Source: Chthoniobacterales bacterium
Lineage (GTDB): Bacteria; Verrucomicrobiota; Verrucomicrobiia; Chthoniobacterales; JAATET01
Direction: 5' to 3'
NCBI GenBank assembly: GCA_036569045.1
Contig: DATCRI010000029.1
Location: 1 to 64,000 of the forward strand
DNA: 64,000 nt
How positions within the stretch are numbered: the stretch's first letter is position 1; each line of letters opens with the position of its first letter. Both the position numbers and the translations under genes were made by a program. This document shows positions 1 to 64,000 of this stretch, one piece after another. The notes below the pieces were generated by a model that saw only the letters and a list, made by a program, of their open reading frames with translations, was not told the origin of the DNA and made no database searches.

Positions 1-2233
1 CCCGCCGCGACGGCTCCATCTCCACAAAGTAGCCCTGTCGCGCCACAACCACCCCGCCCGTCGCGGTGACCTCGCGCCCCGAAGAATCCACGACGCGCGC
101 GGTGACGTCGTAGCGCAGATCCCGTCGCCCATCGAGTGGCGTGCTCACCCGCATCTCCGCCGTGCCATCGGGCCCCGTGCGGAGCGTCTCGTTCTGCACA
201 GCCCGGCCCGAATCGCCATCCTCCAGGGCGAACGGACGGACCGCAGTCGACTCGCGCACCTCGACCACGACCTTCGCATCCGCGACCGCGCCCCCGAAGT
301 AATATTCCGCAGCCACCTTCACGGGAAACTCCTCCCCGAGTCGCAGCGGACGATCAGCATCGCCCACCGCCACGTTCACCTTGAACTCCGGCAGCCGATA
401 CTCCTCGAGGCGGAACAGCGTTTCCTCAGCAATCACTTCCTCCCCACTCGAGAACTGCACCTTGTATTCGCCCAGCGGCCACTCGGCCGGCAGCGGCAGA
501 TCGCCCCACGCCCCACCGAATTCCGTGAGCTTCACCTCCCCGGAGTCCACCTTCTCGCCGAGAGGACTCGTCACCGTGAATTTCACCAGTGCCCCGCGAG
601 GCGTCGCGTAGGCGCCATCGGCTCGCTTCCGCGCGATCAATTTCCACCGCACCGTCTCGCCCGGACGATACGCCGCACGATCCGTGAACGTCTGGACTCG
701 CCATTTCGCCGCGGGCTCCACTTCGGCCGATGCTTTGTCGCTCGCGATCACCGGCTGGCTGCCATTTCGGCCAAAAAGCAGAAGCGAGCCGTTCCAGTCC
801 CGGCGCGTCTTTGGAAGCGTGAACGTCAGCAGGCCATCCGTCGCCGCACCACTCTCCACGGACTGCCAGTTCCATTGCCGATTCGTTTCCCGCACTCTCC
901 ACAAGATTCCGCCGCCCTCCTTCGCCCGGTCGCCCGTGCGCGCATCGCACAGAAAGGCAACGACCTGATCACCGACCAACTGGAAAACCGCCGCGCCCTG
1001 AGTCACCACGATCAGCGCGCGCGCTCGTTGCTCGCTGGCCAGAGCCTCGAGCAGATACGTCCCCGGCTCCGCAATCTCCTCGAGCCGGAGCATGCGTTCC
1101 TCCGGTTCGTGACTCCCCGCCGGCGGCCCCGCTTCTTTCCACTGCCGCACCATGCCCTCCGCGCCTGCCCGCACCGCGTCGATCCATCGCTCAGGATCCG
1201 TCTTCGGCGACGGCACGAAATCTCGAGTGAGGTCGACCCGGGAGAGCGTGAACTGCACTTCGCCGACATTGCGCCACGTTGCGCGCACCACGGGCTTCGT
1301 GCCCGGCAGGAACTGATGCTCGGCCCGCAGCTCGAGCGCCGGTCGCGTCAGCTCCGCGATCTGCGCCGCGGCCTTCTCTGTCAGAGCCGAGCGGCCCTTG
1401 GGGAATTCCTTCTCGAAGCGGCGAAACAATTCCAGCGCTCGACCGTAATCCGGCCCGAGAACGAGGCGATCGCCATCCCATTTTTCCGCACCCGCGACGA
1501 GGTTCCACTCCGCCCACTCGAAAAGAGCGGATTCGTAAACCGCCGTATCCGCGCCCGCCTCGACCGCCGCCTGGAACTCCCGACCCGCGCGACGCTGGGA
1601 ATACGGGTCGCCGTCCACGGCATACCAGCGGCCAAGGAAATAGTGAGCGCGCGCCTGCTCCTCACCCGGCGGCGCAATGCGAAGGGCGTTCGCGAGCACG
1701 TCCAGCGGCACGCGCCGCTCATTCCCGCGCTGCCCGGGAGGACCCGTCGCCTTCCAGACGATCGCCAGATAACGTGCACGCGCCGCGTCGAGGTCCGTGG
1801 AGGCCGCCCAGAACTTCAACGCACGCTCGTAGTCCGTCCACCCGCGCATCCAGTCCTTCTCGATGGCCAGCCACGAGTCTCCGAGCGATTCCGCCGCCTC
1901 GGCCGCGAGCGCCTCCTTGTCGCCGGCGAGAACTTCCAGCTGTTTGCGCGCCTCGGCGAGCTGCGGCGCATCCGGACGCGATCGCCAGAGCGAGTCCGCG
2001 AGATAAAAACTGAGCGTCTGCCGGTCTTCGGGCGGCACTCCCAGTTTCTCCGCGTCGCTCCATGCCTGGTGCGCCAGCGCGTAGGATTGCTCGGAATAAT
2101 AGTCCGCCGCCCGGGCCTGCAGCGTGGCATAGCGCTCCGCCGCCGACTGGGCGAAGGCTCCGCCGACCATGCCCCACCCGATCGCGAGGCCACAGGCTAC
2201 GCGCGCCCAGAACAGGGAAGGACCAGAATTCAT
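1..2233 (-). CDS. Alpha-2-macroglobulin-like secreted protein (C-terminus beyond left edge)
   Basis: An uninterrupted minus-strand frame runs from ATG at 2233 to the window edge, giving the first 744 codons of a larger protein. Residues 1-28 form a signal peptide (hydrophobic core, cleavage at AFA/QS). Residues ~30-480 are mostly helical and rich in Ala and Glu, probably TPR-like. From ~residue 511 an MG2-type macroglobulin domain begins (AYRPGETVRWKLIARK), followed near 615 by the next MG domain with the family signature EEYRLPEFKV. Bacterial members are large envelope proteins thought to trap proteases; a thioester motif would lie outside the window, so whether it is present is unknown. GGGAG sits directly before the ATG. 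The product is secreted to periplasm or surface by inference. The gene precedes nothing obvious; recA lies upstream on the same strand with a 58-nt gap. Family call is strong, role is inferred. Confidence 0.82.
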   Translation of the reverse strand, partial: MNSGPSLFWARVACGLAIGWGMVGGAFAQSAAERYATLQARAADYYSEQSYALAHQAWSDAEKLGVPPEDRQTLSFYLADSLWRSRPDAPQLAEARKQLEVLAGDKEALAAEAAESLGDSWLAIEKDWMRGWTDYERALKFWAASTDLDAARARYLAIVWKATGPPGQRGNERRVPLDVLANALRIAPPGEEQARAHYFLGRWYAVDGDPYSQRRAGREFQAAVEAGADTAVYESALFEWAEWNLVAGAEKWDGDRLVLGPDYGRALELFRRFEKEFPKGRSALTEKAAAQIAELTRPALELRAEHQFLPGTKPVVRATWRNVGEVQFTLSRVDLTRDFVPSPKTDPERWIDAVRAGAEGMVRQWKEAGPPAGSHEPEERMLRLEEIAEPGTYLLEALASEQRARALIVVTQGAAVFQLVGDQVVAFLCDARTGDRAKEGGGILWRVRETNRQWNWQSVESGAATDGLLTFTLPKTRRDWNGSLLLFGRNGSQPVIASDKASAEVEPAAKWRVQTFTDRAAYRPGETVRWKLIARKRADGAYATPRGALVKFTVTSPLGEKVDSGEVKLTEFGGAWGDLPLPAEWPLGEYKVQFSSGEEVIAEETLFRLEEYRLPEFKVNVAVGDADRPLRLGEEFPVKVAAEYYFGGAVADAKVVVEVRESTAVRPFALEDGDSGRAVQNETLRTGPDGTAEMRVSTPLDGRRDLRYDVTARVVDSSGREVTATGGVVVARQGYFVEMEPSRR

Positions 2234-2291
2234 CTCCCTACGATAACGAGATCGTCGCCGCCCACCGGCGAAAACTTTGCGCGCAGACGCG

Positions 2292-3326
2292 TTATTTCCG
2301 ATCCGCGTCGAGGGCGGCCTTCACGGCCTCCTCGATCTCGGCGAAGAGCGCGGGATCGTTCTTGAGGGCTTCCTTCGCGGCATCGCGCCCCTGCGCGAGC
2401 TGGGCGCCCTTGTAGCTGAGCCAGGAGCCGCGCTTTTCGAGGATGTTCTTCTCGATCGCGAGGTCGAGCAGCGAGCCCGCGCTGGAAATCCCCTCCGCAT
2501 ACATGATGTCGAACTCCGCCTCGGTGAACGGCGCGGCGACCTTGTTCTTCACGAGCTTCACGCGGGTGCGGTTGCCGGTGACGGCCCCGTCGCTATTCTT
2601 GATCGCGCCGATGCGGCGGATGTCCACGCGCACGCTGGAGTAGAATTTGAGCGCCTTGCCGCCGGGAGTCGTCTCGGGATTCCCGAACATCACGCCGATC
2701 TTCTCGCGGATCTGGTTCGTGAAGATGACAACCGTGTTCGCCTTGGAAATGAAGGCCGTGAGCTTGCGGAGGGCATTGCTCATCAGGCGGGCCTGCGCGC
2801 CGACAACGGCGTCGCCGATCTCGCCCTCGAGCTCGGACTTCGTCACGAGCGCCGCAACCGAGTCGAGCACGATGACGTCGAGCGCGTTCGAGCGCACGAG
2901 CGTCTCGCAGATGCGCAGCGCTTCCTCACCGGAGTTCGGCTGGGAAACGAGCAGGTCGTCGAGCTTCACCCCGAGCTTCTTCGCGTAGGTCGGGTCGAGC
3001 GCGTGCTCCACGTCGATGAAGCCCGCAAGGCCGCCGCGCTTCTGCGCCTGGGCGATCACCGTAAGCGTGAGCGTGGTTTTCCCGGAGGATTCCGGTCCGT
3101 AGATCTCGATGATGCGGCCACGGGGGAAGCCCCCCACGCCAAGCGCCCGGTCAATGAGAATGTTGCCAGTCGGAATGACCTCGACCTCGGAATGCGTCGC
3201 ATCGCCAAGCCGGCGAATCGCCTCGCTGCCATAGTCCTTCTCGATCTGCTGAAGAGCCAGGTCGAGGTTGCGGTTACGGGCGATGATCGCCTTGTCTTCG
3301 GCGGGAGCGGTTTCAGTCTTGGCCAT
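2292..3326 (-). CDS. recA: Recombinase RecA
   Basis: RecA is the ATP-dependent strand-exchange protein of homologous recombination and the co-protease for LexA cleavage; it acts on ssDNA in the cytoplasm. The 344-residue product has the usual length and the Walker A motif GPESSGKT at residues 77-84, the Walker B stretch [10 protein letters not shown], and the family motif [20 protein letters not shown]. The C-terminal tail after residue ~330 is short and not strongly acidic, unlike the tail of E. coli RecA. ATG at 3326 is the only sensible start because the core begins at residue ~20. The gene is divergent from cdsA with 129 nt between the starts. No LexA-type operator could be recognised there. 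Identification is secure. Confidence 0.98.
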
Positions 3327-3410
3327 GATTCAGGGATGCGTTGGCGGAAGCGTAGAGCCGCCCCGGCGGCCGCGAAATGAAAAACTCCCGCCGCCCCGAA
3401 GGAATCGCTC

Positions 3411-3439
3411 TTGCCATGCCGCGCCCGGTTTTTCAACTT
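3411..3439 (+). promoter_or_regulatory. Candidate sigma-70 promoter for cdsA-dxr
   Basis: TTGCCA at 3411-3416 and CAACTT at 3434-3439 are separated by 17 nt, and the -10 ends 16 nt before the cdsA ATG at 3456. The -35 is good and the -10 weak, so this is a prediction by eye only. Confidence 0.4.
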
Positions 3440-3455
3440 GGCCGTTCACCGACGA

Positions 3456-4337
3456 ATGAATTCCCAGCGGCTCACCTTTTTTCTGCGCCTCGGCAGCACG
3501 GTGACCCTCTGGGCGATTATTCTCGCGTCGATCTTCTCCGGCCGGGAATGGGCTTTCTTCCTCGTGATCGCGGGCATGCCGATGATCGCGCTCTGGGAAT
3601 ACTTCCGCATGCTGGACAAGGACGGCATTCCGAACTTCCAGCTCACTGCGCTCATCTCCGCCGCGGTCTTCCTCGGCGGGAGCTTCTACTACTCGAGCGT
3701 CAACGGCTCCGCCCGCGCGCTCGACGTCGACATGGCGATCCTCGTGCTGTTCGTCATCGTGATGTTCGCCCGCCAGATGTTCGTTTCCATTCGTGACCGC
3801 GAGCCGCTGCAAACGCTGGCCTACACGCTCTTCGGGCTGTTCTGGATCATCTGGATGTTCAGCTTCATCACGAAGATCCTCTTCCTGCCGCCGCGGTCAC
3901 CGGCGGGCGATCCCACCGGGCAGTTCTACGTGCTCTTCCTCGTTGCGGTGACGAAGTTCAGCGACATGGGCGCGTATGTCTTCGGCAGCCTTTTCGGCAA
4001 ACACCCGTTCGTGCCGCACATCAGCCCGAAGAAGACCTGGGAAGGATTCTTCGGCGCGCTGTTTGCCTCGCTGCTCGCCGCCTTCGGCCTGCACTGGCTC
4101 ATCCCGACGAAACTCGCGGCCTTCGGCACGATCGATCTCGCCGTGCTGGGCCTCGTGCTCGGCTTCGCGGCGGTGATCGGAGACCTCGCGGAATCCATCG
4201 TGAAACGCAGCACGCAGATCAAGGATTCCGGCGCCGCGCTGCCGGGCATCGGCGGCACGCTCGACCTCATCGACAGCCTGCTCTTCACCGCGCCGCTCCT
4301 CTATTTCTACATGCGCTTCGTGCTCGGCATCTCATGA
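3456..4337 (+). CDS. cdsA: Phosphatidate cytidylyltransferase
   Basis: CdsA converts phosphatidic acid and CTP to CDP-diacylglycerol in the inner membrane, the branch point of phospholipid synthesis. The 293-residue product is highly hydrophobic with about eight membrane segments. Near the C-terminus it carries the family signature S-x-V-K-R-x4-K-D-S-G-x2-L-P-G-x-G-G (ESIVKRSTQIKDSGAALPGI), with Ile where many members have His. An upstream in-frame ATG at 3411 would add 15 hydrophilic residues and would overlap the candidate promoter; ATG at 3456, right before the first membrane segment, is preferred. The stop codon overlaps the dxr start (ATGA), so the two are translationally coupled. uppS, often next to cdsA, is absent here. 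Confidence 0.95.
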   Translation: MNSQRLTFFLRLGSTVTLWAIILASIFSGREWAFFLVIAGMPMIALWEYFRMLDKDGIPNFQLTALISAAVFLGGSFYYSSVNGSARALDVDMAILVLFVIVMFARQMFVSIRDREPLQTLAYTLFGLFWIIWMFSFITKILFLPPRSPAGDPTGQFYVLFLVAVTKFSDMGAYVFGSLFGKHPFVPHISPKKTWEGFFGALFASLLAAFGLHWLIPTKLAAFGTIDLAVLGLVLGFAAVIGDLAESIVKRSTQIKDSGAALPGIGGTLDLIDSLLFTAPLLYFYMRFVLGIS

Positions 4338-5431
4338 GGAAACGCCGGGTCGTCATCCTTGGCGCGACCGGATCCATCGGCCAGAGCGCCCGGCAGGTCG
4401 CCCGCAATCTGCCCGACCGGATGGAAATCGTCGGCATGGCGGCGCACTCGAATGCCGCCGGCCTCGCGGAAGCCGCCGCCGAGTTTCCCGGCGCCCGCAC
4501 CGTGCTCGCCAGCGCTCCCGGTGGCGCGGACGCACTCATCGCCCTCGCCACCCTTCCCGAGGCCGATCTCGTGCTCGTTGCCATCGTCGGCACGGCCGGC
4601 CTGGCCCCGGCGCTCGCCGCCATCGAGGCAGGCAAGGATATCGCCGTCGCCAGCAAGGAGATCCTCGTGCTCGCCGGCGAGATCGTGATGGCCGCCGCCC
4701 GGCGCAAGGGCGTCCACGTGCTGCCCGTCGACAGCGAACACAACGCCATCTTCCAATGCCTCGAGGGCCGCGCCCCGGACCACGTGCGCCGGCTCATCCT
4801 CACCTGCTCGGGCGGGCCGTTCCGCAAGACGCCGGCCGAGGAAATTGCCCTCGCCACCCCCGCGATGGCGCTGAAACACCCGACCTGGACGATGGGGCGC
4901 AAGATCACGATCGATTCCGCCACGCTCTTCAACAAGGCGCTGGAAATGATCGAGGCCCGCTGGCTCTTCGACGTCGGCATGGACCGCATCGACGTCGTCG
5001 TCCACCCGCAGAGCATCGTGCATTCGCTCGTGGAATTCGTCGACGGCTCGCAGCTCGCGCAACTCAGCCAGTCCGACATGTGTTTCCCGATCCAATACGC
5101 GATCACGTATCCCGACCGCGTCGCCGGAGCGCTCGCTCCGCTCGATCTGGCGACGGCGGGTCGACTGGAATTCGAGGCCCCGCGCGAGGATGTCTTTCCC
5201 GCCCTCCGCCTGGCCCGCGAAGCCGGCGCCACCGGCGGCACGCTGCCTGCCGTGCTGAACGCGGCGAACGAAATCGCGGTCGACGCCTTCCTCGGAGACC
5301 GAATCGCGTTCCCCGATATCTGGCGTCTCGTCGAAGAAACCATGGCGGCGCACGCCGTCGTTCCCCATCCCGATCTCGCGACCCTGCTCGAAGCCGACGC
5401 CTGGGCGCGGCGAACGGCCTCCGCCCGCTAA
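4334..5431 (+). CDS. dxr: 1-deoxy-D-xylulose 5-phosphate reductoisomerase
   Basis: Dxr catalyses the second step of the MEP isoprenoid pathway, converting DXP to 2-C-methyl-D-erythritol 4-phosphate with NADPH and a divalent metal. The 365-residue protein starts with the NADPH-binding motif GATGSIG at residues 10-16. Later it has the metal and substrate motif VDSEHNAIFQ, the flexible-loop region CSGGPFRK, and ATLFNKALEMIEA and HPQSIVHS, all typical of the family. It is a little shorter than E. coli Dxr (398). The ATG overlaps the cdsA stop by 4 nt, so it is very likely cotranscribed with cdsA. Cdd pairing of cdsA and dxr is common in bacteria and links membrane lipid and undecaprenyl precursor supply. 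Confidence 0.97.
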   Translation: MRKRRVVILGATGSIGQSARQVARNLPDRMEIVGMAAHSNAAGLAEAAAEFPGARTVLASAPGGADALIALATLPEADLVLVAIVGTAGLAPALAAIEAGKDIAVASKEILVLAGEIVMAAARRKGVHVLPVDSEHNAIFQCLEGRAPDHVRRLILTCSGGPFRKTPAEEIALATPAMALKHPTWTMGRKITIDSATLFNKALEMIEARWLFDVGMDRIDVVVHPQSIVHSLVEFVDGSQLAQLSQSDMCFPIQYAITYPDRVAGALAPLDLATAGRLEFEAPREDVFPALRLAREAGATGGTLPAVLNAANEIAVDAFLGDRIAFPDIWRLVEETMAAHAVVPHPDLATLLEADAWARRTASAR

Positions 5432-5444
5432 AAGCCGAAAAGGC

Positions 5445-5461
5445 GCTCCGTCATGCGGAGC
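5445..5461. terminator. Small hairpin between convergent dxr and repeat-protein gene
   Basis: GCTCCG and CGGAGC form a perfect 6-bp stem around a 5-nt loop, located 13 nt after the dxr stop and 36 nt past the convergent gene's stop. On the minus strand it is followed by GCCTTTT. There is no long T-tract, so it is a weak, possibly bidirectional, terminator candidate. Confidence 0.35.
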
Positions 5462-5497
5462 ATCCCCTGAGATCTTCTTTGCGAGAACCGCTGGGAA

Positions 5498-6985
5498 TTA
5501 CTCCTCGCCGCCGCCGTCGTCGCCACCACCGTCATCGGAGGAGTCGTCACCGCCCTCGTCCGCCGAGTCGTCAGCCTCATCCGCTGAGTCGTCACCCTCA
5601 TCCGCCGAGTCGTCGCCCTCATCCGCTGAGTCGTCGCCCTCATCCGCCGAGTCGGCGTCCTCATCCGCCGAGTCGTCGCCCTCATCCGCCGAGTCGGCGC
5701 CTTCATCCGCCGAGTCGTCGCCCTCGTCCGCCGAGTCGTCGCCTTCATCCGCCGAGTCGTCGCCTTCTTCCGCCGAGTCGGCGCCTTCTTCCGCCGAGTC
5801 GGCGCCTTCATCCGCCGAGTCGTCGCCCTCGCCCGCCGAGTCATCGCCCTCGTCTGCCGAGTCGGCGTCATCGGCAATGTCCTCCTCGGTGTCCTCCCAC
5901 GAGTCGTCCTGCGATTCTTCGTTGGCCTCGAGGCTTTCCTCGTAGTCGGACTCCTCGATGTAGGTGTCTTCAGAAACTTCCTCGCTGCTCGATTCTTCGA
6001 CGTAGCTGTTGTATTCGGACACTTCGGTTTCCGAGATGCTCGAATCCCACGTGTAGTCGTATTGATACGAGATGTCGGCTGACTCGTAGTAGGACCAGTC
6101 ACTCACCGAGTAGGAGTCGTAGTATTCCCAATAATAGGTGTCTGCCTGTTTGAACGACGTATCAACCCACGCCCACTCGGTGCGATAGGTCACCGGCACA
6201 TAGTAGGTATAGGCATCGTATTCGCCGGAGAGGTAGTCGAAGAGCTCGAGCGCGAGGAGGAAGCCTGCCAGCGTCTCCTTCGCGGAGGAGATCGCCTTCG
6301 ATTGCTTGAACAGGCCGTCGAGGTCGGCCACGAGCTTCTTGTTGCCTTCCTTCACAGCCTTCTCACGCACCGGCGCGAGCTTCGCGACGAGTTCGGCCTG
6401 CTGCGTGCGGAGTTTGGCGAAAGTCTCCTTTTCCTTGTCGGTGAGCGGACCACCAGCCTTCTTGCGGGCGGCTTCTTTGCCGAAATTCGCACGCAACGCG
6501 TCGAAGGAATCGAGCACGATCTTCACGCCATCGTTGATCGGCTTGTTCACGATGCCGATGCGCGGCGCGGTCACACGGAGCCTGCCGACGGCGGTCGCCG
6601 TGTCGCTGAGCGTCTTGAAATAGGCGGGATCCTTCGCCGCGAGCTGCTTCCTGAGCGTCTCGGTGTTGCTGGCGACCGTCTTGAGGGAGGCAAAGAACGG
6701 CGCGGCGGCCTTCGATTTCGGATCGAGCTTCGCTTCCTTCGCGCCCTTGCCGATGAGGGCGATGCCTTTCTCCACTTCGGTGATCAACGCCGTCGCATCG
6801 ACCTTCTTCGCGGGTTTTTCCGCATTCTTTTTCTTCGCCGCCGATTTGGGCTTCGCGGGCGAGGGAGACGCCGCGGCTGGGGCGTCAGCCGCGTGAGTGA
6901 CCGGGGTCAAAGCGAGACCTCCAACGAGGAAAACGCGCCAGGCGATGATGGGAAGGACGACGAAACGAACGGCGGATCTGAGCAT
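5498..6985 (-). CDS. Secreted protein: Lys-rich helical half, Tyr/Trp-rich middle, acidic heptad-repeat tail
   Basis: No known family was recognised for the whole protein (495 residues). A signal peptide spans ~1-33 (cleavage after THA). Residues ~34-60 are Pro/Ala/Lys-rich and ~60-245 are helical and Lys/Ala-rich. Residues ~250-330 are exceptionally rich in Tyr, Trp and Ser (for example DTYYWEYYDSYSVSDWSYY). From ~330 the chain becomes very acidic and residues 374-478 are 15 tandem heptads of consensus DDSADEG, followed by a Gly/Asp end GGGDDGGGEE. The layout is bipolar, basic N-terminal half and acidic C-terminal half, suggesting a secreted or surface protein that could bind cations, polycations or its own N-terminal half; this is inference. 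It stands alone, convergent to dxr and 124 nt downstream of a DegT aminotransferase gene on the same strand. Confidence 0.8.
   Translation of the reverse strand: MLRSAVRFVVLPIIAWRVFLVGGLALTPVTHAADAPAAASPSPAKPKSAAKKKNAEKPAKKVDATALITEVEKGIALIGKGAKEAKLDPKSKAAAPFFASLKTVASNTETLRKQLAAKDPAYFKTLSDTATAVGRLRVTAPRIGIVNKPINDGVKIVLDSFDALRANFGKEAARKKAGGPLTDKEKETFAKLRTQQAELVAKLAPVREKAVKEGNKKLVADLDGLFKQSKAISSAKETLAGFLLALELFDYLSGEYDAYTYYVPVTYRTEWAWVDTSFKQADTYYWEYYDSYSVSDWSYYESADISYQYDYTWDSSISETEVSEYNSYVEESSSEEVSEDTYIEESDYEESLEANEESQDDSWEDTEEDIADDADSADEGDDSAGEGDDSADEGADSAEEGADSAEEGDDSADEGDDSADEGDDSADEGADSADEGDDSADEDADSADEGDDSADEGDDSADEGDDSADEADDSADEGGDDSSDDGGGDDGGGEE
5552..5866 (-). repeat. 15 tandem 21-bp repeats coding for DDSADEG-type heptads
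   Basis: Fifteen 21-nt units lie head to tail inside the acidic-tail protein gene. Units code for DDSADEG (8 copies), ADSADEG (3), ADSAEEG (2) and single-change variants (DDSAGEG, DDSADED, DDSADEA in place of others). Synonymous changes are scattered across units, so the array is not brand new. The unit length is a multiple of three, so copy-number change would keep the frame. Confidence 0.93.
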
Positions 6986-7109
6986 AGAATGGATGCGAAG
7001 GGGGAGCCTAAGTTCATGGCGAGACGCGAATTACGGCGCAAGAAATTTGCGCGCCAGAGAGTCAGAAAGACGGACTATCTCTCAGCCCAATACGCAAGGC
7101 CGCCGAAAA

Positions 7110-8297
7110 TCAGGCCTTGTAAAAAGCCGCGATGGTCGCCACGACCTCCGCATGCTCGGCATCGGAGAGTTCCGGGAAGATCGGCAGCGCGATCGTTTCC
7201 GCCGCAGCTCGCTCGGATTCCGGAAAATCGCCCTCGGCGTGCCCGAGATACGCGAAACATTCCTGCCGATGCAGGGGCACCGGATAGTAAATGCCATGTC
7301 CGATACCGTTGGCCGCAAGATGAGCCGCGAGCTCATCGCGCCGCGCGGCGCGCAGCACGTATTGGTGGAAGATGTGATGCTCGGCCACCTGGCCGGCGAA
7401 AGGCGTGGCCGGCAGCGTGAGAAATTCCAGCAGGCCCTCGCGGGCAAACGCGGCCGCGTATTTCTCGGCATTCGCGCGGCGGGCGGCGTTCCAACCCGCA
7501 ATGTAGGGCAGCTTCGCGTGAAGAATGGCGGCCTGAAGCGCGTCGATCCGGAAATTACCGCCAACCTTGTGGTGAAAATAGCGCTGCTCCATCCCGTGAT
7601 TGCGCATGAGGCGCAGCTCGCTCGCGAAAGCCGCATCGCGGCAGGTCGCGAGACCGGCGTCGCCGAAGGCCCCAAGATTCTTGGCCGGGAAAAAGCTGAA
7701 GTAGGCGGAGTGGCCGAGCGTGCCGGCCTGGCGCACGCCATCGCGGGAGGGATATTCCGCGCCGATGGCCTGGGCGGCGTCCTCGAGCACGGGCAGATCG
7801 AACTCCGCGGCGAGATCGTTGATTGCATCCATCTCGCAGCAGAGACCGAAAAGGTGCACCGGACAGATCATTCGCACGCGGTTGCCCCGGGCGGTGCGCA
7901 GCACGCCCTCGGCGTCGCGGTGGCAACGCTCGCGCAGGCATTCCTCGAGCCGGGCCGGGCTGAGGTTCAGCGTGACGGGATCGATGTCGACAAAGACGGA
8001 TTCCGCGCCGACGCGGTGGATGCAGCCCGCGGTCGCAAAAAACGTGTAGGGCGTCGTGATGACCGCATCGCCCGGCCCGATGCCGGCTGCCATGAGCACG
8101 GCGAGCTGCGCATCCGTGCCGGACGACATGCCGACGGCGTGGCCGCAGCCGATCTGCGCGGCGATGGCGCTCTCGAAGGCCTCGACCTTCGGCCCGAGGA
8201 TGAAATGCTGCGAGGCGACGACGGCATCGATCTCGCGCTGCACGTCCGCGCGAATTTGCGCGAACTGTCGCGTGAGATCGAGAAGGGGAACGGCCAT
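7110..8297 (-). CDS. DegT/DnrJ/EryC1/StrS-family sugar aminotransferase
   Basis: PLP-dependent enzymes of this family transfer an amino group to keto-sugar nucleotides used in lipopolysaccharide, capsule or glycoprotein sugars. The 395-residue product has the family layout: N-terminal substrate segment LDLTRQ, PLP-phosphate region SSGTDAQ near 58-64, LEDAAQ with Asp173 predicted to contact the pyridine nitrogen, and FFPAKNLGAFGDAG with Lys206 as the predicted Schiff-base lysine. The ATG at 8297 lies 18 nt after the pal stop, so it is probably in the tolB-pal transcript. No dehydratase or N-acyltransferase lies beside it, so the exact sugar cannot be named; it might serve the glycan cluster further right. 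Confidence 0.92.
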   Translation of the reverse strand: MAVPLLDLTRQFAQIRADVQREIDAVVASQHFILGPKVEAFESAIAAQIGCGHAVGMSSGTDAQLAVLMAAGIGPGDAVITTPYTFFATAGCIHRVGAESVFVDIDPVTLNLSPARLEECLRERCHRDAEGVLRTARGNRVRMICPVHLFGLCCEMDAINDLAAEFDLPVLEDAAQAIGAEYPSRDGVRQAGTLGHSAYFSFFPAKNLGAFGDAGLATCRDAAFASELRLMRNHGMEQRYFHHKVGGNFRIDALQAAILHAKLPYIAGWNAARRANAEKYAAAFAREGLLEFLTLPATPFAGQVAEHHIFHQYVLRAARRDELAAHLAANGIGHGIYYPVPLHRQECFAYLGHAEGDFPESERAAAETIALPIFPELSDAEHAEVVATIAAFYKA

Positions 8298-8315
8298 TAC
8301 GACGGCGCCGCTCCG

Positions 8316-8810
8316 TTACTTGACGACACCAAATTCCGCGCGGCGATTCTTCGCGTCGTTGCTCGGATCGGCAGGCATTTCCTCGCCGAAGCTGACGGTC
8401 TGAAGCCGGTCGCCGGAGACGCCCATGCCGATGAGCGACTCGCGCACGGCCTGCGCGCGACGTTCGCCGAGGCCGCGGTTGTATTCCTCGGTGCCGGCGC
8501 TGTCGGTGAAGCCGGCGATGATGATGTCGTTCTTGCCGCCCTTCACGGCGCTCGCGACGGCGTCGAGCTTCGCGAGTTCGGCATCGGAAACGGTGAAGCT
8601 GTCGTAGGCGAAGTAAACGGGCTGGAACTGGCTGCGATCGACGGTGCCTCCGAAGAAATTCGCGCCCTCGACGCGATCGGGCAGCGGCGTGCCGGTCACG
8701 TAGTCGCCATCGACGCCCACGGAGTCCTCGCCGCCGTGCTTTTTGCCGGCGCAGGAGGAAAAGGCAATGGTCGCGCAGGTCGCGAGGGTGAAGAGGAGAG
8801 TGGGCTTCAT
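8316..8810 (-). CDS. pal: Peptidoglycan-associated OmpA-family lipoprotein (Pal)
   Basis: Pal is an outer-membrane lipoprotein that binds peptidoglycan and works with TolB during envelope constriction. The 164-residue product has a lipoprotein signal ending at Cys20 (AFSSC; the residue at -3 is Phe, slightly unusual). A linker follows, then an OmpA C-terminal domain from ~residue 65 with the peptidoglycan-binding motifs GFTDSAGTEEYNRGLGERRA and NRRAEF at the end. It lies 55 nt downstream of tolB on the same strand, the standard order. tolQ, tolR, tolA and ybgF-like cpoB are not in the window. Confidence 0.92.
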   Translation of the reverse strand: MKPTLLFTLATCATIAFSSCAGKKHGGEDSVGVDGDYVTGTPLPDRVEGANFFGGTVDRSQFQPVYFAYDSFTVSDAELAKLDAVASAVKGGKNDIIIAGFTDSAGTEEYNRGLGERRAQAVRESLIGMGVSGDRLQTVSFGEEMPADPSNDAKNRRAEFGVVK

Positions 8811-8865
8811 GCGGGTATTAAAAGCGGAGGTTGGAATAAGGAAATGAGGAAATCAGGAAAAAACG

Positions 8866-10017
8866 TCAGTGCGACCAGGTGGGCTCGGAGACCTTGCCGA
8901 GGCCGCTGACGATCGGCACCGTGCGGCCGTTCTGGGCATCGAGAAGGACGAGCGAAGAGCCCGTGCTGAAGATGATGTGGCGGGAATCCGCGCCCCAGAC
9001 GCCATCCTCGCCAGAGGCGAGCGTGCGCGTCGCGCCGCTATCGAGATCGGTGACGGCGATCGAGAAGCCTCCCGAGCGCACGGTGAACGCGATCTTCCGG
9101 CCGTCGGGCGACCAGCTCGGCTCGGTGCAGAAGGACTGGCCGGTGCTCACCGCGCCGGAGGCGCCGCCGTTCGCCGAAATGCGGAACAGTCGCGGACTGC
9201 CGGTCTCGTCCGACGAATAGACGATCTCGGAGCCATCCGGCGACCAGCTCGGCGAGGATTCCACCCCGCGCGTGCGAGTAAGGCGTTTCGCGCCGCCGCC
9301 ATTCGCGCCGACGACGTAGAGCTCGGGATTCCCGTCCTTGCTGATCGAGCAGGCGATCCGGCCGCCATCCGGCGAGAACGCGGCGCCAGAGTTCGTGCCG
9401 GGGAACTTGATGATGCGATTGCGGGCGCCGCTGCCGAGATCGACGAGGTAGATGTCCGCGTAGCCACTCTGGTAACCGGTGTAGGCGAGCTTGCGGCCGT
9501 CGGCGCTGAGCGCGGGAGCGACGCTGATGCCGCCGTCGTGCGTGAGCTGGCGGACGTTCGCGCCATCGTAGTCGGCGGTGTAGATTTCCTTGCGGCCGGA
9601 GGAATTCCCGACGAAGGCGATCTTCGACGTGGCGATGCCGGGATGACCGGTGATCGTCTCGACAATGTCGTCGGCGAACTGATGCGCCACGGCGCGCGCG
9701 CCGCCGGAGTAGCTCTTCGAGAGAACCGTGCCGCCGCTGCGATCCTTCACCTGCCCCTGCAGCGATCCGCCGGAGGCCGTGCCCGAGACGACGTAGGAAG
9801 CCGTGCCCGCCTGGCCAAGGCTGAACGCGCCGGCAAGCGTGAGGTCGTTTTGCAGGACTTTCGTCACCGCCGGTCCCTCGCCACCGCCGATGCCGGTGAG
9901 GGCAAGGTTGATCGCGTCGCTCTTGCGAATCGTGATGGTGGGAGTGTCCTGCGCGACAGCGGAGGAGAGGGCAAGCAGCGCCATGGCGCCAAGGCAGAAC
10001 GGAAGTCGGGATTTCAT
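8866..10017 (-). CDS. tolB: Tol-Pal system beta-propeller protein TolB
   Basis: TolB is the periplasmic propeller that links Pal to the inner-membrane TolQRA motor. The frame extends to 10182, but the ATG at 10017 begins a clear signal peptide (MKSRLPFCLGAMALLALSSA, cleavage near AVAQ), so this start is chosen (383 residues). Residues ~25-140 match the TolB N-terminal alpha/beta domain. The rest contains at least five WD40-like PD40 blades with SADGRKLAYTG, SPDGGRIACSI, SPDGSEIVYSS and SPDGRKIAFTV signatures. The start lies only 13 nt from the divergent histidine kinase start. A pal gene follows. Confidence 0.93.
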   Translation of the reverse strand: MKSRLPFCLGAMALLALSSAVAQDTPTITIRKSDAINLALTGIGGGEGPAVTKVLQNDLTLAGAFSLGQAGTASYVVSGTASGGSLQGQVKDRSGGTVLSKSYSGGARAVAHQFADDIVETITGHPGIATSKIAFVGNSSGRKEIYTADYDGANVRQLTHDGGISVAPALSADGRKLAYTGYQSGYADIYLVDLGSGARNRIIKFPGTNSGAAFSPDGGRIACSISKDGNPELYVVGANGGGAKRLTRTRGVESSPSWSPDGSEIVYSSDETGSPRLFRISANGGASGAVSTGQSFCTEPSWSPDGRKIAFTVRSGGFSIAVTDLDSGATRTLASGEDGVWGADSRHIIFSTGSSLVLLDAQNGRTVPIVSGLGKVSEPTWSH

Positions 10018-10030
10018 GGCCAGATAGCGA

Positions 10031-13057
<3,027 letters not shown>

Positions 13058-13065
13058 ACGGAGCC

Positions 13066-13094
13066 TTGTCACCCGCGCGGGGCGCGTGCATATT
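13066..13094 (+). promoter_or_regulatory. Sigma-70-type promoter for ilvE-mcsA-mcsB-clpC
   Basis: TTGTCA at 13066-13071 and CATATT at 13089-13094 have an exact 17-nt spacer and lie in the only gap between the histidine kinase and ilvE, 30 nt before the ilvE ATG. No CtsR-type heptad repeat or CIRCE element is visible around it. Confidence 0.6.
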
Positions 13095-13124
13095 CCCCGC
13101 TCCCCACAAGACGAAGTTTTGCGA

Positions 13125-13994
13125 ATGAAGGTTTATATCGACGGCGAGTTTTACGAGAAGGAGAACGCGAAGATTTCCGTGTTCGACCACGGCCTTCTTT
13201 ACGGCGACGGCATTTTCGAGGGCATTCGCTTTTACAACGGCCGCGTCTTCCGCCTCGAGGAGCACATCGACCGCCTCTACGACTCCGCCCGCGCCATCTG
13301 CCTGAGCATCCCGATCGACAAGGCCGCGATGATGGCTGCCACGGTGGAAACCATCCGCCGCAACGGGCTCCGCGACGGCTACGTGCGCCTCGTCGTTACC
13401 CGCGGCGACGGCGATCTCGGCCTCAATCCCGCCCTCTGCCCCAGGGCCACGATCATCATCATCGCCGCGAAGATCACGCTCTACCCGGCCGACAAATACG
13501 AGAATGGCCTGATGGTCGTGACCTGCTCGACCCGGCGCATCCCGCACGGCGCGCTCAGCCCGATGGTGAAGTCGCTGAACTACCTCAACAACGTGCTCGC
13601 CAAGATCGAGGCGCAGAATGCCGGCGCCGGCGAAGGCCTCATGCTCAACGAGCAGGGCTACGTTTCCGAATGCACCGGCGACAACGTCTTCATCGTGAAG
13701 AACGGCAAGCTCTACACGCCCCCGATTTCCTCCGGCGCTCTCGCCGGCGTGACCCGGGCGGTCGTGCTCGAACTCGCTGCCGAGGAGGGCATCCCGGTGA
13801 GCGAGCCGGACATGACCCGCTACGACATTTTCACGGCCGACGAGTGTTTTCTCACCGGCACCGCGGCGGAAGTCATCCCCGTGGTCATGCTCGACCGCCG
13901 CGACATCGGCGACGGCAAGCCGGGACCGATCACGAAGCGTCTGATGACCCGCTTCCATGAGTTGACACAGAGCACCGGCACTGTGATTGATTAG
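13125..13994 (+). CDS. ilvE: Branched-chain amino acid aminotransferase (class IV)
   Basis: Class-IV PLP aminotransferase that makes or degrades leucine, isoleucine and valine with glutamate/2-oxoglutarate. From ATG 13125 the protein has 289 residues, typical of the short IlvE/D-amino-acid-aminotransferase type. It shows FDHGLLYGDGIFEGIR near the N-terminus, catalytic Lys149 in SPMVKSLNYLNNVLAK, and the PLP loop YVSECTGDNVF and LTGTAAEV near the C-terminus. An in-frame ATG at 13086 would overlap the promoter -10 and adds 13 unrelated residues, so it is rejected. mcsA starts 2 nt after the stop, so the gene leads the protein-quality-control operon, an unexpected partner. A D-alanine or 4-amino-4-deoxychorismate activity cannot be excluded. 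Confidence 0.88.
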   Translation: MKVYIDGEFYEKENAKISVFDHGLLYGDGIFEGIRFYNGRVFRLEEHIDRLYDSARAICLSIPIDKAAMMAATVETIRRNGLRDGYVRLVVTRGDGDLGLNPALCPRATIIIIAAKITLYPADKYENGLMVVTCSTRRIPHGALSPMVKSLNYLNNVLAKIEAQNAGAGEGLMLNEQGYVSECTGDNVFIVKNGKLYTPPISSGALAGVTRAVVLELAAEEGIPVSEPDMTRYDIFTADECFLTGTAAEVIPVVMLDRRDIGDGKPGPITKRLMTRFHELTQSTGTVID

Positions 13995-13996
13995 AT

Positions 13997-14488
13997 ATGC
14001 AATGCGACGTTTGCGGTGAGAAGGACGCCAGCGTCTTCCTCACGCAAATCGTGGAGGGGAAGATGCAGAAGGTGAACCTCTGCGAAGCCTGCTCCAAGGC
14101 CAAGGGCGTCAACGACCCCACCGGCTTCGCCCTCGCCGATCTTCTTCTCGGGCTGGGCGCCGCGCAACAGCTCGAAAAGAGCCCCACCACGGCCAAGTGC
14201 CCGGTCTGCGGCTTCACCCAGGCCGACTTCAAGAAAACCGGCCGCCTCGGCTGCAGCGAGTGCTACACCACTTTTGCGGATGGCCTCGCCGGCATGCTTG
14301 CCAATATGCACAAGGGCACGACCCACGTCGGCAAGGCACCGGGCGATCGCGCGCATCGTCGCGAACTGACCGCAAAGATGAAATCCCTTCAGGCCACCCT
14401 CGACGAGGCCGTGGCCACCGAGAAATACGAGGAGGCCGCCACCCTGCGGGACGCCATCCGAAAACTGGAGACGGAGCTCGCGTCATGA
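13997..14488 (+). CDS. mcsA: Protein-arginine kinase activator McsA
   Basis: McsA is the zinc-binding activator of the arginine kinase McsB. The 163-residue product has four CxxC pairs (CDVC at 3-6, CEAC, CPVC, CSEC) that would bind two zinc ions, and a C-terminal UVR helix-pair motif (~residues 127-161, DEAVATEKYEEAATLRDAIR). UVR also occurs in ClpC and UvrB and mediates protein contacts. The start lies 2 nt after ilvE, and the stop overlaps mcsB (ATGA). The match in length, motif order and neighbourhood is strong. Confidence 0.93.
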   Translation: MQCDVCGEKDASVFLTQIVEGKMQKVNLCEACSKAKGVNDPTGFALADLLLGLGAAQQLEKSPTTAKCPVCGFTQADFKKTGRLGCSECYTTFADGLAGMLANMHKGTTHVGKAPGDRAHRRELTAKMKSLQATLDEAVATEKYEEAATLRDAIRKLETELAS

Positions 14489-15616
14489 AACTCTCCCGCA
14501 TCATTTCGAATGCGGGGGAATGGCTCTCGGGCGACGGCCCGAATCGACAGGTCGTCGTCAGCAGCCGCATCCGCCTCGCCCGCAACCTCACCCGCACCGC
14601 CTTCCCCGGCTGGGCCAAGCGCGCCGAACGCCTCGAAACCCTCGGCCTCATCCGCCCCGCCATCGAGGCGTTGCCGGAAATGCACGACGCTTACGCGCAG
14701 AATCTTACGGAACTCACCGCGTTGGAACGGCAGGTGCTCGTAGAGAGGCACTTGATCAGTCGCGAACATGCCGCCAAGGGCGCCGGGAGCGCCGTCGTAA
14801 TGAACGTGGAGCAGACCCTCAGCTTCATGATCAACGAGGAGGATCATCTCCGCATGCAATCCATCCGCTGCGGCCTTCAGCTCCACGAGGCCTACGCCGC
14901 CGTTGACAAATGCGATACCCAGCTCGCGACCCGGCTCGACTTTGCCTACCACGAGGAGCTCGGCTATCTCACCGCCTGCCCCACCAATGTCGGCACCGGC
15001 ATGCGCGCTTCCGCCATGCTTCATCTGCCCGGCCTCGTGATGGGCGACCAGATCAACAAGATCATCAACTCGGTGAACAAGATCGGGCTGGCCGTCCGCG
15101 GTCTCTACGGCGAGGGCACCGAGGCGATGGGCAATCTTTTCCAGGTCTCGAACCAGACCACCCTTGGCGAAAGCGAGGAACAGATCATCGACCGTCTCAG
15201 CGAAGTGATCATCCACATCGTCGAGCACGAGGAAAATGCCCGCCAGCAGCTCGTCGAAAAGCGCGCCACCACCGTGCTCGACCAGATCGGCCGCGCCTAC
15301 GGCGTCCTTTGCCACGCCCACAGCATGACCTCGAAGGAGGCCCTCAACTGGCTCTCCATCCTCAAGCTGGGCATCGATCTGGGGCTCTTCCCCGACTCGG
15401 CGCGCGTCACCATCGACGAGCTCTTCATCGAGACGCAGCCCGCGCATTTGCAAAAAGGCACGCAGGGCCAGAAGATGTCGGCCGAAGCCCGCGACGCCTT
15501 GCGAGCCACCCTGATCCGAGCGAAACTGAAACCGCTTCCCGAACCGGATATGACGAAAGTTCCCCTTTCGCCCGTGTCCGATTCGAACGAAGCTACCGAA
15601 GCCAAAAAGGAACCCG

Positions 15617-15627
<11 letters not shown>
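14485..15627 (+). CDS. mcsB: Protein-arginine kinase McsB
   Basis: McsB phosphorylates arginine side chains and so marks proteins for ClpC-ClpP degradation. The 380-residue protein has the phosphagen-kinase fold motifs: ATP-binding arginines in SSRIRLARN, the catalytic loop NEEDHLRMQ, and the cysteine loop [12 protein letters not shown]. Near the C-terminus RDALRA fits the RDxxRA motif that in Bacillus McsB binds phosphoarginine allosterically. Both catalytic and allosteric parts therefore look intact. ATG 14485 overlaps the mcsA stop by 4 nt; longer in-frame extensions run through mcsA and are not used. The stop overlaps the clpC start by about 11 nt. Confidence 0.95.
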
Positions 15628-18115
<2,488 letters not shown>

Positions 18116-18133
18116 CCATTTAGCCGCACCAAT

Positions 18134-18178
18134 AAACAGCCCGGAGAAGAAAACTCTTCTCCGGGCTGTTTTGGTTTT
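18134..18178 (+). terminator. Strong intrinsic terminator after clpC
   Basis: A perfect 17-bp stem (18134-18150 with 18155-18171, arm AACAGCCCGGAGAAGA plus one A-T pair) with a 4-nt loop AAAC is followed by TTTGGTTTT. It begins 18 nt after the clpC stop and closes the ilvE-clpC operon. Confidence 0.92.
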
Positions 18179-18479
18179 CGAACTTCGAGCCTCACCGAAT
18201 GTGAAACATGACCACTCCCCTCGGAAGGCCGCACGATAGACGCATCCGCTCGCTCGGCGTTCGCGAGAGTTTCCCCAAGGACATGAAATTGTCGCGTCGA
18301 AGATTCGCCGCGTTCACGTGGATCGAATTAAAATGATGACGCGCGATGCGGAGGCTCGGAAAGCGAGCATGGATTGGACGGCCGTGAGATCAGGGAATCG
18401 AACGCGGATCGCCTCTCTGAGAGGCTCGGAGCGCACATCTTGTCGTTTCGCGCGAGCTTGCTAGCCTGCGGCCTGCGCC
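18179..18479. other. Intergenic stretch with no gene
   Basis: About 300 nt between the clpC terminator and the phosphatase gene show no convincing reading frame, tRNA or ncRNA. It has a small perfect hairpin GCCTCT-CTG-AGAGGC at 18411-18425, and its last 40 nt hold the candidate phosphatase promoter. Confidence 0.5.
18440..18467 (+). promoter_or_regulatory. Candidate promoter of the HAD phosphatase gene
   Basis: TTGTCG at 18440-18445 and TAGCCT at 18462-18467 with a 16-nt spacer; the start site would lie only about 6 nt before the ATG at 18480, so the message would have a very short leader. Predicted by eye. Confidence 0.35.
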
Positions 18480-19136
18480 ATGCTTCGCTTCCTCGTCGCT
18501 CCTCTTCTCAGCGCCGCCCTGCTCGGCTGCGCTTCGTCTTCCCGGGAACCCAACCCGAATCTCACGCTACTCAAAGCCGAGAACGTCGCGTGGCACGACT
18601 CCGGCGCCTACGACCGGGCCTTCGCGCGCGCGGCGGATCCCGCCCGGCGCACGCTGGAGGGTTACCTTCGCGGCGTCACTCCGCAGAACTTCGCCGTCGT
18701 CTTCGACATCGATGAGACGCTGCTGTCGAACTGGCCGTATTTGAGCGCCGGCCAGTTCGCCATCAGCGCCGAGACTTTCGCCGCCTGGACGATTCGCGAG
18801 CACGGCATCGCGCTCACTCCGATGCGGGAAGTTTACGCGAAGGCGCACGCCTACCAGATCCCGATCTTTCTCGTGACCGGTCGCGATGAATCCCTGCGCG
18901 CGGCCACCCAGCGCGACCTCGAGGAGGCCGGCTACTGGGGCTGGAGCGGACTTTACATGAAGCCGTCGAGCTATCGCGACCCGTCGATCATTCCATTCAA
19001 GTCTGGCGTTCGCAAAATGCTCACCGAGCACGGCTACCAGATCATCCTGAACGTCGGCGATCAGGACAGCGACCTTGCCGGCGGATATGCCCGCCACCGG
19101 TTCAAGCTGCCGAATCCCTTTTATTACCTTCCCTGA
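18480..19136 (+). CDS. HAD-superfamily acid phosphatase lipoprotein (class B / e(P4)-like)
   Basis: A membrane-anchored phosphatase that would release phosphate from small organic phosphates in the periplasm or at the outer membrane. The 218-residue product has a lipoprotein signal with lipobox LLGC (Cys17). HAD motif I is VFDIDET with nucleophile Asp76 and acid Asp78, motif II VTGR, and motif IV NVGDQDSDL. The length and motif order match the class-B acid phosphatase family. It is monocistronic, convergent with rhaD, with a short GC-rich inverted repeat (GGCGG...CCGCC) just after the stop. The true substrate is unknown. Confidence 0.85.
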   Translation: MLRFLVAPLLSAALLGCASSSREPNPNLTLLKAENVAWHDSGAYDRAFARAADPARRTLEGYLRGVTPQNFAVVFDIDETLLSNWPYLSAGQFAISAETFAAWTIREHGIALTPMREVYAKAHAYQIPIFLVTGRDESLRAATQRDLEEAGYWGWSGLYMKPSSYRDPSIIPFKSGVRKMLTEHGYQIILNVGDQDSDLAGGYARHRFKLPNPFYYLP

Positions 19137-19172
19137 GGCGGGCTTTCACCGCCCCAGGGAGTCGGAAATCGA

Positions 19173-21362
19173 TTAACGGAGGAAGGCCTCGTGCAGGCCG
19201 CCGTCGACGGTGAGGATCTGGCCGGTCGTCTTGCTCAGGCGCGAGCTCACCCACATGAAGTAGGCCTCGGCCTGGTCGGCAGGCGTGATCGGCACCTTCG
19301 TGAGCGTGCGGTCGGCGTAGAACTGCGCGAGCTTGCTCACCAGCGACTCGGTCTCCTCGTCGTCCTTGTAGGGAATGTTGTATTTCGCGAGCGAGCCGAT
19401 GACGCGGTCGCGCGGGAACATCGCGGAACCCTGCACGACGGTCGCCGGGGCGACGCCGTTCACGCGCACGAGCGGAGCGAGCTCGATGGCGAGCTCGCGC
19501 ACGAGGTGATTCGCGGCGGCCTTCGACGTGTCGTAGGCGAGACTGCCTTTCTTCGCGACGACGGCATTGGCGCTCGTCGTGAGAACGAGATTGCCGCGCA
19601 GCCCCTGCTCCTTCCACGTCTTGTAGGCTTCGTCGGCGACGAAGTAGCTGCCGGTGACGTTGATGTTGAAGGTGAGCGCCCACTTGTCGTCGGGAATGTG
19701 GCCCGTCGTGTCGCTCGGGACGAAAATGCCGGCCGTGACTTCGATGGAGTCGAACCCGCCGTAAGCAAGCGCGACCTCATCGAGCATCGCGCGGATGCTG
19801 GCGCGATCGGTGATGTTCGCCGCGAGGCCGATGGCCGGACCGCAGCCCGAGATGCCGGTGCCAGCGACGCCGATGCCGACGCCATATTTCGAGGTGATCT
19901 CGTCGGCCGTGGCCTGGGCGGCGGCGGCGTTGAGGTCGACGCAGACAATGTGCGCACCTTCCTTCACAAGGCGATGGGCGACTTCCTTGCCGATGCCGCT
20001 GCCGGCGCCGATGACGATGTGCACCTGGCGGGCGAGTTCCTTCTCCGCGGGCATGCGCTGGAGCTTCGCTTCCTCGAGGAGCCAGTATTCGATGTCGAAG
20101 GCCTCCTGCTGCGGGAGCGCGATGTATTCATCGATCGCCTCCGCGCCGCGCATGACCTCGACGGCGCAGTTGTAGAACTCGGCGGTCACGCGCGACTCGC
20201 TCTTGTCCTTGCCCCAGGCGACCATGCCGAGGCCGGGGATGAGCACGACGGTCGGGTTCGGGTCGCGCATCGCGGGGGAGTTCGCGTGTTTGCACGTCTC
20301 GTAATACTTCGCGTAGTCCTTCCGGTAATCCGCGAGGCCGTCGGCGAGCAGTTTCTTGAGCGCGGCGACATCGTCCTTCTGGGGATTCCAGTCGACGTAG
20401 AGCGGCTTGATCTTCGTGCGCAGGAAGTGGTCGGGGCAGCTCGTGCCGAGCTCGGCGAGACGGGCGGCATCCTTGGAATTGACGAAGCGCAGGATCTTCT
20501 CATCGCTTTGGACGGTGCCGATGCAGCGCTTGAACTGGCTCACCTGCCCGCGGAGCCACGGGAGGATCTGGGCGAAGACCTTATTGCGCTCGGTTTCCTC
20601 GAGCGTCTCGTATTTCGCGCCGCCGAAGGCCTTCGCGTCGCCGCCCTTGGCCTGGTATTTCTCGTCGATGTAGGCCGAGGCTTTCTCGATGAAGTCGAGG
20701 GTGTGCGTGTAGCACGTCTTCGCATCGTCGTCCCACGAGATGAAGCCGTGCTGTCCCATCATGATCGCCTTCACGCCGGGCGTGGCCTTCTCGATCTCCT
20801 GCATCGCGAGGCCGAGCTCGAAGCCGGGCCGCATCCACGGCACGTAAGCCATCTCGCCGCCGAAAATCTCCTGCGTGAGCTTCTCGCAATGCTTGCTCGC
20901 GGCGATCGCGATGATCGCGTTCGGATGCATGTGGTCGACGTGCTTGCCCGAGAGGAAGCTGTGCAGCGGCGTGTCGATCGATGACGGGCGCGGGTTCAGA
21001 TTGAAGGTGGTGTGCGCGTAGGCCCCCACCATTTCGTCCTCGGCGGGCGACTTGAGGCCCTTGTCGGCGCGGGCGCCGTAGCTCGACTGCAGGCCGATGA
21101 GCTTATCCTGATAAAGGGAGGAGAAATTTTCGCGCTTGCTGGTGCGGAGATCGCCGCCAGAGCCCTTGACCCAGAGCACCTCGACGTCCTGGCCGGTGAG
21201 GGGATCTTTTTCGACAATCTTCGAGGAAGTGTTACCGCCGCCGGTGTTGGTAATGCGCTGATCAGCGCCAAGAATATTCGAGCGGTAGACGAGCAGGTCG
21301 ACGAGAGACATCGAGCTGGCTTTTGTGTCGTCCCAAGAGTGATTTACGAATCGATATTGCAT
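19173..21362 (-). CDS. rhaD: Bifunctional rhamnulose-1-phosphate aldolase / short-chain dehydrogenase
   Basis: Fusion enzyme of L-rhamnose breakdown. The aldolase half splits rhamnulose 1-phosphate into DHAP and L-lactaldehyde; the dehydrogenase half would act on lactaldehyde or an alcohol. Residues ~1-430 are a class-II aldolase/adducin domain, with TNTGGGNTSSK near the start and metal-binding His in VDHMHPNA. Residues ~440-729 are an SDR domain with the NAD motif GAGSGIGKE and active-site YDTSK. The 729-residue length and domain order match the known bacterial fusion. ATG 21362 gives the full aldolase start; MSLVDLL at 21311 is an alternative. The gene is divergent from rhaB across 143 nt, which supports the pathway. 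Confidence 0.93.
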   Translation of the reverse strand: MQYRFVNHSWDDTKASSMSLVDLLVYRSNILGADQRITNTGGGNTSSKIVEKDPLTGQDVEVLWVKGSGGDLRTSKRENFSSLYQDKLIGLQSSYGARADKGLKSPAEDEMVGAYAHTTFNLNPRPSSIDTPLHSFLSGKHVDHMHPNAIIAIAASKHCEKLTQEIFGGEMAYVPWMRPGFELGLAMQEIEKATPGVKAIMMGQHGFISWDDDAKTCYTHTLDFIEKASAYIDEKYQAKGGDAKAFGGAKYETLEETERNKVFAQILPWLRGQVSQFKRCIGTVQSDEKILRFVNSKDAARLAELGTSCPDHFLRTKIKPLYVDWNPQKDDVAALKKLLADGLADYRKDYAKYYETCKHANSPAMRDPNPTVVLIPGLGMVAWGKDKSESRVTAEFYNCAVEVMRGAEAIDEYIALPQQEAFDIEYWLLEEAKLQRMPAEKELARQVHIVIGAGSGIGKEVAHRLVKEGAHIVCVDLNAAAAQATADEITSKYGVGIGVAGTGISGCGPAIGLAANITDRASIRAMLDEVALAYGGFDSIEVTAGIFVPSDTTGHIPDDKWALTFNINVTGSYFVADEAYKTWKEQGLRGNLVLTTSANAVVAKKGSLAYDTSKAAANHLVRELAIELAPLVRVNGVAPATVVQGSAMFPRDRVIGSLAKYNIPYKDDEETESLVSKLAQFYADRTLTKVPITPADQAEAYFMWVSSRLSKTTGQILTVDGGLHEAFLR

Positions 21363-21419
21363 CAGAAATGGCGCTGGGTAGCGATTGGGGTGAGCCAGTG
21401 ACTTTTCGTTTTCGAGTGT

Positions 21420-21431
21420 TGCCCTGGCAAG
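21420..21431. promoter_or_regulatory. Inverted repeat in the rhaD-rhaB divergent region, possible operator
   Basis: TTGCC-CT-GGCAA, a perfect 5-bp inverted repeat around 2 nt, lies near the middle of the 143-nt region between the two rhamnose genes. Its symmetry and position suit a repressor or activator site, but no regulator gene is nearby and the sequence alone cannot prove it. Confidence 0.3.
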
Positions 21432-21505
21432 GACAAAGCGCCACCCTCACATTCTCGTCACTCATGCAAGGTCGTCGTCAGCCCCCTACTTTCCTCATCT
21501 GACCC

Positions 21506-22978
21506 ATGACGGATCGAGTCTTCCTGGCAGTCGACATCGGTGCTGGCAGCGGCCGCGTCCTGGCTGGCATTTTCGATGGAAAGACCCTGCGCATCGAGAA
21601 CGTGCGGCGCTACCCGAACCAGGGCATCCCGCTGCCTACCGGCTGGCATTGGAACCTCCCGCAGCTCTTCGCGGAAATCGTCACCGGCCTCGGTGAGGCG
21701 CGCCAGAAATACGGAAACGCCCTGGTTTCCGTCGCGGTCGATTCCTGGGGCGTGGACTACGGCGTCGTCGACGCCGGCGGACGCCTGCTCGGGCTGCCCT
21801 GGATGTATCGCGACTCCCGCAACGACGGGATGATCGACGCCGCTACGGCGCTCGTGCCGAAGGAGGAAATTTATCGCCGCACCGGCATCCAGTTTCTCCC
21901 TTTCAACACCGTTTTCCAGCTCATGGCCGAGCAGCGGGCGCATTCCGAAACGATGCGCATCGCCGAGCGGCTGCTCTTCGTGCCCGATCTGCTCACCTTC
22001 TGGCTGAGCGGCAAGAAAGTGACCGAGCGCACCATCGCCAGCACTTCGATGCTGCTGAAGGCCGGCAAGGCCGAATGGGATCTCGACCTCGCCGCCGCGG
22101 TCGGCATTCCTACGCATCTGCTCAAGCCAATCACCGAGCCGGGCGTGCTGGTCGGAGAACTGCGCCCCGAACTCGCCGCCCAGACCGGCTGCACCGGCCT
22201 CAAAGTCGTCACGTGTGGCGGCCACGACACCGCCTCCGCCGTCGCCGGCGTGCCCGCGGTCGATGCAAATCCGCTCTTTCTCAGCTCCGGCACGTGGTCG
22301 CTCATCGGCTGCGAATTGCCCGCGCCGATCGTCACCGCCGAGTCGGCTGCCGCCGGCTTCTCGAACGAGCAGGGCCTTTGCGGCACCACGCGCTTCCTCA
22401 ACAACGTCACCGGCATGTGGCTGCTTCAGGAGTGCCAGCGCAACTGGCGCGCTCAGGGCATCGCCATCGAGGATGGCGAGCTCGCCCGCCGCGCCGCCGA
22501 CGCCCGAATCGACTCCCTCATCGATCCCGATCACGAAAGCTTTGCCAAGCCCTGCGACATGCCTGCCGCGATCACCCATTTCTGCAAAGCGACCGGCCAG
22601 GCCGAACCACGCTACCCGGCCGAAACCGCTCGCGTGATCGTCCAAAGCCTCGCCCTGCGCTACCGCGAACTCGCTGCGCAACTTCGCGCCTGGATGCCCG
22701 CCCCGCCATCGCGCCTGCACATCGTCGGCGGCGGCTCGCAAAACGCCCTTCTCAACCAATTCACCGCCGATGCGCTCGACCTTCCCGTCGAGGCCGGCCC
22801 CACCGAGGCCACCGCGCTCGGCAACATCCTCGCCCAGCTCCTTGCCTCGGGCGAGATCTCCTCGCTCGCCGAGGGCCGCGCGATCATCCGCGCCTCGTTC
22901 GCGCAGCAGGTCTTCACTCCGCAGGACGCCAGCCAATGGATCGACCGTGCCGGCGCCTTCGCCGCGCTGCGCCGCTGA
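21506..22978 (+). CDS. rhaB: Rhamnulokinase
   Basis: FGGY-family sugar kinase that phosphorylates L-rhamnulose at C1 before cleavage by the divergent aldolase. The 490-residue product has the N-terminal phosphate-binding motif VDIGAGSGR, the substrate region SWGVDYGVVD, and in the second domain LSSGTWSLIG and IVGGGSQN typical of RhaB. Its length equals that of E. coli RhaB (489). ATG 21506 is the first start. mqo begins 10 nt after the stop, so rhaB probably heads a longer transcript. Confidence 0.95.
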   Translation: MTDRVFLAVDIGAGSGRVLAGIFDGKTLRIENVRRYPNQGIPLPTGWHWNLPQLFAEIVTGLGEARQKYGNALVSVAVDSWGVDYGVVDAGGRLLGLPWMYRDSRNDGMIDAATALVPKEEIYRRTGIQFLPFNTVFQLMAEQRAHSETMRIAERLLFVPDLLTFWLSGKKVTERTIASTSMLLKAGKAEWDLDLAAAVGIPTHLLKPITEPGVLVGELRPELAAQTGCTGLKVVTCGGHDTASAVAGVPAVDANPLFLSSGTWSLIGCELPAPIVTAESAAAGFSNEQGLCGTTRFLNNVTGMWLLQECQRNWRAQGIAIEDGELARRAADARIDSLIDPDHESFAKPCDMPAAITHFCKATGQAEPRYPAETARVIVQSLALRYRELAAQLRAWMPAPPSRLHIVGGGSQNALLNQFTADALDLPVEAGPTEATALGNILAQLLASGEISSLAEGRAIIRASFAQQVFTPQDASQWIDRAGAFAALRR

Positions 22979-22988
22979 TTTTTTAGAG

Positions 22989-24473
22989 ATGCCCAAAACT
23001 GGAGAAAATTCCGACGTCGTCCTGATTGGCAGCGGCATCATGTCCGCCAACCTCGGCGCGCTCCTCAAACGCCTCGATCCCAGACTCACGATCCAGGTCT
23101 TCGAAGTCACCGACGGCCTCGCCCAGGAAAGCTCCCACGGCTGGAACAACGCCGGCACCGGCCATGCCGGCATCTGCGAACTCAGCTACACGCCAAAGCG
23201 CGAAGCCGACGGCACGGTGAGCGCCGCGCATCCGATCAAGATCTTCGAACAGTTCGAGAAATCCCTGCAATTTTGGGGCAGCGCCGTGCGCGACGGCATG
23301 GTGACGAACCCCTCGGAGTTCATCAATCCCGTGCCGCATCTCAGCTTCGTCCACGGCGAAGAGCAGGTCGATTTCCTCCGCGCGCGCCACGCCGCGATGT
23401 CCGCCCACCACTTCTTCGAGGAGATGGTTTACTCGACCGACCGCGCGACGATCGGCTCTTGGGCCCCGTTGCTCGTCGAAGGCCGCGGCGAGGTGCCCAT
23501 CGCCGCCACGCGCATGGACGACGGGACGGACGTCAATTTCGGCTCCATCGCCCGCAAGCTCCTCGCGTGGCTCGGCCAGCAGGAAGGCTGCGGCATCGCG
23601 GCCGGTCATCGCGTGATCGACATTCGCAAGGACGGCACGGGCTGGGAGCTGGAAGTCCGCGAACTGGCAACCGGCCACACCTTCACGACGCGCACGAAAT
23701 TCGTCTTCGTCGGTGCGGGCGGCGGCAGCCTGCCGCTGCTGCAGAAGTCCGGCATCCCCGAGAGCCGCGGCATCGGAGGCTTCCCGATCGGCGGCCAGTG
23801 GATCGTCTGCGACAATCCCGAGATCGTCGCGAAGCATCAGGCCAAGGTCTACGGCCAGGCACTCGGCGCCGCGCCCACCATGGCGGTGCCGCACCTCGAC
23901 ACGCGCATTCTCGACGGAAAGAAGACACTGCTCTTCGGTCCCTTCGCCGCATGGACCACGAAGTTCCTCCACGGCAAGGGCAGCCCGCTCGACCTCCCGC
24001 TTTCCATCAAGCCGCACAACCTCGCCACGCTCGTCAACGTCGGCATCCACAATCTCGACCTCGTCCGATACCTCGTGCAGCAGGGCACGCAGAGCATGAG
24101 CGACCGCATGGACGTGCTGCACGTGTTCTATCCCGCCGCAAAGGCGTCGGACTGGCGCCTGATCGACGCCGGCATTCGCGTGCAGGCGATCAAGGAGACC
24201 GACGGCAAGGCCGGCATCGTCCACTACGGCACCGAGGTCATCACGAACCAGGAACGCACCATCTCCGCACTCCTCGGCGCGTCACCCGGCGCCTCCGTCT
24301 CCGTCGACATTGTTCTCGAGGTCATCCGGACCTGCCTCCCGCACCTGCTCGAAGGCCCGACCATCCGCGAGCTCATTCCCACGTTCGGAATCGACATCAA
24401 GCAGGCGGAAAACGCCGCCTTCTTCCGCAACGCCCACGCCCGCGCCGAACAACATCTCAAACTCCGCCCCTGA
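22989..24473 (+). CDS. mqo: Malate:quinone oxidoreductase
   Basis: Mqo is a peripheral inner-membrane FAD enzyme that oxidises malate to oxaloacetate and passes electrons to the quinone pool, an irreversible alternative to malate dehydrogenase. The 494-residue protein has the N-terminal FAD motif VVLIGSGIMSANLG, the family block SSHGWNNAGTGHAGICEL, and VGAGGGSLPLLQKSGIPE in the middle. Length is as expected. ATG 22989 directly precedes the FAD motif. It lies between rhaB (10-nt gap) and pqiA (32-nt gap) on the same strand. Confidence 0.96.
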   Translation: MPKTGENSDVVLIGSGIMSANLGALLKRLDPRLTIQVFEVTDGLAQESSHGWNNAGTGHAGICELSYTPKREADGTVSAAHPIKIFEQFEKSLQFWGSAVRDGMVTNPSEFINPVPHLSFVHGEEQVDFLRARHAAMSAHHFFEEMVYSTDRATIGSWAPLLVEGRGEVPIAATRMDDGTDVNFGSIARKLLAWLGQQEGCGIAAGHRVIDIRKDGTGWELEVRELATGHTFTTRTKFVFVGAGGGSLPLLQKSGIPESRGIGGFPIGGQWIVCDNPEIVAKHQAKVYGQALGAAPTMAVPHLDTRILDGKKTLLFGPFAAWTTKFLHGKGSPLDLPLSIKPHNLATLVNVGIHNLDLVRYLVQQGTQSMSDRMDVLHVFYPAAKASDWRLIDAGIRVQAIKETDGKAGIVHYGTEVITNQERTISALLGASPGASVSVDIVLEVIRTCLPHLLEGPTIRELIPTFGIDIKQAENAAFFRNAHARAEQHLKLRP

Positions 24474-24505
24474 GTCCCAGTATCCCCGCTGGTGAAGGAA
24501 GCCGG

Positions 24506-25183
24506 ATGCAAGCGTTCTTCCACACAGGGCTTCACACTGTTATTTTCACGGGCATGGCCTCCAGGGAATCCGAGCTTCTCGACACCTGGATCGCCTGCCC
24601 GGAATGCGCCGCCGCCTGCCGGGATCGCCCCCTGCCGCCCGGGGCCGCACTCTTCTGCCGCCGCTGCGGCGTGCGGGTGAAGAAATCCTCCGGCCAGCGC
24701 TCGCTCCAGCGGGCATGGGCGTTTGCCGCGACCGGGCTGATGCTCGTGCTCCTCGCGAACGTGCAGCCCGTGCTCACTTTCGATGTCGCGGGAAACACGC
24801 AATCCAACCTCATCGTCACCGGCGTCGCCGGCCTGCTCGATCAGGGTTACTGGCCGGTCGCCGCGCTGGTCTTTGTCGCGGGAATCGCCGGCCCGGCCAT
24901 TCACCTCGCCGCATCATGCTACGTGCTCTCCGCCTGCTGCCTGGGACTGCGCTGGCCCGCCCTGCACGGTGTGGCAAAAGTTTGCGAGATCATGGAAGGC
25001 TGGAACCTCGTTCCGGTCTATGCCGTGGCCACCGTCGTCGCGGTCGTGAAACTCGACATGCTCGGCACGGTGGCGTGGCAGCAGGGAGCGCTGTGGATCG
25101 TGCTGCTGTCGCTCTGCTCTCTGCTCACGTCGCAATTCTTCGACCGAGACCTCGTGGAGCGTCGTCTGAAACAACTCGAATGA
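24506..25183 (+). CDS. pqiA: PqiA-domain membrane protein with zinc-ribbon-like N-terminus
   Basis: PqiA proteins are inner-membrane partners of MCE proteins in lipid transport across the envelope. ATG 24506 is preceded by GAAGGAAG at good spacing (225 residues); ATG 24554 is an alternative that drops 16 residues. A cytoplasmic CPEC...CRRCG zinc-ribbon-like motif is followed by four membrane segments typical of one PqiA domain. E. coli PqiA has two such domains in one chain; here the second is a separate gene starting in the stop codon (ATGA). Substrate is unknown, phospholipid by family. Confidence 0.88.
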   Translation: MQAFFHTGLHTVIFTGMASRESELLDTWIACPECAAACRDRPLPPGAALFCRRCGVRVKKSSGQRSLQRAWAFAATGLMLVLLANVQPVLTFDVAGNTQSNLIVTGVAGLLDQGYWPVAALVFVAGIAGPAIHLAASCYVLSACCLGLRWPALHGVAKVCEIMEGWNLVPVYAVATVVAVVKLDMLGTVAWQQGALWIVLLSLCSLLTSQFFDRDLVERRLKQLE

Positions 25184-25689
25184 GCACGCGCGGCGCCGAC
25201 TCCCATCGCCTGCAACTCGCGCAGGCCCTCGTCGTCACCGGACTCATTCTCTACGTGCCGGCAAACGTCCTTCCCGTGATGACCATGACCGTCGTGGGCG
25301 ACGTGGAGCCGCTCACCGTGCTCGGCGGCGTCCAGGAACTCTACGATTCCGGCCTGTGGCCCATCGCGGGCATCGTATTTCTCGCCAGCATCGTCGTGCC
25401 CTTCTGCAAGCTCGCGTGCCTGAGCTGGCTGCTGCTCATGCACGGCAGCCCGCGCTGGCAGCGACAGCGGGGCGCCCTTCGTCGCATCGTTCACACGGTC
25501 GGGAGCTGGTCGATGGTGGACGTGTTTCTCCTCTCGATTCTCGCGGCCGTCGGACAGCTCGGCGCACTGGCGAGTGTGCAGGCGGAGCCAGGCGGGCTGT
25601 TCTTTGCCGCGGTGCTCGTTTGCACGCTCTTCGCTTCGGAGAGTTACAACTCGCGCCAGATCTGGCAGACCAGAGAAGCAACCACATGA
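25180..25689 (+). CDS. Second PqiA-domain membrane protein
   Basis: A 169-residue integral membrane protein with one PqiA domain of four membrane segments (PANVLPVMTM is the conserved first-helix motif) but without the zinc ribbon of the first PqiA. It overlaps the gene before and the MCE gene after by 4 nt each, so the three are translationally coupled. The two genes together correspond to one split E. coli PqiA or LetA. Confidence 0.85.
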   Translation: MSTRGADSHRLQLAQALVVTGLILYVPANVLPVMTMTVVGDVEPLTVLGGVQELYDSGLWPIAGIVFLASIVVPFCKLACLSWLLLMHGSPRWQRQRGALRRIVHTVGSWSMVDVFLLSILAAVGQLGALASVQAEPGGLFFAAVLVCTLFASESYNSRQIWQTREATT

Positions 25690-28001
25690 ACGAAGAGAGC
25701 AGGGCAGAGAGGGAACCCGAAGACCACGGCCAGATCGTGACCCGGCCGGGCTGGCGTATCTCGTGGGCATGGCTCTTTCCCGTGCTCGCTGCCGCGGCCA
25801 CCGCGTGGCTTTTCTGGACGAACTGGAAGTCGAACGGCCCCGAAATCGAGGTCGTCTTCGAGAGCGCTCCCGGCATCCAGGCCGGAAAAACGCCCCTCCT
25901 CTATCGGGGCGTCGTCGCCGGCACCGTCACCCATGCGCGGCTCGATGCCACTCTCGACAAGGTCGTGCTCACCGTGCGCCTCAAGGAATTCGCCGCCGCG
26001 CTGGCCAGCGAAGGCACCGTCTTTTGGATCGACCAGCCCGTCGTCGGCCTCGGCGAAACCTCGGGCCTCGACGCGCTCATCCAGGGCAATTCCCTCCAGG
26101 CCCGCCTAGGCGGCGGCGCGCCGACCACGCATTTCGAGGGCCGCGATCGCGTGCCGGTCACGCCGCTGGAATCCCCCGCACTCATCCTGAAGCTCCGCGC
26201 CTCGAACATCCCGTTCCTCGACCGCGGCTCGCCCGTGTTCTACCGCGGCGTGCAGGTCGGCGTGATCGAGGACAAGGCTCTCGACGCGTCCGGGAATCCC
26301 TTCCTCCGCGCGCTCATCGAGAAGGAATTCGCCGCCACCGTCCGCAACAATGCCCGCTTCTGGCCGGTGCCCGCCACATCCATCCGGGTCGGCCCCGGCG
26401 GGGTGAAACTCGACATGCTCGGCCTGAAGGCAATCCTCCTCGGCGGCGTGGAATTCGATATCTTCGGCGTGCCAGGCGCCGAGGTCCCGGACGAGACCGA
26501 GTTCACCCTCTACCCGGACGCCTCCATCGCCCGCGCGACCGGCGAGCCCGTGCACATCACCTTCCGCGACGGCCAGGGCCTCGTTGCCGGCCAGACCGAG
26601 GTCCGCCATCTCGGCGTGGTCGTCGGCACCCTGGAGTCCGCCCGGCTCGACACCGCCAGCGCGACGGTGGACGCCGTCGTTCGCTTCCACCCCGACTTCG
26701 AAAAACTTCATCCCGCCGGCACCACCTTCACGCTCATCCGTCCGCGCATCTCGCTGGAGGGCGTCTCGGGCCTCGAGACCCTCATCGGCGGCCCCTACAT
26801 CGATTGTGAACCCGGTCCCGCCGGAGAAATCGCCACGACCTTCGCCGGCCACACCATCTCGGACGACGGCCTCGACACCGCGGAGTCCGAGAAATCGGGC
26901 GTTCACATCACCCTGCGTGCGAAAACGCTGCCGAATCTCGCGCCCGGCGCCCCCGTCCTCTACCGCGGCCTCCTCGCCGGAACGGTGAAGGCGAAATCCA
27001 TCGACGCAAAGGGCGAGCCAGTCCTCGATGTGGTTATCCGTCGCAACTTCGCCCCAGCGCTGGCTCGAAACGCGCGATTCTGGTCCGTGCCGCCGGCCGC
27101 CGCGCAGGCCGGCCCCGGCGTGCTGAAGATCGACGTTGCCAGCCTCCAGACCCTCCTTCAGGGCGGCCTCGCCTTCGACGTCTTCGGATCTCCGGAGCCC
27201 GTCGCCGAAAATGGCGCGACCTTCGATCTCTTCGCCTCCGAGAAGTTCGCCCGCGCCATTTCGCCAGCGATCCAGATCACGTTCGAAAACGGCCAGGGAC
27301 TTCTCGCGGGCGAGACGCAGGCCCGCTACCTTGGCGTGCCCGTCGGTATCGTCGAGGCCGTCCGCGCCAGGGATGGCAAGGTGCAGGCGACCGTGCGCTT
27401 CGAGGCCGGCTACGACTTCCTCCGCCGCGAGGGCTCGGACTTCTCCATCGTTCGCCTCGACGTCTCGCTGAATGGCGTATCCGGCGTCGAGACCGTCGTC
27501 AGCGGCGTCTACATCGAGTGCGTGCCCGCCCCGGGCGGCCGTCTCGCGGAGAGTTTCTCCGCCGTCACCCCGGCAAAGGCCGAGTTCCAGGAGGAAGCGG
27601 AATCGGATTTCGAAGTCACGGTGACCACCGCCCGCACGAACATCGCCGTGAACGCGCCCGTGACCTATCGCGGCATCGAGGTCGGCAAGGTCGCCCGCAA
27701 ATCCCTTTCGCCCGACGCCCGCAAGGTCTCCCTCGCCGTGATGATCAATCCGCTCTACGCCAGCCTCATCCGGGCGAACACGAAATTCTGGGACGCCGGC
27801 GGCATCCGCGCCTCGCTCGGCTTCTTCGCGATCAAGGTGCAGACCGCTTCGCTCGACGCCCTCGCCCGCGGGGGCATCGCCTTTGCCACGCCGAACGCGC
27901 CGAACATGGGCGCCACCGTCGAGCCCGGCCACGAGTTCGAATTGAACGCCACCCCGCGTCGCGAATGGCTGGAGTGGGCCCCGGCCCTTCCCTCGCGTTA
28001 G
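25686..28001 (+). CDS. pqiB: PqiB/LetB-like MCE protein with six MCE domains
   Basis: A membrane-anchored MCE protein that should form a stacked-ring channel for lipids between inner and outer membranes. The 771-residue chain has a short cytoplasmic start, a membrane anchor at ~22-44 and six MCE units beginning near residues 51, 161, 286, 402, 525 and 641. Each starts with a beta stretch and carries a Gly-containing motif such as LLYRGVVAGTV, VFYRGVQVGVI, RHLGVVVGTL, VLYRGLLAGTV, RYLGVPVGIV and VTYRGIEVGKV. E. coli PqiB has three and LetB (YebT) seven, so six is between them. The long helical C-terminus of PqiB seems absent. It is coupled to the two PqiA genes. Confidence 0.88.
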   Translation: MNEESRAEREPEDHGQIVTRPGWRISWAWLFPVLAAAATAWLFWTNWKSNGPEIEVVFESAPGIQAGKTPLLYRGVVAGTVTHARLDATLDKVVLTVRLKEFAAALASEGTVFWIDQPVVGLGETSGLDALIQGNSLQARLGGGAPTTHFEGRDRVPVTPLESPALILKLRASNIPFLDRGSPVFYRGVQVGVIEDKALDASGNPFLRALIEKEFAATVRNNARFWPVPATSIRVGPGGVKLDMLGLKAILLGGVEFDIFGVPGAEVPDETEFTLYPDASIARATGEPVHITFRDGQGLVAGQTEVRHLGVVVGTLESARLDTASATVDAVVRFHPDFEKLHPAGTTFTLIRPRISLEGVSGLETLIGGPYIDCEPGPAGEIATTFAGHTISDDGLDTAESEKSGVHITLRAKTLPNLAPGAPVLYRGLLAGTVKAKSIDAKGEPVLDVVIRRNFAPALARNARFWSVPPAAAQAGPGVLKIDVASLQTLLQGGLAFDVFGSPEPVAENGATFDLFASEKFARAISPAIQITFENGQGLLAGETQARYLGVPVGIVEAVRARDGKVQATVRFEAGYDFLRREGSDFSIVRLDVSLNGVSGVETVVSGVYIECVPAPGGRLAESFSAVTPAKAEFQEEAESDFEVTVTTARTNIAVNAPVTYRGIEVGKVARKSLSPDARKVSLAVMINPLYASLIRANTKFWDAGGIRASLGFFAIKVQTASLDALARGGIAFATPNAPNMGATVEPGHEFELNATPRREWLEWAPALPSR

Positions 28002-28030
28002 GCCGCCATCTGCGTGCTCGGCGGCATTTT
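28002..28030 (+). terminator. Candidate terminator after the MCE gene
   Basis: GCCGCC (28002-28007) and GGCGGC (28020-28025) form a 6-bp stem with a 12-nt loop, followed by ATTTT, directly after the stop codon. Modest stem and T-tract. Confidence 0.45.
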
Positions 28031-28037
28031 CATCACA

Positions 28038-28748
28038 TCAGCGCTTCGTCACGACCCCGCCGCTCTCCGCGGCGTCGGGCTTTTCGATCCGAGAGGTCGA
28101 ATTGGGCGCCAGCTCGATGACCGCTCCCTTTTGAGCCTTCGCGAACCACTTGCTGTCCTTCACGTCGTTGTGCTCGACGATCGCGCGGGCTCCCGCTCCG
28201 TCAGCCAGCACGAACACCGTCGACTTCCGGCTCACGTTGTTTCGCACCGTCACCGTCACGCCGGATTTCACCCGCACCGGCTTGACGCAATCCTCGAAAT
28301 AGCAGTCCTCGATCACGATGTTCTTCCCGGCATTGAGCTGGATCGCCTTGTCCTTCGCGCCGCGGAACGCGCAATTGCGGATGATCAGATTGTCCGCACC
28401 ATTGGCGGTGATCGCGTCCTCGCACACTTTCGGGAAGATCACGTTCTCGATCACTGCGTTCTTCCCGCTCACGTGGATGCCGTCCGGCGCCTCGACCACC
28501 ACCGCGTTGCGCACCGTCACGCCCTCGCCCTGCACGGAGATCACCGGCTCCATGTGTTCGTTCTGCGAGCAGTCGCCCTCCCCGGTCCACTTCAACGCGT
28601 CTCCACCGAAGCTCACCGTCCGGCCATTCTGAGCGAAATACTGGATCGCATTAAACTTCCGCGTTTTTTTCGGCTTCTGATCGAAGACGGAGGCATCCGG
28701 GGCCGCAATTGCGGGCAGAGCCAGCAGGAGAAAAAGCAAATACCGCAT
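28038..28748 (-). CDS. Secreted pectate-lyase-like (PL3-type) beta-helix protein
   Basis: The 236-residue protein has a signal peptide (~1-16, cleavage AIAA) and a right-handed beta-helix. The order QNEHMEPVISVQGEGVTVRN, then APDGIHV, VCEDAITANG, FRGAKDKAIQLN and CYFEDCVKPVRVKSG resembles polysaccharide lyase family 3, including the conserved DGIH and ED-A segments. It would cleave polygalacturonate outside the cytoplasm, but this specificity is by family only and catalytic residues were not confirmed. It lies downstream of the glycan-cluster terminator on the same strand, so it needs its own promoter in 28749-28779, or read-through. Confidence 0.65.
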   Translation of the reverse strand: MRYLLFLLLALPAIAAPDASVFDQKPKKTRKFNAIQYFAQNGRTVSFGGDALKWTGEGDCSQNEHMEPVISVQGEGVTVRNAVVVEAPDGIHVSGKNAVIENVIFPKVCEDAITANGADNLIIRNCAFRGAKDKAIQLNAGKNIVIEDCYFEDCVKPVRVKSGVTVTVRNNVSRKSTVFVLADGAGARAIVEHNDVKDSKWFAKAQKGAVIELAPNSTSRIEKPDAAESGGVVTKR

Positions 28749-28779
28749 TTCCCTTCATCGTCCGCGACCGGGGCCTTCG

Positions 28780-28813
28780 CAAAAACAAAAATGGCCGGGA
28801 GCGATCCCGGCCA
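28780..28813 (-). terminator. Intrinsic terminator at the end of the glycan cluster
   Basis: On the minus strand TGGCCGGGA-TCGC-TCCCGGCCA is a perfect 9-bp stem with a 4-nt loop, followed by TTTTTGTTTTTG. It starts 28 nt after the stop of the last glycosyltransferase gene. Confidence 0.92.
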
Positions 28814-28840
28814 ATCGGCATTCAAACTGTTCGGCGTTCC

Positions 28841-29917
28841 CTAGAGTCCCGCGAGAAAGAGATCCACGTTACGCGCATTGTCGTGCAACTCCGCAACGAA
28901 GCGGGCGCATCCCGCCTGCGCATCTCGCAGCGCTTGCGGATCACCAAGGAGCTCCGTCGCGCCCTTCACCAGCGTCTCGAAATCGCCATCGGCAAACCGT
29001 CCCGGCGCGAATCGCTCGAACAGATCGTCGGGGTTCACCGCCAGCGAAAGCAGGGCCGCAGTGCCAAGTCCGGCCTGGATGAAGCTGTTCGGCCAGCCTT
29101 CGAAGGAGGACGTATTCACGAAAATCCGCGCCGCATCATAATGCGCCTGGATCTCGTGATAAGGAACGCGCTCGATGAACTCGAGGTTGGCGAGACCCTT
29201 CGCGCGGGCCGCCACGGCTTCCCACAAGGCCACATCCTCCCGCGGACAGATCATCCGGCATTTCGCCGCAGGCATGCGCGTCACGAGATCGAGAAAAAGG
29301 TGCGGCTGCTTGATCGGCTGGCAGCGAGCGACCCACAGCAGGTCGATCGCTTTTTCCGTCGGCCGCTCCGAGCGGCGCGGCAGGATGAGATTGCGATACA
29401 GTCCGCAGGACAGCCCCTGCCGGGCAAACTGCGCCCCCTGGTAATCGCTCATGGCGAAACGCCGGTCCGCCCCGCGCACGCCGGCCTCGAAGAAGGCGCC
29501 TCGAAGCGGATTCTCCCGACGAAACTCGCCGTTCACTTCGGTATCGAGTCCGCAAATGAACACGAGCCGGCTCCCGGGCACGCGCACGCGGTGCAGAAGA
29601 TACAGCCACGTCGTCCATCCGAGAATGAGCACGAAGTCAGGTCGCTCATCGCGGAGCAGCGAAACCACCCGAGGCACCGCCCGCAGCGTATCGAGCAGAC
29701 CTCCGGTCTGAAACCGGCCGCCGTTGCGCGTGCGCACTCCCTCGAAAACAAGGCCGTCGCGCTGTCCGCAGTCGCCGCCAATGATCACCACTTCGTGGCC
29801 GCGACGCACGAGTTCCCGCGCCAGCAGCGCCACCTGCAACTCCGCGCCGCCCGACACGCGATCGGTCGATGGATCCAGCGCCAGATGCGCGTAACTCGAG
29901 AGGAAACAAAACTTCAT
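28841..29917 (-). CDS. Glycosyltransferase family 4
   Basis: GT-B-fold retaining glycosyltransferase of 358 residues, the last gene of the cluster. The N-terminal half has the donor-fold start with SGGAELQVALLARELVRRGH, a Gly-rich motif common in GT4 enzymes. The C-terminal half has LLWVARCQPIKQP and the acceptor/nucleotide region SSFEGWPNSFIQAGLG with the conserved Glu. ATG 29917 overlaps the stop of the upstream GT2 by 4 nt; the longer frame to 30487 runs through that gene and is rejected. Sugar donor and linkage are unknown. Confidence 0.88.
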   Translation of the reverse strand: MKFCFLSSYAHLALDPSTDRVSGGAELQVALLARELVRRGHEVVIIGGDCGQRDGLVFEGVRTRNGGRFQTGGLLDTLRAVPRVVSLLRDERPDFVLILGWTTWLYLLHRVRVPGSRLVFICGLDTEVNGEFRRENPLRGAFFEAGVRGADRRFAMSDYQGAQFARQGLSCGLYRNLILPRRSERPTEKAIDLLWVARCQPIKQPHLFLDLVTRMPAAKCRMICPREDVALWEAVAARAKGLANLEFIERVPYHEIQAHYDAARIFVNTSSFEGWPNSFIQAGLGTAALLSLAVNPDDLFERFAPGRFADGDFETLVKGATELLGDPQALRDAQAGCARFVAELHDNARNVDLFLAGL

Positions 29918-30915
29918 TTGCGCACCGTCGCGGCTGCCATTCGCACCCAGGGCATCCGAGGCAGGCTGGCCCGATCGTAACGGGCCAGCGCCCGCAGGAA
30001 CGCCCCCCCTGCACCCGCTCGGCAGGCCCGATAAAAAAGGGAGTAATGCTGCTCGGCGCGCAGGCGGGCAAATCCGGCGCCCATTCTTCGTCCCCGCAGG
30101 AAACCCCACTCCAGCGCCTTCACCGCCTCGAAATACGTCTCCCAATCCGCGGGCAGATCTCCGGCCCAGGCCTCCGCAATGGCGCCTCGCTCCTGCCCAC
30201 CGAGACCCGGGGCCATTGCAGCCATGTGGTCTTCCAAGATTCGTCTCACCGCCGCCACGCGCTCCCCGCTCTTCTCCGCTCCGGCCATGATCGACGCGGA
30301 ATGCAGCCGGTATTTCACGAGCGGCTGCCGCAGCGTCACCACCGGAAACTCCGCGGCCACGCGCGCCCAAAGATCGAGATCCTCGCAGGCCGGGCGATCC
30401 CGGTAGCCGCCCAGTCGATCGGCAATGATTCCCCGTCGAAACAACACACTGCCATGCGCAAACGGCGCCCGAAAACAGAGGTCCCACGCCACGAGGTCAG
30501 CGTGCCCGCCGGTGCGCCAGCGACCGCGATACCGATCGGCTTCGTCGATGAGCAGCGCGTCTGCACCGATCAGCGGAACCGCCGGATTTCCTCGCACAAA
30601 GCTCATCTGCGCGGCCAGTCGTCCCGGCGCGCTCAGGTCATCGGCATCCTGCCGCGCAATCCACTCGCCCCGCGCCTCCGCCAGCCCGTGGTTCAGCGTC
30701 GCGACCAGACCGAGATTCTGCGGATGATGCAGCACCCGCACGCGCGGATCGCCCGTGGACTCCAGAATCTTCCGGGTTTCATCCGTCGAGCCATCGTCGA
30801 TCGCCAGCAGCTCGAAGTCGCAGAAGCTCTGCCGCAACACGCTGCGCAGCGCCGCGGGCAAATGACGTGCGCCGTTATGGACCGGCAGCAGCACGGTCAC
30901 CGCCGGGGATTTCAT
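29914..30915 (-). CDS. Glycosyltransferase family 2
   Basis: GT-A-fold inverting glycosyltransferase of 333 residues. It begins VTVLLPVHNGARHLPAAL, has the nucleotide motif DDGSTDET and the metal-binding region ARQDADD. The C-terminal ~100 residues are amphipathic. ATG 30915 sits at the stop of the next upstream gene (4-nt overlap) and right before the fold, so the 15-residue longer start at 30960 is not used. It is soluble or peripherally bound to the inner membrane. Donor unknown. Confidence 0.9.
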   Translation of the reverse strand: MKSPAVTVLLPVHNGARHLPAALRSVLRQSFCDFELLAIDDGSTDETRKILESTGDPRVRVLHHPQNLGLVATLNHGLAEARGEWIARQDADDLSAPGRLAAQMSFVRGNPAVPLIGADALLIDEADRYRGRWRTGGHADLVAWDLCFRAPFAHGSVLFRRGIIADRLGGYRDRPACEDLDLWARVAAEFPVVTLRQPLVKYRLHSASIMAGAEKSGERVAAVRRILEDHMAAMAPGLGGQERGAIAEAWAGDLPADWETYFEAVKALEWGFLRGRRMGAGFARLRAEQHYSLFYRACRAGAGGAFLRALARYDRASLPRMPWVRMAAATVRK

Positions 30916-32069
30916 CGCGCCAGCAATCCCGCAAAAATTTCCGCGTGGCGATCCACCCATTTCACGCGATCGAAACTGGCCGTCGCTCGTTCGCGAGCCG
31001 CTTTCGCAAACTCGCCGTGCCGGGACATGATTGCCGTCACCGCTTCGGCAACCTGTTCGGGATCGGGCGCGTGGTCGCCAGTCCAGTCATCGGGCACCTC
31101 GACCAGTCGCCCCGCCTCTTCGCCGACGAGCTCCGGCATTCCGCCGCTCCGCGAGCCGATCACCGGGAGGCCGCAGGCCATCGCCTCGATCGGCACCGTC
31201 GGGCACGGGTCCTTGTATTTCGGATGCAGCAGCACGTGAGCCTGCCGGTAAAGCCGCGGCGCCTCGGCCTGCGTGAAACGCGGCAACAGCCGCACGCGAT
31301 CGCCGAGTCCGCTCCGCGAGACATACGCCGCCACCTCGCGATCGCCATCCGGCCAGCGAAACTCCCCGGCAATGGTCAGTCGCACCGACACCCCCCGACG
31401 CACGAGCGCGGCTAGGGCATCGAGCGAAGCGCGCACGCGATAGAACGAGTGATTCGTCCCCATCGCAAGAAGCTCCCAGACATTCGGAGGCGGTGGGGAC
31501 GACGCCGGCGAAAACACCGCGAGGTCGACGGGGTTCCAAAGCACCTCCGCCGGCGCCGTGACCGGGCCAAGGTAGCGATCCGCGCAATCCCGGCAGAACG
31601 CGCTTTGATAAACGACGTGATCAGCCTGCGCGATGAGTCGTCGCATGGGTTCGTTGAACCACGGATACTGCGTGCCGCTCCACGCGGGATAGGCGACGCC
31701 GTTCTGATTCCACACCACGGGAATGCCTCGCCGTTTCGCCCACGCGACCAGCTCTTCCACGTGCGGCACGAGATGCAGCACGCTGCTCACGAGATAGAGG
31801 ACGTTGAACCCCTCGCGCGCTTCGCCGAATCGGTCCCGCAGATGCGCGAGCTTCACGCCGCCGCCGATCCGGGCCTCGTTCTCACGCACCGGCGGCTCGA
31901 TCCATCCGAAGTTCGGATGAATACCCTCGCCGGCTTTCGGCGGCAGGGCCTGCAGGCGCCGACGAAAGGTCGCCCGACCTGGCGCGTGATACGCCAGCCG
32001 CGCCGCGGCGACCGCCTCGTGCCGCGCGCGTTCCCACGCGGACACCGGCTCGACGATCTTCACGCCCAT
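30912..32069 (-). CDS. Glycosyltransferase family 4
   Basis: GT-B glycosyltransferase of 385 residues from ATG 32069. GTG at 32063 would make the GTGA overlap seen elsewhere in this cluster and may be the true start. The C-terminal domain has LTIAGEFRWPDG, LLPRFTQAEAPRLYRQAHVL, and the EX7E-type region TVPIEAMACGLPVIGSR. The N-terminal half contains WNQNGVAYPAW, a pattern found in polysaccharide GT4 enzymes. It overlaps its neighbours on both sides. Donor unknown. Confidence 0.88.
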   Translation of the reverse strand: MGVKIVEPVSAWERARHEAVAAARLAYHAPGRATFRRRLQALPPKAGEGIHPNFGWIEPPVRENEARIGGGVKLAHLRDRFGEAREGFNVLYLVSSVLHLVPHVEELVAWAKRRGIPVVWNQNGVAYPAWSGTQYPWFNEPMRRLIAQADHVVYQSAFCRDCADRYLGPVTAPAEVLWNPVDLAVFSPASSPPPPNVWELLAMGTNHSFYRVRASLDALAALVRRGVSVRLTIAGEFRWPDGDREVAAYVSRSGLGDRVRLLPRFTQAEAPRLYRQAHVLLHPKYKDPCPTVPIEAMACGLPVIGSRSGGMPELVGEEAGRLVEVPDDWTGDHAPDPEQVAEAVTAIMSRHGEFAKAARERATASFDRVKWVDRHAEIFAGLLAR

Positions 32070-32875
32070 GGCAGATCGCGGCCCAGCAGTCGCGCGAGTT
32101 CGGCATTACGCGGCGCGAAAAAGGCGCGCAACTCTGCCTCGGTCTCCGCCGGCATCCACTCCTTGTAATCACCCTCGCGAGCAATCGGCAGCGAGGACAA
32201 CGGCACATTCTGCAACCCGATGTGCTGGATCGCGCGATTCGTGATCGCCAGCGGATCCGCGAAAAACTCTTCGCTGACGAGAAAGAGACATTGTTCGCGA
32301 GGAAACACCTCCAGCCACCGCTCCACGGCCCTCGCATACCAGCCGCACAGGACGTAACGGGCGGGGTGCCAGGCCTGCCGCGCAGCGGAGTCCACGATCG
32401 GCAGCACGGTCGGATCGTCGAGCCAGCGCATCGCGCTCCGCACCGTCGCGGAGAAATCGGCCCTGTCCGAACCGAACTTGCGAAACATCTGGAAGTCGGA
32501 CCACGCCCGCTTGACGGGATCGCGGAACAGAAAAATCAGCCGGGCGTCGGGCACGACATCGCGCACCTCGCGCGGCGCCACGGGATTCGCGAAATATTCC
32601 ACACTGCCGTCTCCGACGAGGAACTTCGCTCCGGGCCAGCGAATCGGGTAATTCATCGCCGCCCGCAGCCGGCTTCCCGGCCAGTGCACGAAGTTCGTGG
32701 GCTCCTTGCGCTGGCCGCGCCGCACCTGCGGGTGCGTCACAAGAAATTCGTAGAGCGTCGACGTGCCGCACTTCGGCGCGCCGGGAATGACGAACGACGG
32801 AAGCGGACGCAGCGGCGCCGTGGCGAGACGAAACGCCTTCTCGATTTCAAATCGCAGATCCGGGGGCCGGCTCAT
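32060..32875 (-). CDS. Sulfotransferase domain protein (PAPS-dependent)
   Basis: Sulfotransferase of 271 residues that would move sulfate from PAPS to a hydroxyl, here most likely on the cluster's glycan. The 5'-phosphosulfate loop is FVIPGAPKCGTSTLYEFL near the N-terminus. The 3'-phosphate motif is FLFRDPVKRAWSDF. It has the family Tyr-rich middle and the C-terminal pattern FFAPRNAELARLLGRDL. ATG 32875 overlaps the upstream GT4 stop by 4 nt; the longer frame to 33886 is a shadow. It belongs to a different family from the two sulfotransferase-like proteins at 40.8-43.0 kb. Confidence 0.9.
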   Translation of the reverse strand: MSRPPDLRFEIEKAFRLATAPLRPLPSFVIPGAPKCGTSTLYEFLVTHPQVRRGQRKEPTNFVHWPGSRLRAAMNYPIRWPGAKFLVGDGSVEYFANPVAPREVRDVVPDARLIFLFRDPVKRAWSDFQMFRKFGSDRADFSATVRSAMRWLDDPTVLPIVDSAARQAWHPARYVLCGWYARAVERWLEVFPREQCLFLVSEEFFADPLAITNRAIQHIGLQNVPLSSLPIAREGDYKEWMPAETEAELRAFFAPRNAELARLLGRDLPWA

Positions 32876-33981
32876 GAATTCACTTCCGCTCTCATTCTCG
32901 TCGCCATCCTGCCGCAGACCGCCGGCCAGGTGAAGCGCTCGCTCACCATGCGCCGACCGGCCTCGCCGAACTGGCGGCGCAACTCCGGAGAGCGCAACAG
33001 ACGTTCCAAAAGCCCGGCGAGTTCTTCCGGCGCGCCGAGCAGGCCAGTGACGCCGTCGGCAACGCGTTCCGCATTCCCGCCCACGCGCGTGGCAACGACC
33101 GGCAGTCCGTAGGACGCAGCCTCGGCCAGCACCGACGCGGAGGGATCCATGCGGCTCGGCAGGCAAAAGACATCCGCGGCGCGGTAGCACTCCGCGACAC
33201 GGCCGGGATCCAGCCGGCCAAAAATCTTCACCCCGGGCTCCGTGATCGTCGGAGAACATCCCACGATCCACAGCTCCGCGTCGGGGTTCTTCGCCCGCAC
33301 CGCACGGAATGCGGCGACGAGTTCGGGGCCGCCCTTGCGCTCCCAATCCACCCCGACAAACAGGATCACCCGGCCGCTTCGCTCGCCAGCCTCGAGGCCG
33401 TCGGCACCGGCCACATTGCATCCGGAAAAGACACATTCCACGCGCTCCGAAGGCACGGAATAATCCTCGATCACGGACTGCGCCGCGAACCCGCTCGACA
33501 CGAAATTGCAGTTCGTTCCGGCATAGAGCTCGCGTTCCATTTGCCGCCAGGCCGCGGGCACGGGCAACAAGGGTTTCGGCTCCGGATAGCGGAGATTCGC
33601 GAGATACGTGTGGTCGGTATAAAGAAAATGCGGCACTCCGGGGTGCCGCGCGTCGAAGAGCGATTGCGTCTGGAAGATGAGCGCCGTGTCGGCCGGATCG
33701 ACCCTCGTCCGAACCCATTTGCGCACCCCTTCCAGCACGACGGGAATGCGCGGGAAGAAGTCCCGCGGCGGCTGGCGTTGCCGAAGAATCCGGCCACCGT
33801 AGCGCACTCCGGACTCGGCCGTCGCCCGCAGCCACAGCGCCGGGTTTGCGCCCACGATGTCGCGCTCCACGTCGACTACGGTCCATTCGAGCTCGGAAAA
33901 TTCGGCGCGCAGGCCAGCGAGCACGGCGTCATTGATCAGCGAAAACTCCCCGATCCGGAAGAAGAAGGCGCACCGCTTCAT
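32872..33981 (-). CDS. Glycosyltransferase family 4
   Basis: GT-B glycosyltransferase of 369 residues. The second domain carries ILFVGVDWERKGGPELVAAF, FGRLDPGRVAECYRAADVFC and DPSASVLAEAASYGLPVVAT, the classic GT4 series with the EX7E-like region. ATG 33981 overlaps the stop of the gene before by 4 nt and precedes the first beta strand (CAFFFRIGEFSLIND). A longer start at 34014 is possible but unlikely. Between a sulfotransferase and another GT4. Donor unknown. Confidence 0.9.
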   Translation of the reverse strand: MKRCAFFFRIGEFSLINDAVLAGLRAEFSELEWTVVDVERDIVGANPALWLRATAESGVRYGGRILRQRQPPRDFFPRIPVVLEGVRKWVRTRVDPADTALIFQTQSLFDARHPGVPHFLYTDHTYLANLRYPEPKPLLPVPAAWRQMERELYAGTNCNFVSSGFAAQSVIEDYSVPSERVECVFSGCNVAGADGLEAGERSGRVILFVGVDWERKGGPELVAAFRAVRAKNPDAELWIVGCSPTITEPGVKIFGRLDPGRVAECYRAADVFCLPSRMDPSASVLAEAASYGLPVVATRVGGNAERVADGVTGLLGAPEELAGLLERLLRSPELRRQFGEAGRRMVSERFTWPAVCGRMATRMRAEVNS

Positions 33982-35093
33982 TCCGTTTCGCGATCGCAGA
34001 CTTCCGAGACCCACGCGGCATGCTGCGCGGCCACGACACGGGTTTCGTAGTGGTCGCTCACCGTGTTGCGCGCCGCTCTGCCGGCCTGCCGAAGGGCGGT
34101 CTCGTCGCTGAGGAGATTGTCAAAAGCCTCGAGCCATTGCGCGGAACTTTCCGCGATCGCAATCGCACCTGAAGACGAGCGCTGCGCGGCGTCGATGTAA
34201 CTGGGAACCGGACTCGCGATCGCCGGCAGCTCACACGCCATGCCGAGAGTGATCTTCCACTCGGTGTGCGATTGATTGTAGGGCGTATCCAGGAAGCGTG
34301 GCGACACGATCACCCCGCCGGCGCCATACAGCTCCAGCAGTCCCCGCACGTCGCGAAAGCGATGAAAGGTATGCGGCACGCGTTCGAGGAACCGCTCGAA
34401 GCGCTCTCGCACCTCGGCCGGCCAACGGCTCCGCGCGGTGGCGACATCGTCGGTGACGAGCTGCAAATGGATCCGATCGGCTCGCGCGAGAAACGCCTCC
34501 TCCGCGGCCAGAAACTCGAACAACTTCGCGGCCATCCCGCTCCACCAGACCTGCAGACGTCCCTCGCGAAATGGCTCCCGCTGCACCGTCGTCGGGCACA
34601 GCCCCAGGTCGACATTGTCCGGCACCCATCGGGCCCGGGGATTATAGGCCCGGCAGACTTCGGTGAGATGACGCGACGATCCGATCACGCCATCGGCGAA
34701 AGCCGTCATTGCGATGGCGTCGGCCCGTTGCTGCGATGTCGGGACCATGGCGTCCAGCCGGGCCGCGCCCTCGAATCGCGTGTAATAATCGACGTTTGCC
34801 TCGAAGATGACCTTCGTGCCGGCCGCGCGCAGTCGGCGGGCAAGCGCGAGACAATGCGGTCCCATCGATTTCAGGAACACGACCGCTGCATAGCGGCGCC
34901 AGGGCCGGTAGAGCTCGTAGCGGGGAGCGGACGTGACATCCCGAAGCGCCGCAGCGAGCGCCCGGAAGCGCATGAAACTCATCGGCGATCCCGCGTCGTC
35001 CCATCCGGTAAGGAGCCGATGCGGGGGCATGCCTCGCGCGAGGGAGGCCAGCTCCGGCACGCGGCTGTTCACAATGAAGCCGACGCGCCTCAC
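33978..35093 (-). CDS. Glycosyltransferase (GT4-like)
   Basis: Predicted GT-B enzyme of 371 residues from GTG 35093, which overlaps the preceding stop as GTGA; the frame extends to 35174 through the neighbouring gene and is not used. It starts VRRVGFIVNSRVPELASLARG. The middle has VIFEANVDYYTRFEGAARLD, and the second domain VWWSGMAAKLFEFL and NQSHTEWKITLGMACELPAI, where the Glu and Gly positions resemble the GT4 donor site. Similarity is weaker than for its neighbours. Confidence 0.75.
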   Translation of the reverse strand: MRRVGFIVNSRVPELASLARGMPPHRLLTGWDDAGSPMSFMRFRALAAALRDVTSAPRYELYRPWRRYAAVVFLKSMGPHCLALARRLRAAGTKVIFEANVDYYTRFEGAARLDAMVPTSQQRADAIAMTAFADGVIGSSRHLTEVCRAYNPRARWVPDNVDLGLCPTTVQREPFREGRLQVWWSGMAAKLFEFLAAEEAFLARADRIHLQLVTDDVATARSRWPAEVRERFERFLERVPHTFHRFRDVRGLLELYGAGGVIVSPRFLDTPYNQSHTEWKITLGMACELPAIASPVPSYIDAAQRSSSGAIAIAESSAQWLEAFDNLLSDETALRQAGRAARNTVSDHYETRVVAAQHAAWVSEVCDRETE

Positions 35094-35896
35094 GATCCGG
35101 AAATGGCTGGCGAGAGAAACGCGGCGATCGATTCCGTGACGAGCGGCCCCCGCGCATATTTCTGCTCCTTCCAATCCTCAGCGCGACGTCCCGTGATCGC
35201 CGCGCGAACGCGAGCGACCAGCTTCCCCAGGCTCCAGGCGTGACGATCCATGATGTTCCGCCGGGGGGTGACCTTTCCGGCGTCCCGCGACGAACGATCG
35301 AGAAAGCAAAGATGCAGACATCGAAAATCCGCGTCCGCCCAGGTCGATTGGTCGTGCAGATTCAGGCGCTTCGTCGCATCGAAGCCGGAGCGGAATCGAA
35401 TCTCGCCACCGTGCAGTCGCTCGACGATCTTCCCGTTCCACGCATCGATGGCAGCAAAGTTGTAGAGCTTTGTCATGCTGCGGCACGGCGGAGCCAGATG
35501 GCCGTCGGCGATCACGCCCGCGAAATCGAGCCGCTTCACGTTCAACACATTTCCGAAGACGGCCCACCACGCGTCGAACTCACCAGCCTCGAGACGAGCC
35601 CGCATTCGCCGCAGGCCGGCAGGATCGTAGATTTCGTCGCCGTCGACGCCGAACACCCATGTATTGGTGCCGGCGTAGGCCTGAATCATGCGATGCGACT
35701 CGCCGGAGTCACGGCAGCGACGCACGACCAACTTGCGCCCGAACTCACGGGTCAGCCGCCCAAGAATGACGGTCGTCTCGTCCTGCGACTCGTGGTCGCA
35801 CACAAGAAATTCATCGCAGAAGTCGATGGCATTCCGGATCGCCCATTCGACGAAACGGTCCTCGTCGCGCACGAGCATGATGCCGACAATCTTCAC
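35090..35896 (-). CDS. Glycosyltransferase family 2-like
   Basis: GT-A protein of 268 residues starting at GTG 35896 (GTGA overlap with the preceding gene). It begins KIVGIMLVRDEDRFVEWAI, typical of the GT2 subgroup that includes SunS and LPS glucosyltransferases. It has FLVCDHESQDET and the metal motif GVDGDEIYD. A long C-terminal segment is basic. The very long frame upstream is an artefact of reading through neighbours. Donor unknown. Confidence 0.82.
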   Translation of the reverse strand: MKIVGIMLVRDEDRFVEWAIRNAIDFCDEFLVCDHESQDETTVILGRLTREFGRKLVVRRCRDSGESHRMIQAYAGTNTWVFGVDGDEIYDPAGLRRMRARLEAGEFDAWWAVFGNVLNVKRLDFAGVIADGHLAPPCRSMTKLYNFAAIDAWNGKIVERLHGGEIRFRSGFDATKRLNLHDQSTWADADFRCLHLCFLDRSSRDAGKVTPRRNIMDRHAWSLGKLVARVRAAITGRRAEDWKEQKYARGPLVTESIAAFLSPAISGS

Positions 35897-36768
35897 GCAA
35901 ACTTCAGCGGCTCGAGGATCTCGATCCAATCTTTGCGGCCAACGATCGAGAGGAAGAACAACGCATTGGGATTGATGACGCCCTTGCGCATGAGCCCGCT
36001 CCAGATCAGCGGATACGGGCCGTGGTAGTAGTGATGGACACCGAGAATGCGGTCGTCGATCGCGGCGCGCGCCTTGTCTCCGGCGAGCGTCCGCACGGCA
36101 TAGCGGTAGAGGTCCGTCGTGCCCTTGAAGCGATTCAGCAGGTCGGGATACCTCATCGCGGCGTGGGAGCTCCCTTCGATGCGATAACAATGCGCGGTAA
36201 GTTCCGGCGGAAGTCCGGCATCCTTCGAACCGCCCCGACGCTCGAACGCCCATGGCGTGTGTTCGGTCTCCGGCAGCCATGCAATCAACCGGTCGAGCAG
36301 CTCGCGCAGGGCGTCGACCCTCCAGAGAGCGGGATGCAGCGGGTATTTCCAGAGGACCTCGGGGTCGCAACGATCGACCTCCCAATCCCGCCAGCGGACG
36401 ATATTTCCCTGCAACGCGCGCCCCTGGCCATAGCCGGACAACGAAATGCTTACCGCGCCGAGTTCCTTCATCATCGCCGGCAGGGTCTCGTTGAGATGCT
36501 GCGCGTGGCAGCGGCCAAGCGGAGGATGGTCTTCGAGGATCAGGTAGACCTGCGAAAAGCCGTCCGCAATGAGGTCGTCGCACGCGGACCGGGTCACCTT
36601 CATCCAGTCGCGCGGATCGTCGCGCAGCGGCAAGGCCATGGGATCGCCCCCGAGACCGCACAGGCGCAGCGGCGGTGCGTCTTTCCAGAACTCGCGCAGA
36701 CGTTCCCGCGTGAATTCCATCAGCGGGCGATACTTCTCGCAGGTCGAAATGAGGATGCAGGTATTCAC
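35893..36768 (-). CDS. Uncharacterised cluster protein, possibly GT-A-like
   Basis: Not recognised with confidence. The 291-residue soluble protein begins with a Rossmann-like strand, MNTCILISTCEKYRPLMEFT, and has VYLILEDHPPLGRCH, which recalls the LEDD metal motif of several GT-A enzymes, followed by an SLSGYGQGR segment. There are no membrane segments and no signal peptide. It overlaps both neighbours by 4 nt, both glycosyltransferases, so it is firmly part of the glycan operon. A nucleotide-sugar-binding role is inference from position and this one motif. Confidence 0.6.
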   Translation of the reverse strand: MNTCILISTCEKYRPLMEFTRERLREFWKDAPPLRLCGLGGDPMALPLRDDPRDWMKVTRSACDDLIADGFSQVYLILEDHPPLGRCHAQHLNETLPAMMKELGAVSISLSGYGQGRALQGNIVRWRDWEVDRCDPEVLWKYPLHPALWRVDALRELLDRLIAWLPETEHTPWAFERRGGSKDAGLPPELTAHCYRIEGSSHAAMRYPDLLNRFKGTTDLYRYAVRTLAGDKARAAIDDRILGVHHYYHGPYPLIWSGLMRKGVINPNALFFLSIVGRKDWIEILEPLKFA

Positions 36769-37745
36769 AGGCGTCCGGACTCGACGACGAGCCGTTGAAT
36801 CGTGTCCGCAAAATCGAGGACCATGCGCTCTCCCGAAGGCAATCGCTCGAGCAACCGGTGCCGGAGATCGCCCAGCCGGTCGACCGCCTTGCGCACCGCG
36901 CCCGCCACATCGTCGCGAAAACCGATGCCGTAGCGCTCACCGGCCTCGACGATCCCGCCGCCATCTTCGTGATACACGAGCGGCAGCCCGCATTGCGCAC
37001 CCTCGACATGATGCATGCCGCACGGCTCCCACCGCGATGCGGTGAGGTAAAGATGGCACTCCCGCAACTTTGCGGCGAGCGGGGCCCCGACCATCGGACC
37101 GAATGTCTCCGTCGCCTTCCAGGTGATCTCTTTCGGCCAGCGCCCAATCACGCGGAACGCGACGCCGGGCAGTTCACCGGCCGCGATCAACTCGTCGAGC
37201 CGCTGATAAATGTCGTAGCCCTTCAGCCAGTTGTCGGACCAATGGTGGGTCACGATACGCACCGTCTCACCCGGCCCCGGGAGGTGATTGCCGATCGGGT
37301 GATACACGCGGGAGTCGGCCCCGTTGTAGATGATCTCGTGAGGCAGGGCAGGATCATACCACCGCTCGACGAAGTATTCCTTGAGCCACTGCGAGATGAA
37401 AACGGTGTGGTCCGCGAGAGCATTCGTGCGGCGCAGCAAATCGTCGATATCCGCCGTGCCCTTGCGTTGATCGCACTCGTTGATGCGATGCAAAATCGGC
37501 ACCTGCGGGTTCGCCTCGCGGAATCGCTCGAGCTCCGGAAGGCCGAACTTCTTCGCGGGATGGTCCCTCCGCGGGTCGATCACCAGGACGACATCCGGGT
37601 CGGCCCGCAGGTCGAAGACAACGCGCCAGCCACGACGCCACATGCAGTTCGAGAGCTGCGAAACGAAGTGGCCCGCGCCACCCCAGGAGGCTCGCGGAGG
37701 CACGAGACTGATGGCCAGCGTGGGTTTGGGTTTGGAAAAAAACAT
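36765..37745 (-). CDS. Glycosyltransferase family 4
   Basis: GT-B glycosyltransferase of 326 residues. ATG 37745 is chosen because it directly precedes TLAISLVPPRASWGGAGHF, the usual first strand plus Gly-rich loop; the longer frame to 37997 lies over the neighbouring gene. The C-terminal domain has RIVTHHWSDNWLKGYDIYQ, LYLTASRWEPCGMHHVEGAQCG with the donor-site Glu, and a final helix. The stop overlaps the next start by 4 nt. Donor unknown. Confidence 0.86.
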   Translation of the reverse strand: MFFSKPKPTLAISLVPPRASWGGAGHFVSQLSNCMWRRGWRVVFDLRADPDVVLVIDPRRDHPAKKFGLPELERFREANPQVPILHRINECDQRKGTADIDDLLRRTNALADHTVFISQWLKEYFVERWYDPALPHEIIYNGADSRVYHPIGNHLPGPGETVRIVTHHWSDNWLKGYDIYQRLDELIAAGELPGVAFRVIGRWPKEITWKATETFGPMVGAPLAAKLRECHLYLTASRWEPCGMHHVEGAQCGLPLVYHEDGGGIVEAGERYGIGFRDDVAGAVRKAVDRLGDLRHRLLERLPSGERMVLDFADTIQRLVVESGRL

Positions 37746-37753
37746 CAAAAAAA

Positions 37754-38824
37754 TCAGGGAAGGAAAAGAGCGCCCAATCGGCGGGAAAAATCGTCGATCC
37801 GACCATGCCGGCAGGCGGCCTCGCGAGCCGAGGCTCCAACCTGCGCTCGAAGCGCTGGATCGTCCAGCAGGCGTTGCAATGTTGTCCGGAGAGCGTCGGA
37901 CGAACCGGGGTCCACCAGAAAAAGATCGCGCCCGTCGACAAAGTCCTCCCCGGTCCACAATCCACGCGTGCGGGACAGAATCACCGGGCGACCGCACGCC
38001 ATGGCCTGCAGCGCGACGCTTTGTCCGGAAGGCTGGATCGCATCCTCGAGCGGAACGACGACCACAAACGCGCGCCGATACAACTCGCGCAACTCCTCGT
38101 CAGTGACCGCCGGCGCGTGCCAGGTGCCGCGCAGATGCTCGACGTGGGCCGGCAGGGGGGGCAGCGGTCTCCCGGTCACGATCTTAACGGGAACGGAAAG
38201 ATCCTTCACCGCCGCGACGAGCGTCGCGTAATCGCGCCGGCCGTCATTACCCACCGCCAGCACGAACTCCGGCTCGCGCGGGACGGGCGTCCAAAAATTC
38301 ACATCCACGCCGAACGCATTCGCGTGCACCCGCTCCGGCGCGACCCCGCACTGCCGGATCGTCTCGGCCCGCTCGGCATCGGCAAACAGAACGACCTCCT
38401 GGTCGCGCATTACCCGCTGCGTCGCCTGCTGACGCGCCCCGCAGAGCGGAAAATTCACCAGACCACAGTGGATTCCGACGATCCGAGCTCGGAGAAAGCC
38501 GCGCAGCTTCCAGAGCGCGAGGGCGTTTGCGTGCGAGGTCGAAGCGGCAACCACGACATCCACGGCCTTCAATCGCCCCAGCACGCGGCCGATCGCGACG
38601 ACATGCTCGCCTCGTGTGCGCACCGGGGTGCGCGCATCGAAAAGCCGGTTGTAGATCCCCGCGAGGACCGAGCGGCGCGGCTCCGGAGCGTCGATGCAGA
38701 CGACATCGTGGCCTGCTCGCGCGAACTCCACGGCCCCGTAAAAAAAATCGGACGGCACCCGACCTTCGAGCGCCGCCGGCCACCGGGCCTCGCGCCCACC
38801 CGCATAAACAAAGGCGATCTTCAC
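37754..38824 (-). CDS. Glycosyltransferase family 4
   Basis: GT-B glycosyltransferase of 356 residues beginning at GTG 38824 (VKIAFVYAGG), which overlaps the upstream stop as GTGA. In the second domain EFVLAVGNDGRRDYATLVAA, VVVPLEDAIQPSGQSVALQA and MACGRPVILSRTRGLW are typical of GT4. The N-terminal domain has AASTSHANALALWKLRG and IVGIHCGLVNFPLCG. The frame to 39448 crosses the neighbouring gene and is rejected. Donor unknown. Confidence 0.88.
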   Translation of the reverse strand: MKIAFVYAGGREARWPAALEGRVPSDFFYGAVEFARAGHDVVCIDAPEPRRSVLAGIYNRLFDARTPVRTRGEHVVAIGRVLGRLKAVDVVVAASTSHANALALWKLRGFLRARIVGIHCGLVNFPLCGARQQATQRVMRDQEVVLFADAERAETIRQCGVAPERVHANAFGVDVNFWTPVPREPEFVLAVGNDGRRDYATLVAAVKDLSVPVKIVTGRPLPPLPAHVEHLRGTWHAPAVTDEELRELYRRAFVVVVPLEDAIQPSGQSVALQAMACGRPVILSRTRGLWTGEDFVDGRDLFLVDPGSSDALRTTLQRLLDDPALRAQVGASAREAACRHGRIDDFSRRLGALFLP

Positions 38825-39651
38825 CGGCCGGCGCTGGAAAAAATTCGCCGCTTCACGAACCGCAGCACCTGCTCGGCGAGCACGAAGGGAGAGACCGCCG
38901 CGTGGATCAATCCCCCCACCCAACGGCCCGGCGCGGAGAGAATGCCGAAATGCCGGGCGGTGAGCTGCAATGCGCTCGGATAAAACATGCGGATGCCATG
39001 GCTCGCGTTCACCCATCGCTCGAGTTCCTCCATCTTCGGGCCGCGCCCGTGAATGATGCGCACGCTGCACCGTCCGACCGCGGCAGGCATGACGGTGCGG
39101 AGATTGTATTCGGGCGGGAGCACGGAAAACGTGAGCGGCGAGCGATAGAGGGCTTCTCGAAAAGCGGGCTGGTCGCTGTCCATCTTTCCCGTCTCGGCGA
39201 CCTCCTTCTCGTAGAGCCGCAGCCAGTCCTCGAAGAGCGCATTCATCTCCGGCGAGCGGCGGTAGGCCAGCACTCCGGTATTCAGCTCCGGGAAGCAGTT
39301 TGGCGTCACGAACGGGCGATCGTGGCGATAGGGCGCGTGGGCGAGCGCGAGATCGACGCGGTCGAGGATCTCGAAGAGATCGGGCACCGGGGCGCAGAGA
39401 TACGTGTCGGTATCGAGGAAGATCGTGCGCTCGAACGGCGTGTCGCAAAGGGGGGCGATCTTGTCGATGAAGGAATGGCGCGGGTTCGCGATCGGTCGCA
39501 CTTCATCGAACACATCGGCCGGCAGATCCGCCTGATCCGTGTAGACGATGATCGGAACGCCGGGCATGTGCCGCCGCACGGAACGCGCCGACACGAGCAT
39601 TTCGCCGACGTGTCGCCGCCCCGTCGCGATGTAAAGAACCCCTGTTTGCAT
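38821..39651 (-). CDS. GT8-like glycosyltransferase
   Basis: A 276-residue protein with a GT-A-like nucleotide-sugar fold: YIATGRRHVGEMLVSARSVR, IIVYTDQADLPADVF, and the metal-binding DxD in TIFLDTDTYLCAPV. FPELNTGVLAYRRSP and DQPAFREALY are patterns shared with GT8/GT77-type transferases. A hydrophobic stretch near the C-terminus (GGLIHAAVSPFVLAEQVLRF) may attach it to the membrane. ATG 39651 lies 6 nt after the stop of the GT2 gene upstream. The donor is unknown. Confidence 0.82.
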   Translation of the reverse strand: MQTGVLYIATGRRHVGEMLVSARSVRRHMPGVPIIVYTDQADLPADVFDEVRPIANPRHSFIDKIAPLCDTPFERTIFLDTDTYLCAPVPDLFEILDRVDLALAHAPYRHDRPFVTPNCFPELNTGVLAYRRSPEMNALFEDWLRLYEKEVAETGKMDSDQPAFREALYRSPLTFSVLPPEYNLRTVMPAAVGRCSVRIIHGRGPKMEELERWVNASHGIRMFYPSALQLTARHFGILSAPGRWVGGLIHAAVSPFVLAEQVLRFVKRRIFSSAGR

Positions 39652-39657
39652 CCGGCG

Positions 39658-40506
39658 TTATGAAGAGCGCGACTCGAACTGCCGCGGCCAGCCCTGCACC
39701 ATCACGGGAGTGGAGCGGAAGACGATTCGCCGCAAGACTTCGTCGGTAACCTTCTCCGCAAGGCGGGAATCGAGCCGTCCGACAGCCGTGCGGATGCGAT
39801 AGGACAGGAAGTTGAAATCGAGCGGGCCGTTGTGATGCCGCCCAATCTCGGCGATCTCCCGCATGCGCTTCCAGCCGCCGGTCGAGGTCTTCGTGTCGTC
39901 GTAGTAACGGATCTCGGCAAGCGTCTCCTCGATGGCAACGACGTCGTCGCACTTCGCCGCGAGGCGAATGAGGAGGTCCCAGTCCATCGCATAGTGGAGA
40001 TCCTCGTTGAGGCCACCGATCTCGAGATACAGGTCGCGACGAAAGAACATGGCCGGCTGCACAACGCGGTAGGCAGTCCTGAGATGGCGCCGATTGAAGG
40101 GGCGAAACGGCACGGTGTAGATCTCGCGGCCGTCGCGGTCCATCTTCGCCCCACGTCCAAAGACGACGCCGGCCCGGGGGTTGTCGCGAAAGGTCTCGCC
40201 GACCGTCAGCAAGGCGCCCGGCCGAAAGCGGTCATCGGAATTCAGCCAGCAGGTGATCTCGCCAGTTCCAAGGCGAACGCCCTTGTTGATGCCGTCGCTC
40301 TGGCCGCGGTCCTTCTCGCGAAGGATGCGCATGGGCAGGCGGTCCGCCCAGCGCGCGAGAATCTCGGGCGTCGCGTCGGTCGACATGGCGTCGACGACGA
40401 TGTGCTCGAGATTCGGGTAGGCCTGCGCCTCGATGCTGGCAAGCGTCTCCTCGATGAACTCCGCCTGATTGTAGGTCGGCGTGATGACGGAAATTTTGGG
40501 AAGCAT
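39658..40506 (-). CDS. Glycosyltransferase family 2
   Basis: GT-A enzyme of 282 residues with the classic GT2 start SVITPTYNQAEFIEETLASI, the nucleotide motif VVDAMSTDATPEIL, EKDRGQSDGINKG and the metal motif WLNSDDRF. MDWDLLIRLA in the acceptor part matches the ED-type base region. ATG 40506 is the clear start. It sits between the GT8-like gene and the small membrane/coiled-coil gene. Donor unknown. Confidence 0.93.
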   Translation of the reverse strand: MLPKISVITPTYNQAEFIEETLASIEAQAYPNLEHIVVDAMSTDATPEILARWADRLPMRILREKDRGQSDGINKGVRLGTGEITCWLNSDDRFRPGALLTVGETFRDNPRAGVVFGRGAKMDRDGREIYTVPFRPFNRRHLRTAYRVVQPAMFFRRDLYLEIGGLNEDLHYAMDWDLLIRLAAKCDDVVAIEETLAEIRYYDDTKTSTGGWKRMREIAEIGRHHNGPLDFNFLSYRIRTAVGRLDSRLAEKVTDEVLRRIVFRSTPVMVQGWPRQFESRSS

Positions 40507-40519
40507 GGATGGTCCCTCG

Positions 40520-40807
40520 CTAGAAACCGGGCTCCTCGCCGGGGTCGTCGGATTGTTCGCGAATCGCTCCGGTCGCCAGGCACTTCATGACCTTGGCGAG
40601 ATTCTGTTCAGCCTGTCGGGCGGCGTTCGTCTCGCGCTCGAGCGCAGTCTCGAGCTGAGCGATCCTGCCGATGAGGGAGTCGTGCAGCGCACGGGTGCGG
40701 GTCGCCTGTGCCGCGAAACGCTGATCGGCGCGCCGGAAGACAAACCACACCGCCGCGGCCGTCAGTCCGGCATTGGCGAGGAACACGAGAAGGATGATCC
40801 AGATCAT
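40520..40807 (-). CDS. Small membrane/coiled-coil protein (copy 1 of module)
   Basis: A 95-residue protein of unknown function. Residues ~2-26 are one membrane helix (IWIILLVFLANAGLTAAAVW), followed by ~60 residues of predicted cytoplasmic or periplasmic coiled coil rich in Ala, Arg, Gln and Glu, and an acidic end. ATG 40807 overlaps the stop of the sulfotransferase-like gene before it by 4 nt. The same gene pair is repeated directly upstream (41694-42982). It may anchor or oligomerise its partner; this is inferred from the pairing. Confidence 0.75.
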   Translation of the reverse strand: MIWIILLVFLANAGLTAAAVWFVFRRADQRFAAQATRTRALHDSLIGRIAQLETALERETNAARQAEQNLAKVMKCLATGAIREQSDDPGEEPGF

Positions 40808-41697
40808 GACGCCGACGCCTCCGCATGGGTTTTCCAGCGCGCCCGGAATCCCGCAATCTCTTCGTCCGAATAAAAATGCCGGGCCACGCGCGAGCTGTAA
40901 ATTGCGTCGAGCTGGCGGGCGTCGATTCGCAATTTCTCGCGAAAGCTCTGGTAGAGGTCCGAGTAGGCCTTCGTGGAGCCGTCGTTCGAGCGCTCGCGCT
41001 CGAGCGAGAAGGATCGATCGAAACCGGCAGCGAACTCCGAACCAGCAAACCATTTCTCGAGCGCCGGCAGGAAGACTCGCGGCAGGTCTTCGAGACGAAG
41101 CAGCATCAGTCGCGTCGTTCCACGCTGGAAGAACTGGTAACCCTGTTCACGATCGAACGGCCGGTCGAAGACATCGATGCCGAAAACGCCGCGCAGCTCG
41201 CGATCGAACCACCGATCGTAGAGGCCGCCGCGCCACCGGGTCTTGAAAAGCTCGATCAACTCGCCGACGAGGAGGTCGTTCTCGGCGGGCGTGACAGGCG
41301 CATCCGAGGCGACCGAAGGCTTCAGCACGCGCTCACAGATCCGGCGCCCCTCGGCGGAGAGGCGGAAGATCCATTTGCGGTCCAGATTCTGGAAGAAGGC
41401 GGAGACGTTCCGGCCCATCGGCTCGCGCACGAGCGAGATCATCCACCAGTCGCGAACGAGTCCGCCGGCGCCGAGAAACTTGCGCAGTTCCACGCTGCTG
41501 ACGAGATGATCCGAGAGCTTGGTGCGCGGCGAATCGGGATGATCCATCCATGCGACGAGGGATTTCAGCAGCGCGACCTCGTCGAAAACGTGGGTCTGGT
41601 GCACCCGGCGATCGGGATACATGCGCTGGAGCACATGGGCAACGGTGGTCGAGCCCACCTTGCCGACCTGATGGACGCAAAGAATCGAGGAACTCAC
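40804..41697 (-). CDS. Sulfotransferase-like / putative capsule-synthesis protein (copy 1)
   Basis: A 297-residue protein with a P-loop-like start CVHQVGKVGSTTVAHVL and a later LVREPMGRNVSAFFQNL, which correspond to the 5'- and 3'-phosphate loops of PAPS-dependent sulfotransferases. The pattern fits the family first named from capsule clusters (NKWYS-type). FGIDVFDRPFD and the C-terminal RVARHFYSDEEI are shared with the protein at 42068-42982, to which it is clearly related. It overlaps both neighbours by 4 nt. A role in sulfating the exported glycan is inferred. Confidence 0.78.
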   Translation of the reverse strand: MSSSILCVHQVGKVGSTTVAHVLQRMYPDRRVHQTHVFDEVALLKSLVAWMDHPDSPRTKLSDHLVSSVELRKFLGAGGLVRDWWMISLVREPMGRNVSAFFQNLDRKWIFRLSAEGRRICERVLKPSVASDAPVTPAENDLLVGELIELFKTRWRGGLYDRWFDRELRGVFGIDVFDRPFDREQGYQFFQRGTTRLMLLRLEDLPRVFLPALEKWFAGSEFAAGFDRSFSLERERSNDGSTKAYSDLYQSFREKLRIDARQLDAIYSSRVARHFYSDEEIAGFRARWKTHAEASAS

Positions 41698-42071
41698 GGC
41701 TCGGGCGTCTTCAATTCGTGGATCCGGCGATCGACCTCCTGAAACCGTTCCAGATTCTGGATCGAGGTCTGCGTCAATCCCCGGGCGACCTGCGTGAGGG
41801 CGTGGGCCGCGCGCCTTTGCTTTTCAAGCTCCTTCCCCTGTCGACGGAGATCCTCCCTCGCCTCGAGCAGACGGCCGTGGGCGCGATCCAATCGCTCGAT
41901 GCGCGCGCGCAAGCCGTCCTCGCCATTGAGCTGGCCGTAGATCCGGCGTTCGCTCTCGCGAAGAAGCTTCGTGAAGTGCGCCCGCAGGAACAGCCCAAAG
42001 ACCACCAGCATCAACGCGGAGATCACCAGGCTCCCGCCAAGCGACAGAAGGAGAATCGTCGAGGGACTCAT
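41694..42071 (-). CDS. Small membrane/coiled-coil protein (copy 2 of module)
   Basis: A 125-residue protein of unknown function: one membrane helix at ~5-28 (ILLLSLGGSLVISALMLVVF) and a long coiled coil rich in Arg, Glu and Leu (RIERLDRAHGRLLEARED). The frame continues upstream to 42125, but ATG 42071 gives the 4-nt overlap with the upstream sulfotransferase-like gene. It matches the 95-residue gene at 40520-40807 in layout but hardly in sequence, so shared role is inferred from position and architecture. Confidence 0.75.
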   Translation of the reverse strand: MSPSTILLLSLGGSLVISALMLVVFGLFLRAHFTKLLRESERRIYGQLNGEDGLRARIERLDRAHGRLLEAREDLRRQGKELEKQRRAAHALTQVARGLTQTSIQNLERFQEVDRRIHELKTPEP

Positions 42072-42982
42072 GGAACAGAACCGGCCGGGGCGCCAATCAC
42101 CGAAGCCTCCCCGGCTCCGGACCACTTGCGGGAAAACTCCGCAATCTCCGAGTCGGTATAGAAATGACGCACGCCGGGGGATTGATAGATGGCTTCGAGA
42201 TCGCGAGGTTCGAGCGCAAAAGCGTCGATGAACCCGCGGTAGAGGCGCGCGTAGGACTTGGTCGTTCCGTCATTCGCGCGCTCGCGCTCGAAGGCCTCGC
42301 CATGGGTCGGTGTGACCGAGAAACCCGACCCCTCGAGCCACTCGGCCATTCCTCGGCGGAAGACTCCGCGCAGGTCTTCGAGACGAAAGACGCCGAGACG
42401 CACGCGCCCGGCCTGATAGATCCGGTAACCGGCCTCGGTCGGGAACGGCTCCGCAAAGACGTCGATTCCGAAGACGCTTCGCACCTCGCGGTCGAACCAC
42501 GCGCGATATTTCTCGCCGTGGTAGCGGGTCTTGAAAAGCGCGAGGAGGTCCTGGATCAGCGCCGCCATTTCCTCGTCATCGACCTCGGCGGCAGAGGCGT
42601 TCGTGCCAAGCATTCGCTCGCAGACGCCCCGCGTCCCCGCTGGCAGCTCGTGCATCCAGTGCCAGTTGAGGTTCTGGAAAAACGCCGAGATGTTGCGAGC
42701 GACCGGTTCGCGCACAGCGCTGAAAAGATACCAGTTTACCGGCAAGCCGGGATGCATGAGGCGCCGGCGCAGCTCGATACTGCTGACGATGTGATCGTGC
42801 AGCTTCACGTCCGGCGCGAGCGGATGATCGAGCCAGGCCTGCATCATCGCCAGCACGCCGGCTTCGCTGAGCACGTGCGTCTGGTAGATCGTCTCGCCGG
42901 GCAGGATTTGCTCGAGGCTGCGGACAAGGCTGGTGGACCCGACCTTGCCGACCTGATGGACGCAGAAGAGATTCGGGATCAT
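42068..42982 (-). CDS. Sulfotransferase-like / putative capsule-synthesis protein (copy 2)
   Basis: A 304-residue paralogue of the protein at 40804-41697. It shares CVHQVGKVGSTSLVRSLEQI, AVREPVARNISAFFQNLNW, FGIDVFAEPFP and the C-terminal YQSPGVRHFYTDSEIAEF. The loops again look like PAPS-binding 5'- and 3'-phosphate motifs. ATG 42982 overlaps the stop of the large fusion gene upstream by 4 nt; the longer frame to 43162 lies inside that gene. The substrates of the two copies may differ, for example two sugars or two positions. Confidence 0.78.
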   Translation of the reverse strand: MIPNLFCVHQVGKVGSTSLVRSLEQILPGETIYQTHVLSEAGVLAMMQAWLDHPLAPDVKLHDHIVSSIELRRRLMHPGLPVNWYLFSAVREPVARNISAFFQNLNWHWMHELPAGTRGVCERMLGTNASAAEVDDEEMAALIQDLLALFKTRYHGEKYRAWFDREVRSVFGIDVFAEPFPTEAGYRIYQAGRVRLGVFRLEDLRGVFRRGMAEWLEGSGFSVTPTHGEAFERERANDGTTKSYARLYRGFIDAFALEPRDLEAIYQSPGVRHFYTDSEIAEFSRKWSGAGEASVIGAPAGSVP

Positions 42983-44991
42983 TGACCGGGGGAACCAGGC
43001 GCGGCCGCAACCCGCGGAAAGGGCCGCAGGCTCGGAATGTGATCGTGCCGTGGAACGAGCGACCGCGACTTCATGCTGAGGTTGCTGAAATGCACCGCGC
43101 CGGCGGATTCCCAGCCTGGGCGACCGAACTCCGCACAACCGGCCAGCGATTCGAACATCCATGTGTTCTTCGTGAGAATCATCATGTCGGAAACGTGCAG
43201 CTTGCCCTGCAACCGGTCATCCGGCGCCACGGCATAGGCTGCGAAAAAGCGCGCAACGCGTTCGTATTCCGCCGCGGTGCCGCTCACGAGGCACGGCACG
43301 CTGCGTTCGTAGAGCGCCAGCCGGCCGGCAGGACGCGGGGTGAACCCGTAGTTCACGACATCGTAGTCGCACATGAAGCCGCCGCCCGCCTGGGCAACGG
43401 CGAGCCAGCGCACGTAGCAATAATAGTCGAGCTTGCGGCGGTTGATGCTCGGCAGATCGCGGTAGGCCAGAAGCATGCGTGAGACTTCCTGATCGACGCG
43501 CACCGAGGATTCATCGAGCACGATGGCCTCCCATCCATTGGCCTCCCAGCTTTCTTGCCAGAGCTTCACCAGCGCGGCCTCGTGCTCGGGAATCTTTCCA
43601 TCGATCGGCGCGCAGAATGTGTAAACGACGGGCCGGTCCCCTCGCTTCACCTCGACCGGCCGGATGAAATCGCGTCGGACGAGACCGGGCACGTAGGACG
43701 TCGTGATGTTGCGGAAGATCTTTTCCGCCAGTTCCCCTTCCCGCATGAGCAGCTCGAGCGTTTCGCAATGCTGGTCGTAGTAATCGGTGTAGCTGATGTT
43801 GAAAAAGCCGGGGTGCGCTTCCTTCGCGGCATCCATTTTGTCCGCGATCTGCGAGGGCGCGTGATGGCTCCAGAAATACGTCTGGCCCTTGTCCGAGCGA
43901 CCGTCACATCCGCCGATGCAGATTTCGCGGGCGAGCGTCGCCGCAACCGGCAGCATGAGCATCGTGAGGATGTTACCGGTCTGGTTGACCTGGTAATTCT
44001 CGAGCAGATCGAAATTGAAGCTGCCGAGCTTGTGGATCGGCACGCCAATGATGCGCGGGAGGACGTCCTCCGGAAAATGGGCGCAGTAATACGGGTAGTG
44101 CGTGATCGGCACCACAGCGTAGAGCGGATATTTCCGCATCGCATCGAGAAGATTCCGCCGGAACTCCGCCGCGTAGCCGGAGCAGCCGGCGTGAAAAACG
44201 GGATCGCCGCAGCACACGATCGAGGGCCGAATCCTGCCCATCAATCGCTCGTTGCGAATGAGGCTGTTCGATACGACCCGCACGCCGTCGAGCAGCTCCG
44301 CGTCGGCGACTTCCTCGAGATTCGGGCCGGTGCCGAAGACGTAGGCGCGCCGGCCGCCGCCGATCTTCGCGGCCATGTCGGCGAACTTCTGGCGACATTC
44401 GGCGATCACCGCGCTCCGGCAGGCGCCGAGCAGCCGCGGCACATCCAGCCACGTCGAGGCCTCGCGGGCATAGGTCTGCCGATCGACGTTGAAAAACGTG
44501 CGTCCCCCGCGGCGAAAGACGCCGTAGGAAGTCAGCCGGCTCGGCGGATCCCACAACTTGGAGTCCCACACAAGCACGATGTCCGCTTCGGCAACGAGCG
44601 CGCGTTCGTCGTCGATCCCCTCGACTTCGCGGAAGGTGAAAAGATTGCGCAACCGCGTCCGGCAGGCGGCGATCTCCTCGTCCATGTAGGCGGGCAGGCC
44701 CTCCTGAGCACCCATCCCCGGCTTCACGGGAATCGTCACGCTCCGGAGCTTGTCCTTCACGGGGCTGAGATACCAGCTCGCGCGATAAACGAGATCGGCC
44801 AGCACCTCGGGATCCGAAACGGTGGGCAGAAAGGTTACGCCGACCGCGCGTTTGGCGCCAAACGCGGCGATGGCCGGCCCCATCACGCCGCGCCGGGGCG
44901 GAAAGGAAATCAGGCGTTCGCCGAGCGAGAAGACGCGGGCCAGCTTCGGCAAATAATTCCGGGTGCCGGGCGATGCGGAGGAGGAGGGCAT
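42979..44991 (-). CDS. MptE/Maf-like domain fused to a GT-A glycosyltransferase
   Basis: A 670-residue protein of two parts. Residues ~205-420 resemble the MptE/Maf-like (DUF115) domain found in flagellin-glycosylation proteins: AYVFGTGPNLEEVADAEL, PSIVCCGDPVFHAG, GGCDGRSDKGQTYFWSHHAP and TDYYDQHCETL. Residues ~455-600 look like a GT-A transferase of the DXD sugar-transferase type (KLDYYCYVRWLAVAQAGGGF, MCDYDVVNYGF). The N-terminal ~200 residues are of unknown fold. It overlaps the sulfotransferase-like gene downstream (4 nt) and lies 13 nt below the second MptE-like fusion. Modifying the same glycan from a shared recognition domain is a guess. Confidence 0.72.
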   Translation of the reverse strand: MPSSSASPGTRNYLPKLARVFSLGERLISFPPRRGVMGPAIAAFGAKRAVGVTFLPTVSDPEVLADLVYRASWYLSPVKDKLRSVTIPVKPGMGAQEGLPAYMDEEIAACRTRLRNLFTFREVEGIDDERALVAEADIVLVWDSKLWDPPSRLTSYGVFRRGGRTFFNVDRQTYAREASTWLDVPRLLGACRSAVIAECRQKFADMAAKIGGGRRAYVFGTGPNLEEVADAELLDGVRVVSNSLIRNERLMGRIRPSIVCCGDPVFHAGCSGYAAEFRRNLLDAMRKYPLYAVVPITHYPYYCAHFPEDVLPRIIGVPIHKLGSFNFDLLENYQVNQTGNILTMLMLPVAATLAREICIGGCDGRSDKGQTYFWSHHAPSQIADKMDAAKEAHPGFFNISYTDYYDQHCETLELLMREGELAEKIFRNITTSYVPGLVRRDFIRPVEVKRGDRPVVYTFCAPIDGKIPEHEAALVKLWQESWEANGWEAIVLDESSVRVDQEVSRMLLAYRDLPSINRRKLDYYCYVRWLAVAQAGGGFMCDYDVVNYGFTPRPAGRLALYERSVPCLVSGTAAEYERVARFFAAYAVAPDDRLQGKLHVSDMMILTKNTWMFESLAGCAEFGRPGWESAGAVHFSNLSMKSRSLVPRHDHIPSLRPFPRVAAAPGSPGQ

Positions 44992-45004
44992 ATCCGAACG
45001 AAAG

Positions 45005-48000
45005 TTAAGGTTGCGTCTTCGAAACGATCAGCCGGCCCTGGAGCGACCGTTCGACCTGACGACTCTCCCGCCAAAAGAGCATCAAACGCCGCCGCACGTC
45101 CAGACGAAGGATGGCGGCGAACAACGCGCGCAGATGAGTCGGGGAAAGCGCCGTGACGAGAGTCTCGGTGCGGAACCACGCGAAAGTCTTCGCGGTTTTC
45201 CCGCCACCGGAGAGGCCCGCATACCACGCCTTGCGAAGGTAGAGCACGGGATCCTTGATGGTTCGTGGACACTGGATCGCCGCGGGATCGAGCGCCAGCA
45301 GCACGCCAGGCTGGGTCGCCGGGATCTCTCCGGGGGCGGCAACCTCGCGCAGACCGCGATAATCGGGCGGCCATTGCTCGCCGAGGAACGGATAGCGCGC
45401 ACTCCAAAGGAACCGCACCGGCTTGTCGGCGAGCAGCCCCTTTGCCGTCGCCCAATTGTCCGCGGGGTTCGATCCCTCGCCTGCGAAAACCAGGGCCGCC
45501 ACCGTGGTGAGCGGGAATGCAGACGGGATCGCCCCACCGGCGCCGCGCAGGACGATCGTCCGCGTCTCGACTGAATACCGCGCGGAGAGATCGGCCACGG
45601 AAGGATTCACCAGAACGTCCCAGCCGCGCGCGACGAATTGCTTGAGCAACCGGGGTGCGATCTCGCCGAAGACCACGGCCACCTTGGTGGATGCCGCCGT
45701 CGCGAAGAACTGCGCCGCGACTTCGCAGTCGTTCAAGGCCATCCGCTGGAGTCGCGAATACGGGCCGAGCAGCATCCCGTCGAAGATTCCCGTCGCGCGG
45801 GGCAGTCGAGCCACAAGGTCCTGAAATTTTTTGCGAATGTCGTCGACGTTCAACTCGGCGAGAGCCCGCGCGCGGGCGGCGAGCGCTTTTTCGCGGAAGA
45901 GATCCGGCTGGCGGCTCAACTCGAGCAACGATTCGCGGAGCCGGGTTTCGTCGGGCGTATCGACAAGCACGGCGGCGCCAAGATCGGCGGCGCGGCGCAC
46001 CGTCGCGATGCCTGGCGGACCAAAGACGATCAACGGCACGCCCGACGCGAGGCACTCGGGCAGCTTGTTGGCCATCGAGTATTGCGTGTAGGTGCGCGTG
46101 CGATCGTCGAAATTGTAGGCGATAAGCAGGGCGCCGGCGCTCCCGAGCAGTTTCGGGTAATCGGCCCACTCGACCGACGGCAGCACGGTCACCGCCGGCA
46201 GATCGCGGAAAGTTTCCTGCGCAATCTTGATGGCGGCCGGCAGCGCGTAGATCTCGAAGCGAATCGCGATCTCCCTGCTGAGCGCACTGACGACGCGGGC
46301 AAACTGCCCGACGCTGGCCAGCGTCATGTCGTCGGTGAGGCCGCCACTGTAGCGAATCACGAGCGGCTCGTCGGCGCGGCGAGAGGCGGGCGGTTCCGGC
46401 CAGTCCGCGGGGTCGATGCCGTTTGCGATTGGAACGAACTCGCAGCCGTAGCGCTCGCGATAGGCATCCGCCATTGCGTCGGAAATGCCGAGACGCACCG
46501 CAGAGGCGGTGAAAAGCTCACGCAGCGCCGGATCGATGCGGGCGAACGTGGCGGGATTCGTCTCTCGCAGGCGCTCGGGCCAGTCGTCCATCACATGCGT
46601 CACGACCGGCACGCCGAGGCGTTTCACGAGCTTCATCCCGAGCTCGAAAAACTCCGGGGGGCTGTCGGTCGGGCGGAAGTAGATCAGCTCCGGCTCGAAG
46701 TCCAGACACTCGCGAAACACCTCGTCGCTCGTGAATTTCGCCTCCCGGAGCGGCGGGTGGTCCGCCAAGGTATGCAGGCGAAAATACGTCGCATCGCGCG
46801 TGCTGAGCGGGCGAATCTGCAGGATCTTTTCCGGCGCCCAGCGCTTGAAAAGCGTCGCCTTGAGCTGGCCGGTCGCGTTGCGGGCGCCAAGCTCGGTGAA
46901 GTCGATGATGAGCGTGCGCGGGAGGTTTGCCGGGCGGCGCTCCAGCGCGGGAATGAACGACGGCGTGACCGTTCCGTATTCGCGCCCGGTCTTCTCGCCC
47001 TCGGAGATCAGTTCATCGAGCAGCCGGCAGTGGTCGAGGTAATAGTCGTTGTAATCGATTGCGAAAAACCCCGGATGCACGCCCTGGATGTTCTCCATCT
47101 GGTCGTTGATCTGGGTGCGCTTGTTGTGCGTCCAGAAATACGCGTCCTGGTTGAGCGGGCGTCCGTCGCAACCGAGCACGTAGATCTTGCGAGCCACCGT
47201 CGAGGCCAGCGGCAGCATGAGGTAGGTGAGAATGTTCGCGGTGGTGAAGACGCGAAACTCCGCCTCGAGATCGAGGTTGAAACCGCTCGGCTTGTCCGAA
47301 GGAATGCCGATCGTGCGGGAGCGCAGCTCGGGCATGGCGTCGGTGATCAGCCCGTAATACTTCTGCGGCACGATGATCGTGTAATCGTGGCGACCGCAGG
47401 ATTCCCGCAGCTTCGCGCGGAAGGCCGCGGCGTATTTCGACGGGCCGTAGTGGAAGATCGGATCGGCAAAGACAAGGAAACGCGGGCGCACCCATTCCAT
47501 CAGCTCCTCGTCGAGAATCGCGCTGTTGCAGACGACCGAGATCGCCCCCTCGAAATTCGTTTCCTTGAACGCCGCCAGCGAAGGCCCGGTCGCGAGGCAA
47601 TAGGCCGTCTCCGCGCGCCCGACTTCCGCGAGGCAGGCCGCGAACCGCGCTCGGCATTGCTCCGATTCCGCGTCGCGATCGGCGCGCAGCAGGAAGTTGA
47701 CCTCGATCCAGTTGCCAAATTCCTGCCGGGTGCGGGCGGCGTCCGCCGCAAAGACGCGCCGGCCGCGAATCGCCTCCGCCCAGGCTTCCGCGGAAATTCC
47801 GGGAATCTCCGGCGGATCCTTCACGAGGAGGATCACGTCGCTCTCGGCGACCCGTTCCAAAATGTCTGCAGCGGTCGGCGCAGCGACAATGCGCACGCGC
47901 GGTCGCAGGGCCGGGAAGATCGCCGCAATCGCGGGATCCATCGATTCCGGCACGCGCCATTCGACCGAGCCGAGGGCGGCATCCGTCGTGAAAATGACGA

Positions 48001-48109
48001 CATCGTGGAAAGACGCCAGGCCGATGGCCCAGGCCATGCGGGCGAGCACATCCTGCAGCTCGACCTCGCTCTCGATGAGCGGGACAATGGTGATACGACG
48101 TCCGCTCAT
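45005..48109 (-). CDS. MptE/Maf-like domain fused to a GT-B glycosyltransferase
   Basis: A 1034-residue protein. Residues ~160-380 are homologous to the MptE/Maf-like part of the next gene: CLATGPSLAAFKETNF, FLVFADPIFHYG, LGCDGRPLNQDAYFWTHN, DYNDYYLDHCRLL. Residues ~440-780 resemble a GT4 GT-B transferase (RYSGGLTDDMTLASVGQFAR, NKLPECLASGVPLIVFGPP). The last ~240 residues were not recognised. There are no membrane segments. 61 nt separate its start from the Wzm permease gene upstream. ATG 48109 is the first start. Confidence 0.75.
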   Translation of the reverse strand: MSGRRITIVPLIESEVELQDVLARMAWAIGLASFHDVVIFTTDAALGSVEWRVPESMDPAIAAIFPALRPRVRIVAAPTAADILERVAESDVILLVKDPPEIPGISAEAWAEAIRGRRVFAADAARTRQEFGNWIEVNFLLRADRDAESEQCRARFAACLAEVGRAETAYCLATGPSLAAFKETNFEGAISVVCNSAILDEELMEWVRPRFLVFADPIFHYGPSKYAAAFRAKLRESCGRHDYTIIVPQKYYGLITDAMPELRSRTIGIPSDKPSGFNLDLEAEFRVFTTANILTYLMLPLASTVARKIYVLGCDGRPLNQDAYFWTHNKRTQINDQMENIQGVHPGFFAIDYNDYYLDHCRLLDELISEGEKTGREYGTVTPSFIPALERRPANLPRTLIIDFTELGARNATGQLKATLFKRWAPEKILQIRPLSTRDATYFRLHTLADHPPLREAKFTSDEVFRECLDFEPELIYFRPTDSPPEFFELGMKLVKRLGVPVVTHVMDDWPERLRETNPATFARIDPALRELFTASAVRLGISDAMADAYRERYGCEFVPIANGIDPADWPEPPASRRADEPLVIRYSGGLTDDMTLASVGQFARVVSALSREIAIRFEIYALPAAIKIAQETFRDLPAVTVLPSVEWADYPKLLGSAGALLIAYNFDDRTRTYTQYSMANKLPECLASGVPLIVFGPPGIATVRRAADLGAAVLVDTPDETRLRESLLELSRQPDLFREKALAARARALAELNVDDIRKKFQDLVARLPRATGIFDGMLLGPYSRLQRMALNDCEVAAQFFATAASTKVAVVFGEIAPRLLKQFVARGWDVLVNPSVADLSARYSVETRTIVLRGAGGAIPSAFPLTTVAALVFAGEGSNPADNWATAKGLLADKPVRFLWSARYPFLGEQWPPDYRGLREVAAPGEIPATQPGVLLALDPAAIQCPRTIKDPVLYLRKAWYAGLSGGGKTAKTFAWFRTETLVTALSPTHLRALFAAILRLDVRRRLMLFWRESRQVERSLQGRLIVSKTQP

Positions 48110-48170
48110 TCAGTCAGCGAGGAGCCCCCGAAACGGTCACGGTTTCAATCATCAAAAATCTGCGGTTCGA

Positions 48171-49043
48171 CTACGAACTCCAGCGCTCAATCACGAGGGG
48201 CATGGCGGCACGCACGAGGATCAGCCCAAAGAACAGGAGCACAAGCGCCAGTCCGAGCGAGCCGAAAAACTGGGGAAGCACGGTCAGATGCTCCCCGGAC
48301 ACCAGCTGACGGGTCGTTGTGACAAGGTAAGTCATGGGGTTGATGCGACTGGCGAGCGCGTAAAAGCCGCCGGGTGGAAGGGCCTTCGCGGCAAAGACGG
48401 CCGGAGTGACGACGAGCCAGCCTTTCTCGATAATCGGGATCGCCAGCGCGATGTCACGGTAGAGCAGGCCAACCGGCGTGAGAAACAGGCCGATCGCGGT
48501 GCCGAACATCGCCACGCCGACCAGCGCCGGCAGGCCGAGGAGCGTCGTCGCCTTGAACGGCAGGCCGAACCACAGGAAGGCGAAGGTGATCAGCAGCAAT
48601 TGGATGACCATCATGATGCCCAGCTTCACGAGGCTCGAGAGAATGATGGCCTCCGGCGGCACGACAACCTTCGTGACGACGCTGCGATAGCTTCCGATCA
48701 CCTGGAGCGGCCCGCTCACCGCCGCAGCGAAGACCTGCCAGATGGACATGCCGATGAGGGTGAACGCGATCGTGGGAATTTTCGATTCACCGAAATTGAT
48801 GAGGTCGTTCTGCTGCGCCACGGAGAGACCGACGGCCACCACGATGGGTGGAGCGATCATCCAGAACAATCCGAGCAGCGACTGCCGATACTGGGCGCGC
48901 AAGTCGCGCACCGCGAGGATGAGGGCCAGCTGCCGGCTGCCGACAGCATCCCGCCACATGTCGCCCAGCAGTTTCCACGGTTTCAGCAAGGCGCTATCCG
49001 CGCCGTAAACGTGGGTTTCGTAATGTCCGCTCTTAAGACTCAT
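48171..49043 (-). CDS. wzm: ABC transporter permease for polysaccharide export (Wzm-like)
   Basis: Inner-membrane subunit that, with a Wzt ATPase, exports lipid-linked O-antigen or capsule. From ATG 49043 it has 290 residues and about six membrane helices with the ABC-2 motifs RDLRAQYRQSLLGLFWMIA at the amphipathic start and LYRDIALAIP in the cytoplasmic loop. A frame to 49082 adds 13 residues that are not conserved. Its ATPase partner is not adjacent but is the first gene of the cluster, 13.6 kb upstream. Confidence 0.93.
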   Translation of the reverse strand: MSLKSGHYETHVYGADSALLKPWKLLGDMWRDAVGSRQLALILAVRDLRAQYRQSLLGLFWMIAPPIVVAVGLSVAQQNDLINFGESKIPTIAFTLIGMSIWQVFAAAVSGPLQVIGSYRSVVTKVVVPPEAIILSSLVKLGIMMVIQLLLITFAFLWFGLPFKATTLLGLPALVGVAMFGTAIGLFLTPVGLLYRDIALAIPIIEKGWLVVTPAVFAAKALPPGGFYALASRINPMTYLVTTTRQLVSGEHLTVLPQFFGSLGLALVLLFFGLILVRAAMPLVIERWSS

Positions 49044-49122
49044 AAACTGATCAACAAATTTCCGGGACGGGAAGGAGAGCAATCATGCGGCCGCAGCTTC
49101 AAATTGCGACCCCAATTCCGCC

Positions 49123-50247
49123 TCACTGCCCCGATTTTTTTCCCTTTGTCAGCATGGCAACCAGTCGCTGCACCTGCTGCCGTTTCGCCCGGAAATACAG
49201 GCCGGCCAGCAGGAACCCACTGCGGTGCCGACGCTCGTAATCCGCGAGTTCTGCGCGGGCCTTGACGGTTTTCTCGCGAAAGCTGGTCGCCTCCGCGCGC
49301 GAGTCGGCGAGGCTCGTCTCGAGACGACCGATTCGTCCCTTGAGGCCCTCGATCTCCACAAGCAGGCGCTCGATGCGCTGGTCGCGCTGCTCGATGTGCC
49401 CGCGATTGAGGGTGATGCGATTGAGAAACTGCCGCGTGCGCACGTTCAGGCTGGCGTTCCACCCCGCGAGAATGCTCCGCGTCCGCTCGGGCAGGTTAGC
49501 GCCACGTGCGGCGAGCGGTGCCAGTCCCGACATCCGATCGAAGCGCTCCAGCGTGAGCGCCTCGCTGGGCCGATTCCCCCCAGTCGGGGAATGGACCACG
49601 AATCGCGAGATGCAGCGGGGCGTGATGACGATCCGCGCGTGCAGGCCGTGAGAAATCATCCACGCGGAATCCGCGTCATGTCCCCAGGCCTCGGGGAACG
49701 GTCGGGCCGCGAGAAATGCCCGCCGGTAGAGATTACTGGCGCTGCTGCCGAGGACCGTCTCGGGAACCGCGCTGGTGGAGAGGATGAAGGCCTCCACCGG
49801 ATCGAGGAGACAGGGCTCCGTGTCTTCCAGTTCGTCGCAGAGGTGATGAATCGGCCACTTGCGCGGGTGCGGAACTCCATTCTCGTCGAACATCTCCGGC
49901 GGCGAAAGCACCATATCGGCCGCGGTTTCCTGCGCCACGGCCAGCAGATGCCCAAGGCCGGTCACATCGATCGCATCGCCGACGGTCGAAAAGTAAACGA
50001 ACTCGGCGCTGGCCCGCGAAACCGCAAAATTCCAAGCCTCGTAAAGCCCGGGTGGCCGCGCGTAAAATTCCGCATGCGGCAGGTCGGACAAGCGCTCGCG
50101 CAGGTATTCGAAAGTGCCGTCGTCGGAGCTGTCCACGACGATCACCTGCGCCACGTCGGGCAGCCAGGCGGAAATCGCGTCGATGTGCGGCTCGATGGAG
50201 CCCATCGCATTGCGCGTGGGCACGATCACGGAAATCGGAAGCGTCAT
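49123..50247 (-). CDS. Glycosyltransferase family 2 with C-terminal coiled coil
   Basis: A 374-residue GT-A enzyme. It begins ISVIVPTRNAMGSIEPHID and has VVDSSDDGTFEYL; the usual DxD site is not obvious (YFSTVGDAIDV). Residues ~285-350 are a heptad-rich coiled coil (HIEQRDQRIERLLVEIEG) and the end is basic. ATG 50247 is used; TTG at 50253 would overlap the preceding stop. It is the gene directly upstream of wzm, with a 79-nt gap. The coiled coil could set up oligomers or a length-measuring rod. Confidence 0.85.
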   Translation of the reverse strand: MTLPISVIVPTRNAMGSIEPHIDAISAWLPDVAQVIVVDSSDDGTFEYLRERLSDLPHAEFYARPPGLYEAWNFAVSRASAEFVYFSTVGDAIDVTGLGHLLAVAQETAADMVLSPPEMFDENGVPHPRKWPIHHLCDELEDTEPCLLDPVEAFILSTSAVPETVLGSSASNLYRRAFLAARPFPEAWGHDADSAWMISHGLHARIVITPRCISRFVVHSPTGGNRPSEALTLERFDRMSGLAPLAARGANLPERTRSILAGWNASLNVRTRQFLNRITLNRGHIEQRDQRIERLLVEIEGLKGRIGRLETSLADSRAEATSFREKTVKARAELADYERRHRSGFLLAGLYFRAKRQQVQRLVAMLTKGKKSGQ

Positions 50248-50249
50248 CG

Positions 50250-51626
50250 TCAATCCTTGCGACCAAAAATCGCCTCGCGGGCATGCACCCGCAGGGGCTT
50301 CTGGCGCTCCTGCCAGTATTTCTTGGTCATCTCGCCAATCTCCCTGCGGAGCTTGCCCACTTCGGACCGCAAACTGGCCACTTCCTTCCCCGCCTCGGCA
50401 CGCTCCTTCTCGAGTTCACGCACACGCGCAGTGAGCGCCCGAATCTGAAAATGCGGCGAGCGCAGCGTCTCGGCGGACGGCTGCCAGAGCGCCCGGCGCC
50501 CCGGATTCTTCCGATGACGCGCCGCCGCCTGCCGGCAAAGCTCGATCGCGCGTGCGCCCCACTCGCGTCCCCGGGCGCGCTCCGCAGCGAGCGCGTCGAG
50601 TTCGATCGCGCTGCCCCGCCAGCCGGGGGTCGACCAGTCACACGAGGCAAGATATCCGGCCAGAGCGGAGGCGTCCTCCGTTCCGAAGAAAAACGCGCCC
50701 GGCACCTGTTCGCGATGCGTTGGGATGTCGGAGACGGCAACCGGCTTCCCAAACGCGAGCGCGTCCTCGACGGTCGTGTTCCATCCCTCGAACTCCGACG
50801 GCTGGATCACTAGGGATGCCCCACGCAACAACGCGGGTAAATCTTCGCCGGGAATTTCGCCGAGAAGACCGAGATGACCCTGGAGTTTTTCCCGGAAGAC
50901 GCGCTGCACGGTCGCGGAGACCTGGGCATTTGCCGGATCGCGCGAATCAGACATCGTGCCGGCCATCGCGACAAATACATAGGGATTCATCGCTCGCGCC
51001 TGCACCACGGCCTCGACGACCACGCGGTGATTCTTGTGACGCCAGAACTGGTTGATGACGATCGCATATACCGGCGGCAGACCGTATTTCGCCCCCACCC
51101 ACGAGGGATCGGCCGGCGGCGTCTCGTCATAGGCGAAGGACGACGGAAACGGCACCGTGCCGGTGATCGTCTCGACGTCGGGATGAAGCTGCTCGAGGTC
51201 GAACTTCACCGCATCGCTGGAGCACAGCATCGCGTCGCAGTTCTCCACGAGATAGCGAAAGTGGTGATCGCGCTCGCTGCGCTGGCTTTCGGAAAAATAC
51301 TGCGGCAGCCGGGCGTGCTGGAAATCGGGAATCCAGCCGACCACGCCGCACGGAATGTCCTCCGGCATGATCTCGGTGGCCGGAAGCACGACGTCGATGC
51401 CGTGCTCGGAAACGAGCCGCGAAATCTCAGCCACGTCCGGCTGCTCCTGCTCCGAGCGGATCGCGGTCACGCCGGGAATTTCCGGCATCGCGCCACCGGC
51501 GCCACCGATCAGGCAGAGTTCGACGCCCGGCGTGAGCGCACTCGCGATGGCGTGCACCATGCTGCGCGTGTAGCTGCTGCCGGCGGTCCACGTAACGTGA
51601 CCGCGATTGAGAAATCCGATTTTCAT
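50250..51626 (-). CDS. Glycosyltransferase family 4 with C-terminal coiled coil
   Basis: A 458-residue GT-B enzyme. Its C-terminal GT domain has YAIVINQFWRHKNHRVVVEA, LLRGASLVIQPSEFEGWNTT and VEDALAFGKPVAVSDI, the GT4 donor site. Residues ~395-440 are a coiled coil (VRELEKERAEAGKEVASLRS) with a basic end. ATG 51626 overlaps the methyltransferase stop by 4 nt. It is the second coiled-coil glycosyltransferase in a row before the Wzm gene. Donor unknown. Confidence 0.9.
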   Translation of the reverse strand: MKIGFLNRGHVTWTAGSSYTRSMVHAIASALTPGVELCLIGGAGGAMPEIPGVTAIRSEQEQPDVAEISRLVSEHGIDVVLPATEIMPEDIPCGVVGWIPDFQHARLPQYFSESQRSERDHHFRYLVENCDAMLCSSDAVKFDLEQLHPDVETITGTVPFPSSFAYDETPPADPSWVGAKYGLPPVYAIVINQFWRHKNHRVVVEAVVQARAMNPYVFVAMAGTMSDSRDPANAQVSATVQRVFREKLQGHLGLLGEIPGEDLPALLRGASLVIQPSEFEGWNTTVEDALAFGKPVAVSDIPTHREQVPGAFFFGTEDASALAGYLASCDWSTPGWRGSAIELDALAAERARGREWGARAIELCRQAAARHRKNPGRRALWQPSAETLRSPHFQIRALTARVRELEKERAEAGKEVASLRSEVGKLRREIGEMTKKYWQERQKPLRVHAREAIFGRKD

Positions 51627-52549
51627 TTCGGCAAAACTTTTGGTTTTCGCGCCGGAGGGACCCACCGGGCGAGCGCGTCCGCAGTGCGAGAGGCCATCGC
51701 GGGATCAACCGGCTTCCGGGCAAGGATGCTGTAGAGGCGACCAGGCGTGCGATCACGATTGACGAGATCGCGTGCCGCCTGCCGCTGGAATTTCTGCAAA
51801 AAGGCAAAAGTTTTCGCGAAGCGCGAGAATTTGCCCGTGCGAATGCGATCGATCAGCATCCGCCGACGAGCCGCTTCGGTGCCGGGGAAAAAATTCAGGA
51901 TGCTTTCGACGGCCCCCCAAACCTCCTGAATCTCAAATCCCGCATCGCAAAAGCTCGTGAGATAAACGGCAAGCGGGTGCGCATTCTCTCCGCCATAGAG
52001 CGGCTGCAGCGGATGTGAACCAAGAAACTGCGCCAGCTGCCGCTCGTCGTCCACGACGTGGTCGCGACTCGTCAGAATCAGCCCCCCGGGTTTCAAAATT
52101 CGTGCGAGTTCCCGCAGGCAGGCCGTGAGATCGGGCACGTGATGCAGCACCTGTCGCGCGATCACGGCGTCCATCGAGGCGGCCTCGATCGAGAACGGCG
52201 GTTGAGGATCGGTCAGAATGTCAACAGCCAGCCCCGTCTCGCGGCGCCACTGCTCGATCGCTCCAGCGCCAACTTCGTCGCTCCGATCCGGCTCGAGAGC
52301 CGTCACCTTCCAGCCATCCTTCGCCAGCGCGTAGCTCGTCACCCCGTGCCCGGCGCCAAGATCGAAAATCCGCCGACCGCGCCCATGTCCGAGAATTCGC
52401 CGCATCTCGCGATACTCCGCGCTTTCGGAAAAACGCTTCGCCGCGGGAAGCACCGGGAGATCGAAAAAATTGTCGAGGACGCCCTGCTCGTTGCCAGGCT
52501 GCCGCCGGAACCAGCGCACGGCTTCCTCCCAGGAAATGACATCGGCCAT
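51623..52549 (-). CDS. SAM-dependent methyltransferase (class I)
   Basis: Class-I methyltransferase of 308 residues. Motif I is IFDLGAGHGVTSYALAKDG near residue 62, followed by VTALEPDRSDE (motif II), SMDAVIARQVLHHVPDL (motif IV) and LARILKPGGLILTSRD. The C-terminal ~110 residues are basic and have no known domain. It would add a methyl group to the glycan or to a sugar nucleotide; capping of chain ends is possible given the two coiled-coil glycosyltransferases that follow, but unproved. Confidence 0.88.
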   Translation of the reverse strand: MADVISWEEAVRWFRRQPGNEQGVLDNFFDLPVLPAAKRFSESAEYREMRRILGHGRGRRIFDLGAGHGVTSYALAKDGWKVTALEPDRSDEVGAGAIEQWRRETGLAVDILTDPQPPFSIEAASMDAVIARQVLHHVPDLTACLRELARILKPGGLILTSRDHVVDDERQLAQFLGSHPLQPLYGGENAHPLAVYLTSFCDAGFEIQEVWGAVESILNFFPGTEAARRRMLIDRIRTGKFSRFAKTFAFLQKFQRQAARDLVNRDRTPGRLYSILARKPVDPAMASRTADALARWVPPARKPKVLPK

Positions 52550-52556
52550 GATGGGG

Positions 52557-53198
52557 TCAGCGCTCGCTTTCCGAAATTTCGCGAATCACCCGTGCGGGAT
52601 TACCCGCTGCCACGGTCCAGTCCGGCACGTCTTTCGTAACGACCGAACCCGCGCCGATCACCGCGCCTTCGCCGATGGTTACGCCCTTGAGAACGATGAC
52701 TCGGGCGCCGATCCAGGCGCCTTTTTTTATCACTATCGGCGAGCGCGGACGCTGCTCCCAGTCGGTGAAACCCCCGTTGCGCCAGGCCTTCAAGTCGTGC
52801 TTCCGCACGCTGTAACGAATGTCGTGATTGTCACTGTCAGCGATTACGCCTCCGTAGGAAATGAGCACATCGTCCTCGATGGTGATCGCGAGCGTGCAAT
52901 CCACCACGGTGCCGCCGCCGACGTAGACGTTGTCGCCCACGGAAATGCGGCTGTCCGAAGCTTCGGTGACGATGTGTCCCTCGATCAGGCATTCGCGACC
53001 GAAGGTGATCTGCCCCCCCTTCGCGCGGCGTTCAACGTGCCCGCGCACCTCGGTGTTTTCACCGCAACTGTATTTGAGTTTGGGTTTGCGTTCCGGCGTG
53101 GATTTTTCAGCAGCCGTCAGGGGAACATTCCCGGCAGCCCGGTCCAGCCTCCCGGCAGTCCATGCCAAAGCCTTTTGCCATAAAGATCGATCATTCAT
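52557..53198 (-). CDS. Hexapeptide-repeat (LbH) acyltransferase
   Basis: A 213-residue left-handed beta-helix protein with many hexapeptide repeats ([30 protein letters not shown]) and the [12 protein letters not shown] end typical of xenobiotic/maltose O-acetyltransferases. [10 protein letters not shown] holds the His expected for catalysis. It would acetylate a sugar hydroxyl or amine with acetyl-CoA. ATG 53198 begins a short helical N-terminus. The methyltransferase starts 7 nt after the stop. The 189 nt before the start are not coding. Confidence 0.88.
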
Positions 53199-53387
53199 TA
53201 ACTATCATTTCGCGATGCTCGCAACCCCTTCGCACTGTTGACACTGATTTCTTCCAAGCGGGCCGCCTCAAAGCGGCGGTCGGCTGATTGGGTATCGAAG
53301 ACCCGCTGTCCGTGAGACGAGGACGGTGACATCGGATTCCTGTGGGTCGCGCCGGGGGGGGCGTTCACTTTACTTCAGGATCGGCTC
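53199..53387. other. 189-nt non-coding gap inside the glycan cluster
   Basis: The largest gap inside the cluster. On the minus strand it contains a GC-rich hairpin CCGCC-GCTTTGA-GGCGG (about 53263-53279) without a T-tract and a second arm pair GTCC...GGAC (about 53307-53325). No promoter was convincing. It may be an untranslated leader of the acyltransferase gene. Confidence 0.3.
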
Positions 53388-54095
53388 CTAGATCGAACAG
53401 TTTGCGCCAGCAAGAAGCCGCTCCAGCGGCGCCACTCGATTTTCCCGATGAAGAATGTCGTGATACGCATTCCGCTCGGGAACAGGATGCAGCTCCCGCA
53501 TCTGCAACATATCGGCGAGCTCGGATTCGTCGCGAACGGGACGCCATTCGCGCACGGAAAAATCGTAAAGCTTGACCACCTTTGCCGGCACTCCGGCCAC
53601 GACCGCGAACGGTGGCACCGACTTTCGCACGATCGAACCTGCCGCGACAATCGAGCCCCTGCCCACTGTAAGATCGCCAAAGATTTTCGCATGGATGCCG
53701 AGCCAGCAGTTTTCCTCGATGATCACGCTGCGACCGGTGGTGACTCCTTGTTGCAGAATCGGCTGCATGGGATCGGTAAAAATGTGGTCGGCATCGGCCA
53801 CGTATACATCCGGCCCGAGCACCACGAAATCTCCGATCTGAAGGCGGCCCGAGGTGGTTATGACTCCTCCTCGACCGATGAGCGTAAAGCGGCCGATCTC
53901 CAACCGGCCGGGCTCGTTGCGCATGCAGTCGTTCAGCCATACACGATCTCCAATGCAAGAGCCCACGCCGATACGAATCGTATCGAGGCCAATAACTTGC
54001 ACATCAGTGCCGAAGCTTACCCCTGGGTAAGACTTTTCGAGAGCGATCCTCGCGCGACCCGCCTCACCCAAGGCGCGCCCGCGCCACCAATCCAT
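53388..54095 (-). CDS. Hexapeptide-repeat (LbH) acyltransferase
   Basis: A 235-residue beta-helix acyltransferase. Hexapeptide turns run from ~residue 28 (VQVIGLDTIRIGVGSCIGD) to WLGIHAKIFGDLTVGRGSIV and AGVPAKVVKLY; DADHIFTDP carries the likely catalytic His. The C-terminus (~60 residues) is an extra helical part. Start: ATG 54095 follows a G-rich stretch and precedes DWWRGRALGEA; ATG 54110 is equally possible. Transcription may begin in the 169-nt gap before it, where a terminator-like hairpin closes the upstream gene. Confidence 0.85.
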   Translation of the reverse strand: MDWWRGRALGEAGRARIALEKSYPGVSFGTDVQVIGLDTIRIGVGSCIGDRVWLNDCMRNEPGRLEIGRFTLIGRGGVITTSGRLQIGDFVVLGPDVYVADADHIFTDPMQPILQQGVTTGRSVIIEENCWLGIHAKIFGDLTVGRGSIVAAGSIVRKSVPPFAVVAGVPAKVVKLYDFSVREWRPVRDESELADMLQMRELHPVPERNAYHDILHRENRVAPLERLLAGANCSI

Positions 54096-54235
54096 GACCC
54101 CCCCCAGCATACTCAATTTCGTCCAATGTTCGGCAACGTCACTGCAGACAGAAGACCGTCGTTCCCACAAAAATCGCTATCGCTGACCGCTCCTCGAGCA
54201 ACCGTCCGGAAGCAGGTCGGCCCCAAAAACATCGC

Positions 54236-54265
54236 AAAAATCCTGTCGCAAGTTCCCACTTGGAC
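54236..54265 (-). terminator. Candidate terminator inside the glycan cluster
   Basis: On the minus strand GTC-CAAGT-GGGA-ACTTG-C-GAC makes an 8-bp stem with one bulge, then AGGATTTTTG. It begins at the stop codon of the glycosyltransferase ending at 54265. The stem is modest, so partial termination is more likely than a full stop. Confidence 0.4.
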
Positions 54266-55137
54266 TAACCAACTCCAACCTGAGTCTGCCTGTAAAGCTC
54301 CCTCTTCATCCACTCGAACAGGACGCGACTGGGGCGCGCCCGTTTCGGAAAACGGATGCGGTTGGAGCTTCGCCGTTGGCTGGACGTCGCCGCGGACGCG
54401 CGACGCTCGCAATGCGTCCCACTTCCATCGAATCCGCGATTGGAAACAAGACAACGCGGCGGATAGAGCACAAGACCGTTCTGGGAAAAGACCGTCCAAT
54501 ACCAAAGGATGCCCCACGAATCGTTCTCACCCCGGAAGCGCCCCTTGAGCAGTTCGGAAAACGGATAACGGCCTTGGATGTCGTAACGATGTCGCAGGGC
54601 GGTATCGGTCTCAAGGTGCTCGCGACCGGGTGCGGTCACATCCAACTTTTGCCATGCGCGGCGCCATGTGGACCATCCCCACGTCGTCGTGAAAGGCGCA
54701 AAGAACGCGGGCACGAATGCGGGCATGTCGAGCCATTGATGCCCGCTGATCTGATAGACATTCTCACTCCGCACATACCGCTCCAGACCATCGAGATGAA
54801 ATGTCAGGAACGACGGATCGAAGATCAAATCGTCCTCCAACACGATGACGCGGTCATGCTGCCCGAGGATTTTTCCGACGCCGTGAAGGATGGATGCCGA
54901 GAGCCCGCGGTTGACTGGCGAAATCTCCACCTCGGCGCCTGATCGCGTCGCCCACTCCCGCACCACCTCCTGCACAGCCGCGGTCGCCTCCATTCCGGCG
55001 GCATCCTTCGCCCCATCGCAGAACACGAAAGGCTTCGTGTGCTCGCGGCCCGCGCAGGCATCGTAGCTCGCGAGCATCGCGGCCAGATGACGGGGACGGT
55101 TGTAGCAAAAAATGGCGACGGGAATCGGATCGTTCAT
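54265..55137 (-). CDS. Glycosyltransferase (GT2-like, LEDD type)
   Basis: A 290-residue GT-A protein. It begins VAIFCYNRPRHLAAMLASY, has FCDGAKDAAGM, SPVNRGLSASILHGV and the metal motif IVLEDDLIFDP, typical of sugar transferases for polysaccharide synthesis. FTTTWGWSTWRRAWQ is the conserved acceptor-side block. ATG 55137 overlaps the GT-C-like gene stop by 4 nt. The C-terminal ~40 residues are basic and Ser-rich. Donor unknown. Confidence 0.88.
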   Translation of the reverse strand: MNDPIPVAIFCYNRPRHLAAMLASYDACAGREHTKPFVFCDGAKDAAGMEATAAVQEVVREWATRSGAEVEISPVNRGLSASILHGVGKILGQHDRVIVLEDDLIFDPSFLTFHLDGLERYVRSENVYQISGHQWLDMPAFVPAFFAPFTTTWGWSTWRRAWQKLDVTAPGREHLETDTALRHRYDIQGRYPFSELLKGRFRGENDSWGILWYWTVFSQNGLVLYPPRCLVSNRGFDGSGTHCERRASAATSSQRRSSNRIRFPKRARPSRVLFEWMKRELYRQTQVGVG

Positions 55138-56744
55138 GCCGGGGAACGGTGAAAGATTTTCAAAACGTTTCCGAAAAAAGTCCTGAAGGAAAAGCGCAGG
55201 CTCTCTCCATCCGGCAGACGCAGGCAGACGAGCGTGAGGGCGCAAATCGCTAGCGGATAGAGGGCAAAGACTCCGTAGGCATATCGCGGATTCCCAACGG
55301 GAACCGCAAAGCCAACGAGAAAATTCGCAAGGCAGGCCCCGAGAACGAGGACGCCCGCGATGTTCCGTCTCGCCAGCAGGACAAGCGCGGACAACAAGCC
55401 CGCCCATGCCCATGCGTCTGGAGGGATCCGGCCGACCCCAAGAGGGTCACGCAGGGCCATCGCAGAAGGCAAACGAACGTAGCCTTGTTCGGTGTCGCGC
55501 ATCCATTTCTGACCCGGCGCCGTAGCGGGATAAATGTCGCGCGGCGTATCGAAGAAACTGGCGAACGAAGCGCGGTAGTCTTCCGGCGAAAGCCACGAGT
55601 GCCACCGGAACACGTCGCCCAAATGCTGGTGGTAACGTTCCGGCGAAAGCCCTCGAAACATCTCAACGCCGTCCATTGCAACGCAACTCGTATCGACCAT
55701 CGCCGAGGACGCGAGCCCATGCCGGACGCGTTTCGCCAGGAATTCCGGATTCTCCGTTAAAATCGTGTCGCCGAGATCCTTCAGCTTGGCGTCCACTTCA
55801 CGTTCCGACATTCCGGATTTCAGCATAAGCAGCGCGAGCTTCCGTGCATTCTCCGCGCCGAAAGGGGCGTTCGGAGTCAGAATTGGACGGAGGACCTCAC
55901 GCTCGGCAGCAGAAAAGGTTTCGATCTTATTGCGAACCGCATCGCCCGGAGAACCATTCAAATAGGTGGCGACGATCAGCCGATTTACTCCGACTCCCGG
56001 TAAAAACCAGTCGCCCGTCGCCAGCCAACGGCACGCTGGATAGAAGAGCACGGCGGCGATTGCCGCGACCGCGAGAACGACCGAAGCAGCGACCTTTCTC
56101 GACGGGCGGCCCAGCCAGAGACCTGCCGCAGCCATGGAAAAAATCAGCGCGCCGTAGTAGCTGCGAAACTGCGTCGCGAGGAAGATCGTTGCGGCGGTCG
56201 CCAGGAGGAGCCAAAAACTCGAAAGGGGATTCCGAAAGAGCAGCACACCCAGCCCGAATCCGCAAAGAAGCAGGGAGCCCGAAAGCGACTCCGTCATGAA
56301 GGCATTGTGAAACGCCTGCAAAAACGGACTCCATGCGATCAGGGACCCGGCGAGAAGATGAACGACCCTGGGGCGACCGACCGTGAGTGCTCCCAATGCC
56401 AGAACAAGACTTCCGAGGGAGATCATTCGCTGAAAAATTTCGAGAATTGGCCACTGCCACCCGACCGGAAGACGATTCAGCGCCCAGCCGAGCGAAGGCA
56501 GGCCGATTTGCAGGTGAGACAGCGCCAGACGCCCGTAGCCGCTGTTGAATTCCTGATAAGCCGCCGCGTCGCCCAGCGTAGACGCCAGTCCGGCGTAGTT
56601 GAATCCGTCGATCCAAAACGTGGCCCCCAGCACACTGCCGAACCACACGTAGGGGACGGAGAGGATCAGCACGAAGAACCACCATGGCAGGGGAAAACCA
56701 AGGCCGGCACGAATCACCCTGCCAGTCGATCCGAAGGCAGACAT
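55134..56744 (-). CDS. Multi-pass membrane protein, GT-C/GT39-like
   Basis: A 536-residue integral membrane protein with about ten helices and a large extramembrane part at ~270-420 between helices. The first loop has FWIDGFNYAGLASTLGD, an acidic position typical of GT-C catalytic loops, and the C-terminal part NPRYAYGVFALYPLAICAL resembles lipid-linked sugar transferases (GT39/ArnT-like). It would act on the periplasmic face with a polyprenyl-phosphate sugar. ATG 56744 overlaps the methyltransferase stop by 1 nt. The family call is tentative. Confidence 0.65.
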   Translation of the reverse strand: MSAFGSTGRVIRAGLGFPLPWWFFVLILSVPYVWFGSVLGATFWIDGFNYAGLASTLGDAAAYQEFNSGYGRLALSHLQIGLPSLGWALNRLPVGWQWPILEIFQRMISLGSLVLALGALTVGRPRVVHLLAGSLIAWSPFLQAFHNAFMTESLSGSLLLCGFGLGVLLFRNPLSSFWLLLATAATIFLATQFRSYYGALIFSMAAAGLWLGRPSRKVAASVVLAVAAIAAVLFYPACRWLATGDWFLPGVGVNRLIVATYLNGSPGDAVRNKIETFSAAEREVLRPILTPNAPFGAENARKLALLMLKSGMSEREVDAKLKDLGDTILTENPEFLAKRVRHGLASSAMVDTSCVAMDGVEMFRGLSPERYHQHLGDVFRWHSWLSPEDYRASFASFFDTPRDIYPATAPGQKWMRDTEQGYVRLPSAMALRDPLGVGRIPPDAWAWAGLLSALVLLARRNIAGVLVLGACLANFLVGFAVPVGNPRYAYGVFALYPLAICALTLVCLRLPDGESLRFSFRTFFGNVLKIFHRSPA

Positions 56745-57700
56745 CAGACGCGTCGACGCGCGAGCACGCGCATGTTCGAGGCCCGCCCGAGCAGGGCAGG
56801 CGCAAGATCCAGCGCCCAGCCGACAGCCATCGGGAGGGGATTATTCATACTGAAAAAACGCGCGACCGGGCCATTTCCAAACACATCCTGCAGCACGTGG
56901 TTCCAAGACCACACCCAGATGACGGCCGCGGGAAGGGTGCTGATCGAAATCACGTCAAAGCCGCAGAGATCGAGCATTCGCCGCATCGAGAGGGGATCCC
57001 ACATCGTCCAGTGACGCGGGAAATGGTAACCGCCCCACGTGCGACGCCGGAAGAACGGGCGGTCCCAGCCATTCATGTTTGGTGTCTCGAGGCACAGGAC
57101 GCCGCCGGGCGACATCATTCGGTGCAGGCTGGTTAGCAATTCGCGCGGGGCAGCGACGTGCTCGATGACCTGCATCATCGTGACAACGTCCAGCGAACCT
57201 GAATCGAAGGACATCTCCTCGGCCCGAACACAATGCCCTTGAAATCCCTTTGCGCGAATGCGCCCCACGGCCGCTTCGTCGAGTTCAGACCCGTGCAGCC
57301 GCGCCGGCTCGTAGCCGCAGCTGGCAAAAGCCTCGAGCAAACCTCCGTCGCCGGCGCCAATATCGAGGACAGACGCCCGCTCGACCGAGCGACCGAGTGC
57401 GGAGGTAACAGCCCGAGCCTTTCGGACGTTCCGCTGGAGCCGGGCCTTCAACACCACCGAATTCCCCTGCCCGTCGAAATCGTAGGAATAATAATCGTCC
57501 GAGGCGTAGATCTGTGGCAGCGCGGAGACTGCCGGGCGAGGGTTCAGATAATAGGTCCCGCATGCTCCGCAGACGACCATGGAGAACTCCTGATCGCCAC
57601 TGCTGTGAAAATCGAAATCAGGTCCCCGCGCCTCCAGTCTCGCCTCGCAGCTACCGCAGACGGGACAGACAACGCCCTCGACGGGCACGGACGGTTTCAT
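56744..57700 (-). CDS. SAM-dependent methyltransferase with N-terminal zinc ribbon
   Basis: A 318-residue methyltransferase. The N-terminal VCPVCGSC and CGACG pairs form a zinc ribbon often seen in C-3'-type sugar methyltransferases. Motif I is VLDIGAGDGGLLEAFA (~residue 110), with DVVTMMQVIEHV and LETPNMNGWDRPFF later. The C-terminus is membrane-leaning. ATG 57700 begins at the zinc ribbon and lies 25 nt after the desaturase stop; a frame to 57748 overlaps the neighbour. It likely methylates a sugar. Confidence 0.87.
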   Translation of the reverse strand: MKPSVPVEGVVCPVCGSCEARLEARGPDFDFHSSGDQEFSMVVCGACGTYYLNPRPAVSALPQIYASDDYYSYDFDGQGNSVVLKARLQRNVRKARAVTSALGRSVERASVLDIGAGDGGLLEAFASCGYEPARLHGSELDEAAVGRIRAKGFQGHCVRAEEMSFDSGSLDVVTMMQVIEHVAAPRELLTSLHRMMSPGGVLCLETPNMNGWDRPFFRRRTWGGYHFPRHWTMWDPLSMRRMLDLCGFDVISISTLPAAVIWVWSWNHVLQDVFGNGPVARFFSMNNPLPMAVGWALDLAPALLGRASNMRVLARRRV

Positions 57701-57725
57701 GCGATCAACAGTCTCCGTGCCGCGC

Positions 57726-58814
57726 TCAATGCGCGGCATCGGGTTCAAAGAACGGGTTCAGCAGGCGAATCCCGTAACCGGGCTCCATTGCGAGGCGCCA
57801 CAGCGTGCGGGTGTAACCTTTTACTCGCACAATTTCCTTGCGGTCGAAATGCCCGCGGCCGGCGAGGATTTTGCGAGCTTCGGAAAGGCGGTGATAGGGA
57901 ATGCTGGGATACAGATGATGCTCGTAGTGGTAGAAAAATCCGACCGGTGCCACGAGAAACCGCTCGACGGGATTTGCATCGATCACCCGGGTGATGGCCG
58001 GCATCTTTACCGGGCCAAGGTCGCAGACGTCGCTGCTGGCCTGATGTTCCACCACGGTGCGAAGATTCGTGACCAGAAGAGCGATCGTGAAGAGCGGGGC
58101 AACCCACAGAACAAAATAGAGATACCAGGAACCCTGCAGGGCGCAGAAAAGGAACAGCAAACCATTGCCGCCGAGAAAGCCCAGCCAGCCCGCGAGCGAT
58201 CGCGGTGGTGGAGGCCGGTGTTTTGCCCCGGGCTGCGAGTAGCGACGCTTTCGCAGAATGACGTTCAACGCGAAAAATCCGAACATGTGCCGCGCAATCT
58301 CGGCAAAAAGATTTCCTCCACGCAGACAAAGCCATGCAGGCAGTTCGACCTCCTTCTCCGAATCGCCGAGATATTTATGATGGCTGACATGGTGCCAGCG
58401 GTATTGATCCACGCTGATACCGACAGGCCCGCAAATAAAGAGGTCGGAGAACAGGTCGTTGAGCTTGCGATTGCGGTGAATGTTGCAATGCGAAGCTTCG
58501 TGAACCCAGGAAATGAGTCCGTTTTGGAGACAGCCAATGAAAACGAATATCACCGCCGTGACGAACCATGTGTCCAGAACGATGGCCGCCTCGAGCGAAG
58601 CCAGCAACAAGCCCCAGCAAATCCCAAGATCCAGCGCAACCCTGCCAGATTTGATCCGCATGAGCTCACGACGCTCTGCATCGGTCAGCGCATCGCCGCG
58701 ATGCGGATCGGAAGAAGATGCGTCGGCTGGAGGTTGAACTTCCACGGAGGAATCAGATACGAGCGAGAATTTCGGAAAGGTCAAGAGGTCAACGCGCGAC
58801 GGCAACAACGTCAT
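57726..58814 (-). CDS. Membrane fatty acid desaturase family protein
   Basis: An integral-membrane di-iron enzyme with three His boxes: HEASHCNIH, HHVSHHKYLG and EHHLYPSIPY, plus four membrane helices. Such enzymes place a double bond or hydroxyl on an acyl or other lipid chain. The start is uncertain: ATG 58814 overlaps the FkbM gene stop by 26 nt, while TTG 58784 or GTG 58745 would shorten it. 362 residues from ATG. Its place within a polysaccharide cluster suggests action on a lipid anchor, which is inference. Confidence 0.85.
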   Translation of the reverse strand: MTLLPSRVDLLTFPKFSLVSDSSVEVQPPADASSSDPHRGDALTDAERRELMRIKSGRVALDLGICWGLLLASLEAAIVLDTWFVTAVIFVFIGCLQNGLISWVHEASHCNIHRNRKLNDLFSDLFICGPVGISVDQYRWHHVSHHKYLGDSEKEVELPAWLCLRGGNLFAEIARHMFGFFALNVILRKRRYSQPGAKHRPPPPRSLAGWLGFLGGNGLLFLFCALQGSWYLYFVLWVAPLFTIALLVTNLRTVVEHQASSDVCDLGPVKMPAITRVIDANPVERFLVAPVGFFYHYEHHLYPSIPYHRLSEARKILAGRGHFDRKEIVRVKGYTRTLWRLAMEPGYGIRLLNPFFEPDAAH

Positions 58815-59565
58815 AGTAGCCGGCGCTAGAACGAACATTCTCGCCCATCCAGCCCGCGGGACTGTCGATCTCGAACCCCGCCTCGTGAAGGATCCCATAA
58901 ATTTCCCGCGGCGACGAGCCCGCCTTTTCCAGCCCGGAGGGCCAGATCTCGACAAAGATGCGCATCGGGCGATTCTCCCGAAGCGTGCGAACACCACCGC
59001 GGAGGACGGCAGCCTCCCAGCCCTGCACATCGATCTTGAGCAGGTCCACCCGGCGCCCGGCGACAATCTCGTCAAGCGTCTTCAGTGTCGAAGTATCGGC
59101 CTCGGCGGCGGCGACCGGTTCGATACGGTTATTGCCGCTGTTCAGGGGATCGCAGACCATACGGGCATGGCCGGATGCCGCCGCGAGGGCGCAATGGTGC
59201 AACTCGACGTTCGTCCACTGGTTTCTCTCGATCGAACGACGCAGGCTTTGCCAGTTCGCATCGACGGGCTCGACGGAAATCACGCTCCCGTCACATCCGA
59301 CGAGCCGCGAGAACAACCCGGTATAGAGCCCGATGTTCGCCCCGACATCGACGACGTGCATCCCGGCGCGAATTCCCTCGGAAAGCTCACGACGCTCGGC
59401 GGCTCCCATCCAGCCCAAACGGTGCAACCACAAATAAAGGGTGCGATCGAACGACGGGCTCAAGATGACATTGCCCCAGACGCTGACCCAGGAACGGGCG
59501 AGCGAGCTGCGATTCAGGCTGGAAGCCAGATGAGAGATTCCGTTCACGGCGCAGGCGTCAGACAA
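58789..59565 (-). CDS. FkbM-family methyltransferase
   Basis: A 258-residue class-I methyltransferase of the FkbM family, which O-methylates sugars in many exopolysaccharide clusters. It has VVDVGANIGLYTGLFSRLVG (motif I, ~residue 72), ISVEPVDANWQSLRRSI (motif II) and VDLLKIDVQGWEAAVLRGG, the FkbM signature. ATG 59565 overlaps the end of the methyltransferase-GT2 fusion gene by 8 nt. It is one of two FkbM proteins in the cluster. Confidence 0.92.
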   Translation of the reverse strand: MSDACAVNGISHLASSLNRSSLARSWVSVWGNVILSPSFDRTLYLWLHRLGWMGAAERRELSEGIRAGMHVVDVGANIGLYTGLFSRLVGCDGSVISVEPVDANWQSLRRSIERNQWTNVELHHCALAAASGHARMVCDPLNSGNNRIEPVAAAEADTSTLKTLDEIVAGRRVDLLKIDVQGWEAAVLRGGVRTLRENRPMRIFVEIWPSGLEKAGSSPREIYGILHEAGFEIDSPAGWMGENVRSSAGYYDVVAVAR

Positions 59566-61021
59566 ATTTCAATTTCCCGGCAGCGAAGGCGAGCATGCGG
59601 AAAAGAAGGGCGCCGTGGCTCCAGCGACTGATATTCGTCGAACCATAGGTGCGGTCGCGGTAGCGAATAGGAATGTCGACAATTTGCAGCCCAAGCCGAT
59701 CCGCTCCGAAAAGAAGATCGAAATCGCCAAAAGGGTCGAAATCGCCAAAATAGCAGCGGTTGGCCGCGATTCGTTCGTAGTCCTCTTTCCAGAGCACCTT
59801 CGTGCCACATAACGTGTCTTTCACGGGCTGGGCGAGCAGCCAGCTGAATGCGACGCTGAAAAATTTGTTCGCGCAAAGGTTCAGGAAACGCATCGCTTCC
59901 TTTTCCATCGGGTAAACAAGTCGCACGCCGTTGGCAAACTCCGCATGGCCCGAGACGAGGGCCTCGTAAAACTTCGGAAGTTCCTCGGGCGGCATGGTGA
60001 GATCGGCATCGAGAATCATAAGGATGTCGCCGGTCGCAGCGGCGAACCCACAGCGCACCGCATCGCCCTTCCCCTTCCCCGGCTGCTGCATGATCTGGAT
60101 CTCGCGATCGGGATAAGCCGCCTTCACGCGCTGAATCTCCTCCCATGTATCATCGGTGGAATTGCCCTCGACAAAGATAAGCTCCATGGAGTCGCCCATC
60201 ATGGGCGTGCGTGTGACGGCGGCTTCAATGTTGCCGGCTTCGTTCCGAGCGGGCACGACCACCGATACCCGCCTGGAGCAGTTCTCCATGGAAACCTTCG
60301 GACGAGCGGTGCAGATGACCGTATGGCAAAGGAAGCCGAGCAGAGGTGCGAGAAATCGGTTCAGCAGCGGTTCGACCACGGGAATCTGAAGCGGGAGAAG
60401 GACCTTTGGCTCAATCTCCACAATCGACCACCCCGAGAGGTTCAGAAAATTCCGTGCGTCGTCGATCCCAATCCAGTTCGCCTGGGGATGACGCGCTCGC
60501 AGCCCGAGCGTCGTGGCAAGCGAATAGACCGGTCGCCACATCGCGGAAGGAAAGCTCATGACCAACCGCGTGTGCGGGGCCGCCAGCTTGCGAGCCTGGT
60601 TCAAAATCTCCTGCACATCGCCGGCGTAGTTGATGGTGTCCGACAGCAGGATGACGTCGTAGGTGCCTGGCACATCGAGACACTCACCCGGCTGGTGATA
60701 GAAGGTGCCGTGCGGCAGGCGTCTGGCCGTGCGCTCCACCTGCACCGCAGAAATATCGCATCCAGACACTTTCCTGGCGTGGATCAATTCGAGCAATTCT
60801 CCCGCTCCACACCCGATCTCGAAAACCGAGGCGTCTTGCGGCAGACGCATGTTGAAATAGCGCGCCAGGATCGCCCGATACTGACGCCCGGCGGGACGCT
60901 TATCCTCGGGTCCGGAATAATGGGCCGCAATCTCCTCGAGATGCTTTTCGAGAAGCGGCGAAACCCGATTGGCGGGACGCGTCGTCGCCGCAGGAATGAC
61001 CGCGCGATCTTCAGCCGTCAT
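59558..61021 (-). CDS. Fusion: N-terminal SAM methyltransferase, C-terminal GT2
   Basis: A 487-residue fusion. Residues ~50-240 are a class-I methyltransferase (VFEIGCGAGELLELI, PGTYDVILLSDTINY). Residues ~255-487 are a dolichyl-phosphate-mannose-synthase-type GT2 (VSVVVPARNEAGNIEAAV, FVEGNSTDDTWEEI, MILDADLTMPPEEL). It ends with the amphipathic RYRDRTYGSTNISRWSHGA that in this GT2 type contacts lipid. ATG 61021 overlaps the FkbM stop upstream (ATGA). It probably makes a lipid-linked sugar or starts a chain and methylates it, as inference. Confidence 0.88.
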   Translation of the reverse strand: MTAEDRAVIPAATTRPANRVSPLLEKHLEEIAAHYSGPEDKRPAGRQYRAILARYFNMRLPQDASVFEIGCGAGELLELIHARKVSGCDISAVQVERTARRLPHGTFYHQPGECLDVPGTYDVILLSDTINYAGDVQEILNQARKLAAPHTRLVMSFPSAMWRPVYSLATTLGLRARHPQANWIGIDDARNFLNLSGWSIVEIEPKVLLPLQIPVVEPLLNRFLAPLLGFLCHTVICTARPKVSMENCSRRVSVVVPARNEAGNIEAAVTRTPMMGDSMELIFVEGNSTDDTWEEIQRVKAAYPDREIQIMQQPGKGKGDAVRCGFAAATGDILMILDADLTMPPEELPKFYEALVSGHAEFANGVRLVYPMEKEAMRFLNLCANKFFSVAFSWLLAQPVKDTLCGTKVLWKEDYERIAANRCYFGDFDPFGDFDLLFGADRLGLQIVDIPIRYRDRTYGSTNISRWSHGALLFRMLAFAAGKLKFV

Positions 61022-61860
61022 TGGATCATCACGTTGATGCCGCCATTCTTCGGGATGCGCGAAAGAACGGCACGCGGTTCGGACAGGGACAGCCGGGCGC
61101 GTCCATGGGCAGCCGTGCGATAGCCGACGCTCGCAAGCATTTCGAGGATCCGACATACGTCACCATCGCCGTTGGCGAACACATAGGGGGCAAGCTCGAT
61201 CACGATCGCAGGGCGGAAGCGCTCGATGACGCCGAGCCCTCCCTCGAGCACGTTGATCTCATGGCCATCGACGTCCAGTTTGATAAGGTCGATCTTTAAA
61301 AGTTCGAATTCTTCGCAAAGGCCCGCGAGCGTGACGACCCGTGCGCCGGTCGTCGGGAAGGAGCGCCCCTGCGATTCGTCAAGGCCGGAGGAATCCCCCG
61401 CATCCAGCGGCCAGCTGGAGCAAATGTCCCCGGGCAAGACCTCGCCGGCATTCGCGGCCACGAAGCCCTGAACGCGCTCGATGCGTGGGGCGATGGCGGC
61501 ATTGAGACCCACATTACGGGTAAGCTTGGCGAAGGCCCAGTCCGTCGGTTCGATCGCGACCACTTTGCCGCTGTCACCCACGAGCGAGGCCATGCGAAGG
61601 GCGTGCGCGCCGATGTTTGCGCCAATATCGAGAACAACGGAGCCTTCCCGAAGGACCGGCGTGTAGTAGGCAACCACGTCGGGCTCGAAAGCGCCGAAGA
61701 GATAGATGGAAAGATCGATCCCCTCGTGAAGATCGAGTTCGTAAGCGAGTCCGCCCCGGTGGAAAATGTCGCGGCTACTGTGCCCTGCGAGCTTGCGCGC
61801 GGCGCAGGCAGCGCGGCTGAGCAGTCGCGCGACTCCGATTTTTTGTTTTGTGGACAACAT
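61018..61860 (-). CDS. FkbM-family methyltransferase
   Basis: Second FkbM-type methyltransferase of 280 residues. It has VVLDIGANIGAHALRMASLV (motif I, ~residue 74), AIEPTDWAFAKLTRN (motif II) and IDLIKLDVDGHEINVLEGG with the family Asp-His. ATG 61860 is preceded by no overlap with the methyltransferase stop at 61866; the frame upstream to 62067 lies in that gene and is rejected. The target is presumably another sugar position. Confidence 0.92.
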   Translation of the reverse strand: MLSTKQKIGVARLLSRAACAARKLAGHSSRDIFHRGGLAYELDLHEGIDLSIYLFGAFEPDVVAYYTPVLREGSVVLDIGANIGAHALRMASLVGDSGKVVAIEPTDWAFAKLTRNVGLNAAIAPRIERVQGFVAANAGEVLPGDICSSWPLDAGDSSGLDESQGRSFPTTGARVVTLAGLCEEFELLKIDLIKLDVDGHEINVLEGGLGVIERFRPAIVIELAPYVFANGDGDVCRILEMLASVGYRTAAHGRARLSLSEPRAVLSRIPKNGGINVMIQ

Positions 61861-61865
61861 GGAGG

Positions 61866-62645
61866 TTAAGCTTGTTCGCGTCGTTCGAGCACGAGAAGGA
61901 GACGCGCGGAAAACAATCCCGGTGCGAGGGACAACACATTTTCGACAACTTTTAGCGGGCCCTCCAAAAAGGAGGGAAGAAGCTGCGGTCCGCTGAAACC
62001 TCCGCTGCCGAAATAGCGCAGATTTGTCAGACGTCTCGTGGCGACCAGCCGCCACGAGTTTTCCCATTCGGCAACCTCCCGCTTTCGAAAAATCCGGGTG
62101 GCATTGGCTTGGCCGGCATAGTAGCCGCCGCTCGCCGCGTCAACGCCCGGCGGAGCAGTCCACGTAATTGGTTTCCCCAAACCGAGTGGCTCTGGATGGC
62201 AGCACCCGTAAACGAACTTGCCGAGCAGACTCATGTCGGGTTCGAAAACGATCAACCGACCGCCGGGCACGACGACTCGAGCCATTTCCGCGAGCGCGGT
62301 GCCGGGAAACTCGAGATGGTGGAAAACGTCGAAAAGAATGAGATCACTCAGGGCTGCGTCGGGAAACTGAATCGCATAGGCATTCTCACGCCGATCCAAC
62401 CAGGGGTTATCGAAAATATCGGAAGTGACGCATTGCGGAATGACATCCTTAATCGCGCCAATGCCGGAGCCGAGTTCCAGCGTGGTCAGGCCGGGGATCG
62501 ATTTCAACCGGGCCGCAATCTCACGGTAAAACGCGTGATAGCAGCTTCGCAGGAGTGGCTTCTTTTCCCAGTGCGCACGGTTGCCGAGGATTTCGTCCTC
62601 GTGACGGCCGATGTCCTCCACCTCGGCGATTGGGAGCTCGTCCAT
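61866..62645 (-). CDS. SAM-dependent methyltransferase (class I)
   Basis: Class-I methyltransferase of 259 residues. Motif I is LTTLELGSGIGAIKDVIP (~residue 53), with SDLILFDVFHHLEFPGTA and MARVVVPGGRLIVFEPD after it. The C-terminal half has long hydrophobic stretches (VVENVLSLAPGLFSARLLL) that may bind membrane. ATG 62645 is the first start. It lies 11 nt after the Wzt gene and is the second gene of the cluster as seen in the window. Confidence 0.88.
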   Translation of the reverse strand: MDELPIAEVEDIGRHEDEILGNRAHWEKKPLLRSCYHAFYREIAARLKSIPGLTTLELGSGIGAIKDVIPQCVTSDIFDNPWLDRRENAYAIQFPDAALSDLILFDVFHHLEFPGTALAEMARVVVPGGRLIVFEPDMSLLGKFVYGCCHPEPLGLGKPITWTAPPGVDAASGGYYAGQANATRIFRKREVAEWENSWRLVATRRLTNLRYFGSGGFSGPQLLPSFLEGPLKVVENVLSLAPGLFSARLLLVLERREQA

Positions 62646-62656
62646 TACCTGCGGCT

Positions 62657-63997
62657 TCAGACCTCGACCTTGGTTTCGTCGCCCATCTCGAGGAAGTCGT
62701 CGGCTTCATCCGAGGCGTTGTGAACTTTCCGGGTGGGCACCGACGTGCCGTTGGCGGTCGCAGCGCTCCATGTCCGGGCTTGGTGATAGACGGAAATCCT
62801 CATGGGATCCTCCACTCCGACAACGAAGAGCGCGCTGCGGCGCACGCCGAGAACGACGCGCTCGGGCCGGGTGATCCGTGCATGGATCTGGTAGATGCCG
62901 GCGACAAGGCCGAGCGAGGGCAGCGCGATGCGAATCTCGTATTCGCCCGGCGCCACATCCACGAGACTGCCGCCGTCGCGGCGCGAGATCATCTTGAGGA
63001 TCTGCTTGTCGTTCTTGCGGGTGGACTCGTCCATGTCCGGCTTGCGGAAGACAGTGACCGTCGTGTTGAGCTGCTCGAGAGGCACGTTCGCGCGCACGCG
63101 GATAACGACCACGGCATCAACACCGGGAACGAGTTCCGTTCCGTCCGTGGTCTGGAGTTCGAGGGCGAGGAACTTCAGCTCGCGATCGCTCACCTCCTCG
63201 TCCTCGTCGCTGTTGGAATTCGTGGCAGCCCGGACCTTGCGAGGCATGTCCTCGAGCAAATCCTTCTCGTAGGTCTTCACGACATCCTCGATCGCGCCCT
63301 GGCCGATGACCTCGCCACGCCGCATGTAGATTGCCTTCTGGGCGATGGCGAGCAGGATGCCTGGGGAATGGTGCACGATGACGAGCGACATGCCGTTCGC
63401 GCGCATCTCGAACAGACGCTCGAGGCACTTGCGGCGAAAATTGAGGTCGCCGACGGCCAGCACTTCGTCGAGCAGCAGGATGTCGGGCTGCGTCGCGATC
63501 GCGCAGGCAAAGCCAAGGCGGGCCTGCATGCCCGAGCTGTAGGTCTGCACGGGAGCCTCGATCGCATAACCGATCTCGGAGAATTTCACGACGTCCTCGA
63601 AGCGCTCGCTGATTTCGTCATACGTCAGCCCTAGCACCGACATGTTCGCGTAGATGTTCTCCCGGCCGGTGAGCACGGGGTTGAAGCCCGCGCCAAGCGC
63701 GAGGAGCGGCGCGAGACGACCTCGCACGGTGATGCGACCCGTCGTCGGCTTGATGAGACCGGCGATCACCCGCATGAGCGTCGTCTTGCCGCAGCCGTTG
63801 ATGCCGACGATGCCGAGGCAATCGCCGGACTTCAGCTCGAAGTTGACATTCTTCAGCGCCCAGAATTCGTCGGGTCGCAGATTGTCGCCGCTCTGCGACT
63901 GGCCGATCAATTCCCGGCCGATGTCCTGCACGCCGTAGTAAAGCGAGCGCTTGAGATCCCGGCAGAAGCGCTTGGAAACATTCTCGAGCGACAGCAC
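62657..63997 (-). CDS. wzt: ABC transporter ATP-binding protein with substrate-binding C-terminus (Wzt-like)
   Basis: ATPase that powers polysaccharide export together with Wzm. The annotated GTG at 63997 begins at the window edge region and the frame is open to 64000, so the true start may lie a little outside. Residues 65-72 are Walker A (GINGCGKT), the signature is YSSGMQARLGF at ~153-163, Walker B ILLLDE at 173-178, and H-loop region VIVHHSPG. Residues ~265-446 form an extra C-terminal domain like the Wzt_C beta-sandwich that recognises finished chain ends. The last residues are acidic and disordered. Confidence 0.93.
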   Translation of the reverse strand: MLSLENVSKRFCRDLKRSLYYGVQDIGRELIGQSQSGDNLRPDEFWALKNVNFELKSGDCLGIVGINGCGKTTLMRVIAGLIKPTTGRITVRGRLAPLLALGAGFNPVLTGRENIYANMSVLGLTYDEISERFEDVVKFSEIGYAIEAPVQTYSSGMQARLGFACAIATQPDILLLDEVLAVGDLNFRRKCLERLFEMRANGMSLVIVHHSPGILLAIAQKAIYMRRGEVIGQGAIEDVVKTYEKDLLEDMPRKVRAATNSNSDEDEEVSDRELKFLALELQTTDGTELVPGVDAVVVIRVRANVPLEQLNTTVTVFRKPDMDESTRKNDKQILKMISRRDGGSLVDVAPGEYEIRIALPSLGLVAGIYQIHARITRPERVVLGVRRSALFVVGVEDPMRISVYHQARTWSAATANGTSVPTRKVHNASDEADDFLEMGDETKVEV

Positions 63998-64000
63998 GAC

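Follow-up and report, generated by a model that had tools for sequence, protein, structure and literature searches.

A duplicated pairing of NKWYS sulfotransferase-like genes with small membrane-helix genes: a candidate accessory sulfation cassette in a Chthoniobacterales surface-glycan cluster

How bacterial enzymes that sulfate glycans reach the lipid-linked chain is poorly known. The locus described here raises this question directly: what does a small gene for one membrane helix and a long helix do behind a sulfotransferase-like gene, twice in succession? In the window (the whole stretch of 64,000 nucleotides analysed), four genes on the minus strand are transcribed in the order ST_A, TM_A, ST_B, TM_B:

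42068-42982, minus strand: ST_A, first NKWYS (PF10364) sulfotransferase-like enzyme (304 aa; Pfam E 6.4e-15)
41694-42071, minus strand: TM_A, small membrane-helix/long-helix protein (125 aa; ATG at 42071; homologue in the sister species G001)
40804-41697, minus strand: ST_B, second NKWYS sulfotransferase-like enzyme (297 aa, GTG start; PF10364 E 3.4e-21)
40520-40807, minus strand: TM_B, small membrane-helix/helical protein (95 aa; weak homology to the small protein of G001)

Overlaps of 4 nt join ST_A to TM_A, TM_A to ST_B and ST_B to TM_B, and the start of ST_A overlaps the upstream gene at 42979-44991 in the same way. This confirmed the two successive pairs of sulfotransferase-like and small overlapping genes reported in the preliminary description; all four genes are real and correctly placed. 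The overlap itself, which had been taken as a cue to a special pair, was not distinctive and was rejected as such a sign, given that 11 of the 17 junctions of the surrounding cluster (28841 to 48109) have one. Base composition gave no sign of a foreign origin of the cassette (GC3 0.78-0.80 vs about 0.76-0.84 in its neighbours).

The four genes lie in a surface-glycan cluster that runs from 28841 to the window end and holds many GT1/GT2/GT4-type glycosyltransferases, methyltransferases, hexapeptide acyltransferases, a second kind of sulfotransferase, an ABC-2 permease and an ABC ATPase. The cluster core is common to the window genome and the genomes G001 and G002 of the same genus, with the same gene order and with most flanking proteins 68-86% identical. 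We define the slot as the interval between homologues of the genes at 42979-44991 and 39658-40506. The core genes that enter the argument are the following:

42979-44991, minus strand: 670-aa protein, upstream flank and fixed left edge of the slot (G001 and G002 have homologues with 76-80% identity immediately to the left of it)
39658-40506, minus strand: GT2 glycosyltransferase, downstream flank and fixed right edge of the slot (PF00535 E 2.4e-25; 83-86% identical in G001 and G002)
45005-48109, minus strand: two-part protein with a C-terminal GT4/GT1-like glycosyltransferase (homologues in G001 and G002)
32060-32875, minus strand: core sulfotransferase PF00685 (in all three congeners, 75.7-79.7% identity in G001/G002; without a membrane-helix/long-helix partner)
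48171-48959, minus strand: ABC-2 type permease of the glycan exporter (PF01061, 36.5 bits vs a cut-off of 26.9)
62657-63997, minus strand: ABC ATPase of the glycan exporter, 446 aa (PF00005 E 3.6e-23; 63% identical homologue in the G002 cluster)

Since none of the three congeners lacks the PF00685 enzyme, sulfation of the glycan is probable even where NKWYS cassettes are missing. The 670-aa protein of the left edge had no Pfam or NCBIfam match. It is a paralogue of the N-terminal part of the 45005-48109 protein (35% identity over 390 aa), and both carry a TGPxL motif recalling MptE-like/Maf proteins. The name 'MptE-like' was rejected for the two, as only this motif was alike and there was neither a Pfam match nor significant similarity to an annotated MptE-like protein; they may represent a glycosyltransferase-associated family not yet described. 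Reading of ORFs pointed to a further variable site of the cluster in G002, where an extra FkbM-like gene (L057 10976-11604) stands between the GT2 gene and the next glycosyltransferase gene of the core.

Both enzymes of the cassettes exceed the curated cut-off of the PF10364 (NKWYS) profile (55.8 bits for ST_A and 76.1 bits for ST_B vs 25.1) and stand in a surface-polysaccharide context. Pfam names the family 'putative capsular polysaccharide synthesis protein', with no mention of sulfotransferase, and its model spans the C-terminal half only, the N-terminal PAPS motifs falling outside. In an alignment of 14 relatives, the N-terminal half has QxGKVGS(T/S) after the first strand and later VR(D/E)PxxRNxSAFFQN. 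V14, R91, P93 and S99 are invariant in all 14 rows, the Lys of QxGKVGS is replaced by R in two distant rows, and both PAPS-site motifs occur in NKWYS members from several phyla. In its AlphaFold model (pLDDT 87.8, pTM 0.86), ST_B folds into a compact globular domain and has no membrane helix.

The polysaccharide sulfotransferase class is defined by a strand-loop-helix with Lys/Arg and a strand-turn-helix with Ser in a PAPS fold (PMC11625862). In the ST_B model, the first motif gives a PSB loop, containing Gly and Lys/Arg, that connects strand 4-9 to helix 16-26, and the second (VREPxxRNxS) forms a PB strand-turn-helix with Ser99 from strand 83-90 and helix 93-103. ST_A and ST_B are very likely PAPS-dependent sulfotransferases, given these PAPS-binding motifs and the confident model with its matching layout. 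More broadly, the motifs favour reading PF10364 as a PAPS sulfotransferase family. Searching the literature by family name (NKWYS) or accession (PF10364) gave no paper.

Compared with known PAPS polysaccharide sulfotransferases (PF00685, PF03567, PF13469; heparan sulfate 3-O-sulfotransferases, TPST2), the two enzymes share the PSB Lys/Gly loop, the PB-helix Ser and both structural elements, but differ in that their matches to PF03567 are only sub-threshold (E 0.03-0.12) and their fold matches weak. The top five hits of the ST_B model in a PDB fold search were all PAPS sulfotransferases, at best with E 0.033, probability 0.72 and TM-score 0.33. The best PDB sequence matches, heparan sulfate 3-O-sulfotransferases, were marginal (E 0.12). 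In a viral-library fold search, three uncharacterised giant-virus proteins matched well (E 1.8e-10 to 1.8e-8) and several annotated sulfotransferases matched more weakly. The weakness of the fold and sequence matches to solved sulfotransferases, together with a family name that says only putative capsular polysaccharide synthesis, would also suit a different transferase that shares the P-loop-like fold and works on capsule sugars. We consider this very unlikely: both PAPS-site motifs are conserved, sulfotransferases head the PDB folds, the genome encodes an APS kinase, and the locus of one relative, a Methylosinus plasmid on which NKWYS and GT2 domains are joined in one protein, also has an adenylyl-sulfate kinase gene.

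TM_A and TM_B each consist of a single N-terminal hydrophobic helix followed by a charged, helix-prone stretch. Scanning both strands of the 64 kb for ORFs of 60-190 aa in which a charged, Pro/Gly-poor stretch follows a single N-terminal hydrophobic helix, with thresholds chosen with TM_A and TM_B in view, returned exactly these two, and both sit directly after an NKWYS gene. AlphaFold predicted TM_A as one uninterrupted helix over residues 3-121 (mean pLDDT 86, with only 3 sequences in the alignment). The long helix measures about 92 residues in TM_A and, judged by eye, about 60 in TM_B, the layout being kept. A home-made heptad score was matched by 7 of 400 shuffles for TM_B, 14 of 400 for the G001 homologue and 32 of 400 for TM_A. 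The periodicity thus beats most shuffles and is not strong, which gives moderate support to a coiled coil and makes 'long helix' a safer term than the 'coiled coil' of the preliminary description; the single membrane helix claimed there was borne out. None of the small proteins had an NCBIfam match, and their sub-threshold Pfam matches (YscO, SieB, DUF4391, Striatin) were judged to be noise from helix composition.

In all seven membrane-helix/long-helix (TM/helix) proteins found, including those of the congeners, the residues ahead of the membrane helix bear no positive charge, and the 15 residues from its end bear 4-6. By the positive-inside rule, this pattern predicts an N-out/C-in orientation with the long helix in the cytoplasm. 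The earlier suggestion of an enzyme and a membrane scaffold fits this predicted anatomy, in which a soluble PAPS-type enzyme would meet a helix on the cytoplasmic side.

To place the pairing in its genus, we compared the slot across congeners. A search of 147 related genomes with ST_B found it carried only by genomes of the same genus. The slot is empty in G002, with about 10 nt between stop and start; it holds one enzyme followed by one small TM/helix gene with a 4-nt overlap in G001 (L009 7645-8819), and two such pairs in the window genome. Across the three congeners (0, 1 and 2 copies), enzyme and small gene never occur at the slot one without the other. Genome G003 lacked NKWYS genes, and none of the small proteins matched it convincingly.

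ST_A and ST_B share 48% identity across 296 residues and form sister branches in the enzyme tree (support 89/84); the enzyme of the G001 cassette joins next (80/74) and the enzymes of another slot, described below, lie outside. Direct similarity between TM_A and TM_B was not significant (Smith-Waterman score 32 vs 28 +- 5 for shuffles), and direct homology was rejected on that ground. However, the small protein of G001 is clearly homologous to TM_A (115 vs 45 +- 9) and weakly to TM_B (58 vs 34 +- 7). Since it resembles both, TM_A and TM_B are probably diverged homologues. The observation that the small partners keep the layout and not the sequence holds for the layout and for the direct comparison, yet the G001 protein links the two. 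Given the slot contents, the enzyme tree and this link, enzyme and small gene most likely arrived together and were later copied together, with faster divergence of the small gene. Tandem duplication, as first proposed, is supported for the enzymes by their sister branches and, through G001, indirectly for the small genes. The G001 enzyme (L009 7971-8819) ends 10-15 residues before its relatives, with similarity continuing past the stop (two TGA inside the match), and its C-terminus looks cut back where the TM gene meets it.

Joint gain and duplication would also result if enzyme and small gene were functionally unlinked, acquired and copied as one DNA segment and simply kept. The few events, the prevalence of overlapping genes in the cluster and the divergence of TM_A and TM_B almost past recognition are in line with this. 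Nevertheless, neither small gene has lost its open reading frame and both have gene-like hexamer scores, though ST_A and ST_B now share only 48% identity; the layout persists, as does the charge pattern. We regard the absence of a functional link as quite unlikely.

A second slot in G001 and G002 has another NKWYS gene directly before the homologue of the 45005-48109 gene, and two TM/helix genes directly after it, for proteins of about 100 and 261 aa:

L009 11725-12834 (G001/G002 second slot): TM/helix genes after the glycosyltransferase-type gene
L010 4986-6126 (G001/G002 second slot): TM/helix genes after the glycosyltransferase-type gene

The 261-aa protein extends into an additional C-terminal domain that matched nothing in Pfam. 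An hhalign probability of 41% makes it doubtful that the small proteins of this slot are homologues of TM_A/TM_B. In the window genome, all three second-slot genes (the NKWYS gene and both TM/helix genes) are missing, though the 45005-48109 gene is present.

In this slot, the TM/helix genes follow a glycosyltransferase-type gene and not the sulfotransferase, which would agree with small proteins that serve neighbouring glycosyltransferases in general membrane recruitment and adjoin a sulfotransferase only since cassettes insert there. However, all three congeners have the glycosyltransferase-type gene of each slot, with or without TM/helix genes, and TM/helix genes occur only where the slot has a sulfotransferase. 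Of the six slot-genomes (two slots in three species), four have sulfotransferase and TM/helix genes and two have neither, a count from three related species of one genus and hence from few independent events. Because the second-slot glycosyltransferase-type gene is present in all three congeners, the pattern is suggestive of TM/helix genes tracking the sulfotransferase rather than the glycosyltransferase-type gene, and we see the service to glycosyltransferases as rather unlikely.

Beyond the genus, the pairing was absent. None of 14 loci (eight from a phylum search, two from a class search, three from a contig search and the annotated Thalassovita record, with two weak class-search matches, G365 and G705, left out) has a TM/helix gene adjoining the NKWYS gene, the adjoining genes being read from ORFs since the quick gene caller is poor on short foreign loci. 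A 98-aa gene before the Thalassovita NKWYS gene was rejected as a partner, as it has no membrane helix. Within the window genome itself, a third, weak match to the enzyme alignment (G000:C46:6281-6631; L048, L054; E 7e-8) has no TM/helix gene nearby.

These loci led us to reject a general association of NKWYS enzymes with TM/helix genes, and suggest that the enzyme does not generally need such a partner. The module looks like a genus-level arrangement and not a property of the enzyme family, whose checked members outside the genus differ from ST_A and ST_B in this respect. The preliminary description had made its two-component module depend on such neighbours in other genomes: within the genus, the G001 pair and the joint gain and loss at one slot in three congeners speak for it, and outside, at the 14 loci, the enzyme stands unpartnered. 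Its interpretation is partly borne out, with stronger grounds than it had itself given. The pairing has so far been observed in one genus only. The enzyme family is known, and to our knowledge its pairing with a small TM/helix gene has not been described.

Gene structure, enzyme family, PAPS-site motifs, cluster context and joint gain and loss within the genus are backed by the results above. Our main reading, to which we give even odds (a probability of about 0.5), is a duplicated accessory sulfation cassette in an ABC-transporter-type surface-glycan cluster, whose small protein docks a cytosolic sulfotransferase. PAPS is made in the cytosol. Each unit would comprise a soluble cytosolic PAPS-dependent NKWYS sulfotransferase and a small inner-membrane protein, with its N-terminal helix in the membrane and its long helix reaching into the cytoplasm. 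The small protein would probably dock, and perhaps space, its enzyme at the membrane and alongside the lipid-linked glycan, which would be sulfated before ABC export; the two diverged copies may sulfate two different positions or two different acceptors. The cytoplasmic side of the long helix, the docking, the stoichiometry and the acceptor are features that we infer.

A more speculative and, in our estimate, improbable extension is that the genus uses interchangeable membrane-helix partners, one per enzyme, so that helix length would set the place of sulfate along the lipid-linked glycan and copy number (0, 1 or 2) would write the sulfation pattern of the exported polymer. In any case, 0, 1 and 2 cassettes at one slot are a natural experiment in which glycan sulfation can be compared across species with a common cluster core.

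The cassette can finally be compared with known membrane scaffolds and anchors. When O antigens are assembled by the ABC-dependent route, scaffold and ruler are provided by a membrane-associated coiled-coil protein, with catalytic modules variably spread over separate proteins (PMC11231755). The cassette shares with WbdD/WbdA and the coiled-coil terminator-polymerase complexes of Klebsiella O4/O7/O12 (PMC11231755, PMC3482155) an ABC-transporter cluster, here with an ABC-2 permease and an ABC ATPase, and a long membrane-associated helix beside catalytic modules on several proteins. It differs in having a sulfotransferase where those systems have a kinase/methyltransferase or a Kdo-transferase. 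In WbdD, moreover, one polypeptide carries both terminator and coiled coil, and a C-terminal amphipathic helix serves as its membrane part (PMC11231755), whereas enzyme and helix are separate genes here and the hydrophobic helix is N-terminal and predicted to span the membrane. As it lacks these two defining features, we do not file the cassette as WbdD type, although by analogy it may work like coiled-coil O-antigen scaffolds, conceivably in a ruler or terminator role.

In a rival reading, the small protein would be a detachable coiled-coil ruler whose length sets the distance between enzyme and membrane, sulfation capping or patterning the chain as WbdD-type terminators do. The O-antigen precedent for separate catalytic modules, the differing lengths of the two long helices within a kept layout and the exporter genes point this way. 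Against it stand the two structural differences from WbdD and the only moderate coiled-coil propensity, and chain termination by sulfation is itself an analogy with WbdD; we find this reading unlikely.

Docking of the enzyme by its small partner, our preferred reading, can be set beside two further systems. Wzz-type polysaccharide co-polymerases have two membrane helices around a periplasmic coiled region; the small proteins here have one N-terminal segment, and TM_A is modelled as one helix. In Golgi type II sulfotransferases, an N-terminal membrane helix, a stem and a catalytic unit form the working enzyme. Although split over two genes, with the enzyme gene first and the enzyme expected to be cytoplasmic and not lumenal, the cassette would bring together the same three parts: membrane helix, stem and catalytic unit.
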